Assembly: GCF_025753855.1 (NCBI RefSeq)
Contig: NZ_JAOWPT010000019.1
Location: forward strand, 1-64,000
Direction of reading: 5' to 3'
Length of the DNA stretch: 64,000 nt
Source: Mesorhizobium sp. ZC-5
Lineage (GTDB): Bacteria > Pseudomonadota > Alphaproteobacteria > Rhizobiales > Rhizobiaceae
Shown: one piece after another, positions 1 through 64,000 of the stretch
Position numbering within the stretch: position 1 is the stretch's first letter
How the letters are laid out: each line of letters starts with the position of its first letter
Position numbers and translations under genes: made by a program
The notes under the pieces: model-generated
Databases searched by the model: none
The model's input: only the letters and a program-made list of their open reading frames with translations
What the model was told of the DNA's origin: nothing

Positions 1-564
1 CTGCCATTTCAGCTTCTCGGATTCGACACGGACAATGACAGCGTGTTCCTGAACGAGACGATACGCGACTACTGTCTGGATGCCGGCATCGAGTTCACCC
101 GCTGCCGTCCTTACCGCAAGAATGACCAGGCCTTCGTCGAACAGAAGAACGGCGCCGTGGTGCGACGCATTGTCGGGTATCGCCGGCTGGAGGGGCTCGA
201 AGCCGCTGCTGCCCTTGCACAGCTCTATTCGACGGTTCGGCTGTTCGTGAACTTCTTCCAACCCTCCTTCAAGCTGGCCGGAAAGGAACGGGACGGCGCC
301 CGCGTGCGCAAGCGCTATCACCCTGCGGCAACACCTTGCCAGCGACTGCTGGCAGATCCAGGGCCAATCTGGAAACGAAGCGGAAAGCCCTGGAAAAGGT
401 CGCCGTTCCAACCACACCCGGCGGCCAGCCACCTTGGAAGCGTGATGCAAGCCTGCTCGCCTGGCTCGACACACTCTGAAATAATGCGGAGGAACATGCA
501 CAAGAACCGCGAAAATCCGCCGATCAGGCCGTGCTCCTCCGCATTATGGGGACCTCGTGATTAG
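1..564 (+). pseudogene. DDE (integrase-core) transposase, C-terminal remnant
   Basis: The frame is open at the left edge of the window, so the gene starts outside it. The translated start reads GFDTDNDSVF followed by a RPYRKND..EQKNG block. These fit the second Asp and the catalytic Glu of an rve/DDE integrase core, and a VGYRRLEG stretch of the kind seen in large insertion-sequence transposases follows. Similarity stops near base 355 (after ATPCQRLLAD), and the rest of the frame is arginine- and proline-rich noise, so the 3' end is frameshifted or replaced. It abuts another transposase remnant, so this is a stack of dead insertion sequences. The exact IS family was not determined. Confidence 0.7.
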
Positions 565-572
565 TAAAACGG

Positions 573-1355
573 GGCAAGACGGACGCCGCCGACGCCGAAG
601 CGATCAGCGAAGCCGTCACCCGCAAGACCATGCGTTTCGTTCCGATCAAATCGGCTGATCAACAAGCGGCGGCCATGGTGCTGAGGACGCGCGCCCTTTT
701 GATCCGCCAGCAAACTCAGGCGATCAACGCGCTTCGCGGGCATTTGTCGGAGTTGGGCGTTATTGCCGCCCTCGGCACGGCTAATGTGGCTGCGTTGATC
801 GAGATCGTACGGGACGAGGAGGACGTTTGCCTGCCAAAAGCCGCTCGACTTGCTTTGGCTGAGATCGCCGATCAGATCGAGGCGCTGACGCGTCAAATCG
901 ACAAGCTCGAACGAGGGATCGTCGGCGAAGCGAAGCGCGATGAGGACATGCGACGGCTGACCACAATTCCGGGCGTCGGAGCGATCACGGCGGCTTCCGT
1001 CAAAGCGCTGGTCCCGGATCCCGGCGGGTTCAAATCCGGCCGTCACTTCGCCGCCCGGCTGGGACTGACGCCAAAGCCTCATTCGAGCGGCGGCAAGGAG
1101 CGGCTCGGCGGCATATCGAAAATGGGCAACCCGACGCTCCGCTCGCTGCTCGTTTGTGGCGCGACGTCTGTCTTGCAGCGCGTTAAGGGAAACGACAAAG
1201 CGCTGCGATGGCTAGTGACCCTTTTGGCGCGGCGGCCTTTCAAGGTCGTCGCGGTCGCGCTCGCCAACAAGATGGCGAGGATTATCTGGGCGCTGCTCAC
1301 CAAGGGCGGGACATATCGAAATACTGGTGCGGCAAGCGGCGCAGCACGCGCCTGA
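573..1355 (+). pseudogene. IS110-family transposase, 5'-truncated
   Basis: The frame begins inside the gene with KTDAADAEAISEAV, the last motif of the N-terminal DEDD domain of IS110 transposases. It continues through the helical linker to a full C-terminal transposase_20-like domain (TIPGVGAITA, LGLTPKPHSSGGKERLGGISKMGN). About 255 residues remain of a usual 330-400, and the first catalytic Asp region is missing. The break falls just after base 564, where the preceding transposase remnant ends, so one element probably cut the other. No start codon or ribosome binding site fits, so it is not expected to be expressed as an active enzyme. Confidence 0.8.
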
Positions 1356-1630
1356 GCCGAACGACGACCAGGACAGACTGGCCGGCGCGACGCCGGACAG
1401 AGGCGAGGTGCACAATTAGACGATGACCCACGGGACGAAATCCCGAGGCGAGAGAGGCCGGCGCGACAATGCGCTTACAGCGCGTCAGATTGATCAGCCC
1501 CTCGCATCGCGAATTTCATCGAGGCCAGCGGTCTAGACCGCGCTGAAAGGCCGGACATATGACCGCACCTATCCCGCTGGGTGAAATGTCTGAAAAAGCG
1601 CTTGCCCGCGTGGCCGTTCCACATATGTCG

Positions 1631-1708
1631 CGCTATAGCAACGCCCCGCTCCTTGATCAATCTCACCGCCTCAAGCTTGAACTCGCGGCTGAACTTCCTT
1701 CTCTCCAT
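1631..1708 (-). pseudogene. IS3-family orfA, N-terminal fragment
   Basis: The first ~26 residues (MERRKFSREFKLEAVRLIKERG) are the typical N-terminus of an IS3-family OrfA helix-turn-helix protein. After that the frame loses any resemblance to the family. Only the start of the gene survives, next to other IS debris. Confidence 0.6.
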
Positions 1709-1777
1709 GGGAAAACTCCGGTTCCATCTTCAACACCTTAACTCGGTGTCCATGGAACCGGCAGCAGGCCAAACGAC

Positions 1778-2707
1778 CTACTGCAACTCTCGCGCCCGTC
1801 CGGCACCATTCCCAGTTTCCCAAATCGAGTCGAAGTTGCGTAACATCACTTCCGCGACACTGAAGGTGTGCTTGCCTTGCCGCGAAGTCAGGCGAGCATC
1901 GATGTCTGGATAGATAAAAAAGGGCAGTGAAATCCGGTCAGTCGGACCACTGTGCACGACCTGGTGCGGAGTGCTCATGAAGCGGTCGTCGCTGAGGGTC
2001 TGAAGCATGTCGCCCAAATTGACTACGAGACTGTCGGGCAAGCTCGGCGCCGGGACCCAGCCGCCGCGAAACCACACCTGCAAGGAGCGCGTGGGGAGCT
2101 CCTCCTGCAGCAGCAGCGTGAAGAAGCCATTGTCGGTATGCTTTCCGGCCGTGCCGCCAGTAGACGGATATCGTATCACGCGCTGCAGGACCGTCGGCGG
2201 GCTGAAATGGCGTAGGAACCAGCTCTCTTCCATATCGAGCAGGTCGGCCAGCGCGATCCCAAGCTCCGGCACAACCTCGTTGACCACGGTAGCTTGCAAA
2301 GCAAGCAGGCTTCGAGCGAAACCAGGAGCCAGCGCGTCATCCGGAAAGCGTGTACAACCAGCAAACGGACGCCGGTCGCCTTCGTTCTCGATTCCGAGGT
2401 CGAACATTTCCTTTGGATCGGGACCAACTTCGGGATGTAGCACCTCGCCGTGCAACGGACTGTATCCACGGGCGGTAGTGGGGTACACGTTCTGGGCGGC
2501 GTGACCGTACCGTTCCTTTGTCGACTGTGGCAACGCGAAGAACCGCCGGGAAGCTTGTATCGCTTCTGAGATCTGTTCTTTCGGGATTCCGTGCTCAAGG
2601 TAGAAGAACCCGTACTCCTCGCAGGCCAGGCGTAGGCGCTCGCGCTCTTCGTGTCGCGTTGCATCGGCTGCCAGTTTCATCAGTGAGATTTGCGGTAGTG
2701 TGGTCAT
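1778..2707 (-). CDS. 2-oxoglutarate/Fe(II)-dependent oxygenase (isopenicillin N synthase-like)
   Basis: A 309-residue soluble enzyme with the layout of the plant DOXC/IPNS-type oxygenases: an N-terminal DIOX_N-like half and a C-terminal jelly roll. The iron ligands are visible as HTDNG (His-x-Asp) near residue 190 and a later His in TPHQVVHSG. An Arg-x-Ser (RIS) for the 2-oxoglutarate carboxylate follows. It is the last gene of a minus-strand operon. Its ATG overlaps the stop of the upstream methyltransferase (ATGA), which supports this start and translational coupling. The substrate is unknown. The dehydrogenase and methyltransferase partners suggest tailoring of a small metabolite. Family assignment is firm, role is not. 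Confidence 0.85.
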   Translation of the reverse strand: MTTLPQISLMKLAADATRHEERERLRLACEEYGFFYLEHGIPKEQISEAIQASRRFFALPQSTKERYGHAAQNVYPTTARGYSPLHGEVLHPEVGPDPKEMFDLGIENEGDRRPFAGCTRFPDDALAPGFARSLLALQATVVNEVVPELGIALADLLDMEESWFLRHFSPPTVLQRVIRYPSTGGTAGKHTDNGFFTLLLQEELPTRSLQVWFRGGWVPAPSLPDSLVVNLGDMLQTLSDDRFMSTPHQVVHSGPTDRISLPFFIYPDIDARLTSRQGKHTFSVAEVMLRNFDSIWETGNGAGRARELQ

Positions 2708-3408
2708 ACCTGCTGCTCCGTTTCTGCGCGGGCCCTATCGGGCACTTTGAAAACCCAGTAATGCGCACCCTCCTCCGCGATGTATTTGGCGTCGTTTAGA
2801 CACTGTACCGCCACAAGCACGCCCGCATCCTGAAGACGCCTTACCTCATTTTCAAAGGATGTAGCCTCCGCATAGCTCTTGCGGGTACTTACGATGATGA
2901 ATCCGTTTGGGCGCGTAACGCGCGCGAGTTCGCGCAGTGCGTCCGGTCGGATGTGCCCGAGCGTGAAGACGCCGCAGCAGATGGTGATGTCATAGCTCGC
3001 GCTGGCGTGGTCGGAGAGCGGCCCGTTAAGGTCGACATCGCCTTGGACATGGCGGTAGACGCAGGTTTGCCGGGCCTTTTCCGCCATTTCCTCGGAGAGG
3101 TCGATCCCGTCAATCAACCGGAAGCCGAGGCGTTCCAGTTCCCCGCCGACAAGGCCCGTTCCGCACCCAGCGTCCAGGATTGCGGTGGCAGTTCGTTCGC
3201 TGGCTAAATACGCTGTCTGCACAGTGCCTGCCAATTCCGCAACAACCGTCGGCCCGCAGTATTCCTCGCAACCGACATCGAGATCATAGGAACTGGCCCA
3301 TCCACCATAGAAGTGGGTCAAGCGATCGACGTCGCCGTCGAGAGCATGGGAAGCCTTGATGCGCTCTGCGGCTTCCTCAAGTGCGGTCTGTTGATCGAGG
3401 TTGTTCAT
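2704..3408 (-). CDS. SAM-dependent class I methyltransferase
   Basis: A 234-residue protein with the class I Rossmann signature ILDAGCGTGLVG near residue 98. Further matching motifs are IDGIDLSEEMAEKA (acidic loop for the SAM ribose) and CCGVFTLGHI (motif IV region). The 3' end overlaps the downstream oxygenase by 4 bases, and the 5' end lies 15 bases after the dehydrogenase stop, so the three genes form one operon. The substrate cannot be read from sequence. The arrangement suggests a small-molecule O-, N- or C-methylation rather than a nucleic-acid or protein methyltransferase. Confidence 0.85.
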   Translation of the reverse strand: MNNLDQQTALEEAAERIKASHALDGDVDRLTHFYGGWASSYDLDVGCEEYCGPTVVAELAGTVQTAYLASERTATAILDAGCGTGLVGGELERLGFRLIDGIDLSEEMAEKARQTCVYRHVQGDVDLNGPLSDHASASYDITICCGVFTLGHIRPDALRELARVTRPNGFIIVSTRKSYAEATSFENEVRRLQDAGVLVAVQCLNDAKYIAEEGAHYWVFKVPDRARAETEQQV

Positions 3409-3423
3409 CGCAGTTTCCTCCGT

Positions 3424-4773
3424 TTAGGGGCATATGAGATGCGGCAAAGTCGTCAGCGGCGGCGCAATGTCACCGACTCGATCCACAAGCTGCTCGTTGC
3501 CGTATTGCTGAGCATGGCTATCCGACCATGCGGAGGCGCCTACGCTCCAGGTGATAACGTCGTGGATCAGGGCATCGCTTAGGCCCATTCCGCGCCCAAG
3601 ATCAAACGCCTCGTCAAGGATCAGGCGATTGACGTGGGTGAGCTCGCCGACCAGAGACTCAAGCAAGCGTATCTGGATGCCACTGAGCTGGACGTCGTCG
3701 GGCGGAAACACATGCTCGCGCTTCGGTTTGATGCGGCCAACGGGATCAGTCAGGAATTCCTGGTCTGGCGGATGCGAGGGGTCGGCACCGTACTTGGATG
3801 GCGCTCGATAGCCCGGCACTTGCAGCCGAACGCCGAAGACCACCTCCGCCAACTCCACAACTCTCAGATGGCTGTCGTATCGGTCGAACTTCCGTCCTGC
3901 CTCGCTATAGCGCTTTTCGACGGCGCGCCCGATCGGCAGTCCCACGTGCAGTTCGTCGGCCAGCTGAACGGTCAAGCCCATATCCTTCACCGTGATCTCC
4001 AGAGTGCAAGAGCGATCGTAGCTGCCATCCAGGAGAAACGGGACGAACTGCTCGATTGCAACGGAGTTCGCGGACGAGCCGACAAACTTGCGCCACGCCT
4101 GCTGCACTGGAATAACCTCTCGCACGCTTCGGCAGAGCGCGTGGCCGCTCGCAACGGCTGCAGCGTAAAAAAGCAGGTTCGTCAGTAATTTGACTGATTG
4201 GCCCTGACCTATGTCTCCGACATGGAAGGAGATGGCTCCCATGATTTGCAACACCGTCTCGCAACGCACATAGGCCTCCTTTGGCCCGCCGACGAAGAAG
4301 CTGACATTGGCAAAATCGACCCCCATGTGGGACAGGTTGCTTACGGGCGCTTCTAGCGAATCCACGCCAATTGCTGCGGCCCGACGGCCGATCTCGATCG
4401 TGTTGTGGTAGTCGGTGGTGGACGTATCAATCCATACGCTTCCCGGTGGCATTCCCGCCAAAGCGCCTTGCTCGCCCGTCATGTTGTCAAAGACGTCTTG
4501 TGGCAGCGGCAGGCAGGTGATGACAATGCCGCAATCGCGGGCCGCGTCGCGCGGTGCGTCATGCCAGCGGGCGCCGTTTTCCAGCACGTCTTTCGCAGCC
4601 GCAGGATCGATGTCGTAGACGTCCACATGATAGCCGGCTTGCAGGAGCTTGGCGATCATCGGTCGGCCCATGCTGCCAGTACCAATGAATCCGATGCGTT
4701 CGACGTTGCGGGAACGATCGGGGCGGACGCTGCTTACACTGCTTACACTGCTTACACTGCTTACAGCAGACAT
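3424..4773 (-). CDS. NAD(P)-binding 3-hydroxyisobutyrate dehydrogenase-like oxidoreductase
   Basis: The N-terminal Rossmann fold carries GFIGTGSMGRPM, the dinucleotide-binding glycine motif of beta-hydroxyacid dehydrogenases. It is followed by CLPLPQDV and the IDTSTTD segment of the family, and by a helical NAD_binding_11-like part with GQGQSVKLLTN (candidate catalytic Lys). At 449 residues it is about 150 longer than a normal member. The extra C-terminal part looks helical and may duplicate the all-alpha domain. The first 17 residues are a SSV repeat encoded by a 9-bp tandem repeat. AAGGAAG lies just upstream of the ATG. First gene of the three-gene operon; substrate unknown. Confidence 0.8.
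   Translation of the reverse strand: MSAVSSVSSVSSVSSVRPDRSRNVERIGFIGTGSMGRPMIAKLLQAGYHVDVYDIDPAAAKDVLENGARWHDAPRDAARDCGIVITCLPLPQDVFDNMTGEQGALAGMPPGSVWIDTSTTDYHNTIEIGRRAAAIGVDSLEAPVSNLSHMGVDFANVSFFVGGPKEAYVRCETVLQIMGAISFHVGDIGQGQSVKLLTNLLFYAAAVASGHALCRSVREVIPVQQAWRKFVGSSANSVAIEQFVPFLLDGSYDRSCTLEITVKDMGLTVQLADELHVGLPIGRAVEKRYSEAGRKFDRYDSHLRVVELAEVVFGVRLQVPGYRAPSKYGADPSHPPDQEFLTDPVGRIKPKREHVFPPDDVQLSGIQIRLLESLVGELTHVNRLILDEAFDLGRGMGLSDALIHDVITWSVGASAWSDSHAQQYGNEQLVDRVGDIAPPLTTLPHLICP
4730..4765. repeat. 9-bp tandem repeat (4 units) in the dehydrogenase 5' end
   Basis: Four perfect copies of CTGCTTACA in a row. On the minus strand they encode the VSS repeats at residues 4-15 of the dehydrogenase. 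Because the unit is a multiple of three, copy-number change would alter N-terminal length without breaking the frame. Confidence 0.9.
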
Positions 4774-4817
4774 TTGACTTCCTTACCCGGCAAACGGGCT
4801 TTATGACACGACTATCT

Positions 4818-4842
4818 CGAATAGCGTTCGAATGCCTATTCG
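4818..4842. promoter_or_regulatory. 25-bp interrupted palindrome upstream of the dehydrogenase operon
   Basis: CGAATAG and CTATTCG flank a central TTCGAA, giving a dyad about 45-70 bases upstream of the first gene of the minus-strand operon. Size and position fit an operator for a dimeric regulator, for example of the LuxR or TetR type, but no regulator gene is adjacent. Confidence 0.4.
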
Positions 4843-5364
4843 TAGGATACTTATATCGCCCTTTTATATGCCTATAACGAAAAAATCAATTTGGTTATTT
4901 ATAAGACTACGTTTAACATCGTAACAATATTATCATATTTCGCAATTTAATTATAGATATTTGAAATAGGATAGACTTTAATAATAAATATAGATGATTT
5001 CTTTTCACATTCTTCGGGTAGTCGCTCGACAAGCATGAACCAAAACTCGTCGGAATTTCATGCCGATGTTTATCGGTTGACATTTCGGATAACATCTCAG
5101 CCGATCCGGTGCGGCCACCACACTTTGACAACCGACCGGCTTCCAAATCCACGATCATAGGGTCTTCACTAAGCGGATGGGCTTCAGAGCGAAAGTCGCG
5201 AGAGATAGACATGCAGCCAGGTGAAGCCAGCGTGCCTCAATGGGCAGTGCGGGGCCTCTCGGCCAATCCTGTTGTCAAGTTCGGCGGTCGGCGGGATCGC
5301 GTGGCTCATCTGCCCGTTGCACCGACGAAAGCCTCCATCGTCGCCGTCGAGAACGCCACGGTTC
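4843..5364. other. AT-rich intergenic stretch, no gene seen
   Basis: From about 4850 to 5000 the sequence is strikingly AT-rich compared with the rest of the window. This fits a promoter-bearing or horizontally acquired spacer. I see no coding frame with a plausible start or family resemblance. A single TGT-N10-ACA at 5067-5082 has no sigma-54 promoter beside it. Confidence 0.5.
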
Positions 5365-5487
5365 TTCGGACCACCGCATCCCGATTACCACGTCGAGGTC
5401 GACGGTGCCTTCTGCTCGGTTCCGCATCGGCTGATCGACCGAACCGTCCAGATCCGCCTCACCAACGCTTGTGCACCTTTCATGTGA
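5365..5487 (+). pseudogene. IS21-family IstA, C-terminal scrap
   Basis: The stretch HPDYHVEVDGAFCSVPHRLI is characteristic of the region after the catalytic core of IS21-type IstA transposases. Nothing upstream or downstream in the same frame belongs to the family, so only a scrap remains. Confidence 0.55.
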
Positions 5488-5585
5488 CTTGTTCGATCGG
5501 CGCCGCCAGCAACGGCCTCACGGCTGCTCGCTCGATCTCCTCGAATAGTTCCGCGAGAAGTTTGCCGACATGATGCATTAGCCGA

Positions 5586-6422
5586 CTATAGGGGCGGGAA
5601 AAACCAGGTTGATGGCCCACCGTTCTCGATGGCCGCGAGCGGGTAAGATTTATCTCCCCTCGCGATGATCATTTCACAGCCCGCGTCCGTGGCAATCCTT
5701 GCTGCCATCAACTTTGTCACCATGCCACCCGAACTATGGCGAGCAAGGGAATGACCCGCCATGGCCTCTATCTCGGGAGTAATGCATCGAACCTGTGTCA
5801 CCAGGCGGGCTGCGGGGTTGTCGTGTGGGTTTTCCGAGAAGAGGCCATCAACGTTGGAAAGCAGAACGACAACGTCGGCGTTTACCAGCTGCGCGACTCG
5901 TGCCGCTAGCCGATCATTGTCGCCAAAACAGATCTCCGCCGTTGCGGTCGTGTCGTTCTCGTTGATAATGGGTACAGCACCAACTTTGAGGAGTTGGTGA
6001 AGGGTTGAAGCCGCATTGAGGCGACGATGCTGATCGTCTATATCTTCGCGGGTCAATAGTATTTGCCCAACGCCAAAACCATGGCGCCTAAAACTCCGTT
6101 CATAGGCACACATGATTTGAACCTGACCCATAGCGGCGGCCGTTTTTTTCTCCTCAACTCGAAGAGATCTGTCCAGATGGTTGAAGTGACTTGAGCCGAC
6201 CGCGACGGCACCAGAGGTGACGAGGATCACCTGCTGCCCGCGTGCGAAAAATCGGACGACATCCTCTATTAGCGTCTCAAGCCAAGGACCGCGTATCTCT
6301 CCCGTTTCTGCATCGCCGATCAGTGCTGAGCCAATCTTCACTATCAGCCGGCGAGCCGAAGCCAATCGGATCGAGCTTGTTGGCGCTGCCGTTGAACGTT
6401 GCTGCACTAGAAGTGAAGACAC
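5586..6422 (-). CDS. proB: Glutamate 5-kinase, short form without PUA domain
   Basis: An amino-acid-kinase-fold protein matching ProB, which phosphorylates glutamate at the gamma-carboxyl in the first step of proline synthesis. Visible motifs are RLIVKIGSALI, VTSGAVAVG, the NENDTTA substrate loop and GDNDRLAARVA, then SSGGMVTKLMAA. It is 278 residues long against about 370 for full ProB. The frame stops at the end of the kinase domain, so the C-terminal PUA domain is absent. The start is a GTG preceded by GGAGAG. It may be a second, island-borne copy. Loss of the PUA domain could change oligomerisation or proline feedback, which is inference. Confidence 0.85.
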   Translation of the reverse strand: MSSLLVQQRSTAAPTSSIRLASARRLIVKIGSALIGDAETGEIRGPWLETLIEDVVRFFARGQQVILVTSGAVAVGSSHFNHLDRSLRVEEKKTAAAMGQVQIMCAYERSFRRHGFGVGQILLTREDIDDQHRRLNAASTLHQLLKVGAVPIINENDTTATAEICFGDNDRLAARVAQLVNADVVVLLSNVDGLFSENPHDNPAARLVTQVRCITPEIEAMAGHSLARHSSGGMVTKLMAARIATDAGCEMIIARGDKSYPLAAIENGGPSTWFFPPL

Positions 6423-6564
6423 GTCTCTCCACTCTCACCTTTCCTGAGCGCCACAACCTCGGAGGTATAAGGGCGCACGAGACGCCCTTAATTTCAGATC
6501 GGCAGCCCAAACGAGCGCTTACTTCTTAGTCGGGACTCCAACAATCCCGCTTCGCCTTTCGTGA

Positions 6565-7251
6565 TCAGAAGCGGTAGGTGACACCTGCGCCTATCAACCA
6601 GGGATCGAGCGCCGCCTTGCCCGTCAGCTTCGCGCCGTCTACCGTGACGTCGAAGTTTGGCTTCAGGAAAAGCTTCTTCACGTCGAAGTTGACGCCCCAG
6701 TGTTGATCCACCATGTAGTCGAATCCGACCTGCAGCGCGGTGCCGAACGTGTTCTTGACCTTGAGAGCATCGGCGCTGCCGGCATCCTGGTTATAGAAGA
6801 TCGTGTAGTTCACGCCGGCACCGACATAGGGCTTGAAGGCGCCGAGATTGGTAAAATGATACTGCAATGTGAGCGTGGGCGGCAGCAGCCAAACCTTGCC
6901 GACCTTGCCCAGCCCGCCGATCGACCCTTGGCCGTCGATGTTGGCATAGGTCGTGCCCAGTATGAGTTCCGTGGCGATGTTGTCCGTGAAGAAATAGGAG
7001 ATATCGAGTTCCGGTGTCAGGGTGTCCGAATAGGAAAGACCGGAATCGGGCACCGCATTGACGTAGCCCGAATCCTCAGTGATGACCCCCAACGCGCGCA
7101 GGCGGACCTGCCAAGGGCTTGGCGCTTCCGTGACCCAGTCTTCTGCCTGCTGGACGCTCGCGGCTTGTTCAAGGTCCGCGGCGACGGCCTGCTGTCCCAC
7201 CATAATGAGGAGGGCCGCCGCCCGCGCCACGCCCATTCGCTTTTTCGCCAT
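6565..7251 (-). CDS. OmpW-family outer membrane protein
   Basis: A 228-residue protein with a signal peptide (MAKKRMGVARAAALLIMVGQQAVAA). It is followed by the OmpW pattern of an eight-stranded beta-barrel: WQVRLRALGV at the start, PELDISYFFTDNIATELIL and LTLQYHFT in the middle, FKPYVGAGVNYT, and a C-terminal aromatic (..GVTYRF) for outer-membrane insertion. The ATG at 7251 has AGGAGAG upstream. An in-frame upstream start would put an extra 27 residues before the signal peptide and is unlikely. OmpW proteins form small hydrophobic channels and often respond to oxygen or envelope stress. No regulatory site was recognised here. Confidence 0.88.
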   Translation of the reverse strand: MAKKRMGVARAAALLIMVGQQAVAADLEQAASVQQAEDWVTEAPSPWQVRLRALGVITEDSGYVNAVPDSGLSYSDTLTPELDISYFFTDNIATELILGTTYANIDGQGSIGGLGKVGKVWLLPPTLTLQYHFTNLGAFKPYVGAGVNYTIFYNQDAGSADALKVKNTFGTALQVGFDYMVDQHWGVNFDVKKLFLKPNFDVTVDGAKLTGKAALDPWLIGAGVTYRF

Positions 7252-7372
7252 AATATTCTCTCCTTGCTCTTCAGAAATAATGCACTGCACTACGAGAAAT
7301 CCTGCTCGAATTGCTTGAGACTGATGGAGCACTCATGTCTGCTCTGATTATTTGAGCCCTGCTCGCAATCAT

Positions 7373-9514
7373 CTACCCGTGCTCACTTTTGTTGAAACGT
7401 TGCTTTGGCTGGGTCTCAGCCGCCTGTCGAAGGCAATCCGCCTGCCAGCCGATCGTACTGCGAAGGAAATTGTTGCCCAGAGCGGTGAATGCGGCCCGCT
7501 CCCGATGGTCCTTGCCGTGGCCGTGCCCGCTCGTGCTGGGTTCGTAGAAGTAAGCGGAATAGCCAAGAGCCTGCAGCTTTGCGGCCATCTTGCGCGCATG
7601 GCCCGGGTGGACGCGGTCGTCCCGCGTCGAGGTGGCGATCAGGATCGGCGGATAGGGCTCTCCCGGCATCGCGGCGTGATAGGCGGAGATTTCCTTCAGG
7701 AAGGTCCAATCCTCCGGCTTGTCGGGATCGCCATATTCGTCAATCCAGTTCGCGCCCGCTAAAAGCTTGGTGTAGCGGCGCATATCGACGAGCGGCATTG
7801 TGCAGAACAGCGCGCCGAAACGCTCGGGATAGCGGGTCAGCATATTGGCGATCAGGAGGCCGCCATTTGAGCCGCCCTCGGCGGCAATCCGCCTCGGCTG
7901 TGCAATGCCTCTTCGCACGAGGTCGGCAGCGATGGCGGCGAAGTCGTCATGGGCGAGACGTTTGCCCTGTCTTCGCCCGTCCTCGTGCCAACGGGTTCCA
8001 AACTCGCCACCCCCTCGGATGTTCGCCACCACGCACGTGCCGCCGCGTTCGAGCCACAGCTTGCCGATCAAGGAGTTGCAGTAGGGCAGGAGCGATGTGC
8101 CGAACCCGCCGTCGGTGGTGAGGTGAACCGGAGCGTCCCCGCTCCTGTTCGCCGGGCCGACCTGCGTATAGGGGATCATCTCACCATCGGTCGAGACTGC
8201 CTCGTGGCGCGTGACCACCAGCCCGGATGCGTCGAAATTCTGCGGGTTGCGCTTCAGGACCACTGGAGCGCCGAGAGGCGGCGCGGCATCGAGGTCGAAT
8301 AGGAGAAGCTGCGGCGGTGTGATGGGATCCTGAGCCGAAACGAGGACCTCTCCATTGGTCTCGTGCTGTTCCGCATCGAGCGGGCACAGGTGAACAGTCC
8401 CTTCGGCGGGCACGGCGTCCAAGGCCTGGCGCGTCCATTGCTGCCGGCCGGGTATCCACATCTCGAAGCGCGGAACGAGGTTGACGAGGTAGGAGATGAT
8501 GAGCTTCCCGTTATTCCAGAAGAATGACTGCAGGAAGCGCCTGGCGCCTGGTTCAAAAAGGGTAACAAAACTGCGCTCGCCGGCGATGAAAGAGGAGAGC
8601 GAGATGCCGACCAGCGCGTCCGCCCGATGGGGCGTCCCGCCCACCGTCCAGGATTTGCGCGGCTTTACCGCCAGCCAGTCGCTGAAGCCGTTCCACTTGG
8701 CGTCTCGAGGAAGGTCGACCTGCATCATCGGCCCGCTCCTGTCCCCGATTCGCACGGTCTCCTCGAAGAAGGCCGTCTGCTCGATGAACCAAAGGCGCTC
8801 GCTCTCGGCGGTGCGGTCCAGATGGCAGGACACGCCGAGGGATTCGGAACCGGTCTCAAAGATTACCGGCGCGGTGAGCGGATCCGCGCCTCGCTTCCAC
8901 AGTCGCACGGTGCGCGCGTGGCCGGAGCGGGTGGCCATGCCGTAACCAAGCGCACTGGAAAGCAGAAGTGTGTCGGGGTCGAGCCAATTAACCCCGCCCT
9001 TGGCCTCCGCGAGGTTGAAACCGTCGGCGACAAAGCTAAGAGACGCCAGATCGAATTCGCGATGCACGACCGCGTCGCTGCCGCCGCGCGACAGGCGCAG
9101 AACGGCTCTTTCTCGTCTCTCCGGCTCAAGCGACGCGCCGCCCCAGATCCAGTCCTCTCGGTCGCTAGCGGCGAGGGCGTCCAGATCGAGCAGTAGCTCC
9201 CACTGGGGTTCCGCCTTCATGTAGCCGGCAAGGGTAGTCCGGCGCCACAGTCCACGCGGGTTTCGGGCATCTTGCCAGAAATTGTAGAGGTACTGACCGC
9301 GGCGGGTGATCAGGGGAATCCTGTCGGGATGGTCGAATATCGCCGTCAGGGCGTCGCGGTCGCGATCGAACTGCGTCCCACCGAAGTACCCCAGCGTCCT
9401 GGCCGACTGGCTGGCGGTCCAGGCAAGTGCCCGTTCGCCTTCTACATTTTCAAGCCAAAGATAGGGATCATCGTCGGGAGCATCCAGCGTTGGGCGGAAA
9501 TCGAATGCGGTCAT
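7373..9514 (-). CDS. Prolyl oligopeptidase family serine peptidase (S9A)
   Basis: A 713-residue enzyme, the usual length for prolyl oligopeptidases. It has an N-terminal beta-propeller (DDPYLWLENVEGERALAW opening) and a C-terminal alpha/beta hydrolase domain. The triad is visible: Ser in GGSNGG, Asp in TRDDRVHPGHA and His in SGHGHGKDH. No signal peptide, so cytoplasmic cleavage of proline-containing oligopeptides is likely. The ATG at 9514 lies about 145 bases after the predicted transcription start of a NifA/sigma-54 promoter, and a 23-codon ORF occupies the leader. Longer in-frame starts would lie inside the promoter and were rejected. Expression in nitrogen-fixing bacteroids is inferred. 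Confidence 0.88.
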   Translation of the reverse strand: MTAFDFRPTLDAPDDDPYLWLENVEGERALAWTASQSARTLGYFGGTQFDRDRDALTAIFDHPDRIPLITRRGQYLYNFWQDARNPRGLWRRTTLAGYMKAEPQWELLLDLDALAASDREDWIWGGASLEPERRERAVLRLSRGGSDAVVHREFDLASLSFVADGFNLAEAKGGVNWLDPDTLLLSSALGYGMATRSGHARTVRLWKRGADPLTAPVIFETGSESLGVSCHLDRTAESERLWFIEQTAFFEETVRIGDRSGPMMQVDLPRDAKWNGFSDWLAVKPRKSWTVGGTPHRADALVGISLSSFIAGERSFVTLFEPGARRFLQSFFWNNGKLIISYLVNLVPRFEMWIPGRQQWTRQALDAVPAEGTVHLCPLDAEQHETNGEVLVSAQDPITPPQLLLFDLDAAPPLGAPVVLKRNPQNFDASGLVVTRHEAVSTDGEMIPYTQVGPANRSGDAPVHLTTDGGFGTSLLPYCNSLIGKLWLERGGTCVVANIRGGGEFGTRWHEDGRRQGKRLAHDDFAAIAADLVRRGIAQPRRIAAEGGSNGGLLIANMLTRYPERFGALFCTMPLVDMRRYTKLLAGANWIDEYGDPDKPEDWTFLKEISAYHAAMPGEPYPPILIATSTRDDRVHPGHARKMAAKLQALGYSAYFYEPSTSGHGHGKDHRERAAFTALGNNFLRSTIGWQADCLRQAAETQPKQRFNKSEHG

Positions 9515-9555
9515 GTCCGGATAGCGCGATGAATGATGTCGACTGGAAAACAAGC

Positions 9556-9627
9556 TCAAGGTTCTCCCCCGGCTCGGGAGAGCTTTGTTTTCGCGGCGGC
9601 GACCGCATGTTCGGCGAGCGTGATCAT
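9556..9627 (-). CDS. 23-residue leader ORF between NifA/sigma-54 promoter and the peptidase gene
   Basis: ATG with a good ribosome binding site (GGGAGAA, 8 bases upstream) opens a 23-codon frame beginning MITLAEHAVAAAKTKLSRA. It lies about 34 bases after the predicted transcription start and ends 41 bases before the peptidase ATG. Its sequence resembles the start of a second small ORF at 10287 (M-I-x-x-x-E-x-A-V-A-A-x-K-T-x-L-S-x-A), which also follows a sigma-54 promoter. It could be a leader peptide, a small bacteroid protein, or the relic of a duplicated gene start. Confidence 0.5.
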   Translation of the reverse strand: MITLAEHAVAAAKTKLSRAGGEP

Positions 9628-9671
9628 GGATGAGTTCTCCCGGTCCGCGGCAATGCGTTTGGGGATAGCCA

Positions 9672-9687
9672 AGCATGTGTCGTGCCA
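9672..9687 (-). promoter_or_regulatory. Sigma-54 (-24/-12) promoter of the prolyl oligopeptidase gene
   Basis: The minus strand reads TGGCACG-ACAC-ATGCT against the consensus TGGCACG-N4-TTGCW. There is one mismatch and the GG/GC spacing is correct. Two NifA-type upstream sites lie about 46 and 63 bases further upstream. Confidence 0.8.
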
Positions 9688-9732
9688 AACAGGAAAATCA
9701 TTTTAGAACAATGGGATGGCTCTGATACGCTA

Positions 9733-9765
9733 TGTCTCATGTCCGACATTGTCGAAGACCCGACA
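9733..9765 (-). promoter_or_regulatory. Two NifA upstream activator sites
   Basis: TGTCTCATGTCCGACA (9733-9748) and TGTCGAAGACCCGACA (9750-9765) both match TGT-N10-ACA and start 17 bp apart. They lie roughly 80-100 bp from the predicted start of transcription, the normal position for NifA. The same pair with the same spacing occurs upstream of the M16 peptidase operon. Confidence 0.8.
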
Positions 9766-10173
9766 ACGAGTGAAGCCGTAAACGCCTGATTGGTCTCCTG
9801 TGCGAGCTCGGTGGGGCACCGCGGAAAACTCAAGCAGTTGAGCTCTCACTGCGAACTGGCAGAGTTTCGGATCGACATCGGCGACGGGGGCGATCGCCTG
9901 ATTCTGAGACAAATCGCCAAGCCGCTGGTCGGGCTTTTTCAACGAGGGTCTTGAGGGTGAAGGATCTTGCAGCTCTTGCAACTGCCGACCTTGTTGGACA
10001 AGGCATATCGCGATCTGTCCAGCAAGAGACACAAGGTTCTGCACCGTCCGTTCATGAAGACATCGTGCTGGTCTCCATGAGAAGTCTTCTGGTGCAGAAG
10101 GTGCCCGATTAGCTATTCGGAAAAAGGCGACATCGACGTGCAAATCGGGTGCCGCCGTGAGGCGCCCCCTCAA
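9766..10173. other. Spacer between two divergent NifA-type promoters
   Basis: No coding frame with family resemblance. One further TGT-N10-ACA match (10016-10031) is about 200 bp from the next -24 element, further than usual for NifA. Confidence 0.4.
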
Positions 10174-10252
10174 TGTCGGATTCTCGACAGGATCGCACAT
10201 CCGCCAACCCATTGCTTTAATAAGATTTCCTTTCTCTGGCACGGCCCTTGCT
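10174..10252 (+). promoter_or_regulatory. NifA site plus sigma-54 promoter reading toward the N-hydroxylase
   Basis: TGTCGGATTCTCGACA (10174-10189) is a NifA-type site. At 10237-10252 lies TGGCACG-GCCC-TTGCT, a full match to the sigma-54 consensus. Predicted transcription starts near 10263, so the activator site is about 80 bp upstream. Downstream are a small ORF at 10287 and, further on, the N-hydroxylase gene. Confidence 0.85.
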
Positions 10253-10286
10253 TAGGATTCTCCGAAGGTTCAGCGAGACGCCGTCC

Positions 10287-10409
10287 ATGATCATCCGCAT
10301 AGAAAATGCCGTCGCCGCAGTGAAAACCGCGCTCTCGCCCGCCACCAAGCCGCCAAAAGGCCGGCGCGTCATGGTCGAGCGGGCGACTGCGCCGGCTTCA
10401 AACATCTAA
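10287..10409 (+). CDS. 40-residue small ORF after the sigma-54 promoter
   Basis: Begins MIIRIENAVAAVKTALSPA about 24 bases after the predicted start of transcription. The first 19 residues align without gaps to the 23-residue leader ORF of the prolyl oligopeptidase gene, in the same position relative to a sigma-54 promoter. The second half is basic and proline-rich. The ribosome binding site is weak. It may be a small protein or a conserved leader. Confidence 0.45.
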   Translation: MIIRIENAVAAVKTALSPATKPPKGRRVMVERATAPASNI

Positions 10410-10623
10410 TGGGACTGGAAGGCGTCTCGCGTGACGGCGACCCGGTCTTCGAGGCGGGCGGAAAGGATGGACGTCGACACTCCCTAACCACGTCGCCGGC
10501 ACGACCCGTCGATTGTGACCGGGCTGCAATGCTCGGAGTCTACATTCGACAATCCGATCCACGGGACAATTTCCGCAAATCCGGCCCGGACCAAGGCTCG
10601 AAAACGCTCGCGAGGGGGAGCCA

Positions 10624-10734
10624 ATGGCTATGGCCGATATTCGCCACGAGCAAGCCGCTTGGTGGGAAAAATCAATAGGAGCAAGGCAAAGTGGAGTTCT
10701 CTTGCGTTGGAGTCGGTGCTGGGCCGTCTAATTT
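10624..10734 (+). CDS. Short ORF overlapping the N-hydroxylase start
   Basis: GGGGGAG followed by ATG opens a 36-codon frame (MAMADIRHEQAAWWEKSIGA...) that runs past the GTG of the N-hydroxylase in another frame. The ribosome binding site is strong. It could serve translational coupling or be the start of a truncated gene. No family recognised. Confidence 0.3.
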
Positions 10735-11995
10735 GAGTCTTGCATGTCAGATACACGAGCAAATCGGGCAAGGGGCGCTGTTCCTGGATCGGCAAGTCGA
10801 CTTCCGTTGGCATCCAGGCATCGCTTTCGATTCCTCAGAGCTCCAGGTCAGCCACTTTAAGGATCTGGTCACGCTGGTGAATCCGCGATCAGCCTACACT
10901 TTCGTAAACTACCTGTACGAGAACGGGCGTCTGTACCACTTCCTGAACGCACAGTTCGGGGCCGTGTTCAGAGCTGAGTTCGAGCAATACTTGAACTGGG
11001 CCTTCCACAGGAACCCACTTGTTCGTGGCGGGGAGACCGTGCACGAAATCCGCTTTGACGGCGAGTTCCGGGTGCGGACGGAAAACGCGGTTCTTGGCGC
11101 CAGAAACCTCGTGGTCGGCATTGGCAAGCAGGCGAGAATTCCGCCTCAGTTTGAGGGCTGGACTGGACGCAACCTGTTCCACTCATCTGTCGTCCTGCAC
11201 ATCGATCTTGACGTGCGGAGGAAGCATGTCTGCGTGGTTGGCGGAGGCCAGTCGGGGGCCGAGGTGATGTTGCACCTTGTCGGCCTGCCGAAAGAACGGC
11301 GGCCTCGATCGATCACTTGGGTCTCGCAGCGTGAAAACTACCTGCCCCTCGACAACAGCCCGTTCACAAACGAGTTGTTCATGCCCTGCTTTTCGGATCG
11401 TTTCGCCAAGATGAGCCAGTTGCAGCGCAAGCTGTTCCTGGAGCGTTTCGTACTCGCCTCGGACGGCATTTCGGAAAGCACGTTGCGTGCTATCTATCAG
11501 GCGCTGTACCGCCACGCATTTCTCGAGCCAAACCCATGCGACATCACACTGCGGCCAGGTTGCAACGTTTCGCGCTGCATCAACGCTGGCGCGGGTCACA
11601 GGCTGACCCTGCAGCGCGCCAGGCACTATGTCGGAGACGTCATGGCCGATATCGTCATCTTGGCCACCGGTTACCAGAACGCGGTGCCAGACTTCTTGGA
11701 ACCGATCGCGGACCGGCTGGAGCAGGTCGACAATGAATTGGCCATTGGCGAAGATTTTTCGGTGCACTGGGACGGGCCGCCAGACAGTCGCATCTTCATA
11801 CAAAACGCGAGCCTCGGGCAGCGCGGACTGGCTGATCCGAATCTAAGCCTGCTCGCCTGGCGAGCGCGTCGCATCCTCGACAGCCTTCTCGGGCGCGCGC
11901 CGCGCGCCACCCCCGAGCATCGCGGCTTCATCAGCCCTACTTCCATCGAGAGTTGGTCCGACCCGTTGGCCGAAGAAATGGGCAGCGGGATATGA
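10691..11995 (+). CDS. Lysine/ornithine N-hydroxylase-like flavin monooxygenase
   Basis: A 434-residue protein of the IucD/PvdA/SidA family, which uses FAD and NADPH to N-hydroxylate the side-chain amine of lysine or ornithine for siderophores and other N-oxygenated metabolites. The FAD site GVGAGPSNLSLA is near residue 6, the NADPH site CVVGGGQSGAEV near residue 178, and the family ATGY motif (ILATGYQNAVPDF) is in the C-terminal third. The GTG start follows AGGAG by nine bases. The next gene start overlaps its stop (ATGA). A sigma-54/NifA promoter lies about 430 bases upstream. No siderophore synthetase is nearby, so the product is open. Confidence 0.85.
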   Translation: MEFSCVGVGAGPSNLSLACQIHEQIGQGALFLDRQVDFRWHPGIAFDSSELQVSHFKDLVTLVNPRSAYTFVNYLYENGRLYHFLNAQFGAVFRAEFEQYLNWAFHRNPLVRGGETVHEIRFDGEFRVRTENAVLGARNLVVGIGKQARIPPQFEGWTGRNLFHSSVVLHIDLDVRRKHVCVVGGGQSGAEVMLHLVGLPKERRPRSITWVSQRENYLPLDNSPFTNELFMPCFSDRFAKMSQLQRKLFLERFVLASDGISESTLRAIYQALYRHAFLEPNPCDITLRPGCNVSRCINAGAGHRLTLQRARHYVGDVMADIVILATGYQNAVPDFLEPIADRLEQVDNELAIGEDFSVHWDGPPDSRIFIQNASLGQRGLADPNLSLLAWRARRILDSLLGRAPRATPEHRGFISPTSIESWSDPLAEEMGSGI

Positions 11996-12141
11996 CTCGG
12001 CGACTACTGATCATCGGCGGTAGCATCCAAGGAATGATGTCCACCTTCACTGCGGGGAAGGTGGGAGCCTTCTGCGAAATCATCGTGACGGGAGACGGGC
12101 CACATGGACCATATCAGATTTGGGAAGGCGGTGTTCAGTGA
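11992..12141 (+). CDS. Truncated 49-residue ORF, possible start of an ATP-grasp or reductase partner
   Basis: Starts with ATGA overlap to the N-hydroxylase stop and reads MTRRLLIIGGSIQGMMSTF. This is a glycine-rich first strand as in the N-terminal nucleotide-binding unit of ATP-grasp or oxidoreductase proteins. The frame stops after 49 residues, far too short for such a family, so it is probably the head of a decayed second gene of the operon. Confidence 0.45.
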   Translation: MTRRLLIIGGSIQGMMSTFTAGKVGAFCEIIVTGDGPHGPYQIWEGGVQ

Positions 12142-12662
12142 GCCGGATCCGGACGATTTGGACGTTGCCCTGCCGGCAGCAGAGGGAACGAGTGTAGACA
12201 CGCTACGGCAACGGCTACGCCGCCGGTACAGGCTTGGACAGAACCGGAAGATCCCGGGCATTCGCCTTGACCTCTCCGGGATCGGGGCAGTTGGCCGAAG
12301 TGCAAGTGAGTCACGATCGGAAGGCTCTGGTTCAAATTCAGCCCCAGAGACCCGACAACGCACAACCCGCGTTCACGATCGCGCAGGCTTCCAACCGACC
12401 CGCGCAAACAACAGCCCGGCGCCTTAAGATAATCGGCGAGTGCCGCCAAATCGCTCGCAAGCGTTTCCTCCGTTACATGCGCGCCGTTTCGCTGGCAATG
12501 CGGACGATAGTCTCGTCTTGAGATACATCCAGCCAAGATAGTATTTCAGGATTGCGTTTTTGCTCCGGTTGCCGAGCCGTTCGTCCGCTCCCATCGAGGA
12601 CGTTCCTGCATTCGGAGGTGGCTCGTTCGATAACCGGGTCTGCGAATCCGCAAAAAGATGCG
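12142..12662. other. Intergenic, probable decayed coding sequence
   Basis: All three frames are interrupted and none carries a recognisable family. The composition is coding-like, so it may be the rest of the gene truncated at 12141. Confidence 0.35.
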
Positions 12663-14120
12663 TCAGATGCCGCCCAGGCAGAGATATTTCATTTCGAGGT
12701 AATCCACGAGCCCGTGGCGGGAACCCTCCCGTCCGATGCCGGACTGTTTTATCCCACCGAACGGCGCTGCTTCCGACGACATCCGTCCCGTGTTGATGCC
12801 CACCATGCCGTACTCCAAGGCCTCGGCCACGCGCCAGACACGCTTCAGGTTTGACGCATAAAAATAAGCGGCGAGGCCGTAGATCGTGTCGTTGGCCTCA
12901 CGCACGACCTGATCCGCATCCTCGAAGCGAATGATTGGAGCCAAGGGCCCGAATGTCTCTTCTTGCGCCACTATCATTTCGCTGGAGATCTCGGTGAGGA
13001 CCGTCGGTTGGAAAAACGTGCCTTCCTTGCCGATGTGTTTGCCCCCGCATCGAATTACACCGCCTTTTGCGACGGAATCGGCAATATGGGATTGGATCTT
13101 GACCAAAGCATGCTTGTCGATGAGCGGGCCGATGTCGACCGCGGGAGCGAAGCCATCCCCAACCGATAAGTGGCGGACTTTCTCCACGAATTTCTCGACG
13201 AACTCGTCGTGAACGCTTGACTGGACGTAAAGGCGGTTCGCCGAAACGCAGGTCTGTCCGGCATTGCGGAACTTCGCCTGGATCGCCCCGTCAACCGCGG
13301 CGTCGATATCGGCATCGTCGAAGATGATGAAAGGTGCATTGCCGCCGAGCTCGAGGCTGACCTTCTTGATTTGGTCCGAGCACTGGCGCATCAGCAGCCG
13401 GCCAACCTCGGTTGAGCCGGTGAAGCTGATCTTACGGACCTTGGGATTGGTGCACAGTTCACGGCCGACAGCATCGCCTTCGGACGCATAGATCAGGTTG
13501 ACGACGCCTTCGGGAAAGCCAGCCTGATGCGCTAGGGCGAACATTGCGCCAGCTACGAGCGGCGTCTGTTCAGCGGGCTTGAGGACGATTGTGCAGCCCG
13601 CCGCCAAGGCCGGCGAAATCTTGCGCGCCACCATGGAGGCCGGGAAATTCCACGGTGTTATCGTGCCAACGACGCCGACCGGCTGCTTGATCACCAGCAT
13701 CCGGCGGTCCGTCGACGGCGCCGAGATCGTCTCGCCGTAGATGCGATTGGCCTCTTCGGCGTACCATTGCAGATACGCGGCCGCATGCGAGACCTCCGAT
13801 TTGGCTTCGGCAAGCGGCTTGCCCATCTCCGCGGTGAGAATCGCAGCAAGGTCATCGGCGTGGTCGATAATCAGCTGATGCCAGCGCCAGAGCATGTCGC
13901 TGCGCTCGCGTGCGGTCAATGCCGCCCATTCAGCCTGTGCGACATAGGCCATGTCGATTGCAGCGCGCGTCTCCTCGACACCCATGTCCGGAAGTTCTGC
14001 CAGCAATTCGCCGGTCGACGGGTTAAAGACCTTGAAGGTCCGCTCGCCAACAGGTGTGCCAAGTGCCGGCATGCGGTCGATGGCGCCAAACAGGTCGGGG
14101 GATTTCAGGTGGCGGATCAT
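12663..14120 (-). CDS. gabD: NAD(P)-dependent aldehyde dehydrogenase, succinate-semialdehyde type
   Basis: A complete class 3-type ALDH of 485 residues oxidising an aldehyde to the acid; succinate semialdehyde is the most likely substrate. Visible motifs: TPWNFPASMVARK (cofactor), FTGSTEVGRLLM, the catalytic Glu in LELGGNAPFIIF, and the catalytic Cys in NAGQTCVSANR. The C-terminal PFGGIKQSGIGREGSRHGLVDYLEMKY is typical of GabD. The ATG at 14120 (MIRHLKSPDLF) was chosen because the frame's longer upstream part is not family-like; its ribosome binding site is weak. In rhizobia such enzymes serve GABA and polyamine breakdown in plant tissue, which fits the symbiotic setting. Confidence 0.85.
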   Translation of the reverse strand: MIRHLKSPDLFGAIDRMPALGTPVGERTFKVFNPSTGELLAELPDMGVEETRAAIDMAYVAQAEWAALTARERSDMLWRWHQLIIDHADDLAAILTAEMGKPLAEAKSEVSHAAAYLQWYAEEANRIYGETISAPSTDRRMLVIKQPVGVVGTITPWNFPASMVARKISPALAAGCTIVLKPAEQTPLVAGAMFALAHQAGFPEGVVNLIYASEGDAVGRELCTNPKVRKISFTGSTEVGRLLMRQCSDQIKKVSLELGGNAPFIIFDDADIDAAVDGAIQAKFRNAGQTCVSANRLYVQSSVHDEFVEKFVEKVRHLSVGDGFAPAVDIGPLIDKHALVKIQSHIADSVAKGGVIRCGGKHIGKEGTFFQPTVLTEISSEMIVAQEETFGPLAPIIRFEDADQVVREANDTIYGLAAYFYASNLKRVWRVAEALEYGMVGINTGRMSSEAAPFGGIKQSGIGREGSRHGLVDYLEMKYLCLGGI

Positions 14121-14586
14121 CGGCAGGCACAGGGGCAATACCGGATTCCTCCTCAACGCAGCGAATATCCATGTCGGCAGAATGTGGGGTGTATTCTGCA
14201 GGTGCGGCTTTCTTATAGGGCCTCGGCCAGACGGCTGGTAGACCACGGTACTCAACGGGAAAGGGAAAGGACTTCGAATTCTCTGGTCGATGGCTCGCGG
14301 TTCTCACTGAGGCGAAAACTGGACAATCGGTCGTCGGCTTCGCCAGCCGCACGCGGTGCACGCTGGTGGCCTGCGCCTACAATTGCAGACAATCCTCCGG
14401 CGTCCACCATCCGCTCGAAAAGCTGGGTGAGGAGGAGCGGCACAATCAGGCGAGAGTCGACCGCCTGAACCGGGCAAATGCCTCACAAGGTCCCCGAGAA
14501 CTGCTCCGCGGGCCTCTAACCGAAACGGACTTCGCTCCATGCGAAAAGGCCCACAAGGGGAGAAGGTAAGCACCGGGTTCCTGGGC
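14121..14586. other. Intergenic, nothing recognised
   Basis: No family-like reading frame and no sigma-54 or NifA-type site seen upstream of the aldehyde dehydrogenase. Confidence 0.4.
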
Positions 14587-15984
14587 CTATCCTTTGCCCC
14601 CCAGCGACGGGCCGACGACCATAATAGAAGGCTCGGCCGAAAGCAGCTTCTTCGCCGCTGCCTTGACCTGGCCGAGCGTCACCTGATCGATGAGGGCTGG
14701 GCGGCGCTGGATGTAGTCGATGCCGAGATTGTCGATCTGCATATCGACCAGGGTGGCTGCAATCGAGCTGGAGGAATCCAGACGGGAGATGGCATAGGCG
14801 CCGATCAGATATTTCTTGCTCGCCTCGAGCTCGGCTTCGGTCGGGCCCTCTTCCACCATCTTCTTCACCACGTCGCGCACAATGCCGAGGGTCTCGGAGG
14901 CGCGGTCCGAGCGCGTCGCGGTGCTGATGATCAGCGCGTTGGAATGCTCTTGGTCGACCAGGTTGGAAGCCACACTGTAGGCAAGGCCGCGCTTTTCCCG
15001 CACCTCGTCATACAGGCGTGAGGTGAAGGGCAATCCGCCGAGGATTTCGTTCATCAGCACTGCGGCGAAGAATTGTGGCTCGCTGCGCGCGACGCCTGGA
15101 AAAACCAATTGCAGCGAGGTCTGTGGAAGGTCGTAGTTCACCTCCACCTGCTGTCCGAGTTCTGCAGCGACATCGGCGATGGGAAAAAGCGTCTTCTTTT
15201 CGCGCAAATCGCCGAACAGCTGGTCGAGCTTGTTACTGAGCGTCTTCGCGTCGATGTCCCCGACCACGGCAACACGGAGCCCGTCGCGAGCGAAAATGGC
15301 CTTGTGGAAGGCGCTGAGATCGGCCGGCGTGATGCCGGCGAGGCTCACTTTGGTACCTTTGTCCGGCCTTGAATACGGATGCGTGCCGTAGAGTGCGCGC
15401 CGCCATTTGCCCTGTGCGATCGTCTTGGGATCGCGTTCCTTGGCGATGATGTCGGAGAAGACCTGGGCGCGGATGCGCTCGAACGCCTCCTGGTCGAAGC
15501 GCGGCCTGTTGACCGCGAGCCTGAGCAGATCGAAAGCGGCATCCTGGTGTTGAGAAAGCATGCGCATCGACCCATTGATGCAGTCGCGCTGCGCGATGAA
15601 GCTCATGTGGGCGCCCGCATCGTCGAGCTCCACCTGAAAAGCATCGCTGTCGAGATCGCCAGCCCCCTCTGCGAACAGGCCGGTCATCAGATAAGCGAGC
15701 CCCTCCTTGCCGATCGGGTCCTGGGTGGTGCCGCCCTCGAAGACAAAGTGGATGGTGACGATCGGCACCGTATGGTCTTCCACCAGCCAGGCCTTTATGC
15801 CCTTTCCAGATTTTACCTCCTGGATGTCCATCGCCGCATGGGCGGTGAGCGCCTGCTGGATGAGGAAGAAAATGGCGAGGAGAAGGATGGCCAGCGGCAT
15901 GGCGAGGCGCGCAGCCTTGCCTTCTCCTGCAAGCGGAGAAGACAAGACGTGTGCGAAGGCGCCGCGGTGTTGGTTCGTCATCAT
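14587..15984 (-). CDS. M16-family peptidase-like protein, second subunit (no zinc motif)
   Basis: A 465-residue protein with a signal-anchor-like N-terminus (LAMPLAILLLAIFFLIQQALTAHA), predicting export to the periplasm. It has two M16 domains. The usual HxxEH zinc motif is replaced near the first domain (GKEGLAYLMTGLFAEG), as in the non-catalytic partner of bacterial M16 pairs. The second domain keeps LPFTSRLYDEVREKRGLAYSV, the R/Y substrate-binding segment of the family. It begins one base after the stop of the upstream M16 gene, so the pair is translationally coupled and probably forms a heterodimer. Confidence 0.87.
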   Translation of the reverse strand: MMTNQHRGAFAHVLSSPLAGEGKAARLAMPLAILLLAIFFLIQQALTAHAAMDIQEVKSGKGIKAWLVEDHTVPIVTIHFVFEGGTTQDPIGKEGLAYLMTGLFAEGAGDLDSDAFQVELDDAGAHMSFIAQRDCINGSMRMLSQHQDAAFDLLRLAVNRPRFDQEAFERIRAQVFSDIIAKERDPKTIAQGKWRRALYGTHPYSRPDKGTKVSLAGITPADLSAFHKAIFARDGLRVAVVGDIDAKTLSNKLDQLFGDLREKKTLFPIADVAAELGQQVEVNYDLPQTSLQLVFPGVARSEPQFFAAVLMNEILGGLPFTSRLYDEVREKRGLAYSVASNLVDQEHSNALIISTATRSDRASETLGIVRDVVKKMVEEGPTEAELEASKKYLIGAYAISRLDSSSSIAATLVDMQIDNLGIDYIQRRPALIDQVTLGQVKAAAKKLLSAEPSIMVVGPSLGGKG

Positions 15985-15985
15985 A

Positions 15986-17557
15986 TCAATTCTCCGTCTC
16001 GGGAAAGAGATAGCCGGTGGTCGAATGGTCGAACACCAGATAGCGGGCGGCAACCGCTTTGACCTGATCGGCAGTGATCTTGCGGATGCGGTCCGGCCAC
16101 TCCACGACGTCTTGCACGTTGCCGCCGGTGGCAAGGGTGGAGCCAAACATGTTGGCGATGTGGTCCTGCTTGTCACGGGCGAAAATCATCGAGCGGACAA
16201 AGCGGTCTTTGGCCTTTTCCAGCTCGTCGCTGGTGACGCCGTCCCTGGCGATCCGGGCGACTTCGGCATCGGCAGCCGCTTCGAGATCGACCAGCTTTGC
16301 ATCTCCGCGCGGCGAGCCACGGATGGTGAAGTAGGTGGCGTCCAGCATGGTGCCCCGGAACCAGGCGTTGGCCTCGGTGGCAATACCCTGTTTCACCACC
16401 AGTTCCTGATAGAGCCGGCTGCGGTTGCCGCCCCCGAGGATCTCAGCTAGAAGGTCCAGCGCCTCGGCCTCGCCGGGCTCGGCCGTGCGATAGGAAGGCA
16501 CCACCCAGTACGTCGAAAAGCTGGGCACCGCAACGCGGGCATCGCTCAGCGTCACCACGCGCTTGGTGTTCTGCTCCGGCTCGACTGGGCGAATGCGCGG
16601 CGGCAGGTCCGGTCCGCGCGCCACCTTGCCATAGGTCTTCTCGGCCAGCGCCTTGACCGTCTCCGGTTCGACATCGCCGGCCACGATCAGCACCGCGTTG
16701 TTGGGCCGGTAATAATTGTCATAGAAGGCCTCCGCGTCGGCGCGGTTCAACTTCTCCATCTCCTGCATCCAGCCAAGCACCGGTATGCGGTAGGGCTGGT
16801 TCTGCCACAGCGTCGCGACGACCTCCTCGTCCAGCACTGCGTGCGGGTTGGTGTCGATGCTCCGACGGCGCTCTTCCAAGATTACGTCCCGCTCCGTCTT
16901 GACGACGTCGTCGGTAAGGATGAGGTTGCGCATCCGGTCGGCCTCGAAGCCCATCATCTGTTCGAGGGCCAAGGGCGCTACCGTCTCGTTGAAAGCGGTG
17001 TAGTCGTATGAGGTGAAGGCGTTTTGGTAGCCTCCGATGTTGGCCACGGCGCGGTCGAACTCGTCGGCGGCGTGGTTGCTTGTGGCCTTGAACATCAGAT
17101 GTTCGAAGAAATGCGCGATGCCGGATTTGCCGGGTGGCTCGTCGGCGCTGCCGATCTTGTACCATACCATATGGGTGACGACCGGCGCACGGTGATCGGG
17201 GATGACGACCACCTCCATGCCGTTGTCGAGCAGGAAATCCGCCACCTTGCCGTCATCCTTAGCGGCCGCAGCCGTAGCGGTCGTCGCGAGGACCAAAGCG
17301 GTTGCAACGAATGCTCTGCGCAGCCAGTGCGACCGAAGTTTGATCGGCGGCACCAGTTGTATTGGCTGGTTGAAAGGCAAGGTTCGAGGCAAATGTTGCA
17401 CATCTCGAACGCGCCGCGTCCACCTCTCCCCCCGTGGACGGATCGGCGGGCAGCGCCGAGCCAGAGGAGGAGCAACCGCCTTCATGGTACCGGGCCTTAC
17501 TCGAGCCCCATCTTCGGATGGACCCGGGAGACCGGTGTTTCTTGGTGGGGCGATCAT
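15986..17557 (-). CDS. M16-family zinc metallopeptidase, catalytic subunit
   Basis: Carries the inverted zinc motif HFFEHLMFK (HxxEH) and a downstream Glu region ([15 protein letters not shown]) of pitrilysin/PqqL-type peptidases, plus the C-terminal R/Y region ([19 protein letters not shown]). A hydrophobic export signal ([21 protein letters not shown]) precedes the mature part. ATG 17557 has AAGGAGAAG upstream and lies about 34 bases after the predicted sigma-54 transcription start, but it puts about 75 residues before the signal; ATG 17485 or a GTG nearer the signal are alternatives. The NifA/sigma-54 promoter upstream predicts expression during nitrogen fixation. Substrate unknown. Confidence 0.85.
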
Positions 17558-17600
17558 TGGACGGCTTCTCCTTGATCCGTGACGCATGTGCGCATGACCA

Positions 17601-17616
17601 CGCAGGTACCGTGCCA
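17601..17616 (-). promoter_or_regulatory. Sigma-54 (-24/-12) promoter of the M16 peptidase operon
   Basis: The minus strand reads TGGCACG-GTAC-CTGCG. The -24 half is perfect and the -12 half keeps the GC at correct spacing. Flanking bases resemble those of the prolyl oligopeptidase promoter. Confidence 0.75.
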
Positions 17617-17659
17617 GATCAGAAAACCGTTCGGCGCAGGTGATAGTTGGGCACCGCCA

Positions 17660-17692
17660 TGTCGCGTAGCCGACATTGTCGCACGTGGGACA
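17660..17692 (-). promoter_or_regulatory. Two NifA upstream activator sites
   Basis: TGTCGCGTAGCCGACA (17660-17675) and TGTCGCACGTGGGACA (17677-17692) start 17 bp apart, the same geometry as the pair at 9733-9765. Both pairs share the central CGACATTGTCG. Confidence 0.8.
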
Positions 17693-17987
17693 CCGCCGAC
17701 GACGCGCTTGTGGCTTGGGACGAAATCGTCCTCGCTCACAAGAACAATTGAGCGCGCTGCGTTGGGGGATGGGATGCGCCACGAACTGGCCGGCACTCAG
17801 AGGGTTTAGAATGGAGAGTTCGGTGGTCGCCCGCGGAACGCTGTCCTTGATAAGCAGGTCAGGGTCGATGCTGAACGCGAGAGGCGTCAGGAGCGTGGCG
17901 GGCTCAAGCGCCCGGAGTCGGCTCGCACGCGCAGACAGATCTTATCAAGGATCTGCGACAGTTAATGAGGCGGCCTATAAGCCAAGC

Positions 17988-18257
17988 CTATCTGGTCAAC
18001 AACAGCCTGATCCTGCTCAATCTTGTGCGCGCCAACCGGCGCGCGGGATTGTGGAACCGCTCGCGGGTGGCTTCCACAACAAACAGCAAGGTCATCAAAT
18101 CAAGCAGGAAGTCGTCGATCGCATGGGCGATTGTTTCCGACTTATCCTTGAACTGACCCAGCAAATCGCGCGCGTCATCGATCGCATCCGCGCCGGCCGT
18201 ATCCGCATCCGCGCCGGCCGCATCGATCAGACCCTCGATCTTCTTGAAACAATCCAA
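17988..18257 (-). CDS. Small acidic hypothetical protein
   Basis: An 89-residue frame with a TTG start preceded by GGAG at ten bases. The sequence starts DCFKKIEGLIDAAGADAD and continues as one or two amphipathic helices with a leucine-rich stretch (FLLDLMTLLFVVEAT). No family recognised. The surrounding 17.8-18.6 kb shows no other convincing gene, so this may be a real small gene or a chance frame. Confidence 0.3.
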   Translation of the reverse strand: MDCFKKIEGLIDAAGADADTAGADAIDDARDLLGQFKDKSETIAHAIDDFLLDLMTLLFVVEATRERFHNPARRLARTRLSRIRLLLTR

Positions 18258-18697
18258 TTTTGCGAAACTCCTTCAAGCGCTTGCCAGGCGGGTTATGCAC
18301 GAAGACGGCACCCTGAACCACCCAGCCGTTATCCTGGTGGCCCGACGAATGAGGCGTCACGCTAAGTGCGTCTCGTGCGCGATGCAGTTGTTGGATCGTC
18401 GTCAGCGTATCCTGCCTGGGTCGGTAGGTCGGATGGTCGCGTGATAGGCCAGCAAAAACCAAGCCATGGACGGGCGCTGCGGAGCGTTGGAAGATCGGGT
18501 GCTTGGGCCATGCCTGAGTGGCAGCGCTGGACAAAGCTTGCTGGTGGTAGGCGGTTGCGATGGCGTGCGCCAGCTGCCCGCCGGGCGATCAAGCAGCGCC
18601 TTGAAATTTTTCGTTTTGCTACGCCTCGCTCTCGGCTATGAATCGGGCTGGCCTAATGGCCTGCCTACGTTACAATTGTTACAAAGGAATGCGTATA

Positions 18698-18910
18698 ATG
18701 GCGACTGGAACGGTGAAGTGGTTCAACAGCACCAAGGGGTTTGGATTTATCCAACCCGACAATGGCGGTCAGGATGTTTTCGTCCATATTTCCGCTGTCG
18801 AACGCGCGGGCCTTTCGACTCTCGCTGATGGCCAGAAGATCAACTATGAGGTCGAACAGGACCGCCGCACTGGCAAATCCTCTGCTGGCAGCCTCAGCAA
18901 AGCTGGCTGA
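18698..18910 (+). CDS. cspA: Cold-shock domain protein
   Basis: A 70-residue single-domain CSD protein: [21 protein letters not shown] with RNP1 (KGFGFI) and RNP2 (DVFVHIS). These bind single-stranded RNA/DNA and act as RNA chaperones. AAAGGAA precedes the ATG. The long AT-containing 5' region and a downstream terminator at 19069 suggest a monocistronic transcript. Rhizobia carry several copies, and which paralogue this is cannot be told. Confidence 0.93.
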
Positions 18911-19068
18911 ATTTTCTCCTGCGTCCCAGCCAGAGTGGGCGCAGTATGTCAGCAGATACTCACGGCCGCTCGATAAGAGCGAGCAAGAAAGTGGTTCAAC
19001 GGCAAGGCCGGGCAGCAGATTGCTGCAAGGCGTCGCGAACTCCAGTAAAAGCAGGCTGTCTGCAAAGG

Positions 19069-19095
19069 AAAGGCGGGGTTGGTCCCCGCCTTTTT
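19069..19095 (+). terminator. Rho-independent terminator
   Basis: AAAGGCGGGG-TTGGT-CCCCGCCTTTTT: a GC-rich stem, five-base loop and T run. It lies after cspA on the plus strand. Reading the other way it also follows the mucR-like gene. Confidence 0.85.
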
Positions 19096-19156
19096 ATATC
19101 CGGCGCATTTTAAGCCGATGGCTACAGCGCTCGAGAACGAATCTCGATCGTCGAAA

Positions 19157-19633
19157 TCAAGCTGCGACCTTCTTGCGGGTCCGCTTCGCCGGCTCCGGCG
19201 CCGGCTCCGGCGTTTCCGTCTCTTTCGGTTTGCGGCCGAGCCCCATCGTCTTGGCCAATGCCGAGCGCGCCGAGGCGTAGTTCGGCGCGACCATGGGATA
19301 ATCTGCCGGCAGGCCCCATTTGGCGCGATATTCATCCGGCGTCAGCCCATAGTGGGTCGACAGATGGCGCTTCAGCGACTTGAATTTCTTCCCGTCCTCG
19401 AGCGAGATGATGTAGTCCGGTGTCACCGACTTCCTGATCGGTACCGCAGGCTTGAGAGGCTCTGGCTCTTGTGTGGAGACACTTCCGGCCGTGCCTTTCA
19501 GAGCCGCGTGCACCTGGCCGATCAGGGCAGGGAGATCCCCCACTGGGACCGGATTGTTGGACACGTAGGCTGACACGACATCGGCGGTCAGCTCGATAAG
19601 GGTGTCGATGTTTTTTTCGGCTTCTTCTGTCAT
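19157..19633 (-). CDS. Ros/MucR-family transcriptional regulator lacking the zinc-finger cysteine
   Basis: A 158-residue member of the Ros/MucR family, global regulators of exopolysaccharide, motility and symbiosis in rhizobia. The DNA-binding core SVTPDYI[34 protein letters not shown] is clear, and the tail is basic and Pro/Ala/Lys-rich. The usual first zinc ligand (Cys in CLEDG) is Ser here, while the two histidines of the finger are kept. Some Mesorhizobium Ros homologues are known to fold without zinc, and this fits that group. ATG 19633 chosen; the longer in-frame start adds non-family residues. Confidence 0.88.
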
Positions 19634-19753
19634 GAAACTCTCCAGGCGGCGTGAAACATAGTCAGCGAAGCGTCGCTTCATAGTGCCGGTTGCCACTGAA
19701 AGCAACAAACGTCTCGACGGCATTATTGCGATGCTCGTCCAGCGGCGAGCTCT

Positions 19754-19993
19754 TTAGCGCGGTATCGCGCCATCGTGAACGTTGATCCGCCCGTTATTGG
19801 CGACCGTGCCGCCGCGGTGCTTCGCACATTTCCAGGCGCGTCTCGACCGTGAACTTTTGCGCTCAAAAATTGCCGGTGTTCTCGAAACGAAGCGGTCTAT
19901 TTCTGTTTTGCCATCCTCTCTTTGGACTGTGAAATCGATGGCCGCGGCTGTGTCCTGGCGCCGTGTCAAGGAAGATGTATCAAACGTGTTCAT
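19754..19993 (-). CDS. Small hypothetical protein
   Basis: 79 residues from ATG 19993 (MNTFDTSSLTRRQDTAAAIDFTVQREDGKTEI...), with an N-terminal beta-like part and a basic C-terminus. No family recognised and no strong ribosome binding site. Reported because it is the only reasonable frame between mucR and the peroxidase. Confidence 0.3.
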   Translation of the reverse strand: MNTFDTSSLTRRQDTAAAIDFTVQREDGKTEIDRFVSRTPAIFERKSSRSRRAWKCAKHRGGTVANNGRINVHDGAIPR

Positions 19994-20240
19994 TCTCAAT
20001 GGTCGAAACGGTGCAGGTTCATCATCCGTCAGCCGCTATTGCTCCGGCTCCGGTGCCAGCGCTTCGGGGCTTGCCGAGCACTGCCCCTTTGCTTCCCTGA
20101 AATCCACTCGAGAAGAGCGTTCACTTCCGGGCCGGTCGCGGCTCTGCCGCGACCACAGGGGACCGGTCCTGATCTAGCGCAAGGCGCCCACCAACCGCTT
20201 GTCCCACAATGGTGCGGTGCACCACGCAGGGAGACTATTT

Positions 20241-21296
20241 ATGAAAATCCTAGTGACTACGGTGGCTGTCGCCTTGCCTGTAGCTGCCGCTCTTGCTGCG
20301 CAAGCGATCCCCGAAGACCTCAGGGAAACGGCACGGGCCACCTTCAAGGCTTTGCCATCCACCACACCGGCAGTCGCCAACAACCCGATCACACGGGAGA
20401 AGATCGCCCTTGGCAAGGCCATGTTCTTCGATCCACGCGTCTCGGCGTCAGGCGTCTTCTCGTGCAATTCGTGCCACAACCTGGCCACCGGAGGCGACGA
20501 CAATCGGGAAACCTCGATCGGTCATGGGTGGCAGAAGGGGCCGCGCAACGCGCCGACGGTATTGAACTCTGTCTTCAACATCGCGCAGTTCTGGGATGGG
20601 CGCGCCGAAGACCTGAAGGCCCAGGCCAAAGGACCGGTCCAAGCCAGTGGCGAAATGGCCAACACACCGGGTCAACTCATCGCCACGCTCAAGTCGATGC
20701 CGCAATATGTCGAGTGGTTCAATGCAGCTTTCCCGGGTGAAGCTGATCGTGTCACCTTCGACAACTTCGCCAAGGCAATCGAAGCCTTCGAGGCGACACT
20801 GATCACGCCGGCCCCCTTCGATCACTTCCTCAATGGCGATGACGCCGCCATGACTTCTGAACAGAAACAGGGCCTGGCTCTTTTCATGGACAAAGGCTGC
20901 TCGTCCTGCCATGCCGGCATCAACGTTGGTGGGGACGGCTATTACCCATTTGGCCTTGTTGAAAAGCCTGGCGCCGACATCCTGCCGGAAAAAGACAAGG
21001 GCCGATTTGCGGTCACCAATACACCCGACGATGCCTATGTTTTCCGGGTGGCGCCGCTGCGCAACGTAGCACTGACCGCACCATACTTTCATTCGGGCAA
21101 GGTTTGGGATCTGAAGCAGGCCGTCGCCATCATGGGAACCACCCAGCTCGGTGAAGAATTGACGCAAGAAGAGGTCGACCGGCTCGTTGCCTTCCTTAAC
21201 TCGCTGACCGGAAAGGTGCCCGAGGTCGCCTATCCCATCTTACCCGCCGAAACGGCGGCGACGCCTCGACCTGTCTCGCAAATCTTGGGAAAATAA
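20241..21296 (+). CDS. Di-haem cytochrome c peroxidase
   Basis: A 351-residue periplasmic enzyme with signal peptide MKILVTTVAVALPVAAALAAQA. It reduces hydrogen peroxide to water with electrons from small c-type cytochromes. Two haem-binding motifs are present: CNSCH in the N-terminal domain and CSSCH in the C-terminal one, with family segments MFFDPRVSASG and NVALTAPYFHSG. ATG 20241 follows a GGGAGA site; the earlier in-frame ATG would put 14 polar residues before the signal. It converges on metE. Confidence 0.92.
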   Translation: MKILVTTVAVALPVAAALAAQAIPEDLRETARATFKALPSTTPAVANNPITREKIALGKAMFFDPRVSASGVFSCNSCHNLATGGDDNRETSIGHGWQKGPRNAPTVLNSVFNIAQFWDGRAEDLKAQAKGPVQASGEMANTPGQLIATLKSMPQYVEWFNAAFPGEADRVTFDNFAKAIEAFEATLITPAPFDHFLNGDDAAMTSEQKQGLALFMDKGCSSCHAGINVGGDGYYPFGLVEKPGADILPEKDKGRFAVTNTPDDAYVFRVAPLRNVALTAPYFHSGKVWDLKQAVAIMGTTQLGEELTQEEVDRLVAFLNSLTGKVPEVAYPILPAETAATPRPVSQILGK

Positions 21297-21362
21297 AGGG
21301 CCGGAGCCAGGGGAGCGCTATCAACAATGATGGCGACTTTTCCCTGGGACATGGTGCGAAAT

Positions 21363-23723
21363 TCAGAAAGGCTCCGGCCTCACTTTCTCCCGGAGCGCGC
21401 GTGCTGCAACGACCATGTTCGTGAGGGCAGGGCGGACCTCCTCCCATTTGCGTGTCTTGAGGCCGCAGTCCGGGTTTACCCACAGTTGGGCGTCGGACAA
21501 TCGCTCCCGGGCAAGCATAAGGAGGGCCGAAATCTCGGCGACTTCCGGGACGCGTGGTGAGTGAATGTCATAGACTCCGGGACCGATTTCGTTCGGATAT
21601 TTCGAGTTCGTGAAGGCGTCCAGAAGTTCCATTTTCGAGCGCGACGTCTCGATCGAAATTACATCCGCATCCATTTCAGCGATCGCGTCGATGATCTCGT
21701 TGAACTCCGAATAGCACATGTGAGTATGGATTTGGGTCGCGTCCTTTACACCCGTTGAAGCGAGCCGGAAGCATTCGACCGCCCAGTCGAGATAGACTTT
21801 CCAGTCGGACTTGCGCAGTGGCAAGCCTTCGCGAAACGCGGCCTCGTCGATCTGGATCATCCTTGCGCCGGATCTTTCGAGGTCCCTTACTTCATCGCGG
21901 ATGGCAAGCGCGATCTGGCGGCAGGCCTCGAAGCGGGGTACATCGTCGCGAACGAAAGACCAGTTGAGAATGGTCACTGGACCTGTCAGCATTCCCTTCA
22001 CCGGCTTTTCGGTAAGCGACTGGGCGAATTGCCACCAGCGCACCGTCATCGGATTGGGCCGTGACACGTCGCCGAAGATGATGGGCGGGCGAACGTAGCG
22101 GGAGCCATAGCTCTGCACCCAGGCATGCTGGGTGAAGGCGAAGCCGGACAGCTGCTCGCCAAAATGCTGTACCATGTCGTTTCGTTCGAACTCCCCGTGC
22201 ACCAGCACGTCCAGGCCGATCTCCTCCTGCCAGCGAATAGCAGCCTTGGTCTCCTTCTTCAGGAAGGTCTCGTACTCGACATAGCTGAGCCTGCCTTTCG
22301 CATGAGCGGAGCGCGTCTTGCGCACCTCCGGCGTCTGCGGAAAGGACCCTATGGTCGTCGTTGGGAACGGCGGCAAGCTTAGCGTGCCGGCCTGGACTCT
22401 GGACCGTTCGGAAAATGCGCTCTTTCGATGCTTCATGCCGCCGCTGATGCTGGCGATCCGCCCCTCGACGAGCGGATCGTGGACCTTTATGGACGTTGCG
22501 CGCGCGGCGGCCGCCTCGGTCGAAGCATTCAACGCGTCTGCCACCGCATCCCTGCCTTTGGACAAGGCCTGGGCCAGCACAACCAGTTCGTCGGTCTTCT
22601 CGGCCGCGAAGGCGAGCCACGACCTGATGTCCGCGTCGAGTGCCGTCTCCATACGCAGGTCGATCGGCACATGCAGCATCGAGCAGGAAGGCGCGATCTC
22701 GACGCGGTCCAACGGCCAGCCGGCGACGATCGGCTTGATGCGGTCGAGAATGGCAGGCAGGTTCGCACGCCAGACGTTGCGACCGTCGATCAATCCAAGT
22801 GAGAGCACCAGATCCTTCGGTGCGAGACGACCAACCGTTTCCAACTGCTCGGGAGCGCGCACGAGATCGAGATGCAGGCCCGCCACCGGTAGGGAAATTG
22901 CGGTCTCGAGATTGTCTCCCAGCGACCCGAAATAGGTCGCCAACATGATCTTCAACTCGGGCACGGCTTTCGACAGTTGGCCGTAGGCGAATTGGAACGC
23001 AGCTCGTTCGTTCGGGTTCAGATCGAGCACAAGCGCTGGCTCATCAATCTGCACCCAGTCGGCTCCTGACAGACTTAGCCTCCGCAGGAGTTGCTCGTAG
23101 ACAGGCAGAAGCCGTGGTAGGAGCGCGATGGGATTGAAACCTTCGGCAGGTGACTTCGCCAGCTTGAGGAAGGTTACCGGTCCAAGGATGACTGGGCGTG
23201 TGTAAATGCCGAGGGCTTTAGCCTCGAGGAAATAATCAACCGGTTTCGTGGACGAGAGGGCGAACGTCTGATCATCGTCGAGTTCGGGCACAATGTAGTG
23301 ATAGTTGGTGTCAAACCATTTGGTCATTTCCATCGCGGTTAGGCTAGGTTCATGAGCCGCATGCTCGTGACCAGCGTGTCCACAATCCTCCGTTCGACCT
23401 TGGTTGCCGCGCGCCATGGCGAAGTAGATGTCGAGTGGGACCTCGCCGCTATTCCAGGCGTAACGGGATGGCACGGCGCCGACCATGGCTGCGGTGTCGA
23501 GCACATGGTCGTAGAGCGAGAAGTCGTTCGACGGGATTTTCGACACGCCGCGATCGTGCTGCTCTTCCCAGCTGGCGATGCGGAGCGCCTTCGCCGTTGT
23601 AAGAAGGTCGGCAGCACAAGATTTTCCGGCCCAGTAACTTTCAAGCGCGAACTTCAGTTCGCGCCGGCGACCGATACGCGGCACGCCGAGCGTTGCTACA
23701 GGAACTTGCTGAGAGACAGTCAT
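21363..23723 (-). CDS. metE: Cobalamin-independent methionine synthase
   Basis: A 786-residue MetE that transfers a methyl group from 5-methyltetrahydropteroyl-triglutamate to homocysteine. The C-terminal catalytic barrel shows FPTTTIGSFPQT, the zinc/homocysteine segment (HTHMCYSEF, His and Cys) and NPDCGLKTR (Cys). The N-terminal domain begins TLGVPRIGRRRELKFALE, typical for the family. ATG 23723 chosen. A cobalamin riboswitch upstream would shut the gene off when vitamin B12 is plentiful and the B12-dependent MetH can work. Confidence 0.95.
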   Translation of the reverse strand: MTVSQQVPVATLGVPRIGRRRELKFALESYWAGKSCAADLLTTAKALRIASWEEQHDRGVSKIPSNDFSLYDHVLDTAAMVGAVPSRYAWNSGEVPLDIYFAMARGNQGRTEDCGHAGHEHAAHEPSLTAMEMTKWFDTNYHYIVPELDDDQTFALSSTKPVDYFLEAKALGIYTRPVILGPVTFLKLAKSPAEGFNPIALLPRLLPVYEQLLRRLSLSGADWVQIDEPALVLDLNPNERAAFQFAYGQLSKAVPELKIMLATYFGSLGDNLETAISLPVAGLHLDLVRAPEQLETVGRLAPKDLVLSLGLIDGRNVWRANLPAILDRIKPIVAGWPLDRVEIAPSCSMLHVPIDLRMETALDADIRSWLAFAAEKTDELVVLAQALSKGRDAVADALNASTEAAAARATSIKVHDPLVEGRIASISGGMKHRKSAFSERSRVQAGTLSLPPFPTTTIGSFPQTPEVRKTRSAHAKGRLSYVEYETFLKKETKAAIRWQEEIGLDVLVHGEFERNDMVQHFGEQLSGFAFTQHAWVQSYGSRYVRPPIIFGDVSRPNPMTVRWWQFAQSLTEKPVKGMLTGPVTILNWSFVRDDVPRFEACRQIALAIRDEVRDLERSGARMIQIDEAAFREGLPLRKSDWKVYLDWAVECFRLASTGVKDATQIHTHMCYSEFNEIIDAIAEMDADVISIETSRSKMELLDAFTNSKYPNEIGPGVYDIHSPRVPEVAEISALLMLARERLSDAQLWVNPDCGLKTRKWEEVRPALTNMVVAARALREKVRPEPF

Positions 23724-23834
23724 GCCATACCCCGATGGTTGGGGCGTGGGGACCAGGAAGGCGCTGGTAGGCCGACAGGAACGTCGGGCTGCCGCGACCA
23801 CCGAGACACCCCGCCCGTGGACATTGTTCGCCGT

Positions 23835-24002
23835 GGCAGGTCTCCTGGCTCGCGGGTCATAGCCTCTACCCGTCTTCCCGAGGCTGTTCGCCTCAGTGAC
23901 ATGAGTGGGATTGGCTCGCCGCTAACAGTTGCGGGGGCAGCGCCGGCATCGCACCGGCTTCCCTCTTAGCTCCGCTGCGGCAGTGCCGTACGGAGAACCA
24001 CG
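23835..24002 (-). promoter_or_regulatory. Cobalamin riboswitch upstream of metE
   Basis: The minus strand reads, in order, AGGGAAGCCGGTGCGA, a short GCCGGC hairpin, GCTGCCCCCGCAACTGT (the conserved B12 box) and, near the end, GAGCCAGGAGACCTGCC. These are the core blocks of the adenosylcobalamin aptamer. It lies 110 bases before the metE ATG. A TTGACA about 30 bases upstream of the aptamer is a candidate -35 element. Confidence 0.93.
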
Positions 24003-24271
24003 ACATTCAGACAATCGCAGCAGCACGCGCCTTTGTCAAACACCATATAAATAAATGTTTATGTCGTTATGTGAAATCCGTTCGGCGTTGTTCCCCTTAG
24101 GGTCGCGTGCGATGCGAGCAGCAGCGCGTTTCTATGCGAAAATGCCTTATCAGGTTCGGCATCCTGTTGCATTGTCGGCACATTGGCTACATGAGGATAT
24201 TACCCCACCGCTGTAGGTGACCGATGGCTTGCCAGCCAAACGACAGTCGTGTTGTTCGAAGGGTGAACGGC

Positions 24272-24324
24272 GTTCCCGGCTCATAAGCTGAAGTTCACAG
24301 GTTCAAATCCTGTCCCCGCAACCA
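24272..24324 (+). tRNA. Decayed 3' half of tRNA-fMet (probable attachment-site relic)
   Basis: The sequence runs from the anticodon arm (GGCTCATAA, CAT anticodon) through GAAG, the T arm (CAGGTTCAAATCCTG) to the acceptor strand CCCCGCAACCA. It matches the 3' part of initiator tRNA with a few changes that break the anticodon stem. No matching 5' half (CGCGGGG..) lies upstream, so it is not a working tRNA. Integrative elements commonly use and duplicate tRNA 3' ends. Confidence 0.75.
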
Positions 24325-24344
24325 ATTCTATCATAAATCAATTA

Positions 24345-24373
24345 CCGCCTCGGTCTAACCGGGGCGGTTTTTT
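24345..24373 (+). terminator. Rho-independent terminator after the tRNA relic
   Basis: CCGCC-CGG stem pairs with CCG-GGCGG (one bulged base each side), five-base loop, followed by six T. It probably belonged to the original tRNA transcription unit. Confidence 0.75.
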
Positions 24374-24990
24374 GTTCAAATGGCGCGCAATCACTGCGGC
24401 GCCAAAGGGCGTATCACTGCGCCGAGAAAGTCGCGCGAAACGTAAAAGCGAGCAAGTTAGCGCGGCTTGGCCCCGTGTAACGCGCAAGCATTGTCTCATT
24501 GTGGACGGTAACGGGTTGCTCATATTGGGCTAGGCAGGGCGGGCTAGGGAGTGCATGGGCCGACCGCGAAATCAGCGCCCGGCGACCCGCTCCCAAAGCG
24601 GACATGCGCAAGTATCTAGAATAGCGCGCTGACAAAAGCCGACATGGCCTGGCACCTTGGCCAATAGTCAGGCGCTTGCATGGTCCTAAGGTCCTACCCT
24701 CAGCAAACATTCTGCGTCTCGTGGAGATCCACATCGACATCTTTTACCTCTCGCCATTAGCGCAGGGCGGCCCACGTCCGCCCTGCCATCTTACCCGCGA
24801 GCAGCATCAACCCACACGCTGTTCGTCTGCCTGGATGTGTGTGCTCCGGGCTTGTAGTTAGGGTAGACCGAAAAACTGCATTGACCATCAAGAACGGCCC
24901 CTTGTTTCCTGTGAGTATCCGGTCAAAGTTCGAAAGACTTGTGGCTCAGGCGAATAATGACGCGGTAGCCTGACAAAAGGAGGAGAAGTC
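24374..24990. other. Leader region of the PIWI-RE operon
   Basis: No gene recognised in about 600 bases. A very strong ribosome binding site (AAGGAGGAG, 24977-24985) sits at the end. It is 20 or more bases from the in-frame starts of the first operon gene, but correctly spaced for a TTG (24992) that opens only a 16-codon frame. Confidence 0.4.
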
Positions 24991-25011
24991 GTTGCTACTT
25001 GCAGAGTGCCT

Positions 25012-26133
25012 ATGCGGATCGACCTTGGGGTCGTCGCGTTGATCGAGGACTCCGAACCTGTAGTCACGGCGGTCTTGTTGGCGCGTGGGCTCTGCGAGAT
25101 CTACGACCGTATCGCCCAGGAAGGCGAGATCGTTCAACAAGGGGCTTCGATGCCACCGATCGCTCGAAGGGCGCTGGCCCGTCTGTCGCGGCATTGCCTG
25201 ACCGAAGGAGTCGATGACTTGGGGTCGAGCATCCACCTGGTGATGGGGGCAGCGTCGCGGGCGATGGGGTTTTGGGGCATCCCCAGCTTCGCCGGAGACT
25301 TCAAGTACAGCGACGTGGAGTTGGTGGACGACGCCTCGGGCGTTCCGACCGCCGACTGCAGGGAACTGGCGCGGCTGGGCGGAAGCGAGTTCGATGCCAT
25401 CGAAGACATCCATCATGAGCAGTTGAGGGTCGCGGTCCAGAGCTATCCGGCTGCTCAGCGGGATCGAGCTTACACCACCATCCGGGAATTCGTGGTGCGG
25501 CGGCCGGTTTGCAGTCTGGACGCCCTGCACAGGTTTATCACGAACGATCACCTGCACGGCGCGCGCGCGATCGCTGCCCTTTACCGGCCAATTCCTCAGA
25601 CTGCGATGGCAAATGGCTCCGCCCGGCTGTGCGGACGTTGCGGGTCTCTGCTCTGGCCGACCAGTGATCCCGCGTTCCCCAATGGACGATGCAGAGTGCG
25701 TCGGTGCGCCATCCGTGGGGAAACGATCGTGGGCGACGGCATCGCTGATCCTTCGTTGTTTCGACTCGCCACGGGTGCCGTTCTGGCCTTCTGGGTGGGA
25801 CCCGGGCTCGACGAGGTGGCGTTGCATGACCACCTCGCTGGCCAAGGCCGATCCGTTTCCCTCTACCCCATGTCCGATGCTGCGGACGTCGGGCTCGACG
25901 GGCTGGAGGTTGGTCTGGACGTGAAAAGCTACGCGAGCCCGCTCGTCCTCGGCGCTCGATTGTCCAGAGGTGTTGGGCGTCTCAGTATCTTCGGTCGGAA
26001 GATCATCGTCGTCCCAGACTACAAGGTGCGGCTGAACCCCCGCTACATCGACGATCTCCGAGCATCGTACGTAGGTGCAGAAGACTTGGAGTTCATGACG
26101 GTTGCCTCCGTCATCGAGGAATTCTCGGCATGA
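25012..26133 (+). CDS. PIWI-RE island protein: zinc ribbon plus restriction-endonuclease-fold nuclease
   Basis: 373 residues. The N-terminal ~200 are helical and fit the partner domain of pPIWI-RE islands. Then come C207-x2-C210 and C227-x4-C232, a zinc ribbon. The last third looks like an REase fold: GLDEVALHDHL (candidate first Glu), then LDGLEVGLDVKSYASP with D296/D303 and K305 giving a D-x-K core, and KIIVVPDYK. In known three-gene pPIWI-RE islands a small REase protein accompanies the helicase and the PIWI protein. Start: ATG 25012 or GTG 25006. Its 3' end overlaps the helicase gene (ATGA). Activity on DNA is inferred. Confidence 0.75.
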   Translation: MRIDLGVVALIEDSEPVVTAVLLARGLCEIYDRIAQEGEIVQQGASMPPIARRALARLSRHCLTEGVDDLGSSIHLVMGAASRAMGFWGIPSFAGDFKYSDVELVDDASGVPTADCRELARLGGSEFDAIEDIHHEQLRVAVQSYPAAQRDRAYTTIREFVVRRPVCSLDALHRFITNDHLHGARAIAALYRPIPQTAMANGSARLCGRCGSLLWPTSDPAFPNGRCRVRRCAIRGETIVGDGIADPSLFRLATGAVLAFWVGPGLDEVALHDHLAGQGRSVSLYPMSDAADVGLDGLEVGLDVKSYASPLVLGARLSRGVGRLSIFGRKIIVVPDYKVRLNPRYIDDLRASYVGAEDLEFMTVASVIEEFSA

Positions 26134-29100
26134 GAGCGCAGCCGAAGGACTTTGTGGGAGCCCTGGGGGCGCAATGGTTGTGCGCGGCCATGGACACCAT
26201 CCTTGGGGCGAAGCATCTTCGCGATGCCCCAGCCTTGATGTCGGGCTTCGGCTCAGTGCTGGACAGCGCAACGCTTAAGGGCTTCGCGGAAGCGGCCACG
26301 GCCCTTCGTCTGCTCGGCGTCGTGGCTGCATCGGAGATTCAGCTGCGTCAGCTGGTCTACTCGGCGCTTAGCTGGGAGGAGGACCACCGCCACCTGCCCG
26401 ATTACAGGGAGCCGCCGTACAGGATCGATGCATCAGATCCTCGGTTCCCGTTCCGCAGGCGAGTCCCGGACGACGACCCAGAACTGGTCGCGATGATGGC
26501 TGCGCTCAAGAACCCTTTGGCGTTTAGATCATGGTCGCTCACGGCGGCCGATCCGACACGATCTATGATAGTCGAGGTGGGTCCCTCAGGATCGAGCGAG
26601 AGGATCTCCGTTGATCTCGAAAGCTTCCTTCCAGATGCTCCGCCGCGTTTCGATTTCACCAGGGAGCCGCGTGGTGCCATCGAAGTACCGGTATCTGAAC
26701 TGATCCTCGTGGCCGAGGAACTCGACGAGATGGATCGGCGGCAGCCGGGACGACCGCCCGGCAACTGGGCGGCCCGGATGCGCGAGGCGAATGGCGCTCT
26801 GAAGGTGGAGATGCTCTCACCCGATAGGGCCACTGGTCGCCTGGTCGCGAAGGACACCATTCGGCTAGACGGGCTGCGGCACCTGATCGGTCTCCCCGGC
26901 ACCGGCAAGACCACGTTGATCGTGCTGTTGCTCATGTGGCTGAGCGCACGGGATTACCGCGTCGTCGTACTGCTGCCATCCATTGAGACATCGTTGAACC
27001 TGCTTGGCGACCTGCGCAAATACGGCGCTGATGTCGGTCTGCTGATGGGCCAATCGCCGCAGACGCGCATAGATCACGCTCGAAAACTTGCCGATCGCAT
27101 TGGCGCAACCGAGACCAAAGGGTTCGGCGCAACGGCGGAGGGCGCGGAATTGTTGGCACTGAACTGCGCCTTGGGCGGCTTCGAACAGGATGCTCAACCA
27201 GAACGCGAGTTTCCTCACCTGTCGCCCCCGTGCACGTCCGTGCTTCAGCGCTCGGCCAGGGCGGATGGCTCGCTGCGACCAACTGAAACGGCCCATCTCT
27301 GTCCACTGTCGGCGCACTGTGGCCGCCTGAGAGCGCCGAGGGAACTTACCGATCACAACATCTGGTTGGGCCATGTACTATCGATGGACACCCGGATCAG
27401 CCCGCACTTCAGCGATGATCGGATTCGACATTTCGAAGCGGTGGCCATGAATTCCGATCTGGTCATGGTTGATGAGGCGGACGGAGCGCAAGCCGTCCTC
27501 GACCGCAAGGCCGTGGCGTCGCTCGATCTGACCGGCAGCGAGTCCAGTTACGAGCACGCGCTCAATCGAGATCTCTTCGTTCCGTTGTCGACCGGGCGAA
27601 CCGACGTAGCGGCAGGCAGCATCCAGCAGTACGGTCGAGCAGCGTCCGACTTCCGCAGCTTGAATCACAGCCTGGTCGGGCACCTTCAGAACCTGAGGCT
27701 CCGAAGCGGAGTGGAGACGCCGCTATCGCGGTTCGAGGATACCTTCGTCACCGGCAACAACATCCTCACGGCCATCTTCAGCCCAGAGGACATTTCCATC
27801 CTGTCGGGCTCCCAACGCGAGAGCGAAGAAAGACGCTTCAACGCCATCCGGGCGTTCTGGGACGGCTGCATCCGCGCGGCCCTGATGCGCCGCACGGACG
27901 AGGACCAGGACGTCGACGGATACGGCTTCGATCCCGAGCGCATCGCCATCGACCTAGGCAGGAGCAAGGGCGAGGTGTCGGCGACCGCAACGGCCATAGC
28001 GGGGCTGACGCGCGACTGGATCTCGGAGCCGCTGGCTGCGCAGCGTGATCAGTACTTGGAGCAGGTACGCAGCGAATTCTTCAAGCTCGTCGAACCTGGC
28101 GCTCATCTGGGGCGTGACGAGGTCGTCGAGCTCTTCCGTTTTCTCGTCGGCGTGACCACCGTCGTCATGCAGTTTCTTGCGCTAATCCCTGCTCAGCAGG
28201 CCATGGTGGCCGAGGGCGTTCACAGGGAGCCGCTGTTCCAGCAAGGCATTTCGGAGGACCTCGGGCGGCTGGTTCCGGAGGCGCTGATCGGTCGGCTCTC
28301 CGGAGTCCGGTTCCGCTATGAGGACGAAGGCCTCCGGTCCAAGGTTCGCCTGCAATACGTGTCGTTCCGCGGCGCTCCCAGGGTGCTGCTGTATCGTCTT
28401 GGCAGGTTGTTGAGGCATCAAGGCCGTGCAAGGGGCCCCAATGTCCTGCTTGCGAGTGCAACTTCGTACTTGGCGGAGAGTCCAACTTTCCATATCCCCG
28501 TCGGGCCTGACATCGTCCTGCGTCGCACCGGGCGGGACGCGGGGTCGCGCCAGTCGAAGTACGTGTTCGCGCCGATACCAGACACATCGAACCCAAGCCG
28601 GATGCTGCGGTTCAGCGGCTCGTCGACCACCGAGCAAGACAGAGTGCTCAAGAAGATGGTCGAGCACTACTTCCTCGGCGAACACCCGTTGGCGATGCAA
28701 ATGGTGACCGACTTCGATCCTGGCCGCAAGGTCGGCATGGTGGTGAACAGCTATGAGCAGGTGATGAAGATCAAGGCCCATATCAAGAGGATAAGGCCAG
28801 ATTTGGCGGGCCGCGTGATCGGCGTGGCGAACAGGCCGCCCGATCAGAACGATGGGGATTGGATCAGTGCCGCACAGGTCGAGCGCCTGAGCGCTAGGGA
28901 CAATTGGGACGTCCTCCTCTTCCCGATGAAGGCGCTCGCAAGAGGGGTGAACATCGTCTTCGAATCGGGGCCTAGGGTCCGCGATGCCTTGCTCGGGACC
29001 CTCGTGTTCCTAATTCGTCCGCATCCGGCATCGGAGAGCCTGGACCTCGTCGCGGGTATTGCCGGTCAACAGTCGTTGGCATTCGACATGCGGCATTTCC

Positions 29101-29522
29101 GCGACGAGGAAGGATACGAGGACTTGGCGACCGCTTGGCGCCACGCGCGTCGCGAGCTTTCATCAGTCACACGACGCCTGTTGCGGTTCCCACTGCAGGC
29201 CAGCCGACTAGGCGAGCTCGCGATACCCTTCACGGCGGACATAATGGTCGACGTGCTTCAGACCATCGGCAGAGCGATGCGCAATGGAGCAGCCGCGCGG
29301 GCGATCTTCGTGGACGCTGCATGGGCACCTCGCTCCGCGGCAGGTGCTCAGGACAACTTCCGGAGCAGCATGCTGGTGGCGATGCGGGACATCCTGCGCA
29401 ATCGTATTCACGACGATGACGCCGTCGATGCCGAAATCTATGGGGCTCTCTACTCGCCCTTCTACGATCCGCTGCGCCGCTGCGCGGGCGTAGCATTCTC
29501 GGATGGACCACTAGATGAGTGA
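26130..29522 (+). CDS. DinG/XPD-like superfamily 2 helicase of the PIWI-RE island
   Basis: 1,130 residues. A ~240-residue N-terminal region without motifs (the place of the island-specific domain in pPIWI-RE helicases) precedes the Walker A GLPGTGKTTL (K260). Between motifs I and II are four cysteines, C346, C368, C391 and C397, positioned as in the Fe-S domain of XPD/DinG helicases. Motif II is VDEAD (D448, E449) and motif VI is QTIGRAMRNG (Q1044, R1048, R1051). It is expected to unwind DNA or DNA/RNA hybrids 5' to 3', probably to give the PIWI protein access to its target. The start overlaps the nuclease gene and the stop overlaps the giant gene. Confidence 0.85.
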   Translation: MRAQPKDFVGALGAQWLCAAMDTILGAKHLRDAPALMSGFGSVLDSATLKGFAEAATALRLLGVVAASEIQLRQLVYSALSWEEDHRHLPDYREPPYRIDASDPRFPFRRRVPDDDPELVAMMAALKNPLAFRSWSLTAADPTRSMIVEVGPSGSSERISVDLESFLPDAPPRFDFTREPRGAIEVPVSELILVAEELDEMDRRQPGRPPGNWAARMREANGALKVEMLSPDRATGRLVAKDTIRLDGLRHLIGLPGTGKTTLIVLLLMWLSARDYRVVVLLPSIETSLNLLGDLRKYGADVGLLMGQSPQTRIDHARKLADRIGATETKGFGATAEGAELLALNCALGGFEQDAQPEREFPHLSPPCTSVLQRSARADGSLRPTETAHLCPLSAHCGRLRAPRELTDHNIWLGHVLSMDTRISPHFSDDRIRHFEAVAMNSDLVMVDEADGAQAVLDRKAVASLDLTGSESSYEHALNRDLFVPLSTGRTDVAAGSIQQYGRAASDFRSLNHSLVGHLQNLRLRSGVETPLSRFEDTFVTGNNILTAIFSPEDISILSGSQRESEERRFNAIRAFWDGCIRAALMRRTDEDQDVDGYGFDPERIAIDLGRSKGEVSATATAIAGLTRDWISEPLAAQRDQYLEQVRSEFFKLVEPGAHLGRDEVVELFRFLVGVTTVVMQFLALIPAQQAMVAEGVHREPLFQQGISEDLGRLVPEALIGRLSGVRFRYEDEGLRSKVRLQYVSFRGAPRVLLYRLGRLLRHQGRARGPNVLLASATSYLAESPTFHIPVGPDIVLRRTGRDAGSRQSKYVFAPIPDTSNPSRMLRFSGSSTTEQDRVLKKMVEHYFLGEHPLAMQMVTDFDPGRKVGMVVNSYEQVMKIKAHIKRIRPDLAGRVIGVANRPPDQNDGDWISAAQVERLSARDNWDVLLFPMKALARGVNIVFESGPRVRDALLGTLVFLIRPHPASESLDLVAGIAGQQSLAFDMRHFRDEEGYEDLATAWRHARRELSSVTRRLLRFPLQASRLGELAIPFTADIMVDVLQTIGRAMRNGAAARAIFVDAAWAPRSAAGAQDNFRSSMLVAMRDILRNRIHDDDAVDAEIYGALYSPFYDPLRRCAGVAFSDGPLDE

Positions 29523-32500
29523 CCGACTGCCAGACATCCTGTACCGCGGCGTGAAAGGCAGTCGGTCTGGAGGAAGGGAAACCGTCGTCTCTGCGCTGCA
29601 GTTCGACGGCGAGGCCGGCGATCCCGTGGAGGCTGAACGCGTCACGTGGACAACGCGCGCTGCGGCATTGATGAGGGAACTCGCTCAGGCGGGTGACGCT
29701 TCCGAGAGGGAAGGGGGGCACGCGTTGCCATACGCTTCCCTGCGGGCGTCGATCGCGTCGCAGGTGCCAGAAGCATTGGTCCTGGAGCGCGACCTGGGTG
29801 CGCCTTGGTCAGACCAGCCAAGAGCATTGATGGATGTGCCGAGCAGCGGCGATCTCAAGGAGAGACTGGGAAGGGCGCTCACACTGTGGGTAGGGTCGGC
29901 ATTGCGCCCATGGGCTACAAGAGTCGGTGCGCCCGAGCAGCTCGTGGATGCGATCGACGTCTTGGCCTCGAACGCCTTTTCCTGGCAACGCCGCTCGGTA
30001 GTTCTTGGAGGAGCTTTGACGTCCGACAGTTTCGTGGAGGCGCGGGATGCCATCATCCACACCTTCGCGCGTTGCCTCGAAGGCAAAGTGCTCTTCGAGG
30101 GCATGGGGCCGGTTCGGCGGATTGTTCGGGGTCGCAGTTCGTCCAATCAGATCGACTTCATCACCTGGCCGAGGCGGCACGGCGAAGCACTCTATTCGAT
30201 GGTGGCCACGATCACGGTCGAGACCGTTCCGTTCTCCGAAAAGCCGATCGCCACAGTGCGCGCGTCCCGTCGGCGCTGGATGCAGGAGGTTCCAACCGGT
30301 CGAGTCCTCATCGGTCAGAGCAACGTGAGCCTTACGCTCATGGCCCAGAACGGTGCGAAAGTGTGCTTGGAAGTACCAGCGCCGGTGCGATCGCAGCAGG
30401 TTCAAGACCCGATCACGCCTGAATTCCTCGGGCACCTGCTCGGCACGGGCGCCGACATCGGCAGCAGCATGGCCGAGCAGGTGGAGAGGGGTGCCAGTTC
30501 TTCCCACTTCTTCGGCATCCCGTACTCGCCGCGTTTCGGTTCCCATCCCATCGGCGCGGGCGTTTCAACGAGAGATCAGACCGATCTCTTCGATGTCGTG
30601 CAGCAGATTATGGGCGGCCTCGGATTCGTCGCGATACCGTTTGAGGAGACAACCACGACCAAGCAGGTGCCGAAGCGGGCCGAGGAACTCCACAAGGCAT
30701 TGGAGACCGAGGCGCTGCTGTCCGACATCGCCATTGCAGTAGGGCGAAACGATCTTGCGGACGATGCATCCATCCGAGCCGCGTGGGACTCCCTGGATCT
30801 TGGCGAGTATGGTCCGATCATAAGCGCCACGGCCGCGTCCAAGGCCCGCGAGAAGCTGCTAGAGGTCAGAACCGCCAACGCCCAACGGGTGTCCAGAGCT
30901 TTCGGTGAGAAGAAGCCATCGGTGGTGGCGATTGCTCGTAGCGAGAACGAGCGCCGCCTGCTCGAATCTGTCCTGCGAACCCTATTCGGGACAAGTATCG
31001 AGGTGAGCACTCGTCCGCTGCCCAGCGATGTGCACGGATCACGCGCGACCCTTCCGCTGTCCGAAGCGAAGAATGGTCAACGCTTCGAGGCTCGTGTCGC
31101 CGCATGGCGACCTCTTGCCGAGCTGCTTAACCAGATCGACGGTGGCTGTCACGCGCTGGTGCAGGCGACCGACTGGTATGATGGACGACCAGACGATCCA
31201 GTCAACAAGCCGGCCGGTCGGTACGCACTCGCCGCGGAGGCCAACGCGAACGTGCAATATCTGCGACCTAGGGCGTCGGGTCATAGAGGATTCGCGAACT
31301 ACCTCCACCGGATACAAGCGGCGACGTACGATCTGATATTCGGTCATGCAGGACTGGTCTCCGATGTCGCGAACGTGGTCGCCGATGCGTTCCGGGACAG
31401 CACGGAGGAGCCAACATCGTTGATCGGGATATCCGTCCTCACTCAGGCGCGCACCCGACTGGCAGGCAAGGGCGGCAAGCTCTGCATCGCGACCCGGGTC
31501 GATTGCGAGAACGGTCGGACCACGGCACGGGTGGGCTGGTACGACGGCGAGATGAAGTGGTCCGCGAGATGGGAGCCGCTGTTCAAAGCCTTGAAGCGGA
31601 TCGCAAGCCCTTCGATCAAGGCGTCATTGGGGAGCGGCCTTGCGACCGAACGCGCCAGTTTCCAGGCGTTCGTGCGCGAGATCTTGGACGATTGCGTTGA
31701 AGTCGGCGACCGCCCCCTCGTCATGATCGACAGCACTGGGGCAGCCTCCCTGTGGCCCTGGCTTAAGGACGGTCAAATCTCCGGCGAGATCACTCTTGGT
31801 TCGGAACGCCTGGACGCCTCTCGTCGATGGCCCGGCGCCAGATTGGTTCGCGTGCGCTTGGGCAATGCGGCTCGGATCGCCGAGCGCAAGACCACTGACT
31901 ATGTCGCGGTTGCCACCGACACGGGAGCCGAGACCGGTGAGATCCTCCGCCGGTACTGCCCCACCATAGTCGCGAGGACGGTCAAGCTCTCGTCGTCGCG
32001 CACTGGCGCTCATTACTGGGCGACAGCGGGATATTTCCAGATGTCGCTGCCAAGAGGACTGAGCGTCTATCGGCGTCTGGTCTCACTGGTTCACGTGGCC
32101 AAGGCGTTCAAGGACGCTCCTCAACCCATGGAGAAGCTCTTTGCGCCGATCGAGATACCGATCTTTGACGTGAGCTACCGGCTCCCGAACCCGATCGAGA
32201 TCACCGTCGCCAGCACACGGGAGGGGGACGATCCCGATCGCATTGCCCACCTCGTCGCCAGCCTCAGGTACGGCTATGGGCATACCGCGTCCGCCACGTC
32301 CTTGCCCGCCCCACTATCGTTCGAGTCCAAGGCGCGCGATTACATGACGCGCTTCGCTCTTGATCTGTCCCCGGAGGAGGACGACGAGGCCGCCGAAGTC
32401 GGGCAAGGACCAACGGTCGACGACGGCACGTATGCCGACGAGGGCGCGCCGGATGATGCCGGTGCTGGCGGTGGGGCATCCGACAAGCAGGCCTGGGACG

Positions 32501-35500
32501 GCATACTTGCCAGCAAACCGGGGGTGACGGTCCTCAATGCTCCGCTATGGCCTAGGGACGCCGGCGCGCCCATCTTCAAGCCCAGCGATCGGTCTGAGAC
32601 CGCTGTGCACATGTTCCATCAAGCGCCGAAGGTGAATAGGGAGCGGCCAAACGACGACGGCGATGAAGAAGCGCCTACTTGGTCGGAACTTGCGGGAGTC
32701 ATCCGTCTCCCGGACTTCGTGACCGAGGAATGGCTCTCCGAGTTTGTGCAGATTCCGAATGCACAGCTCAGGGCCATTCATCAGTCTCGATCGGAACTGG
32801 CGACATTGACCGGCTTCGATGGCTGGCCGGACCTCCGGCCCGACCAGAACGACTTCGTGCCGATCCTGTTGAATGGACTGAGGTATCCACGGTTCGCCGC
32901 CGCGATCTGTCAGATCGCCAAACGAAGCATGGCTTCGAACAAGGCTAAGCAGTGGAGCCCCTTCAACCCTCTCTGGCGCCAAGCGATCACGGCGGCGAAA
33001 TCCACGGTCCGGTCCGATGCGTCCCTCTCCAGACCCGACACCTTCTGGAATTTCCTCGATATCCTGTTGAAGGGCGACGCGGTCCGACTCGCCAAGGCTC
33101 AAGTCGTGCTTGGCGCCTATGAGCACCCGTTCGACGCAGCGATCATCGGCACGATCAAGAACGATGGGCGGCTCGGGGACGTTCGCGAGTTCGCGACCGA
33201 CGCCGCCGAGCACCTTTTTCGTTCCGACTACGAATGGTCCGGCGACATTCGCCGCTTCCCACCCAAGCCGACTGGCGAGGGTGAGGTGCAACCTGCTCAA
33301 GTCGAGTTCGCCGACCCCGAAGGGCCATCCATCAACACGGCCCGTCAAACCCAAACGGAGCATGTCCCCATGATTGGTACCAATGCAGTTGGCCATTCAG
33401 CACCTGCCTTGGACATGGGAACGGAAATTGATATGGCGTCCGACGCACCCGATGGGACGACGTCGATCGACGATGAAGCCGCTTGGCGCAGCGCCATGGG
33501 CAGCATCCTACGATTTGCCGACCCCGACGCGGGGCCCGACGAAGGCGTCCTAGCCAAGATCGAGGAGCAGCTCGAAGCCGCGCGGCAGGCGCTTGTTCGA
33601 TACGATGCGTCCAAAAAGAAGGCTGTGTCCGCTCAAGCCTTGTTGGAACGCTCCCAAGCGATACTCGAACACGCCAAGGCAGTTCTAGTCGATGCCGGGG
33701 TCGAGAACGAGGATTTCGGTAGCGTTCCGACCGGGTCCTTCAGCGCGACGATCGATCTTGAAGCAGCGGCCTCGATCGAAGAGACGCTTGCGTCGGCGGA
33801 GGAAATTGGGAGCGCTGCGCGGGAGAAGATCGACAAGGCGCAACGCATCCTCCGGCAAATGCTGATGACTCGACTGGACGAAGCCTCCGCTCTGAGGATA
33901 CAAGCGATCGAAGCGGGTCGTAGCGTGATCGCCTCCGTGATCGAGGTGCTGCAGCGATTGGCGCCGGTCCCGCGGCCCTCCGGGGACAGGCAGTTCGAGG
34001 CTTCGGTTGATTCAGCCGAACCGCCCGCGTCGGACGAGCCGCCTTCTCTCGCAGCGGACGCGCCGGAAGCCGACGAGACCTTCTCGACACCGCTGGACGA
34101 TGTCGGCGAAATCTCTTCGAAGCGCGATTGGGATTCCTCCAATGAGCTGGATGAATTCACGCCCGTCGAGGATGCCGATCTCGTCCTCGATCGGTTCGCA
34201 ACCGAGCCGGACGAGGGCGAAGATGCATTGGCATCCGGTCCGGATCCGATGGTGGCGAAGCTCGAAGAACGATTCGAGGAATTCGTCGTCACACAGAGGT
34301 TCGGGCTTGCATTCCACTTGTCCGAGGCGGCGCGTCGAGCTGGCCTGCACCAGGATTTCGCCGTTTCCCTGCCGGAATTGAAGCTTGCTGCCTTCGCGGG
34401 CCGCTTCAACCACTCTGCCCACCAGGGCAGCTCCGTGGTCCACGATCTGATGACCGAGGCCGCGCTGGTGTTCGAGAGCCTCGATGACGAGCAATCAACG
34501 ACCACGGCGAGGCGGATCATGGGACTGGCTTCACTCGCACCATTCGCGATCTTCCATGGGGAGTCCGACGCCAAGGCCGCCCTTGAATCCCTGCGTCAGG
34601 TGGGGCCGGGCCTTGGGAAAGCAGTCCATGGGCTGAGGGAGGCCTTGGCAGCTCCGCTCAGATCCGGGATCTCGCTCAGTCCTTCCCTGCTTCGGCTGGC
34701 GCGCGAGGATGCACAGGACGACGAGTACACGCGCATCCTTGCTGACAAGATCAAGCATGCCTTAGAGGAATTCGGGGCCAAGCGCTACAAGTTCCAGTTG
34801 GGGAACAAGCTTCGTGGTGCCCTTACCAACCGTGATGGCGCCTTAGGCAACCTTGGGGCGCGGGTCGAACGAGGCGGGCAGTCGGCATTGGACGCCGCCC
34901 GAAAGTTCGCTGCCCAGTACAACGACCGTAGCTCTGTCATCCACCTCCTCGAGGAGACGGAGAAGCGGGTCGCAACATACAAGCTCACAGGCATCGATGG
35001 CATCGCCAGAGAGAAGCTCGTCGGCCTCATCCAGTCGCTGGCGCAACTCTGCGCGGAATACGTCGATTCCGCCGACGCTGCGCCAGTGATGAAAGGCATG
35101 AGGGCCAATATTCAGAAGGCGAGGTCCGGCATCACCGACGCGGTCGATACCCTGGATGGCGCGCTCGCGCAGTTTCCAGCGGCCACCGCTCTGGAGGCAT
35201 CCGCCGTCAAGTTCGCACGAGAAGCCTTCGACAGCTTCAAAAAAACGCTGAACGGCGGGGAATCCACCCCTAGTCCAGTCGATCATCTGGTTGCTCTGCA
35301 TGGGCAGCTCCTATGGGTATCGGCGCTCAACTTCGGCCGCGGTTGGTATCCGGCGCCGTACGCGCCAGAAACTGTCACGAGCGCGCTCGTCGGATTGGGC
35401 TCGGACCAAATCCATGGCGCCGCCGATGGGGCTGCCTTCGATACCGCGATCCGGAAGCGACTGGCTGTCGGGTCGCACATCGCAGCGTCGATGATGATCG

Positions 35501-38500
35501 AAATGGCGGTATCGTTCGGGGTTGCCGACTTCGATCCCGAAGGCCTGTCCGAACTTCGCCTTGCAGATGAGGAGACGAAGAGGGATTCGCTCGAGGCGGA
35601 TCTTCGTGACGCAAGGTTGATGGTCGACCGCGTCCAACGAATGGGAGGTGTCGGTTCCATCGACGAAGCGCAGTCGCTTCTCTCCCTGCTGGATCGGATC
35701 GAACCCAGGACATTGCCCGAGATCGTGCCCTTGGAGGCACGAACGGAAGCAACGGAGGACGACGAGCAGATACTCGACTTCAGGGCGGCGTACGGGTTAG
35801 TCGCGGACGTCAAGAGCAAGGTCGACGTCCTTCTCACCCGTCCCCGCGAACAGCTGCTGGCTCGGCTGGGGGTGTTGGAGTCCAGGAGGACGGCCGCTGC
35901 TGGTGATCTGGAGACGGTGCGTGGATTGGTGCAACGTGACGATCTCTTGACGGCGACCGAATACGTAGAGTTCCTCGAGAACGGTCGCGGGCTGCCTGAG
36001 ACCACCTCGCCCAACCCTCGATACAGAGCGTACTTCCCGAAGGTGCCCGATGCGTTGGCGGAGATGTCTCGCACCGAGCAGGATCGCATACTTTCAGTGA
36101 TCGAAGGGGGCGGCGAGTTCGCCGGTCTGAACTTCGGACGGATCGCTGCGGATCGTCGCGCTGATGTGGTGAACCTGCTGGAGGAGTGGAACGAGCTCAA
36201 GCGAGCGGTCGCCTCGTTGCGACAAGAAGCAGACGTCGCAGGCCGCCTCGTGCGGTTGCTCGAAGGCTTCGGACTGAATGTCGTGCTGCGGTCACCGAAT
36301 CCGCGCGGCAATCGCAAGTTCTACACCGTGGACATGCATGTGGACCTGTTGCCGGACAGCGCCTCGGTACTTCTTCCAGACTTCGGCAGTCTTACGGGGG
36401 GAGAGTATCGCTTCTGCATCGGCCCCAAGATGCCCACCGATGGCGAGGTTGCCGGCATCGAGGCCGATGCAGGAGCCCTCCGGCTAGTCTTCGTCGTGAC
36501 CGATATGGTTCCGTCCGAGCGTCGGCGGCAGCAGCATCTGTCCAGTCTGGAGAAATCAAGGCGGCTGCTCGCGATCGACGAGTCCATCGTCTATTTCACG
36601 CTTTCCGAGCCCGAATCGCGCGGACTGACCTTGTTCGAATTGGCTCAGCCTTTCTCCTTCGCGGATCCTTACCGCGACTATGGCAACCAGGCCGTGCCGA
36701 GAGAGATGTTCTTCGGGCGCGCCGAGGAGCGCAGAAAGCTTCTTGAGCCGCATGGCAGTTGCATCGTCTACGGCGGGCGACGCCTGGGCAAGACCGCGCT
36801 GCTACGTCATCTGCAATCCGAGGAGGATGACCCCGGAGCCGGCACAGCGGTGGCGTACGTGAACATCAACGACATCGGGACCAATGCTGGCGAAGAGCAG
36901 ATATGGGAATCGATGTCCCGCGAACTGAAGCCGATCTTCTCGAAACCGGTCGAGCAGAGCGATCGGTTCAGCGAGACGATCCGGCGCTGGCTGGCGGGGG
37001 ACAGCAAGCGGCGGGTGCTGGTGCTCCTGGACGAGTCCGATAGGTTCATCCAGGCCGATGCAACCAAGGATTTTGTCCAGTTTATTCGTCTGCAAAGGCT
37101 AATGGACGATACGAACCGACGGTTCAAGTTCGTGCTCGCGGGTCTGCACAACGTGACGCGGCTCGTGCACACCGAGAACCCGCCCCTCAAGCATATCGCA
37201 TCCGATCCCCAGCGTATCGGGCCGCTCATGGACGACGAGCTTGGGGATGCCGAGGCATTGGTCAAGCGTCCATTGGCGGGCATGGGTTATGAGTTCGAGA
37301 ACCGTGAGGACGTCTGGCGCATCCTCAGCTACTGCAACTACTACCCGGTCCTGGTGCAGAAATTCTGCGAGGGCCTGGTTCGGGAACTGGTCAAGGAAAC
37401 GTTGAAGAAGCGACGGCCCATAACCGGGATCACGTCGGACCACGTTCGCCTGGCGCTGGAGAACGAGACGATAGCGAAGGAGATCGGCGAGACCTTCGAT
37501 TTCACGATCAGCAAGATCGAGGACCGGTACTCCCTCATCGCGAACATCGTCGCCGAGCGAGCCCTGCGCGATGCCGCGGACGGCCGAGTGGGTGAAGGCA
37601 TGACCGCAGTGGAGGTCCGCGACGCCGCCGCGTCTTGGTGGCCAGCGGCCTTCGGGGAGGCCAATCGCCTCTCGGTGGCAGAGGATCTGCTCGACGAGAT
37701 GGAGGGATTGGGAGTGCTGCGTCGCGTGCAGCCCGATCGCTGGGCGCTTCGTTCGCCGACGATCCTCCGGCTCCTTGGCAACGACGACAAGATCGCGGCC
37801 AAGCTCGGCGAGTTCATGGATCGCAATGCCCCACCGGTCTTCGACCCGCGGTCGATGCGCCGAAAGCTCAAAGCAAATGCGGCCATGCGCATACAGGAGG
37901 GCGGGATGAGTCCGCTCACCTTGGGTCAGGAGCACGACATGCTGCGGGACAGGGTCCCTGCCACACTGATCTTCGGCAATGCGCTCTCCGACATCGGGAT
38001 GGTTACAGGCGCCCTCTCCTCCGCCTCGAGCTCCCGGGAGGACAAGCGCGGTACCGGGCACGTCACGGCCCGGTCGTTCCAGTCGATGGATGCCATGCTC
38101 AAGGACCTCAAGGGGCCGTTGCCCGGAGAGCCCGCCGCGCTTCTCGTCGTTCATGACGCCAGTCCATGGAACGCCGCGTGGGTCGAGGGGGCACTCCGCG
38201 CCAGATCGGTCCGCGAGGGGAAGGTTCGATTGATCTTCGTGGGGCAACCGGAACACGCCCTGGATTGGGTCCGCGACCCGAGCAGCAAAGCACTGTCCAA
38301 AGAGGTGAAGATCGTGCCGTTGCAGACCTGGTCCACAACTCTAGCGGACCATTTCCTGCATCAGGAGCATCTCGATCCGATGCACTTCAGGGCTTCGTTG
38401 CAGGCCGCAACCGGCGGTTTCAACCGGCTGATGCAGCAATTGTTCACCACGGGAGGAACTGTGAACGCCAAATCCCTGGCGACGAGGCTCGAGAATACGG

Positions 38501-38796
38501 CAGTTCGACGTCGCCGCGATCCAGCGTTGCCGGGCGAACTGGGCCTCGCAGGGGCGATGTACGACATATTCAAGGCCGTAGCGGTATACACGGAGGGCGA
38601 TATCACCGCCTATGAGATAGGTGAAGGACCGGTTGCGGAGCTTGGTGCCAACCTCGCGGGGCAGCAGGTCGTCGATTTCGGAGTGATGATGGGTCTGCTC
38701 GAGGCACAGGGAGCAGGGTCGGCTCGCGACGAGGACAGCCGACCGTACCGTTTGAACGCGCTCGCCAGATCGTTGCTCGGGGCCGGAGGTTCGTAG
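29515..38796 (+). CDS. Giant pPIWI-RE fusion protein (PIWI-RE + coiled-coil/helical region + AAA/STAND ATPase)
   Basis: 3,093 residues. Residues 1-945 fit pPIWI-RE: an N-terminal/MID-like part; an RNase H-like core starting PLVMIDSTGAASLWPWL (D739); then SSSRTGAHYWATAGYF (R829), PNPIEITVAS (E895) and the closing LPAPLSFESKARDYM. R829 and E895 are my candidates for the R and E that name the family. An acidic linker (about 948-990) follows, then long helical stretches (strong coiled-coil near 1,350-1,400). Next is FFGRAEERRKLL with Walker A GGRRLGKTAL (K2426) and Walker B VLVLLDESDRF (D2506), as in AAA/STAND or Orc-like ATPases, then winged-helix-like segments to the end. Usual pPIWI-RE proteins stop near 800-1,100 residues. 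Overlaps both neighbours. Confidence 0.75.
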   Translation: MSDRLPDILYRGVKGSRSGGRETVVSALQFDGEAGDPVEAERVTWTTRAAALMRELAQAGDASEREGGHALPYASLRASIASQVPEALVLERDLGAPWSDQPRALMDVPSSGDLKERLGRALTLWVGSALRPWATRVGAPEQLVDAIDVLASNAFSWQRRSVVLGGALTSDSFVEARDAIIHTFARCLEGKVLFEGMGPVRRIVRGRSSSNQIDFITWPRRHGEALYSMVATITVETVPFSEKPIATVRASRRRWMQEVPTGRVLIGQSNVSLTLMAQNGAKVCLEVPAPVRSQQVQDPITPEFLGHLLGTGADIGSSMAEQVERGASSSHFFGIPYSPRFGSHPIGAGVSTRDQTDLFDVVQQIMGGLGFVAIPFEETTTTKQVPKRAEELHKALETEALLSDIAIAVGRNDLADDASIRAAWDSLDLGEYGPIISATAASKAREKLLEVRTANAQRVSRAFGEKKPSVVAIARSENERRLLESVLRTLFGTSIEVSTRPLPSDVHGSRATLPLSEAKNGQRFEARVAAWRPLAELLNQIDGGCHALVQATDWYDGRPDDPVNKPAGRYALAAEANANVQYLRPRASGHRGFANYLHRIQAATYDLIFGHAGLVSDVANVVADAFRDSTEEPTSLIGISVLTQARTRLAGKGGKLCIATRVDCENGRTTARVGWYDGEMKWSARWEPLFKALKRIASPSIKASLGSGLATERASFQAFVREILDDCVEVGDRPLVMIDSTGAASLWPWLKDGQISGEITLGSERLDASRRWPGARLVRVRLGNAARIAERKTTDYVAVATDTGAETGEILRRYCPTIVARTVKLSSSRTGAHYWATAGYFQMSLPRGLSVYRRLVSLVHVAKAFKDAPQPMEKLFAPIEIPIFDVSYRLPNPIEITVASTREGDDPDRIAHLVASLRYGYGHTASATSLPAPLSFESKARDYMTRFALDLSPEEDDEAAEVGQGPTVDDGTYADEGAPDDAGAGGGASDKQAWDGILASKPGVTVLNAPLWPRDAGAPIFKPSDRSETAVHMFHQAPKVNRERPNDDGDEEAPTWSELAGVIRLPDFVTEEWLSEFVQIPNAQLRAIHQSRSELATLTGFDGWPDLRPDQNDFVPILLNGLRYPRFAAAICQIAKRSMASNKAKQWSPFNPLWRQAITAAKSTVRSDASLSRPDTFWNFLDILLKGDAVRLAKAQVVLGAYEHPFDAAIIGTIKNDGRLGDVREFATDAAEHLFRSDYEWSGDIRRFPPKPTGEGEVQPAQVEFADPEGPSINTARQTQTEHVPMIGTNAVGHSAPALDMGTEIDMASDAPDGTTSIDDEAAWRSAMGSILRFADPDAGPDEGVLAKIEEQLEAARQALVRYDASKKKAVSAQALLERSQAILEHAKAVLVDAGVENEDFGSVPTGSFSATIDLEAAASIEETLASAEEIGSAAREKIDKAQRILRQMLMTRLDEASALRIQAIEAGRSVIASVIEVLQRLAPVPRPSGDRQFEASVDSAEPPASDEPPSLAADAPEADETFSTPLDDVGEISSKRDWDSSNELDEFTPVEDADLVLDRFATEPDEGEDALASGPDPMVAKLEERFEEFVVTQRFGLAFHLSEAARRAGLHQDFAVSLPELKLAAFAGRFNHSAHQGSSVVHDLMTEAALVFESLDDEQSTTTARRIMGLASLAPFAIFHGESDAKAALESLRQVGPGLGKAVHGLREALAAPLRSGISLSPSLLRLAREDAQDDEYTRILADKIKHALEEFGAKRYKFQLGNKLRGALTNRDGALGNLGARVERGGQSALDAARKFAAQYNDRSSVIHLLEETEKRVATYKLTGIDGIAREKLVGLIQSLAQLCAEYVDSADAAPVMKGMRANIQKARSGITDAVDTLDGALAQFPAATALEASAVKFAREAFDSFKKTLNGGESTPSPVDHLVALHGQLLWVSALNFGRGWYPAPYAPETVTSALVGLGSDQIHGAADGAAFDTAIRKRLAVGSHIAASMMIEMAVSFGVADFDPEGLSELRLADEETKRDSLEADLRDARLMVDRVQRMGGVGSIDEAQSLLSLLDRIEPRTLPEIVPLEARTEATEDDEQILDFRAAYGLVADVKSKVDVLLTRPREQLLARLGVLESRRTAAAGDLETVRGLVQRDDLLTATEYVEFLENGRGLPETTSPNPRYRAYFPKVPDALAEMSRTEQDRILSVIEGGGEFAGLNFGRIAADRRADVVNLLEEWNELKRAVASLRQEADVAGRLVRLLEGFGLNVVLRSPNPRGNRKFYTVDMHVDLLPDSASVLLPDFGSLTGGEYRFCIGPKMPTDGEVAGIEADAGALRLVFVVTDMVPSERRRQQHLSSLEKSRRLLAIDESIVYFTLSEPESRGLTLFELAQPFSFADPYRDYGNQAVPREMFFGRAEERRKLLEPHGSCIVYGGRRLGKTALLRHLQSEEDDPGAGTAVAYVNINDIGTNAGEEQIWESMSRELKPIFSKPVEQSDRFSETIRRWLAGDSKRRVLVLLDESDRFIQADATKDFVQFIRLQRLMDDTNRRFKFVLAGLHNVTRLVHTENPPLKHIASDPQRIGPLMDDELGDAEALVKRPLAGMGYEFENREDVWRILSYCNYYPVLVQKFCEGLVRELVKETLKKRRPITGITSDHVRLALENETIAKEIGETFDFTISKIEDRYSLIANIVAERALRDAADGRVGEGMTAVEVRDAAASWWPAAFGEANRLSVAEDLLDEMEGLGVLRRVQPDRWALRSPTILRLLGNDDKIAAKLGEFMDRNAPPVFDPRSMRRKLKANAAMRIQEGGMSPLTLGQEHDMLRDRVPATLIFGNALSDIGMVTGALSSASSSREDKRGTGHVTARSFQSMDAMLKDLKGPLPGEPAALLVVHDASPWNAAWVEGALRARSVREGKVRLIFVGQPEHALDWVRDPSSKALSKEVKIVPLQTWSTTLADHFLHQEHLDPMHFRASLQAATGGFNRLMQQLFTTGGTVNAKSLATRLENTAVRRRRDPALPGELGLAGAMYDIFKAVAVYTEGDITAYEIGEGPVAELGANLAGQQVVDFGVMMGLLEAQGAGSARDEDSRPYRLNALARSLLGAGGS

Positions 38797-40424
38797 TGAC
38801 CATCGACTGGGGCAGCGTGGACTGGTGGGATCTACCAGGACCATCAGCGTTTCTAGGACGTGCCGTCGACCGGCTGGCTTCCGACGACGGCGGCTTGATC
38901 GGGCTCTCCTTCCCAATACGACGGCCAACCGGCCTGATCCTAGCCCTCGTATCTGCTTTGGAGCAGGGGCGAGGGCTTCGTGCAATCCTGGTAGACGCCC
39001 GGAACGCCAGCGGCGCCCGATCGCCTGCTCACGCCTTGGCCGCAGCTGCTGGGGCGCCACCCGGAAGCATCCGATCCACCAATGACTTCATCGAGTCGGC
39101 CGCCCTTGCGAACGCCGTGTTCCTCATCGACGAGCTGGGTGTTGAGCAGTGGAACCAATGGAGCCTCTTCTTCCGCACCTTCCGCAATGAGCGAACCCGG
39201 TCCGGAAGGATCTCGGCCCCCAGCCTGGGGGTGCTTACACCGCTGACTCTCCCTCTCGATGAGGTCGAAGCGGTTTTTGGTTCATCCGAGGTGAAATGGC
39301 GAGACGTGGTCTCCCGAGCGGATATGCACCTCTTCGTCGAGTCGCGGCTCGGACGGTCCGGTCGTCTCGCGGAGCGGGCAGCCGTAGCGACTGTCGCGGA
39401 AGTCGCATGCTGGGACCCTGGGATTGCGCTTCAACTCACTGAACGCCCTATAGGGGACCAGATCGACCCGCGTCAGCTCCTCAGCGCACTGGAACTCAAG
39501 CTTGGAACGCCCTCTTGGTCGAACGGGCTCGTCGACCTGATGGACGGAGCTCCGCACATGCACACTCTGGCGCTCCTGGGCTCCAGGGAGCTCTTGGCAC
39601 GACGGGTATGGCGGGCACACGTCGCGACCATCTTCCCCGCGATTGAACAGATCCGCCAAGCGTTCGTGGAAAGGTACTTCGGCAAGCTCACCTCGATCCT
39701 GCCTGTCACCAAGACCTTCCAGAACAACACGCAGCGAACGTACCACCATCCCCTCGAGCTTGAGATCAATGACGTCTTCTATCATCTGAAGGATGAGATC
39801 CCGCCGCTCGAAGCGAACCTTCTCCGAGACCTCAAGACGCTGAGGACATCGATGGCCCATATGGAGCCCGGCGACGCTTCGCTCATCGTCAGGGCATCCA
39901 GGAGCTGGCAGATGATGCTTGGGGATACCGAGGGCTTCGCCGGCGGCGTCGGTTGGGATTGGCCGCGCTGCGGTCAACGCCTCGTCCTGCTGGTCGGTCC
40001 GTCCGGGGCGGGCAAGAGCTCCTATGCCGCGGCCAATTACTCGACCGAGCTGGTGATATCCGCCGATGCGATCCGCGAAGAGCTCTATGGCAGCCACAAT
40101 ATGACCGGAGGTCAGGAGGCCGTGTTCAACACGGTGCGGCAACGTGCAAGACTTGCACTCGCCGCAGGGAACAGCGTGGTGATCGACGCCACCAACCTCA
40201 GACGCAACGACCGTCTACTCAACGCCACCTTGGTCCCGGCCGACATCGCGGTCGACTACGTGCTCATCGATCGTCCGATGGCGGAGAAGCTGCGCGATGG
40301 CGGTTGGCGTCTGGAAAAGAAAGGCCTCATCGAGGGCCACACCAACCTCCTGCTCGGGGAACTTGGTGACATCCTGGCGGGCGATGGCCTGCCGAATGTG
40401 ACCGTTCTCGATCGACGAACCTAG
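38796..40424 (+). CDS. PIWI-RE operon protein with C-terminal polynucleotide-kinase-like P-loop domain
   Basis: 542 residues. The C-terminal ~150 carry LLVGPSGAGKSSYAA (Walker A, K407), then VISADAIREELYG and VVIDATNLRRNDR. This is the pattern of AAA_33/T4 polynucleotide-kinase-like kinases, in which DATN and the following arginines bind the substrate. The N-terminal ~300 start DWGSVDWWDLPGPSAFLGRAV and contain FLIDELG like a Walker B, without a Walker A, so this half may be a degenerate ATPase partnering the giant ATPase. The GTG start shares one base with the stop of the giant gene. A role in phosphorylating guide or cleaved ends is inference. Confidence 0.75.
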   Translation: MTIDWGSVDWWDLPGPSAFLGRAVDRLASDDGGLIGLSFPIRRPTGLILALVSALEQGRGLRAILVDARNASGARSPAHALAAAAGAPPGSIRSTNDFIESAALANAVFLIDELGVEQWNQWSLFFRTFRNERTRSGRISAPSLGVLTPLTLPLDEVEAVFGSSEVKWRDVVSRADMHLFVESRLGRSGRLAERAAVATVAEVACWDPGIALQLTERPIGDQIDPRQLLSALELKLGTPSWSNGLVDLMDGAPHMHTLALLGSRELLARRVWRAHVATIFPAIEQIRQAFVERYFGKLTSILPVTKTFQNNTQRTYHHPLELEINDVFYHLKDEIPPLEANLLRDLKTLRTSMAHMEPGDASLIVRASRSWQMMLGDTEGFAGGVGWDWPRCGQRLVLLVGPSGAGKSSYAAANYSTELVISADAIREELYGSHNMTGGQEAVFNTVRQRARLALAAGNSVVIDATNLRRNDRLLNATLVPADIAVDYVLIDRPMAEKLRDGGWRLEKKGLIEGHTNLLLGELGDILAGDGLPNVTVLDRRT

Positions 40425-40540
40425 ATCCGTCCAGACGCGGATGCCAGCAGTGGCGAAGAGCGACTGCCAATGGGTTGGATCGATAGCCTGCGTATTCCGG
40501 TGATGCCGGACGGCTATTCCAATCTGAAGCCGGACAGTGA
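40425..40540. other. IS21-like terminal sequence interrupted by the IS3 element
   Basis: The reverse complement contains GTCCGGCTTCAGATTGGAAT followed by CCGTCCGG. A matching block in inverted orientation (GTCCGG..GAT.GGAAT..CGTCCGG) occurs just right of the IS3 element at 41932-41965. The pair looks like the two ends of an older insertion sequence. Confidence 0.4.
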
Positions 40541-40610
40541 TGGAGTGCACCCCCAGACTGAGACAAGGAAAATCGCGGACAGTTTCCCCGCAAGGAGAGG
40601 AAACTGGGGT

Positions 40611-41006
40611 ATGGCCGGACGGCAAAGAGTTATTGATGATGACCAAAAGCTGGAGCTTCTCCGGCGCATGGAGGCGGGCGAAACCGTCAGCAAGTTGGCA
40701 GATGAGGTTGGTATCAGTCGCCAACGACTTTACGAGTGGCGCGATCATCTCAGGCTTCATGGTAATCTGAGGTCACGTCGGCGCGGCGGCCGGCCAGGAC
40801 AGCAGGAGAGTGCAGTCGATGTGCCGTCACCTCAGGAAAAGGCACTGAGCAGGGTCAGGCGCCGGATCAGGGAACTGGAGCAGAAGGTCGGGCAGCAGCA
40901 GCTCGATCTCGATTTTTTTCGCGAAGCCTTGCGGCACTTCGAGGAAGATCAGCGTCGGAGCAGCGCTCTTGGCGAAACGGCATCTTCAAAGTCATCGAAA
41001 AGATGA
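40611..41006 (+). CDS. IS3-family transposase OrfA
   Basis: 131 residues from ATG 40611 (GGAGAGG upstream). Contains a helix-turn-helix (KLADEVGISRQRLYEWRDHL) for terminal-repeat binding and a C-terminal leucine-zipper-like helix (RVRRRIRELEQKVGQQQLDLDF cut to its heptads). The last codons overlap orfB. Confidence 0.9.
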   Translation: MAGRQRVIDDDQKLELLRRMEAGETVSKLADEVGISRQRLYEWRDHLRLHGNLRSRRRGGRPGQQESAVDVPSPQEKALSRVRRRIRELEQKVGQQQLDLDFFREALRHFEEDQRRSSALGETASSKSSKR

Positions 41007-41872
41007 TGACCGGCCTGTCGCAAGGCGAATTCAACATCGACAGAATGTGCTGGCTCGCTGGTGTCAGCCGCGCGAGCTATTATCGTCACTGGCTGGATTC
41101 GGCCCCGCGTCGGGCCGAGACGGGTTTGCGCGATCTCATTCAGAAGCTGGCTCTCGGCAACACACACTACGGCTACCGCCGGATTGGAGCCCTGCTTCGG
41201 CGGGAGGGGTGGCGAGTCAATCACAAATGCGTTCTACGGATCATGCGTGAAGACAATCTGCTGTGCTTGCGCGCTAGACCCTTTGCGCCTGTGACGACCA
41301 ACTCCAGGCATGGTTGGCAAGTCGTGCCGAACCTCGCGAGGGGAATGATCCTCAATGGCGTAAACCAGCTATGGGTTGCCGATATCACCTTCCTGCATCT
41401 GGCCGAGGAGTTTGCCTTCCTTGCCGTTGTCCTTGACGCGTTTAGCCGCAAGGTTGTCGGATGGGCGCTGGATACGCATCTTAGAGCAAGCCTTGCCATC
41501 GGGGCTCTCGAGATAGCGATCGCTGATCGCCAGCCCGTACCCGGGAGCCTCATCCATCATTCCGACCGGGGGGTTCAATACGCGTGCGGGGCCTACTCCG
41601 AACTTCTGCATCGCCGCGGCATCCAGGCGAGCATGAGCCGTGTCGGCAATCCTTACGACAATGCGAAGGCGGAGAGCTTCATGAAAACCCTGAAACAGGA
41701 AGAGGTGCAAGGTCTCGCCTATAAGGATGCAGATGATGCCCGCAAGCACATCGGTGCTTTCATAGAGACCGTTTACAATACGCAGCGCCTGCATTCGGCG
41801 CTCGACTACCTCAGCCCGGAGGAATACGAACAGAAGCATTCACGCGGGCGACAGATGGAAAAGGCTGCATAG
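41003..41872 (+). CDS. IS3-family transposase OrfB (DDE integrase core)
   Basis: 289 residues. The DDE triad is visible in WVADITFLH, IHHSDRGVQYA and PYDNAKAESFMKTLKQEE, with an HTH_21 segment (HYGYRRIGALLRREG) before it. It starts four bases before the end of orfA (ATGA overlap), so it is made by coupling rather than only by a frameshifted fusion. Intact, probably active. Confidence 0.92.
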   Translation: MMTGLSQGEFNIDRMCWLAGVSRASYYRHWLDSAPRRAETGLRDLIQKLALGNTHYGYRRIGALLRREGWRVNHKCVLRIMREDNLLCLRARPFAPVTTNSRHGWQVVPNLARGMILNGVNQLWVADITFLHLAEEFAFLAVVLDAFSRKVVGWALDTHLRASLAIGALEIAIADRQPVPGSLIHHSDRGVQYACGAYSELLHRRGIQASMSRVGNPYDNAKAESFMKTLKQEEVQGLAYKDADDARKHIGAFIETVYNTQRLHSALDYLSPEEYEQKHSRGRQMEKAA

Positions 41873-41927
41873 CTTAACACGGGAGCTGTCCGCGATTTTC
41901 CTTGTCTCAGTCTGGGGGTGCACTCCA

Positions 41928-42405
41928 ATGCCGTCCGGATTTTGATCGGAATCCCGTCCGGTCGTTCCCTGGAATCCGCAATAGCCAGGGTGGGTTGCTT
42001 GCCAGCTTGCTGAGTAGCTCGAGGGCCAGCGAAGCCCAGAGCTAGTATTTGCCGAGGTCGTCCGCCGCCTTCCTGGTCAAGACTTGCAGCTCGATTGACG
42101 CACTTTTCGACGGCCATGTCGCTCAGACTAGGGTCGATCAACGGCAGACCCAGTGGAGTATTCCAGGCTATGATCTGACGGGCAGGCGTACCCTGGAACC
42201 ATTGCGCTATTCGCAGGTCAGATGGGAACTCTCGCGAAACTTGAGGTGCTTCCGCGTACAGGAACACCGGCACAGGACGTGTGGGATCTAAAGTTGCTTT
42301 TTGGTAGCTCGGTCCTTCGGGCCTCGTGGCGGAGGGCCGAGTTGGGAGCCTCCGAGAAACAAGTGATCCGAGCGTGATCCTGACCGAGGTCCCGGGCCGC
42401 CCTGA
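41928..42405. other. Spacer between IS3 and the CBASS regulator
   Basis: Starts with the second IS21-like end. A minus-strand frame from 42273 (MPVFLYAEAPQVSREFPSDLR...) is coding-like but has no recognised family and runs into the IS element, so it may be a gene tail disrupted by the insertion. The region 42,300-42,400 holds nothing recognised. Confidence 0.35.
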
Positions 42406-43317
42406 CTATGAGAGAGGAGCGCTGGTGATACCGGCATCGTAAAACTCCGCACGCTTTTGGGCCGCCATCACATAATCCTTGTTGAGCAAAACAATATGCT
42501 GGGCGCGTGGCTTCTCATTCTCCGGATCACGAAGCAAGCCGAGTCTTTTCAAGACGTAGAACAACATCGCCGTACGAACGGACAGGACGGCTTTGAAATC
42601 CTGCATGCCGTAATCTTTCGCGACGACAGTCTTCTGGCTTTCGGTCAGCTGCGGATGCGGAGTAATCTCCACCGCGACGTGCTCTTGCCAGAGCACGTCG
42701 TCCTGGCCCCTGGCTCCGCCGGGTCCGGGGGAACGCACGTCAAGAATGCGCGGCAGCAGAAAGTCTTTGAACTTTCCGTCGATATGGCAATAGGCGCGGG
42801 CGTGCCAACGAAGTCCGTCAGAGCCGAAGGCATGGGGTGACATCCGCCGCCATACCGGATCGGTTCGGGTGTCGCTCATGGATTGGTAAAGCACTTCTAT
42901 CGATTTCCCCTCGCGCATGGCGTCGAGAACAGCGCGCAACCCAATGGGGTCGACCTCCCGATGCGGACTGAGGGCAATGTCAGTATCGGGACGGTAGCCG
43001 ATCCATGATTCCGCTGGCTTCGCCAATCCCTCCGCAAGGGAGCGCAGGCGCGACAGATAACCATCCGAATCGGGCTGCAAAAACCTTGGCTTGAAATTGT
43101 GCGCCGCGACATAGCGCTTTGCGCTCTTGTCGTACTCCACATTTCCCGGCGCCCGTTCTTGATAGAGCGTCAAGTCCTTGGACGCCTGCGGAACTGACAC
43201 GCCGAACCTTTCGATGATGTCCTTGCGGCGAACCCCCCCCTCCCAGAACAGGCGGAATTCTATGAATTCCAGCCTCTGTTCGACGCCCCACCGGATGCCG
43301 GTCACTTCATTATTCAT
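42406..43317 (-). CDS. capW: WYL-domain transcriptional regulator of the CBASS locus (CapW/BrxR type)
   Basis: 303 residues: an N-terminal winged helix-turn-helix (RRKDIIERFGVSVPQASKDLTLYQE), a WYL domain in the middle (SIEVLYQSMSD..., RMSPHAFGSDGLRWHARAYC) and a C-terminal WCX-like extension. Proteins of this layout, divergently placed beside CBASS and BREX loci, repress the defence operon and release it on a ligand signal. It faces the CD-NTase gene across about 105 bases containing a dyad that overlaps the promoter. The assignment as the CBASS repressor rests on layout and position. Confidence 0.82.
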   Translation of the reverse strand: MNNEVTGIRWGVEQRLEFIEFRLFWEGGVRRKDIIERFGVSVPQASKDLTLYQERAPGNVEYDKSAKRYVAAHNFKPRFLQPDSDGYLSRLRSLAEGLAKPAESWIGYRPDTDIALSPHREVDPIGLRAVLDAMREGKSIEVLYQSMSDTRTDPVWRRMSPHAFGSDGLRWHARAYCHIDGKFKDFLLPRILDVRSPGPGGARGQDDVLWQEHVAVEITPHPQLTESQKTVVAKDYGMQDFKAVLSVRTAMLFYVLKRLGLLRDPENEKPRAQHIVLLNKDYVMAAQKRAEFYDAGITSAPLS

Positions 43318-43349
43318 TGCAAGCCTCGCCGATGGGGATAGAAACTATA

Positions 43350-43402
43350 TTGACAGCTAAACACGATCCGTATAGTAACTTAACACAACCATACAGAATC
43401 GT
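43350..43402 (+). promoter_or_regulatory. CBASS promoter with overlapping dyad (candidate CapW operator)
   Basis: TTGACA (43350-43355) and TATAGT (43371-43376), 15 bases apart, form a plausible sigma-70 promoter. ACGATCCGTAT (43363-43373) and ATACAGAATCGT (43391-43402) form an imperfect inverted repeat spanning the -10 and start region, where a repressor would block transcription. Confidence 0.6.
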
Positions 43403-43423
43403 CAATTAAGAGGAGTGCGTAGC

Positions 43424-44389
43424 ATGAGCCGCGACCACGTAAGTCACGCGGACCTGGTTCGTTTTGCCGACGAACGGGTGAACCTGAAGCGCGATGACGC
43501 GGCGGATTTGCGCGCTCAGGCGAACCGCTTGCGTGACCGCCTGGAGACCTATCTGGCAGAACATCCCGACTTCGCGCTGCGCAAGATGATGCTTTCGGGA
43601 AGCCTGGCCAAGGGTACGGCGCTGAAGTCGATCAGCGATATCGACGTGGGCTGCTACGTTTCTTCCGACTCGGCCCCGGACAAAATCTCAGATCTGATCG
43701 ACTGGCTGGCCAAGAAGCTCGAAACGGCGTTTCCGAACTTCAAACCCGAGCAGATCAAGCGCAAGACCTATTCCGTCGGGGTCAATTTCATCACCACGGG
43801 CAATGAAGTCGACATCGTCCCCATTCTCTATGCGGGCGATCCGCAGTGGCGCGGTGACCTTGTCTCTCAGGACACGGGCGAAAAGCTGATGACGAGCGTG
43901 CCGATGCACCTCGAATTCATCCGCAAACGGAAAACCGCCAATGACAAGCATTTCGCGCAGGTCGTGCGGTTCGTGAAGTTCTGGAGCCAGCTTATCAAGC
44001 AGCAGGACGAAAATTTCCGCTTCAAGTCATTCATGATCGAGCTGATAGTCGCCTATCTCGCCGACCGCGGCCTTGCGTTGAGCGACTATCCGTCGGCCCT
44101 GGGGAAGATCTTCGCCTTCATAGCAAACGACGACTTCGAAACGGCCATCACCTTTGCTGATTACTACAACCCGGCGACCTGCGCGGCGACAGGCGCGCCG
44201 GTCCGAGTCTGGGACCCCGTCAACAACAAGAACAACGTGAGCGCTCTCTACACCCGGCAGAACAAGGAGAAGATCGTCGAAGCCGCCCTTGATGCGGGTG
44301 ACGCGATCGACTCGGCGCTGCGCGCGATCACCAAGGGCGACACCGTGCGCTACTGGCAGAAAATTTTTGGCCCGACGTTCAATGTGTGA
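43424..44389 (+). CDS. CD-NTase (CBASS cyclic-oligonucleotide synthase)
   Basis: 321 residues of the OAS-like nucleotidyltransferase fold. The active site is G59-S60 in LSGSLAKGTAL, D72-I-D74 in SDIDVG and the third acidic residue D130 in EVDIVPIL. After phage sensing such enzymes make a cyclic di- or trinucleotide that switches on the effector. The HORMA and TRIP13 partners place it in type III CBASS, where HORMA binding activates the synthase. The ATG has AGGAG eight bases upstream; the GTG at 43415 overlaps that site and was rejected. The nucleotide product cannot be told from sequence. Confidence 0.9.
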   Translation: MSRDHVSHADLVRFADERVNLKRDDAADLRAQANRLRDRLETYLAEHPDFALRKMMLSGSLAKGTALKSISDIDVGCYVSSDSAPDKISDLIDWLAKKLETAFPNFKPEQIKRKTYSVGVNFITTGNEVDIVPILYAGDPQWRGDLVSQDTGEKLMTSVPMHLEFIRKRKTANDKHFAQVVRFVKFWSQLIKQQDENFRFKSFMIELIVAYLADRGLALSDYPSALGKIFAFIANDDFETAITFADYYNPATCAATGAPVRVWDPVNNKNNVSALYTRQNKEKIVEAALDAGDAIDSALRAITKGDTVRYWQKIFGPTFNV

Positions 44390-44395
44390 GGCAAT

Positions 44396-44911
44396 ATGAG
44401 CTCCTACTCCACCACCGAAACCGAAACCTTCACGATCGCCCATGCACGGCGCATCGCATCGAAGGTTGCCACCGACCTGCTGCGGTTCCAGTCGCTTTAT
44501 AACGGCGTGCCGTCTACGGCCTTGATCGACAACTACGAGAAGGAGATCGTCGAGTATCTCCGCCACGACGTCGTTAAGTCCGTGACCTACGGCTTCAAGC
44601 GCGACGGCAAGTGGACCGAGGCCGCCGTGCGCTACCGCGCGCTCGCGGGCGGCATCCTGGTCTCGGACGATGATCCGGGGAAGATCCGGCCGCGCCTTGA
44701 CGTTGCCGGTGCCACCTTTACGTCCTTTCTCGTTCACAACAGCAACTGGTCGAACATGACGGCAGCAGAACGTCAGGCGATAGAGAACGCCTGCCCCTTT
44801 CAGCGGTCGTTGGGCACCGAACCGCCGCTCGAATCCGGCTATTGGACCGACGATCTCAACTACATCGCCGGCGGTCGTGGTCTCGGCCGCAGCACAGTGA
44901 GGAAGATATGA
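44396..44911 (+). CDS. cap7: Bacterial HORMA-domain protein (CBASS Cap7/HORMA1)
   Basis: 171 residues, beginning SSYSTTETETFTIAHARRIASKVATDLLRFQ and ending FQRSLGTEPPLESGYWTDDLNYIAGGRGLGRS, the pattern of bacterial HORMA family 1. In type III CBASS the HORMA protein senses a phage peptide, closes on it, and then binds and activates the CD-NTase. It lies six bases after the CD-NTase, and its stop overlaps the next gene (ATGA). Confidence 0.85.
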   Translation: MSSYSTTETETFTIAHARRIASKVATDLLRFQSLYNGVPSTALIDNYEKEIVEYLRHDVVKSVTYGFKRDGKWTEAAVRYRALAGGILVSDDDPGKIRPRLDVAGATFTSFLVHNSNWSNMTAAERQAIENACPFQRSLGTEPPLESGYWTDDLNYIAGGRGLGRSTVRKI

Positions 44912-45846
44912 GCGACGCCATCTCAATTGACGACGTTTTCGACCGTCGGCTCGATTTTCCCGATATGGGCGCGGCGCGGCGGCTTGCGCGGCTTGTCGGC
45001 ATAGATGACGCGAAGACGCGCCTTGCCAAGGTTCTGGGCGTTCTGGTCAATCCCGCTGGCCCGCGCGATTGGGCGGAAAAGCACCATAAGGGAGCGTCAG
45101 TCGCGCTCGACTATTTGGAGCGACGCCCGCCACTGGTGATTCTAGCGGGTGACGTCGGCACAGGAAAAACCGCTCTCTCTGAAACCGTCGGCGATGCCGT
45201 CGCCCGGCAGGAAAAGATCGGCGTCACGCTCTATCCCCTGTCGCTCGCGACGAGGGGAAGCGGCAAGGTCGGCGAAATGACCAAGCTGCTGTCTGCTGCA
45301 TTCGATGCGACGCTTCTTGCGGCCGAGAAACTCAAGCGTTCGTCGGGCAAGGCATCGGGCGGGATTATCCTCCTGGTCGACGAGGCCGATGCCGTTACGC
45401 AGAGCCGCGAAAGCGCCCAGATGCATCACGAGGACCGGGCCGGTGTTAACGCGTTCATTCGCGGCGTCGATCGGCTTGCCGAGAGGCAGTTGCCGGTTGC
45501 CGTGGTCCTTTGCACGAACCGCCTATCGGCAATTGACCCTGCCGTACAACGGCGGGCGGCGGAGATTTTCGATTTTGACAGGCCCGGCGATAAGCAGCGC
45601 CGCGCTGTGATCGAAGACCCTCTGACCGAGCTGGGTTTCAACAAGGCGCAGATCGATCAGGTCGTGAACCTGACCGGGGGCGAAAAGGGCGCGGTTGGTT
45701 ACACCTTCTCCGATCTCACGCAGCGCTTACTGCCGACACTTATCCTGGACGCTTATCCCGACCGGCCTGTCCGGTTCGAACGCGCCATCGAGATTATTCA
45801 GGCCATGAAGGCTACACCGCGCTTCCGCGACGGTAAGGCGACATGA
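44908..45846 (+). CDS. cap6: TRIP13/Pch2-like AAA+ ATPase (CBASS Cap6)
   Basis: 312 residues. Walker A GDVGTGKTAL, Walker B IILLVDEADAV, and a sensor region VVLCTNRLSAIDPAVQRRAAEIFDF with the arginine finger of AAA+ remodellers. In type III CBASS this protein opens the HORMA-peptide complex and so turns off the synthase when no phage is present. The ATG chosen (44908) overlaps the HORMA stop; longer in-frame starts lie inside the HORMA gene. Confidence 0.9.
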   Translation: MSDAISIDDVFDRRLDFPDMGAARRLARLVGIDDAKTRLAKVLGVLVNPAGPRDWAEKHHKGASVALDYLERRPPLVILAGDVGTGKTALSETVGDAVARQEKIGVTLYPLSLATRGSGKVGEMTKLLSAAFDATLLAAEKLKRSSGKASGGIILLVDEADAVTQSRESAQMHHEDRAGVNAFIRGVDRLAERQLPVAVVLCTNRLSAIDPAVQRRAAEIFDFDRPGDKQRRAVIEDPLTELGFNKAQIDQVVNLTGGEKGAVGYTFSDLTQRLLPTLILDAYPDRPVRFERAIEIIQAMKATPRFRDGKAT

Positions 45847-45871
45847 GCGCAGCTTTTACGGAGGACTGCCC

Positions 45872-47180
45872 GTGACCCAAGCCGTTATCGTCGCCCGCGA
45901 TGGAGCAGCCTATCAAGCCCGTCTTTTCTGGCAAAAGGCGGCGCTGCTTCTCGATCCCCATGGCCCCGTCGTAAAGGTCGGCTTTGAAAGCGGCGCGAAC
46001 GGGTTTGATGACATGTGGGTCGAATATGATCCGGCTCTTCTCGATCAGGAGGGACATCCCCTGCGCAGGGAGCATGTCCAGTGCAAATGGCATGTCAGCC
46101 CCGACAGTTACGGCCATGCGAGCCTGGCCGACCCGGCGTTTCTCGGGGCGACGGCGCGGTCTCACTTGCAGCGCGCCATAAAGGCGCAGCGTGACCACGC
46201 ACCCGATGGAATGGGCACTCGCTTCCGGCTCGCCAGCAACTGGCGCATTGATCGCGCCGACCCTCTGCGCGCGCTCGTGAATGAGCGGTCGCACACACTT
46301 CGTGTCGGCATGCTTTTCGGAACCGCCACCGATAACAGCACGATGGGCAAGGTGCGCAAGCTTTGGCGAGATCACCTGGGTGTCACGGACGACGAACTGC
46401 GCATCCTCGCGCGGACCCTCGCTTTTTCGGAAACGTCCGAATCCCTGGACGGACTGCGCGAACTTCTCGACCTGCATTTCCTGGCCGTAGGGCTGAAACG
46501 TAGCTGTGCCGGGTTTTGCCGACCGCCAGATACGGCCGGATTCGGACTGGCAGGGGACGCTGTATCCGGCGTTGAAGAACTTCCTTCTTGAAGCCGCGCG
46601 CGAGAGCGAACGGCTCAGGCTCGTCCTCGACGCGCACCTCACGCTTTCATTTGCGGCAGGTTCGGTGCTCAATATCAAATCGGGGCGTCTTATCGAGCTG
46701 GAGCAGCGCACTACGGGCCGTGCGGTGTGGTCGCCCAATGACCTGCCTCACGATCCCGCCTGGCCGGTATGGACCTTCAGTGAGCATGACGGCATGCCGG
46801 AGGGGGACGGGATAGTCGTCACGGTGAGTCTCACTCATGACGTAGCGGCGGCGGTGTCCGGATATGCGGCCGCGTCGCTGCCCGTAGCGCGCGCTACGCT
46901 TGACGCGCGGATCGCAACGGCGCCGGGTGCTCGCGCCGTGATCTGCGGCCGTCATGCCTTCGAGCTGGCAGAGTCTCTGGTCGCCAAGATCAGGTCAGTC
47001 CGCGACACTTCGCCGGGACAAAGGATTCACTTGTTCATGGCTGTTCCGGGGGCCTTTTCATTTTTCCTAGGCCAGCGCGCAACCGCCATTGGGCCGGTCA
47101 CGATTTATGAGTTTGATTTTGATGGCAACAGGGGGGGTAGCTACGAAGTGTCGCTGTCCTTGCCGGTCACGGTGTCGTAG
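45872..47180 (+). pseudogene. cap4: Cap4-like nuclease-SAVED CBASS effector with one frameshift
   Basis: The GTG start follows GGAGG. The N-terminal part (45872-46505) resembles the Cap4/DUF4297 restriction-like nuclease: YQARLFWQKA, D47 in GFDDMWVEYD and Q70-C-K72. The frame then shifts by one base near 46505 (AGC-T-GTG). The other frame continues without loss: PGFADRQ, then a SAVED domain (IVVTVSLTHDVAAAV, HLFMAVPGAFSFFLGQ, TIYEFDFDG) to 47180. Together they make a ~435-residue protein that would cut double-stranded DNA when a cyclic oligonucleotide binds SAVED. The shift means a dead gene, a sequencing error, or less likely programmed frameshifting. Confidence 0.82.
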
Positions 47181-47480
47181 GAGACGAAGCGCCGCTCCCG
47201 CTCAAGATCGTCATCGCGCCTGCGGCAGCGCTCGCCCTCCACCGGGGAGAAGCGCGGCGGTTATGGCGGATTTGATCCATTATGCTTTGTGCTGCGCGAC
47301 ATTGTGGTCGCGTCTCTCGAGAGACGACGACGTCATACCAGGACGAGACACACTCAACCGTGCTATCCATGTATTCTCTGGCATGATCCCAGTCGTGAAT
47401 ATCAAACCGACCCTAAATAGACCAGAACGCCTAGCGGCCGTCCCGCCTGTCGCCGACGACTTGGCGGCAAATCTGCTCCT
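47181..47480. other. Intergenic, nothing recognised
   Basis: About 300 bases between the CBASS effector and the IS110 remnant with no family-like frame. Confidence 0.4.
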
Positions 47481-48392
47481 TTGAAGCAACGCGGGAGGCG
47501 AACGATAGAGCTCTTTTGTGGACTGGACGTGGCGATGGATGAGACAGCGCTGTGCGTCGTCGACGATCATGGCGTCGTGCAACTTGTGACGACGGCGGTG
47601 ACGGATCCCGATGCGCTGTTTGCGGTGCTGAAGCCGTTTCTGCCGAGCCTGCGCCGCGTCGGCCACGAGGCAGGATCACTGTCGCCGGTCTGCATCCGGA
47701 ACTGAAGAAACTCGGCCTGCCGGCGATCTGCCTGGAGACGCAGCACGTGCGCGGCGCGATGTCGGCGCAGCGCAACAAGACCGACAGGGCTGATAGACTC
47801 GGCATCGCCCACATCATGTGCACCGGCTAGTTCCGCCAAGCCTACATCAAGTCAGAGAGCTGCTGCGGGACGAAGCTTCTGTTGATGCGCCGGCGCAATC
47901 TGAAGGTCAAGTTTCTCGACCTGGAGAACGCGATCAGGCACTCGCTGAAGGCATTCGGCATCCGCCTTGGCAAGGTCGGACGCGCGCTTTATGACGACGA
48001 TCGACGATCCCACACGCTTCCGCCGCTCACGCGACGTCGCGGCCTACTTCGGGCTGACCTCGCGGCGCTGGCAGTCGGGCTCCTCGATCGACCTTCAGCG
48101 CCGCATCTCGAAGGCTTGCGATGCGGACGTGCGGCGCGCGCTCTACGAGGCGGCGTCGGGACTGATGACGCGCTTCAAGGGCAGGGACAAGGTCAAGAGC
48201 TGGGGCCGGGAGATCGCCAAACGCTCCTGCCACCGCAAGGCCTGTGTCGCTGTGGCGCGCAAGCTGGCGGTGATCATGCACGCCATGTGGAGCGACGGCA
48301 CGTTCTATGTCGGCGACGCAGCCATGAGTGACACCGACGCCGCGCAACGCGCCCACATCAAGGATCGACGCCTGCTCGGAGCGCAGCGATGA
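47481..48392 (+). pseudogene. IS110-family transposase, frameshifted and deleted
   Basis: Three successive frames carry parts of one transposase. First ELFCGLDVAMDETALCVVDD (first DEDD Asp), then LETQHVRGAMSAQRNKTDRADRLGIAHIM (third/fourth acidic motif), then the C-terminal domain (RFRRSRDVAAYFGLTSRRWQSG..., KRSCHRKACVAVARKLAVIMHAMW). The joins need frameshifts near 47700 and a deletion near 47830-47960. It is not the same element as the IS110 remnant at 573. Confidence 0.8.
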
Positions 48393-48859
48393 GCGGCGCG
48401 GCGGCGGTTGAAACGCATGGCGCCCGCACGCTGACGGACGCCATCTGACACAAGGAGATCCGCCCCTGCGGATGAGAACCGAAGCAGACCAGGAACGACG
48501 GAACGCACGTTATCTTGCCTGCTGCCGCGCCGACGAACAGCCGGCCGGACCGCGCTCGATTGCCTGTGACGATGCTCCGTCAGTCCGATGGAAAAGTGCG
48601 CCACGACGGTCCGAGCGCTGCAACCATGCAGCCGAACCACACCGTCGCAGAGCGCGGAAGATTGCACGGCGCATCGGAACTCGACGTTCAAAAGCGGAAT
48701 CGTAGCGCAGAGAATAGAGTCGTTTATCATCGTAGACGGAAGGAGGAACGACGATGATTACAAAGTATTGCCAAACACAACCGATTAAGATGGCAAGATA
48801 AAAGGCAGCACATTGTGCTTTGGGCGGTTGGTTGTTTTTGTTGGACTTTTCGCTGTCTC
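48393..48859. other. Intergenic, nothing recognised
   Basis: No family-like reading frame. Confidence 0.35.
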
Positions 48860-49140
48860 CCACACATTGCAACAGTCCAGCGATATCCTCCTGATCGCGG
48901 CTCAGGCGATCGATCGCCTCTGCGAGCACGACGACGAACTTGCCCCGCATCGCATCGCTGATCAGCTCCTGAAGGCCGGGACGCAGCAGCAACGCGCCGG
49001 AGATCGCCCGGTCGGTATTGCTGTCGACGACTGTCCAGCCTTGCTTTTTGGCATGGAGGCGCCAGAGCCGCAGCTGATCCCTCGATCGAGGCGTCTCGCT
49101 GATTGTCAGTCGAGTAGCGGGCGTAGAGCGCGACCTTCAT
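48860..49140 (-). pseudogene. Serine recombinase, N-terminal remnant
   Basis: Starts MKVALYARYSTDNQRDASIE, the catalytic N-terminus of large serine recombinases (Ser in YARYST). It then loses frame, and resumes in another frame as LRPGLQELISDAMRGKFVVVLAEAIDRLSRDQEDIAGLL, the conserved DRLSRD segment. Only the resolvase domain survives, so the element it moved can no longer be excised by it. Confidence 0.75.
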
Positions 49141-49152
49141 GAGGCGACCTCC

Positions 49153-49431
49153 CTATTCCGGGAGGCGATCTCGCTTCCAATCATGCGTTTCGGCTTGTAC
49201 GAAATCCCGTGCGGCCTGTCGCGCCAGCAGCCGGACCAGATCGATGAGGCGTGGATCGGGCTTCGAGGACGCAGGCACTGCCGGTTCGCGGGCCGCGTCG
49301 ACGACCACACCAAACTTTTCGGCTGTTGTACGTCTCGGTCGCACCACGATCGCGTCCTCGTCCTCGCGCGGAGCACTCCGCTTCGCGACGAAGATGCCAC
49401 GTGACGGCGCGTTGGCAAGAGAGAAATTCAT
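49153..49431 (-). CDS. Small protein upstream of the recombinase
   Basis: 92 residues (MNFSLANAPSRGIFVAKRSAPRED...) ending in LVRLLARQAARDFVQAETHDWKRD. Short proteins with this ending commonly sit directly before serine recombinases in rhizobial elements. It lies 12 bases upstream of the recombinase remnant on the same strand. Function unknown. Confidence 0.45.
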   Translation of the reverse strand: MNFSLANAPSRGIFVAKRSAPREDEDAIVVRPRRTTAEKFGVVVDAAREPAVPASSKPDPRLIDLVRLLARQAARDFVQAETHDWKRDRLPE

Positions 49432-49667
49432 TTTGAATCAATAGCTTGTTTCGCGCAGGAGCGAGTTCTGGCGGACGGCAGCGTAGTGGCGGGGCACGAG
49501 TCGACTACCGTCGTAGCAAAAATATTTTTGCGATCACCTTCCTTTGAAGAGGGTAGTTTCGTCATGGTGGCAACCCTCGACACCATGAATGCCTTGGGGA
49601 GGCCATCCTCACCCACCGGGATGCATAACAGTTTCACCAGCCTTGCCCTCCAAGGAAAAGACGGCTA

Positions 49668-49681
49668 TATATCCGGATATA
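49668..49681. promoter_or_regulatory. Perfect 14-bp palindrome, candidate toxin-antitoxin operator
   Basis: TATATCCGGATATA sits 15 bases upstream of the antitoxin ATG, next to the ribosome binding site (ACGGAGG). Autoregulated VapBC-type operons usually bind such a site through the antitoxin. Confidence 0.6.
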
Positions 49682-49696
49682 GAACGGAGGCACGCG

Positions 49697-49999
49697 ATGA
49701 GCAACAGTGCGCAGAAGAGAGCCATCGAGAATTATCGGTCTCGCCTGACTGAGCGCGGCATCGCGCGGTTCGAGATCCAGGCGTTCGACGCCGACCGCGA
49801 TCTACTGCGAACCCTTGCCCGGAAATTGACGGAGGGCGGGCCGGAAGCCGGACAGCTTCGTCGGGCCGTACAGCAGGCAGTGGCGGGTGAGTCTCCGAAA
49901 GCGGGCGGCATTCTCGCTGCGTTGCGTCGCTCGCCTCTGGTTGGCGCGGACCTCGACCTCAGCCGGCCCCGCGAAGAGGGGCGCAAGGTCGACCTGTGA
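49697..49999 (+). CDS. Antitoxin of a PIN-domain toxin-antitoxin pair
   Basis: 100 residues from ATG 49697 with ACGGAGG upstream. An N-terminal segment (KRAIENYRSRLTERGIARFEIQAFDADRDLLRTLARKL) looks like a ribbon-helix-helix DNA-binding part. A flexible C-terminus (GADLDLSRPREEGRKVDL) would wrap the toxin. Its stop overlaps the toxin GTG (GTGA). Likely represses its own promoter at the palindrome upstream. Confidence 0.75.
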   Translation: MSNSAQKRAIENYRSRLTERGIARFEIQAFDADRDLLRTLARKLTEGGPEAGQLRRAVQQAVAGESPKAGGILAALRRSPLVGADLDLSRPREEGRKVDL

Positions 50000-50430
50000 C
50001 GCGTTACCTGCTCGATACCAACATCATCAGCAATGTCGTCAAACCGCAGCCATCAGAATCACTCGTGGCATGGATGTCGTCACAGCGCGATGAGGACCTG
50101 TTTATCGCCTCGCTGACCGTTGCGGAAATCCGACGCGGGATTTTGGAGAAACCACGCGGCAGAAAGCGCGATGCACTCGACAAGTGGTTCACTGGGTCTG
50201 AAGGGCCGCAGGCTCTGTTCGCGGATCGCATCCTCGCATTCGACGAGAAAGCAGGTCTGATCTGGGCGCGGCTAATGGCAGATGGCAAGGCCAAAGGCCG
50301 CCCACGAAGCGCTCTCGACACGATCATCGCCGCTGTTGCCGAGAGAAATGGGTGCCTTGTCGTCACGGACAATGAGAAAGATTTCGAGGGAGTCGATATC
50401 GTTAACCCCCTGCGGGAAGTCGAGAGATGA
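49996..50430 (+). CDS. vapC: VapC/FitB-type PIN-domain ribonuclease toxin
   Basis: 144 residues with the PIN-domain acidic residues: YLLDTNIISNVVK (first Asp), SLTVAEIRRGI (Glu), ARSxLDT-like SALDTIIAAVA (Asp) and LVVTDNEKDFEGV (last Asp). PIN toxins cleave tRNA or rRNA when the antitoxin is lost. Intact and coupled to its antitoxin by a four-base overlap. Confidence 0.88.
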   Translation: MTRYLLDTNIISNVVKPQPSESLVAWMSSQRDEDLFIASLTVAEIRRGILEKPRGRKRDALDKWFTGSEGPQALFADRILAFDEKAGLIWARLMADGKAKGRPRSALDTIIAAVAERNGCLVVTDNEKDFEGVDIVNPLREVER

Positions 50431-50582
50431 GCGTAGTCACCTCCGTTTGTTCATGTAATGGTCCTATCGAGGTCGACTCACAGCAACAGATCAAAAAGCC
50501 TATGGTTTCACGCCTCGGCAGGCTCAGCCTAGCTTCAAATTCATTCAGGAGCAGGCACCTAGCGGCTCTGTCGAGGTAATAA

Positions 50583-50795
50583 ATGACTGATTACAATAAA
50601 TTGAGTCGAGAAGATTTGATCCGCGTGCTGCTCGACCGGGACGGAGTGGACGTCGGCGGAATCCGTCTGACCTACCCCGGACAAACGCCGCCTTGGCAAA
50701 TCATCCGCCAGTTGAAGCCACGCTCGCAGCGTATCGAGAAAAAGCTGTGTGTTGGCTCCGAGGCATTGCAGTCCGAGAACGTCCTCCATGCGCCG
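50583..50795 (+). pseudogene. Type III restriction methyltransferase (Mod), N-terminal fragment
   Basis: About 65 residues (MTDYNKLSREDLIRVLLDRDG..., LTYPGQTPPWQIIRQLKPRSQRIEKKLCVGSEALQSENVL) have the look of the N-terminus of a type III Mod protein just before its target and SAM motifs. The frame then runs into unrelated sequence. It suggests a restriction system once stood in this island. Confidence 0.55.
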
Positions 50796-50983
50796 TGGAG
50801 GGGATCGTCGGTTTGAGGAAACCTCGCCCGAGGAACTCGAGGAGTGCTTTTGGCGCGCCAAGATGATCTCGGACTTGATCATTGCGAGGCTCGGTCCTGG
50901 CAGGGATGGCATCGCCACATGAGCCTGTGCATGGCCGCCCTGGCGTTCCTCTCCAAGCTATCGGCTGATCTTCGCCGCAGCGC

Positions 50984-51229
50984 ATGGAGCAAACCGAACG
51001 AAAGTCTGAAGGAGCCAATCGCCGCCCGATCCGGATGGCTGGGCTCGTCCCGAGCGTGCCCGAGATCCGCTATCTCCTCGCCCGGATCCTCATCTTCCCA
51101 CCGACACAAAAGCCCTTCATCATCGCATGGTCGCTATGGCGACGACGACATCGGGCCGCAGCCACCATTTGTCACTACAAACGGCGTGGACATGCGCAAC
51201 CTGTAGTACTAGCCCAAGCGGCGGCGTGA
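50984..51229 (+). pseudogene. Transposase C-terminal remnant
   Basis: LVPSVPEIRYLLARI..IAWSLWRRRHRAAATICHYKRR is a recurring C-terminal sequence of insertion-sequence transposases (W-S-x-W-R-R-x-H-x-x-x-A-x-x-x-H-Y). Nothing before it in frame belongs to a transposase. Confidence 0.5.
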
Positions 51230-51867
51230 ACACCAAGGGCTGCCGTTTCGTTTTTCAGGGTTTGCCTGAAAAATCTTTAGCCCAGACCGGGCTATTCTGG
51301 TGCACCTGTCGTATTTCCACAGGGTGTTGCACGGTAGAGTGACAACGCCTTGCCGCGTGCGCGGAGCAGGAGGGCATGGCAACAGGCCGGAACAAGTAGG
51401 ACGGCGCAGACCGTCACACTCTTCAAAAAGAGACTATTCGCCAGAGGGTATCTTCATCATCGATCCGGCGGTCGGGAGGCTCTGCCGGCTGAAAAGGACG
51501 ATGGCTATGATACAGTCAGGAGATGGATGGCGTGATCCACGTCGGGCACCTGCACCGATCACCTCCCCAAAATGGCGATCCGGTCCTGGTATCGAGCCGC
51601 CGTGCCGAGATTTTCGCGGCCGTGGAGGCTTCGCTCTCTGGTGTCTGCAGGGCGAAGCGGGCAGCAGATGAGAGCCAGCGGCGGGGGAGCACCAGCCGCC
51701 CGAACCGACGTGCGTCGACGGACACGATCGTAAGGACGCTGGCCTGTCTTGGCAGTCTCGGCCGGATGTCGACGTCGCTCTAGATCCCAAGACGTCGATC
51801 TTGAGATAGCGATTTGCCAGCACTTTCCTTAGACAGCTTGCACCGGGGTGGGGACCTAGTTCGCACG
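51230..51867. other. Intergenic at the right edge of the island, nothing recognised
   Basis: No family-like reading frame. I found no second copy of the tRNA-fMet 3' end here. Confidence 0.35.
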
Positions 51868-52860
51868 CTACAGCAACCCAGCCTGTTCAGCCTCGCGGCG
51901 CAGGTTCTGGCGCGGGCGCGGGCCGATCTGCTGGATCACCAATCCGGCCGCCAGGGAGCCAAGGTCGCCGCAGGCCTTGAGGTCGCGGCCTTGGGTGTAG
52001 CCATGCAGGAAACCGGCGGCATAGAGGTCGCCGGCGCCGGTCGTGTCGACCAGTTCCTTGATCGCCGTCGCCTGGATGACCACGGTCTCGTCGCCGCGCA
52101 CGATGACCGAGCCTTTTTCCGAGCGGGTCACGGCGGCGATCCGGCAATCCTTGCGGATCTGCGCCAGCGCCTCGTCGAACGACGATGTCTGGTAGAGCGA
52201 CTTGATCTCGTGGCTGTTGGCAAAGACGATGTCGACGGTGCCCGAACGCATCAGGTCGAGGAACTCGTCGCGATAGCGGTCGACGCAGAACGAATCCGAT
52301 AGGGTCATCGACACCTCGCGGCCTGCCGCGTGCGCCAGCTTCGCCGTCTGCCGGATCGCTTCCTTGGCGCGCGGCGGGTCCCACAGATAGCCCTCGAAAT
52401 AGGTGACCTTGGCGCCGGAAGCCTTGTCGGGCTCGACATCCTCCGGCCCGAGTTCGATGGCGGCGCCGAGATAGGTGTTCATCGAGCGCTCGCCGTCGGG
52501 GGTGACGAAGATCATCGAGCGCGCCGTCGGCGGCTCGCCCTTGAGCGGCCTGGTGTCGAAGGCGACGCCTTGCGCATGGATGTCGTGCGCGTAGATTTGG
52601 CCCAGCGCATCGTTGGAGACCTTGCCGAAGAAGGCGGCGCGTCCGCCGAAGGAGGCGACGCCGGCCGCCGTGTTGCCGGCGCTGCCGCCGGACGCTTCGA
52701 TGGCCGGGCCCATGCGGCTGTAGAGCAGTTCGGCGCGCTGGGTGTCAATGAGGTTCATCGCGCCCTTGATGATGCCGTTGGTCTCGAGGAAGTCCTCGTC
52801 GCACTGGGCGATGATGTCGACAATGGCATTGCCGATGCAAAGCACGTCATAATCCGGCAT
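51868..52860 (-). CDS. Adenosine kinase (PfkB family)
   Basis: 330 residues of the ribokinase/PfkB fold. N-terminal DVLCIGNAIVDIIAQCDE, ASGGSAGNTAAGVASFGG for sugar binding, and the catalytic signature DTTGAGDLYAAGFLHG with the active-site Asp. Adenosine kinases in alphaproteobacteria have this layout. The enzyme makes AMP from adenosine released when S-adenosylhomocysteine is split, which fits its place after metK. ATG 52860 has GGAGA upstream; the longer frame start is not family-like. Last gene of the SAM-cycle operon. Confidence 0.88.
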   Translation of the reverse strand: MPDYDVLCIGNAIVDIIAQCDEDFLETNGIIKGAMNLIDTQRAELLYSRMGPAIEASGGSAGNTAAGVASFGGRAAFFGKVSNDALGQIYAHDIHAQGVAFDTRPLKGEPPTARSMIFVTPDGERSMNTYLGAAIELGPEDVEPDKASGAKVTYFEGYLWDPPRAKEAIRQTAKLAHAAGREVSMTLSDSFCVDRYRDEFLDLMRSGTVDIVFANSHEIKSLYQTSSFDEALAQIRKDCRIAAVTRSEKGSVIVRGDETVVIQATAIKELVDTTGAGDLYAAGFLHGYTQGRDLKACGDLGSLAAGLVIQQIGPRPRQNLRREAEQAGLL

Positions 52861-52959
52861 CAATGTCTCCGCGATGAACCTGCCGGCTTTCTGCCGCCAC
52901 GTGCGGATCTGGCGAGTTGGAATGGGTTTTCCAAATGACAATCCAGTCGACGTCGGCGT

Positions 52960-54156
52960 TCATGCGGCTGCGAGCCCTGCCGCGCGCCGCAAGTCTTCGG
53001 CTCTGTCTGTCCTCTCCCAGGTGAACTCAGGCTCTTCACGGCCGAAATGTCCATATGTCGCGGTCTTGCGGTATATCGGACGTAAGAGATCAAGCATTTT
53101 GATAATGCCCTTCGGTCTGAGATCGAACAGCTCAAGAACGAGGCCCTCGATCCTTTTTTCCTCAATCCTCGCCGTTCCGAAAGTGTTGACCATGACAGAA
53201 ACCGGACTGGCCACGCCGATCGCGTAAGCAAGCTGAACCTCGCAGACCTCCGCAAGTCCGCTAGCAACGATGTTCTTCGCGACATAGCGGGCCGCATAGG
53301 CAGCCGAGCGGTCTACCTTGGACGGGTCCTTGCCCGAAAAGGCGCCGCCGCCGTGACGCCCCATCCCACCATAGGAATCGACGATGATTTTGCGCCCTGT
53401 AAGGCCGCAGTCGCCGCGCGGCCCACCCACCACGAACCGCCCCGTTGGATTGACCAAGATCCTGATCCCCGCCGTATCCAAATCGGTCGGCAGGACCGGC
53501 CTTATAATCTCCTCGACGACGCCTTCCCGGACTGTATCTTGTGAGACCTCTTCCGCATGTTGCGTCGACAGGATTATGGTATCCAGCGCCACTGGGCGCA
53601 AACCTTCATAGCGGACAGTCACCTGCGACTTCACGTCCGGACGCAGCCAGCTAAGCTGTCCTGCTTTGCGGACCTCTTCCTGCCTTTTCGTCAAGCGATG
53701 AGCGAGCTGGATCGGCAAGGGCATCAGTGTATCGGTCTCGCTGCATGCGAACCCGAACATCAGGCCTTGATCCCCCGCGCCCTGCTCGAGATCCTGCCCC
53801 CGACCCTCGTCAACGCCTTGGCTAATGTCGGGCGACTGCTCGGTGAGGGCCAGGACGACGGCGCAACGCCGACCATCAAAGCCAACGGCATCATCATCGT
53901 ATCCAACATCGAGAATCGTGTCGCGGGCAACTTGGCTGTAATCGACCTGCGCATCGCTGGTGATCTCGCCAGCCAGAACGACCATCCCTGTCTTGACCAA
54001 CGCCTCACAGGTCTTCACCAAAGCTTCACAGGCGACGCGCGCCTTTGGATCGGAGCGCAGGACCGCATCGAGGATGGCATCCGAGATGTTGTCGGCCAAT
54101 TTATCCGGATGTCCCGCGCCGACGGATTCAGAAGAGAACACGAACTGCCTAGCCAT
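52960..54156 (-). CDS. metK: S-adenosylmethionine synthetase with an internal 7-residue duplication
   Basis: 398 residues; makes SAM from methionine and [13 protein letters not shown] (catalytic HPDK kept, preceding residues unusual), [10 protein letters not shown], and [23 protein letters not shown] are all present. The sequence ACEALVKT is followed at once by a second CEALVKT before GMVVLAGE; normal MetK has one copy. The insert lies on the edge of the first domain. The gene follows glyA by 53 bases. Since the island may carry accessory copies, a second metK elsewhere is possible. Confidence 0.92.
53990..54031. repeat. 21-bp imperfect tandem duplication inside metK
   Basis: Two adjacent 21-bp units differing at three positions. 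They encode the doubled CEALVKT heptapeptide. The divergence shows the duplication is not brand new and the frame has been kept. Confidence 0.9.
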
Positions 54157-54209
54157 GAAATGCCTCGCTTCGGGTGTGGAGTTGTATGGAGCATTTTGAT
54201 GAGTTCGCC

Positions 54210-55547
54210 TTAGATGTCGGTGATGCCCGGCACCCCGAACGCAGCGCAGAAGTCGGCGACGTCTCTTCGCACGCTGGTGTGAACATCCGGATCGTTGGGC
54301 TGGCGGCAGACCAAGTCAATGAAAGCGGCGATCTGCAGCATTTCCCCCTCGCGCATGCCCATTGAGGTCACTGCTGGCGACCCCAAGCGAATTCCGCTTG
54401 CGACCGCCGGGTCGCGCGGGTCGCCCGGCACCATATTGAAGTTCGTAATGATGCCAGCGTTTGCCAACCGCTCGGCATAAGCTTTTCCTGACAGTGGTCG
54501 ATCACGCAGATCAAGGATCAGCATGTGATTGTCAGTCCCCCCGGTGACCAGGTCATAACCTCGCTCCAGAAGCGCCTGGGCCAGAGCCTTGGCATTCTTG
54601 ACGATCTGGTGACCGTAGCTGCGGAAGGCCGGGGTCGCGGCTTCCTGCAAAGCGACAGCTAGCGCAGCGACAACATTCATATGAGGCCCTCCTTGCAGTT
54701 GAGGGAAGACAGCGCGATCTATCCGCCTGGCGAGATTGTATTTGCTCTTGGGATGGTACAGAGCCTGATAGCGATCTTCGTTCCTCGACAAAATGAAGCC
54801 ACCGCGGGGACCGCGGATCGATTTGTGAGAGGTGCTGGTGACGACGTCGCAATGGCAAACCGGATTCGGGTGCGCTCCTGCGACAATCAGGCCACTGATG
54901 TGCGCGATGTCGGCCACGAGATAGGAGTTCGTCTCCAGAGCGATTTCTGCCATCAGCGCGTAGTCAAAGATACGGGGATAAGCAGTACCGCCAACCCAAA
55001 TGAGCCGAGGCTGTTCGCGCTTTGCTGTTTCGCGCAAACGGTCATAGTCAATTTGCTGCGTCTTTTCGTGCAGCCCATAGGGGACCCGCTTATAGTCCGT
55101 TCCGGAAAAATTGATGGCCCAACCATGAGTGAGATGGCCGCCTTCCGGAAGGGGCAAGCCCATGACTTTGTCACCGGGGCTCAAAAGCGCGCGATAGACA
55201 GCCTGGTTGGCCGGCGAGCCGGAATAAGGCTGGACGTTGGCATGCTCGCTGCCAAATAGTGTTTTCAACCGCTCAATCGCAAGGTTCTCAAGCTCATCGA
55301 CGATCTCGTTTCCCGCGTAGTATCGTGCACCGGGGTACCCCTCGGCATACTTGTTCGTGAAAATCGAACCGGTCGCTTCCAGAACGGCCGAGGAGGCAAA
55401 GTTCTCAGAGGCGATGAGTTTGAGCGTTGTCCGCTCCTGCCGCTCCTGTCTTAGAAGCAGTTCGTGAACGCGGCGATCAACCGCGGCCAAGGGAGACCAT
55501 GCGGAGGTTTCGGGCTGCGCGATGGCGCCGTCGGTGGTGTTGTCCAT
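54210..55547 (-). CDS. glyA: Serine hydroxymethyltransferase
   Basis: 445 residues; converts serine and tetrahydrofolate to glycine and methylene-tetrahydrofolate, the one-carbon source for methionine. The pyridoxal-phosphate lysine lies in [49 protein letters not shown] and [16 protein letters not shown] are family segments. The sequence departs from housekeeping GlyA in places (SHKSI for THKTL), which suggests an accessory paralogue. It stands between the ArsR-type regulator and metK in one operon. Confidence 0.93.
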
Positions 55548-55586
55548 GGTAGCTTCTCGCTCCGCTTGGATTGATTTATTTCACGA

Positions 55587-55928
55587 TCAGGCAGGCGGTC
55601 CCTTCGGCCGCGCGTCTCGGATCGCTTCGAGCCGCTGCAGGTCCCGTTTATGATAGCCGTCGCCATGGGGCAGGAGATCGACCAATAGTTGAACCAGCCC
55701 GCCGTCCTTGCCTGCTTTCAGATGGTACGAGCGCCACGGGCGTTGTTCGTTGCAGCAAAGAAAGTCGGCTCTGGCGAGCAGCCGGACGTGTCGCACAATC
55801 CGCTCGCGACGCACGCCCAGAATCTCCGCTAGTTCGCAGACAGTTAGGTCCGCATGCGCGCAAAGGCCCAGGATTCGAAGGCGATCCAAATGCGCTGCTG
55901 TGCGTAGGCGACTGACCAGTGTCATCAT
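55587..55928 (-). CDS. ArsR-family regulator of the SAM-cycle operon
   Basis: 113 residues with a winged helix-turn-helix (RLRILGLCAHADLTVCELAEILGVRRERIVRHVRLLARADFL). ArsR-type SahR/SamR proteins control SAM and S-adenosylhomocysteine metabolism in proteobacteria, and the gene order regulator-glyA-metK-adenosine kinase fits that role. No cysteine metal site of the arsenic type is evident. It lies 39 bases before glyA. Two starts (55928, 55925) are adjacent. Confidence 0.75.
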   Translation of the reverse strand: MMTLVSRLRTAAHLDRLRILGLCAHADLTVCELAEILGVRRERIVRHVRLLARADFLCCNEQRPWRSYHLKAGKDGGLVQLLVDLLPHGDGYHKRDLQRLEAIRDARPKGPPA

Positions 55929-56689
55929 TGGTCAACATCAGGCCACATAGAAAGACAGGGCACTCGTCCTACTGACTTTGTCATTTGGCAATCTCCGCAG
56001 ATGCTGCAGCTTTCGAACCAAATCATGTTTTTGCTTAATCCGGCCACCAGACAATCGCCGTGGTCGCGAGGAACTTCTCCTATTTTTGAGCGCGTATTTG
56101 AGCGCGTACTTGTTTTGAGGCGACAGTAGAGTTTTTCAAAAACCCATGATGTGCGCTCTTCTGCTGTTGCCGCAAAGAATTGCAGTTTGACCATTGAGAG
56201 TAAGTGTCGCCAGGCTTTTGACCTACTTACCTCGGATTCGACGATGAGCTTACCATTCCAACGAATTTGGTGTTGCTAAGAGTGTATGAATTTCTTTGAA
56301 GGATCTGTTGCAATGTCTGCACGCGAATTGGCGAAGTGCCGGTCAGGCAGCGAGACTGGCGAACAGCTTGACCAGGGGGGATCGGATCAAAAGCGGATCC
56401 CGCTTGCCGTTTTGTATCCCGGCGATCGATCTGTTCGAAATCGACGACTGCGAGCAGGAAGTAAAGACAGGCGGCCAGATCGACAAACGCTGATTGCCGG
56501 ACAATGACCCAGGTCGAAGTCAGATAGGGAGGAAATTGAGTACCAACGCTCCAGTCAACTCAATGGCAAAGGCACGGCTTGCGCCGATGTCGTGCTGCCA
56601 GAAAGTTTATCCTGTGCCAGACTATTCCCAAGCCTTGGGGCAATCCCAGAGCTGATGGGGGATCATCGATCCTGAGTCGTCATGAGGAC
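55929..56689. other. Intergenic, nothing recognised
   Basis: Promoter region of the SAM-cycle operon at its left end. Two short plus-strand frames near 56290-56500 have no recognised family. No riboswitch of a known SAM or SAH class was seen. Confidence 0.35.
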
Positions 56690-57195
56690 CCATGTCCGTG
56701 GCGCACACGGACATGAGTATGCCGTCGTTGGCTTCGATCAGGTAGACGATGAGATGGGCCTCGAATGTTGAATACGTATTGGCGGCGATAGTTCAAGCCG
56801 CTCCCGGGCCATGCGCGGATTGGCAGCGATCAGATCGAAGATCGCGAACATCTCGTCATGATCTTCTCTGACCTGCACAGCACCGAACAGGTGCACTGCC
56901 TGCTCGGCAATACCGATAATGGTTTGGCCGCTTCCGCAAAAAGCGTGTCCCTGGAACGTTTGCCGGCGCCCCTTTTCAGGCCATCATCGACAAAACGCCA
57001 ACGCGAGCGATTATGTGCGCGATTTGATCCGCCGGGATCAGGAGCGAAATGACAAAATCGCGGCCATGAAGCGCCGCGCGACAATGGCTAATGGGAATTC
57101 GCCTCTCGTTAACAGCCGTAGCGGCCCGTTTTGGCTTGCCCCTCGACCCAATCCTTCATCGGGTCGGGTAGTGATACGTTCATCGTTGCCATAGT
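56690..57195 (-). pseudogene. Decayed parDE toxin-antitoxin locus with an inverted segment
   Basis: On the minus strand, 57195-57117 reads MATMNVSLPDPMKDWVEGQA, the ParD N-terminus. The ParD C-terminus (RFVDDGLKRGAGKRSRDTLFAEA) is at about 56998-56930. The expected middle, NASDYVRDLIRRDQERNDK, is present but on the plus strand at about 56997-57068. After ParD come ParE pieces in shifting frames (LIAANPRMARERLELSPP, HLIVYLIEANDGIL). Both genes are dead. Confidence 0.8.
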
Positions 57196-57479
57196 GCCCT
57201 CCGTACCCTATACCAGCATGGCATATTTTGGCAAAGTTTGTCAAAACGCTGGCCGAGCCGCGCTATCCGAAGGCGCTTGGGTCAAGTGTTCATGGGCGGC
57301 CGATCATTGCGGATGTCGCGGACCTTGTCGCAATAGCTGACGCCGGCCGTGCTTTTCAATGAAAGACGATGGCACGCGGCTGCCCCGCCAAGCCCAAATC
57401 TGGTTCAACACCAGTGCCCGGCCTTCGGCCCGTCCTCAAACTGCTCACGTTGAACGCCAGCGATTGGTGCATCTTGCAG

Positions 57480-57720
57480 AAGCTGAGCTTGCGGAAGGCG
57501 AACACGGTGCTGGAGGTGACTGAGTACTCGCGGCGACGCCTGCGGAGTACGTAGCGGTCGAGAACGCCGCAAGGGGGGCAGACAGGCTCGCCCTGGGTCT
57601 TAGGCCAGCGGAACTGACGGAAGATCGCGTAGGCTTTCTCTTCGTCAATCTTGACGAGGTGCTGGATGGGCATGTCCCGGCATCCCGGGGACATCAGGAA
57701 GTGCTGGCCGTCCTGGTATT
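57480..57720 (-). pseudogene. IS1595-family transposase, N-terminal remnant
   Basis: HLVKIDEEKAYAIFRQFRWP, then CPPCG and YVLRRRRREYSVTSSTVFA, match the zinc-ribbon N-terminus of IS1595-type transposases. The frame has a small deletion (one Cys pair is missing) and the catalytic domain is absent. Confidence 0.7.
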
Positions 57721-58129
57721 TCGCACCTCCGCGCCTCAGCGTCGTGATTGACGTGGATGAAACGCCACCGGTCCGGAAGTTCTAGAATCTAGGCGGGGCG
57801 TGCGGGAACTAGAGGCGTGGGTGCTCATGTTCAGGCTCCTGAGGCGATGGTCGCCGATACACATGGCGATGCGGCGGCTTCGGGAGGCCGTCGAAATCAG
57901 CGCCGTATGCGGATCTGCCTGACATAAGCGGGCCATTAGTGGATCTGGCCGCAGGAGTCGATCGGTTCTTTAACTTCGAGGCAACGAGCCGTAAACGAGC
58001 ATGGGCCAAACTCGCTAACTGCTTCACCCGCATTTCAGTGACGGTTAACACTGGTTGCCATGCAGCCGCCCGCCGCATTGACTTTCAGGCAGGTCGGGCA
58101 GATATATTGCTCGATCGAGGAAGGTAGTC
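57721..58129. other. Intergenic, nothing recognised
   Basis: No family-like reading frame before the nucleotidyltransferase pair. Confidence 0.35.
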
Positions 58130-58327
58130 GTGAGCGTTAAGGTTGGCCATTTCAACGTGAAGGATCGTCGCGCGGAGAAGCAGCGTTCCCGTGATGTCGA
58201 CCTTGCGCGCCTTGCGTCCAAGCAGATTTCCGCTAAGGAACTTCGCGATGAGAATGGCTTTTTCTCGTCCCTGGATCGGTCGAAGGCCCGGCTTCTTGTT
58301 CGCAGGGCCTCAGTCGCGTTGAGATGA
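58130..58327 (+). CDS. Small basic protein, probable antitoxin partner
   Basis: 65 residues (GTG start, GAAGGTAG upstream), rich in Lys/Arg: VKDRRAEKQRSRDVDLARLASKQISAKELRDENGFFSSLD. Its stop overlaps the ATG of the next gene (ATGA), the usual coupling in toxin-antitoxin operons. No family recognised; the antitoxin role is inferred from the layout. Confidence 0.55.
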   Translation: MSVKVGHFNVKDRRAEKQRSRDVDLARLASKQISAKELRDENGFFSSLDRSKARLLVRRASVALR

Positions 58328-59118
58328 GTGACGAGCCTGCGCGTTTCGGCCCGGTAGACGTTCTCCAGATAGCATCAAAACTTACGATCGATGATGCCAC
58401 ATTTGTCATCGGCGGCCAGGCTACCAACCTGTGGGCATGGTTCTACCAAGACCGAACTCCTGAGTTGTCGTCCAGCTCCGAACTGACGAGTAAGGACATC
58501 GACTATTTCGGCACGAAGAAGGCGGCAGAGAGCCTGGCGCAGGCGCTTGGTGGGAAAGTCTATCTTCCAAATGCAGATGATATGAACACGCCGAACACGG
58601 CAGTTGTCGTGGCCGAGGTCAACGGAAAGAAGTTGCAGATCGACTTCATGCACGGCGTTCTGGGTCTCACAAAACGCGAGTTGGAAAACGGCGTTTCGGT
58701 CATCCGGCTTGAAGCAGATTCGGACGGAAAGCTGCTGCGGGCAGATGTTGCTGTCATGCATCCAGTCCTCTGCCTCAAGAGTCGAGTCGCGAATATGCTG
58801 TCGCCGGCCACCATGCGGCGAGATAAATTCGCGTGGAAACAGTTGTATGCAACGATTGCCATCCTGGAAGTCTACATAAGAGATGCATTGGACGACGGCG
58901 ATATAAAGGAAGTTAATCGCTGCTTCCGAGAGATTTTTAACTACCTAAGGAGCGATCGTTACGGCCGAAGAGTCGTAGATGAATTGGGTGTCGATCCCCT
59001 AAAAATCTTGGAGACGTTCGCTTCCGACAGCTGCCTTGACGAGCGCTATCGCGAACTGACGCTCGGAAAAATGATCGACAGAATCGTGACGGCACGACAA
59101 CGCCGCCATGACACATGA
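58324..59118 (+). CDS. AbiEii-like nucleotidyltransferase
   Basis: 264 residues. The nucleotidyltransferase start is FVIGGQATNLWAWFYQ, then SKDIDYFG (D-x-D) and KKLQIDFMHGV (third Asp): G-G...D-I-D...D as in minimal and AbiEii-type nucleotidyltransferases. A helical C-terminal half follows (MLSPATMRRDKFAWKQLYATIAI...). Such proteins act as toxins in type IV-like toxin-antitoxin or abortive-infection systems, often by adding nucleotides to tRNA. With the small upstream protein it forms a two-gene unit. Confidence 0.7.
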   Translation: MSDEPARFGPVDVLQIASKLTIDDATFVIGGQATNLWAWFYQDRTPELSSSSELTSKDIDYFGTKKAAESLAQALGGKVYLPNADDMNTPNTAVVVAEVNGKKLQIDFMHGVLGLTKRELENGVSVIRLEADSDGKLLRADVAVMHPVLCLKSRVANMLSPATMRRDKFAWKQLYATIAILEVYIRDALDDGDIKEVNRCFREIFNYLRSDRYGRRVVDELGVDPLKILETFASDSCLDERYRELTLGKMIDRIVTARQRRHDT

Positions 59119-59313
59119 ACGGCAGTTCGGGTTAGGTGGTGGCGGTTGCTACCGAATGGCGCTTTGCCGCCGGAAACATCCGGCTTCGTGCGTGTAAGGC
59201 GTAAGCTGAAATCTCAGGGATGGAAGGATCCAGCAACCAATGCAGGGCCGTGTCCCATCAGATTCCATGTGACATGAATTGTCATTGACGTGCTTTCATG
59301 AATTCTGGGGTCT

Positions 59314-59853
59314 ATGTCACATCCTCGCTTGCTGCCCGAAAAGAATTTCCCGGGCTACGCGTACCTGCCTGGCAAACATCCTCATCCGGTTCGCGATCCG
59401 TTAGGCCACAGTTACCAAAGCGACCCGGTGGCCGTTGTCGCCGTCGAGGAATCCCTCAGCTCAAAGGGGTTTCGATGGGGTGTGGACCTTTTCAATCACG
59501 GCTATTACTGGGAAGCTCATGAGGCTTGGGAGCCTCTTTGGCACGCTGCGAAACGAAGCACTCAGCATCGCCTTTTCTTCAAGGGATTGATCCTGTTGGC
59601 AGCGGCCGGGGTGAAGATCCGCGAGGGAAAGCGGGTCGCTGCCGCGCGCCATGCGGCAAGAGCTGCAGCCGTCTTTCGTCAGGTGACGTCTCTGCCGAGC
59701 CGGCCCTTTGAGGACGCACTCGGAATGACACCTGCCGCGCTCGCGGTACACGCCGAAGCGACCGTAACTTCCCCAGCTGTTTTGCGAGAGCCGATGCTTG
59801 GCCAGCCCGACCCGGTTTTCGATTTCATTCTCGCCCCTGGATACGAGGGCTGA
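59314..59853 (+). CDS. DUF309-family protein
   Basis: 179 residues with the DUF309 signature GVDLFNHGYYWEAHEAWEPLWHAA (helical, His/Glu/Trp conserved) followed by FFKGLILLAAAGVKI. The function of the family is unknown. Soluble, no signal peptide. An upstream in-frame TTG/ATG is less likely; ATG 59314 gives the best N-terminus. Stands alone. Confidence 0.85.
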   Translation: MSHPRLLPEKNFPGYAYLPGKHPHPVRDPLGHSYQSDPVAVVAVEESLSSKGFRWGVDLFNHGYYWEAHEAWEPLWHAAKRSTQHRLFFKGLILLAAAGVKIREGKRVAAARHAARAAAVFRQVTSLPSRPFEDALGMTPAALAVHAEATVTSPAVLREPMLGQPDPVFDFILAPGYEG

Positions 59854-60190
59854 TGGACGACCGACACCACCGTGCCCTTCGTTATTTCATTGTACGCACT
59901 TCCGGCTGTCATGGGCAGTTCGACAATAGAAGCTTCAATCCTGACGCGCGTGCCCCTGCGCTCACACTGCTCTGAGCGCAGCTCCAGTGACAGGCGCTGT
60001 TCCTTCGTTCACTCGCGGTAAATTCCCATGGCGTCCCGAGAAGCGACACAACGGGCAGCGCAAACCTGAAGCGGTTGCCTGCGGCCTCGGGCCTCGGCCC
60101 TTGACTAATTGGCAGTGATGTACAGGGATTCCCCGAGAGCTTAATCTTAACCGCGCAATGACCTGCTACGGCTGATGGAGGGGAGGGCGC
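59854..60190. other. Intergenic, nothing recognised
   Basis: No family-like reading frame in about 340 bases. Confidence 0.35.
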
Positions 60191-60547
60191 TTGGACGAGA
60201 ACGATCCGAAGGAAGAGCTGATCGAGACGATTTTCCGCAACGGCACAATCACCGTCGTGGGGATCTTGCTTGCCTTTTCGCTCGGCTTCGTCACGCATTG
60301 GGCTGCTAACCCCATGCCATGGCGATTCTACGACCTGGTTGCCGTTGTGCCGATCCTGCTCGGCATCGCGCTGCAGATGCGGGCGCTGTCCATGCTGCTC
60401 GACATGAGTTCGCTGCGCCGACCCATCTACGAACGCGCCAACCGCATCTTCATGGCGGGCCTCATCTTCACCGCGTGCGGCGTGGGGCTGGCCATCCTGC
60501 TCGATGTCTTCGAGATGTCGGCGAAGGGCGCGCTGCCCGGCGCTTGA
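60191..60547 (+). CDS. Small inner-membrane protein
   Basis: 118 residues from a TTG start with GGAGGGGAGG upstream. Three hydrophobic helices are visible: ITVVGILLAFSLGFVTHWA, FYDLVAVVPILLGIALQM and IFMAGLIFTACGVGLAILL. The N-terminus is acidic. No family recognised, although small membrane proteins of this size are common in rhizobia. Confidence 0.7.
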   Translation: MDENDPKEELIETIFRNGTITVVGILLAFSLGFVTHWAANPMPWRFYDLVAVVPILLGIALQMRALSMLLDMSSLRRPIYERANRIFMAGLIFTACGVGLAILLDVFEMSAKGALPGA

Positions 60548-60670
60548 GGGCCCCGTCACTGCGCTCTGGCGCTGCCGCTCATCGACTGACGCATCGTCAA
60601 GTCCAGGGTTTCCTAGTGCTGCCTCCCGTGCGGCGCTGGCCCTTCTTCCCGAGGCCCTCTTCGCCGACGC

Positions 60671-60973
60671 CTACAGTTGGACTTTTCCACTGCCCGACTC
60701 GCTGGCAGCGAGCCACTGCATTGCGGAGGTTGCATCTTCCAATATGGCGGCACGTTTTGCAAAGCCGAAAAAGGCGTTACGCGCTGCGCTTACAGGTTTT
60801 CGCCCGTCGTATGCATCATAGCACGCCCTGAGGGCGGCTTCGTGGATCATGTCTCTGCGATCTTCAGGCCAGTCGTTGAGGAAATCGATAGCGTCCGCAA
60901 GGCCGGCAATCTCTTGCACGACGTACGCTGCACGTTTCACGAAAAGTGGACTGCTGAAAGCCTCCGGGTTCAT
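60671..60973 (-). CDS. DUF982 protein
   Basis: 100 residues with the DUF982 pattern: FLNDWPEDRRDMIHEAALRACYDAYDGRKPVSAARNAFFGFAKRAAIL shows the WP, the A-x-x-x-C and the AR-x-x-F positions. DUF982 proteins are small, of unknown function, and abundant on rhizobial symbiotic replicons. Confidence 0.8.
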   Translation of the reverse strand: MNPEAFSSPLFVKRAAYVVQEIAGLADAIDFLNDWPEDRRDMIHEAALRACYDAYDGRKPVSAARNAFFGFAKRAAILEDATSAMQWLAASESGSGKVQL

Positions 60974-61091
60974 TCGTTTCTCCCAATTGCTGACCCACTG
61001 GTTTCCCTAAAACAGGCAGCCTCATCGACACCCGCGGACGAGGTGCCCAGTGGGCGAGGTGCTGACTTTCGGTCCCGATTGCCTGAGCCAA

Positions 61092-61553
61092 TCAGGCGGC
61101 TTTGAGTTCCTTCAAAGCCATCTCAAAAGCATTCTTGATCGGCTTGGATACATCCTCGGTAGCTCTCAGCATCAAGGCTTGTAGGACCTTGGCCTGCTCG
61201 GCGGATTTTTCAATCTGTTTGTGCAGGAAAGCGATCTGCACCTCGATGAACTCGGAGGGCGACTTCACGGCAACCAGTGCTTCGAGGTGCGTGAAGCCAG
61301 CTTCGGCATTGGCCCGCAGAGAGGCAATCATCTGCTGGGACACCTCGTTGCTGGTGGTCTTGGCCGTTTCAAAGGTCGACTCAAAAGCCTTTTGAGTCGT
61401 TTCGGCGCCCGAACTCAATTTGGAAAATGCCTCCTTCGACCGCTCAAGGCCCTGTTCGGCGACAGCGCGGACTTGCTCGACAGGCTTGGATGGGTCGAAG
61501 GCAGGGGAGCCGGCGTTTTCGATCGTTTCGGTATTTCCGGTGATCTTGGACAT
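61092..61553 (-). CDS. Phasin-family protein
   Basis: 153 residues, almost entirely helical, with the phasin pattern EQGLERSKEAFSKL...AFESTFETAKTTSNEVSQQMIASLRANAEAGFTHLEALVAVKSPSEFIEVQIAFLHKQIE. Phasins coat polyhydroxybutyrate granules and control their size. ATG 61553 follows AAGGA; the longer frame start was rejected. Bacteroids and free-living rhizobia store PHB, so this fits the organism. Confidence 0.88.
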   Translation of the reverse strand: MSKITGNTETIENAGSPAFDPSKPVEQVRAVAEQGLERSKEAFSKLSSGAETTQKAFESTFETAKTTSNEVSQQMIASLRANAEAGFTHLEALVAVKSPSEFIEVQIAFLHKQIEKSAEQAKVLQALMLRATEDVSKPIKNAFEMALKELKAA

Positions 61554-61851
61554 TTTTTCGATCCTTTTCCACGGGCGACAGCTAAACAAAGCCGCCATCG
61601 TCTATGTACGGAATAGTCGCAACGGATTTATGAAGCTGACATGAATTTGCGCGAGTTGGGTCTCCACGAAGGGTAAAGCAAGGGCGGATGGCTCATCAAA
61701 AAGAAGAGCAAAACCGGCGCTATCACCGATATCGGGCCGCCCAGGCTGGTCGGACTTGCAAGGCGCGATCAACGGCTATCCGACGCGGTATTGTGCCGGT
61801 CTGGAAACGGCCGGTGTGCTCCAAAATGCGTTCATACGAAAGCAAGTGCGA

Positions 61852-62223
61852 ATGAAAAAACCAAAAGCCCGCAGCATGGATGGGATCGTCGAAGGGACGA
61901 CCTGCGTGAGTTTCCCGTCGATGTTCGCCGTGTCATGGGTGTTGCAATCAACGACGCCCAGAATGGCGAGGAGCATGCGGCGGTCAAAGCCCTTAAGGGA
62001 TTTGGCGGCCGCAGCATCCTGGAGGTGGTCGATGACTTTGACTGAGACCTTATCGCGCCGTCTACACCGTCCGCTTCGCTGGCGTGATCTACATCCTTCA
62101 TTGCTTCCAGAAGAAGTCGAAAAAGGGCAGAGAGACGCCCAAGCACGAAATCGAGCTCGTGACAGTGCGATCGAAGGCCGCTGAGGCGCACTATCGCGAA
62201 AACTATGGGAAAGGAACAAAGTC
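61852..62223 (+). pseudogene. HigB/Gp49-like toxin with several frameshifts
   Basis: Pieces of one toxin appear in successive frames: WMGSSK, DDLREFPVDVRRVMGVAINDAQNGEEHAAVKALKGFGGRSILEVVDDFD, then YRAVYTVRFAGVIYILHCFQKKSKKGRETPKHEIELV..RSKAAEAHYRENYGK. This is the HigB/phage Gp49-like (RelE-fold) mRNA-cleaving toxin. At least two single-base shifts (near 61895 and 62045) destroy it, while the antitoxin next door is intact. Confidence 0.8.
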
Positions 62224-62544
62224 ATGACAGAAGACATCACCGCCGAAGTGAGCGGCGGCAACGTGTTTGCGGACCTCGGCCTTGACAATCCCGAAGAGGA
62301 ATTGCTCAAGGCGAAGCTGGCCCGTGAGATCCGCGCCATCATTAAGCGTCGGCGCCTAACTCAGGCCAAATCAGCTGAATTGCTCGGGATGAAACAGCCC
62401 GACGTCTCCGCGATCGTCACCGGGCGAACTGGCAAGTTCTCGATAGATCGCCTGGTGCGCTGCCTCGATCGGCTCGACTATAAGGTCGACCTGGTGGTTC
62501 GCCATAAGCCTCGACGCTCAACACACGTGGCTGAAGCCGCTTGA
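62224..62544 (+). CDS. higA: HigA-type XRE-family antitoxin
   Basis: 106 residues. A Cro/C1-type helix-turn-helix (EIRAIIKRRRLTQAKSAELLGMKQPDVSAIVTGRTGKFSIDRLVRCLDRLDYKVDLVV) typical of antitoxins paired with HigB/Gp49-like toxins. The ATG lies right after the toxin remnant. With the toxin broken it can persist as a solitary repressor. Confidence 0.88.
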   Translation: MTEDITAEVSGGNVFADLGLDNPEEELLKAKLAREIRAIIKRRRLTQAKSAELLGMKQPDVSAIVTGRTGKFSIDRLVRCLDRLDYKVDLVVRHKPRRSTHVAEAA

Positions 62545-62640
62545 CGGCTCGATCATGACATCGCGTCAAGGCCGATGGCGGCCCGAGCGTCGTTCCAAAA
62601 TTTCGCGAGCGCCGAACTTATTCCGACCGGATCCGCGCCA

Positions 62641-62669
62641 AAGGAAGGGCGGCATTGCTGCCGCCCTTT
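62641..62669 (-). terminator. Rho-independent terminator after groEL
   Basis: On the minus strand AAGGGCGGCA-GCAA-TGCCGCCCTT followed by TCCTTT, about 30 bases after the groEL stop. The stem is strong and the T run weak. Confidence 0.7.
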
Positions 62670-62694
62670 CCGAGATTGTTGAGAGGCGTGAACC

Positions 62695-64000
<1,306 letters not shown>

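Follow-up and report, generated by a model that had tools for sequence, protein, structure and literature searches.

What is the function of an operon in which an Argonaute-like module is joined to a giant ATPase and followed by a kinase gene? The operon examined here lies in Mesorhizobium sp. ZC-5 (GCF_025753855.1, contig NZ_JAOWPT010000019.1, positions 1 to 64,000 of the forward strand; this whole 64,000-nucleotide stretch is called the window below), and it bears on two wider questions, the guide source of bacterial Argonautes and the function of pPIWI-RE proteins. Its Argonaute-like module stands in fixed linkage with an ATPase of the switch type, a candidate RNase and a kinase for 5' ends.

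Four overlapping genes and their surroundings

The genes of the operon and its neighbours are:

25006..26133, + strand: pPIWI-RE-type REase protein (Pfam PF18154 7.7e-15, PF18156 3.9e-11; PADLOC PprRE 6e-55)
26130..29522, + strand: DinG-type SF2 helicase with Fe-S cysteines (PADLOC PprDinG 9e-170, pPIWI_RE_Z 3e-7)
29515..38796, + strand: PIWI-RE/STAND-type ATPase fusion protein, 3093 aa, in a single open frame
38796..40424, + strand: partner protein, 542 aa, with an N-domain, a HEPN-like domain and a polynucleotide kinase
40516..41952, no strand assigned: insertion element, 92 nt past the operon, with an rve transposase and inverted ends of 72 nt
42406..43317, - strand: WYL-domain regulator (Pfam PF13280 5e-9)
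43415..45846, + strand: CBASS genes for a cyclase, a HORMA protein and a TRIP13-like ATPase (PADLOC)

An ORF check of the window gave the first four as open frames on the + strand, with the overlaps of 4, 8 and 1 bases that a preliminary description, made from the sequence alone, had reported for four genes on one strand. The REase frame opens with a GTG at 25006; the in-frame ATG at 25012 is the start used in that description. The REase protein comprises a Y domain, a zinc ribbon from about residue 208 and a PD-(D/E)xK REase domain with the motif GLDVK. Its D-x-K is kept in all 22 aligned REases and its four ribbon cysteines in 21, the exception being a second copy in Azospirillum oryzae COC8. 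The helicase has its Walker A motif at residues 254-262, a DEAD motif near 446 and motif VI near 1044, and the four cysteines between motifs I and II are present in all 16 rows that cover this part of the helicase (locus ends cut off the other 4 of 20). Both the zinc ribbon with a D-x-K core and the SF2 helicase with four cysteines, as first described, are thus borne out.

The gene order REase, DinG helicase, PIWI-RE is seen in the window and elsewhere, with ends that overlap or lie close together, and is that of the three-gene pPIWI-RE island as given in the available part of its description (Burroughs, Iyer and Aravind 2013, PMC3702460), which also has the X, Y, Z, zinc ribbon, MID and RNaseH domains in common with the window. 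In contrast to that island, the PIWI-RE module of the window continues into a STAND/ORC-type ATPase of about 2,050 residues and is followed by a fourth, overlapping HEPN-like/kinase gene; the only fusions given in the available part of the same source are a rare one with a zincin and those of the REase with HTH domains. With a 3093-aa fusion and a fourth gene the locus is not a classic island but a variant of the pPIWI-RE island, and its earlier assignment as a derived member of that family agrees with the Pfam and PADLOC matches and with the loci of its relatives. PADLOC matched the fusion protein to PprPIWI (4e-59), besides the PprDinG and PprRE matches listed above; among the four genes it found no other system-specific protein (Druantia, BREX etc.), the remaining ATPase and kinase matches being weak (E 0.004 or worse), and membership of Druantia or BREX was for that reason not adopted.

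The first ORF of the insertion element was without a match in the PADLOC scan. Homologues of the WYL regulator also adjoin related operons. The CBASS genes, beside which the operon had correctly been placed, matched at 3e-133 (Cyclase), 2e-68 (HORMA) and 1e-128 (TRIP13), and no tRNA genes were found in the window.

The PIWI-RE/ATPase fusion protein

The giant protein is divided as follows:

29629..30309, + strand: pPIWI_RE_X domain, residues 39-265 (Pfam PF13111 5.7e-20)
30967..31368, + strand: MID domain, residues 485-618 (Pfam PF18157 8.1e-12)
31420..32349, + strand: PIWI RNaseH domain, residues 636-945 (Pfam PF13032 9.4e-33)
32386..32649, + strand: acidic/Gly-rich linker from the PIWI-RE module to the ATPase, residues about 958-1045 (sequence)
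32650..38793, + strand: region homologous to standalone giant ATPases, residues about 1046-3093 (blastp)
34243..36669, + strand: mostly helical middle, residues 1577-2385 (custom profile GMID, AlphaFold model)
36670..37929, + strand: STAND/ORC-type ATPase core and winged helix, residues 2386-2805
37930..38793, + strand: C-terminal tail, residues 2806-3093 (hhalign to the ATPase core, P 3e-4, weak)

The first 945 residues match the pPIWI-RE profiles X, MID and RNaseH, as the proposal of a PIWI-RE-like N-terminus had implied, and all three lie above the curated Pfam cut-offs: PF13111 at 72 bits (cut-off 30.5), PF18157 at 46 (26.6) and PF13032 at 115 (25). The RNaseH domain was also found by the genome profile search (E 3.4e-34), whose family profile had no match in 14 control genomes. 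In the MID domain D561, R569 and Q581 are present in 19/19 aligned fused modules and K565 in 18. The RNaseH domain of the window carries the candidate catalytic residues D663 and D739, which would correspond to the catalytic pair D525/D610 of the P. stutzeri PIWI-RE nuclease, a member of the same family (PMC10991935, available part); both putative aspartates are kept in just 12 of the 19 fused proteins. R779 is found in all 19; at the position mapped to 895, 11 proteins have E, 4 have D, 3 have G and 1 has N. We tentatively take these two columns as the conserved R and E of "RE", which belong to the extension of the PIWI beta-sheet. The P. stutzeri protein was studied as a single protein, with an ATPase fusion unmentioned in the available part of that report, whereas the window's is a fusion.

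Behind the linker, blastp matches include a 1970-aa Agrobacterium protein and a 1927-aa Salinibacter protein, the latter over residues 2135-2976; the alignment of the standalone relatives, the Agrobacterium protein included, starts at residue 1062. The ATPase core has the Walker motifs GGRRLGKT (from 2420) and LLDESD (with D2506/E2507) and matches Pfam AAA_22 above its cut-off (5e-7, residues 2413-2549), and no nSTAND Pfam model is listed for the giant protein. With an AAA-like core, a winged helix and conserved Walker A and B motifs, it is a STAND/ORC-type P-loop NTPase. The fold scores (ORC2 17.0, NRC4 16.4, CED-4 15.2, MuB 14.8) do not separate STAND from ORC, and since MuB and TnsC also score 14-15, the match list is by itself not specific to immune receptors. 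Just three weak matches came from a search of PDB sequences with the ATPase profile. The known STAND, ORC-Cdc6 and NLR-type ATPases (2qen, 2fna, ORC2, the NRC4 resistosome and CED-4) leave the window's helical region and tail uncovered. The helical middle, modelled as part of residues 1577-2760 (pLDDT 86.5), is a candidate sensor/assembly region, and the tail is possibly a second, degenerate P-loop domain, judged from its similarity to the core. The claim of an ATPase fused to PIWI-RE therefore stands (AAA_22 match, single open frame); of the further proposal of an ATP-driven sensor or motor the ATPase stands, refined to a STAND/ORC-type family that occurs mostly without PIWI.

The HEPN-like domain and kinase of the partner protein

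Two domains are placed in the fourth protein:

39564..39920, + strand: HEPN-like domain, residues 257-375, with R350-T-S-M-A-H355 (motif, hhalign)
39969..40421, + strand: polynucleotide kinase domain, residues 392-542, with GPSGAGKSS from 401, D424 and R427

The HEPN motif is R-x4-6-H with a polar N, D or H after the R (PMC6277466). Its R and H are invariant in 40/40 aligned partners, and R-x4-H is present in 74/74 partners, the partner profile itself having been built from sequences that all carry R-x4-H (the custom profiles were made from 4 to 7 sequences each). The residue after the R is N, D or H in 63 of the 74; the window has T at this polar position, and its nearest kin T, S, M or R. 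Because T stands where N, D or H is usual, the window's HEPN-like domain may be inactive. Three hhalign runs of the partner against the HEPN_Swt1 profile, which holds only 4 sequences, gave P values of 9e-5, 2e-5 and 7e-5 (probability 32-63%), compared with a best P of 0.0095 among 29 control segments, two of which overlap the start of the HEPN-like domain. Pfam HEPN_Swt1 matched one relative below the cut-off (0.0014), and there is no HEPN entry among the partner's fold matches listed, which are filled by the kinase domain. The N-domain of the partner showed no clear similarity to the giant's tail (P 0.056).

The P-loop kinase first read in the fourth gene is upheld by Pfam AAA_33 (2e-14) and by a fold closest to that of CthPnkp. 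With the Pnkp-type fold, P-loop and D..R shared with CthPnkp and T4 polynucleotide kinase, it is a polynucleotide 5'-kinase of CthPnkp type; unlike these it has no phosphatase or ligase domain and is fused behind a HEPN-like domain. The bacterial Pnkp family NCBIfam TIGR04075 is matched by the kinase part only, at 45 bits against a cut-off of 750. The label "polynucleotide-kinase-like protein" is thus right for the kinase and is refined here to a HEPN-like partner of the ATPase in which the kinase is an added C-terminal domain. The HEPN-like domain, like the standalone ATPase and partner unit described below, was absent from the preliminary description.

A HEPN RNase and a polynucleotide kinase also act together in Las1-Grc3, which functions in eukaryotic rRNA processing (PMC10942766). 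There, as in the window's partner with its candidate HEPN domain, a HEPN-type motif and a 5'-OH kinase belong to one machine; Las1-Grc3 is two proteins, whereas the partner is one polypeptide, and the likeness carries no evidence of common descent. If the fourth protein were a one-chain, Las1-Grc3-like guide factory, the HEPN domain would cut invader RNA to leave 5'-OH ends, the kinase would phosphorylate them, PIWI-RE would take the products as guides, and pairing of guide and target would switch the giant ATPase to an active, assembled state in which the helicase and REase are licensed. Such a bacterial Argonaute system would produce guides for itself and be switched in the manner of an immune receptor; we consider this reading quite unlikely. 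The P. stutzeri PIWI-RE, in the available part of its report, binds 5'-P and 5'-OH RNA alike (KD 64 and 86 nM) and cleaves with both (PMC10991935), so the kinase is not obviously needed for guide loading.

Relatives of the operon and its possible function

The helicase, PIWI-ATPase fusion, partner and kinase occur together in one branch of 20 non-duplicate loci, with the REase adjacent in every locus checked (16 genome loci, four of them read directly). The expectation that the four genes travel together thus holds for 20 of 21 fusion loci, the exception being L119 (below), and a chance neighbourhood is rejected because the same genes are linked in relatives. Nineteen of the 20 branch fusions are in one open frame and one is split by an in-frame stop; the A. 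ramasamyi giant has such a stop and gives a tblastn match in one piece and one frame. With these 19 and the single frame of L119, an assembly or annotation artefact is rejected as well. A complete three-gene pPIWI-RE island appears to have been attached to the N-terminus of the giant ATPase, a single event in the window's branch. The trees are quick searches with SH-aLRT support only. The window's own rows (L001 and L129), L017 as a duplicate of L003 and, in the PIWI alignment, L002 were left out; the 80-row tree also omits L033, L036, L070, L076 and L080, which are too short before the core.

The ATPase unit is found without PIWI in 65 loci, 55 of them with a detectable partner, where "without PIWI" means no PIWI profile match in the available locus DNA and the giant's frame reaches the sequence start in five (L033, L036, L061, L066 and L083); as the genome loci are limited to the best 80 out of 410 stretches, the family counts describe the nearest relatives. 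L014 is probably a cut fusion because its genome carries the REase. The ATPase without PIWI also occurs in five further plasmid loci (L093-L097), of which two have a partner match, and four classic plasmid islands (L090, L091, L092 and L099) match the PIWI, REase and helicase profiles and neither the ATPase nor the partner profile. The ATPase with its HEPN-like partner is an older unit in its own right, newly described here; PADLOC 2.0 matched no model in two standalone ATPases and three partners. Three intact PIWI-less units, descended by PIWI loss, have altered kinase residues and a retained HEPN-like motif, a decay that forms one event on the tree; L004 and L008 are broken remnants without PIWI in which D..R is retained.

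L119, a contig from a viral collection, carries a 21st, divergent PIWI-ATPase fusion in one frame, with a HEPN-like partner (RDAIAH). A kinase domain is missing from it, the 2.6 kb available upstream contain no helicase, and its 44,495-base record, possibly a fragment, gave no match to the REase; the fusion therefore does not need these parts everywhere. L119 falls with the PIWI-less L034 in the ATPase tree and beside the fused group in the PIWI tree, on very long branches, and may be a second, separate fusion event. It is one of only two distant ATPase relatives on viral contigs, and the phage collection gave no ATPase match.

These loci bear on the possibility that the system acts by abortive infection, with PIWI-RE as sensor only and the ATPase and HEPN-like RNase as the effector that halts or kills the infected cell. 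The REase, helicase and kinase would then be additions in the window's branch, and the two-gene unit may act likewise without PIWI. The many PIWI-less units with partners, the polar residue in most partner motifs and the presence in L119 of just a PIWI-ATPase and a partner are consistent with this, as are the STAND plus HEPN combinations known in bacteria (PMC3710099, available part). The unusual residue after the R in the window and its nearest kin speaks against it, as does the D-x-K kept in the REase of every examined PIWI-fused locus of the branch, from which it can be argued that DNA cutting still matters there. We regard this explanation as possible, though doubtful.

A housekeeping or replication role, in R-loop resolution or chromosome segregation, could account for the ciprofloxacin sensitivity of a P. 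stutzeri PIWI-RE knockout (PMC10991935) and for the action of DinG helicases on R-loops (PMC3702460), both as given in the available parts of these sources. It is very unlikely in view of the patchiness and rarity of pPIWI-RE, found in 3/398 genomes of the window's phylum and in 1/101 relatives, the window's own, and of its presence on plasmids and next to genes for CBASS, restriction and toxin-antitoxin systems. From this genomic context the four-gene operon likely serves in defence against phages or plasmids.

Sequence or fold establishes the parts, their order, the four-gene linkage and the single fused branch, and the active-site residues of the REase, helicase, ATPase and kinase are intact in the window. 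The best explanation of the locus, to which we tentatively give somewhat less than an even chance, is guided PIWI-RE restriction gated by the giant ATPase. The PIWI-RE module would hold the guide 5' end and recognise invading nucleic acid, probably RNA-DNA hybrids; because PIWI and ATPase form one chain, recognition could drive ATP-dependent switching or oligomerisation of the ATPase, and the assembled complex would then license unwinding and cutting of the invader by the helicase and REase. In the least certain step the kinase would add 5'-phosphates to 5'-OH ends, for guides or further processing, most simply to RNA ends from the HEPN-like domain or another RNase. Weighing against this explanation are L119, the equal binding of 5'-P and 5'-OH RNA by the P. 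stutzeri protein and its knockout phenotype, the incomplete conservation of the two putative PIWI aspartates and of the E, the T in the window's HEPN-like motif, the single event of kinase decay and the D..R retained in L004 and L008. The kinase could instead be a repair or counter-measure enzyme that heals ends in the manner of Pnkp and T4 Pnk, protecting the host from nicks or RNA breaks caused by the system or the invader, with no part in guide supply. Its CthPnkp-like fold, the indifference of the P. stutzeri protein to 5'-P guides and the kinase-less PIWI of L119 fit such a role; the operon gave no match to a ligase or phosphatase domain, however, and kinase residues are altered in the PIWI-lost units that keep the HEPN-like motif, and we think it unlikely.

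Natural variants can serve as controls: units without PIWI, PIWI without the kinase, altered kinases and altered HEPN motifs. The operon also points to a widespread ATPase/HEPN-like unit. We note that in five Rhodobacterales loci a DruE-like helicase lies directly upstream of the same ATPase family.

The operon and its surroundings

The operon is a variant of the already known pPIWI-RE system. The preliminary description read it as four overlapping genes on one strand beside a CBASS, and both points were confirmed, with cyclase, HORMA and TRIP13 genes following the operon:

25006-40424, + strand: four ORFs (REase, DinG-type helicase, giant PIWI-RE/ATPase fusion, partner), all open, with overlaps of 4, 8 and 1 bases
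40516-41952: insertion element lying between operon and CBASS; its inverted ends are 72 nt long (86% complementary) and it carries an rve-type transposase
42406-43317, - strand: WYL regulator, 3' of the operon
43415-45846: CBASS set of cyclase, HORMA and TRIP13-like ATPase, adjoining the operon

The REase is of the pPIWI-RE type (PF18154, 7.7e-15 in Pfam; PprRE, 6e-55 in PADLOC) and the helicase matches PprDinG (9e-170, PADLOC). The PIWI-RE-like N-terminus proposed for the giant protein is borne out by pPIWI_RE_X, MID and RNaseH matches (Pfam) at residues 39-945 and by PprPIWI (4e-59, PADLOC), as is the P-loop kinase proposed for the fourth protein, the partner, by a kinase domain match (AAA_33, 2e-14). 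The RNaseH and ATPase profiles each have a single match in the window's own genome. WYL genes lie upstream of related operons.

pPIWI-RE is rare and patchy: in even samples the phylum had it in 3 of 398 genomes (among them the window's own and one that fell below the cut-off), the class in 2 of 385 (one the window's own) and the relatives in 1 of 101, the window's own genome. The ATPase profile at E 0.001 matched 15 of the 398 phylum genomes, strongly in only two, one of them the window's own. In the available portions of the open literature, PIWI-RE papers (PMC3702460, PMC10991935 and PMC10573157) mention neither an ATPase fusion nor a kinase as a component of such a system, and nothing related to an Argonaute or PIWI protein tied to a STAND NTPase appears; the fusion and the kinase may be new to PIWI-RE systems.

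Linkage of the four genes

Searching 84,980 species genomes for the ATPase core gave 410 relatives, the best 80 of which were retained as genome loci, and in 17 of these 80 our own profiles found PIWI fused to the ATPase. One of the 17 (L017) duplicates a plasmid locus; the other 16, the plasmid loci L002, L003 and L005 and the window itself add up to 20 non-duplicate PIWI-linked loci, and helicase, partner and kinase profiles match in all 20. By coordinates, a pPIWI-RE REase lies at or just past the helicase end of the locus in 16 of the 16 genome-contig genomes checked, and the order REase, helicase, giant, partner is repeated on annotated plasmids of Azospirillum ramasamyi, Microvirga sp. 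VF16, Bradyrhizobium elkanii and A. oryzae. The earlier proposal that the four genes travel together stands for these loci, one divergent fusion, L119, being the apparent exception.

In A. ramasamyi (L002) an in-frame stop within the PIWI RNaseH domain (~10760-10787) interrupts the giant gene, while the A. oryzae frame is intact. On Bradyrhizobium plasmids, the operon survives as remnants (L004, 16854-19632; L008, 14905-15645) in which nothing remains but the 3' part of the giant gene and/or that of the partner gene. A second pPIWI-RE REase (L100), which lacks the zinc-ribbon pattern, lies in A. oryzae COC8 at a distance of ~64 kb from the first, under the same contig number, and is perhaps part of a classical island in the strain that carries L012.

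The ATPase family and the fate of the kinase

In a quick IQ-TREE tree of 80 ATPases (support is SH-aLRT only), the 20 PIWI-fused ATPases share a single branch (support 100). This branch also contains three nested units that have the kinase but no PIWI (L006, L022 and L023), sister to the PIWI-bearing L018, as well as the cut contig L014. In the PIWI-module tree 19 modules form a single group (support 99), and its clades are largely those of the ATPase tree. The simplest reading of this main branch is one fusion, followed by one loss of PIWI, REase and helicase part.

In the main branch all 20 partners linked to PIWI have intact P-loop and D..R residues in the kinase, and the D..R pair is altered in the three intact PIWI-less units, which retain the R-x4-H of the HEPN-like domain; the kinase therefore goes with PIWI in 20 of 21 fusions, and the sequences indicate that it decayed, in one event, where PIWI was lost. 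D..R is retained in L014 and in the remnants L004 and L008.

Outside the PIWI-fused branch the ATPase mostly stands without PIWI. No PIWI match was obtained in 65 loci (L006, L007 and 63 of the best 80 of 410 genome loci); the HEPN-like partner is present in 55 of these and the kinase domain in four (L006, L014, L022, L023). The nearest kin of the window locus among the best 80 of 410 are Sphingomonadales loci. The giant ATPase with a HEPN-like protein is a widespread two-gene unit (most of L029-L088), occurring in Planctomycetota, Actinomycetota, Myxococcota, Acidobacteriota and others; PADLOC had no match for two ATPases and three partners of this unit. In five Rhodobacterales-type loci (L064, L071, L081, L085, L086) a DruE-like (Druantia) helicase of ~1,690 aa lies directly upstream of the giant ATPase (PADLOC DruE1, 6e-163 for L086), and the HEPN-like partner profile has no match in these five. 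The DruE-like helicase is perhaps a further effector working with this ATPase family.

A divergent fusion and the possible mechanism

L119 comes from a viral-contig collection:

2657-13383 of L119: PIWI-ATPase fusion and partner

Its 3181-residue open frame matches PIWI (8e-103) and the ATPase core (1e-64), and is followed 3' by a HEPN-like partner with RDAIAH that has no kinase match, the one exception among 21 fusions to the company of kinase and PIWI. There is no trace of the helicase in the 2.6 kb upstream, also with filters off, and the REase family is matched nowhere in the record, which has 44,495 bases and is possibly a fragment. The ATPase groups with that of the PIWI-less L034 (support 96) and the PIWI module lies beside the fused group (support 97), both on very long branches. 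L119 arose by an independent second fusion or else represents an early form; it is possibly a minimal PIWI-switch-HEPN system. On either alternative the core would seem to be the PIWI-ATPase with its HEPN-like partner, and kinase, helicase and REase would seem to be parts that may be missing.

It has been proposed that pPIWI-RE islands detect RNA-DNA hybrids and bring in DinG and the REase (Burroughs et al., PMC3702460), and PsPIWI-RE cuts DNA with RNA guides and RNA with DNA guides (PMC10991935). In the fused protein, PIWI recognition would be passed along the same chain to the switch ATPase, which would then license cutting; the kinase would condition 5' ends, perhaps for guides. A fuller scheme has the HEPN-like domain cut invader RNA, the kinase phosphorylate the 5'-OH ends and the PIWI-RE module load them as guides. 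Such a pair of steps is known from the HEPN RNase Las1, whose cleavage produces 5'-OH ends for phosphorylation by the kinase Grc3 (PMC10942766), but we consider the whole scheme improbable, given that PsPIWI-RE has no clear 5'-phosphate preference (PMC10991935), that the window's HEPN motif carries a T (RTSMAH), and that L119 is kinase-free. As for the PIWI-RE module itself, all 19 fused modules aligned retain the MID residues D561, R569 and Q581, and 18 of them K565; at the two positions that spacing and alignment suggest as counterparts of the catalytic Asp pair in P. stutzeri, both Asp are present in 12 of the 19, the window's among them.
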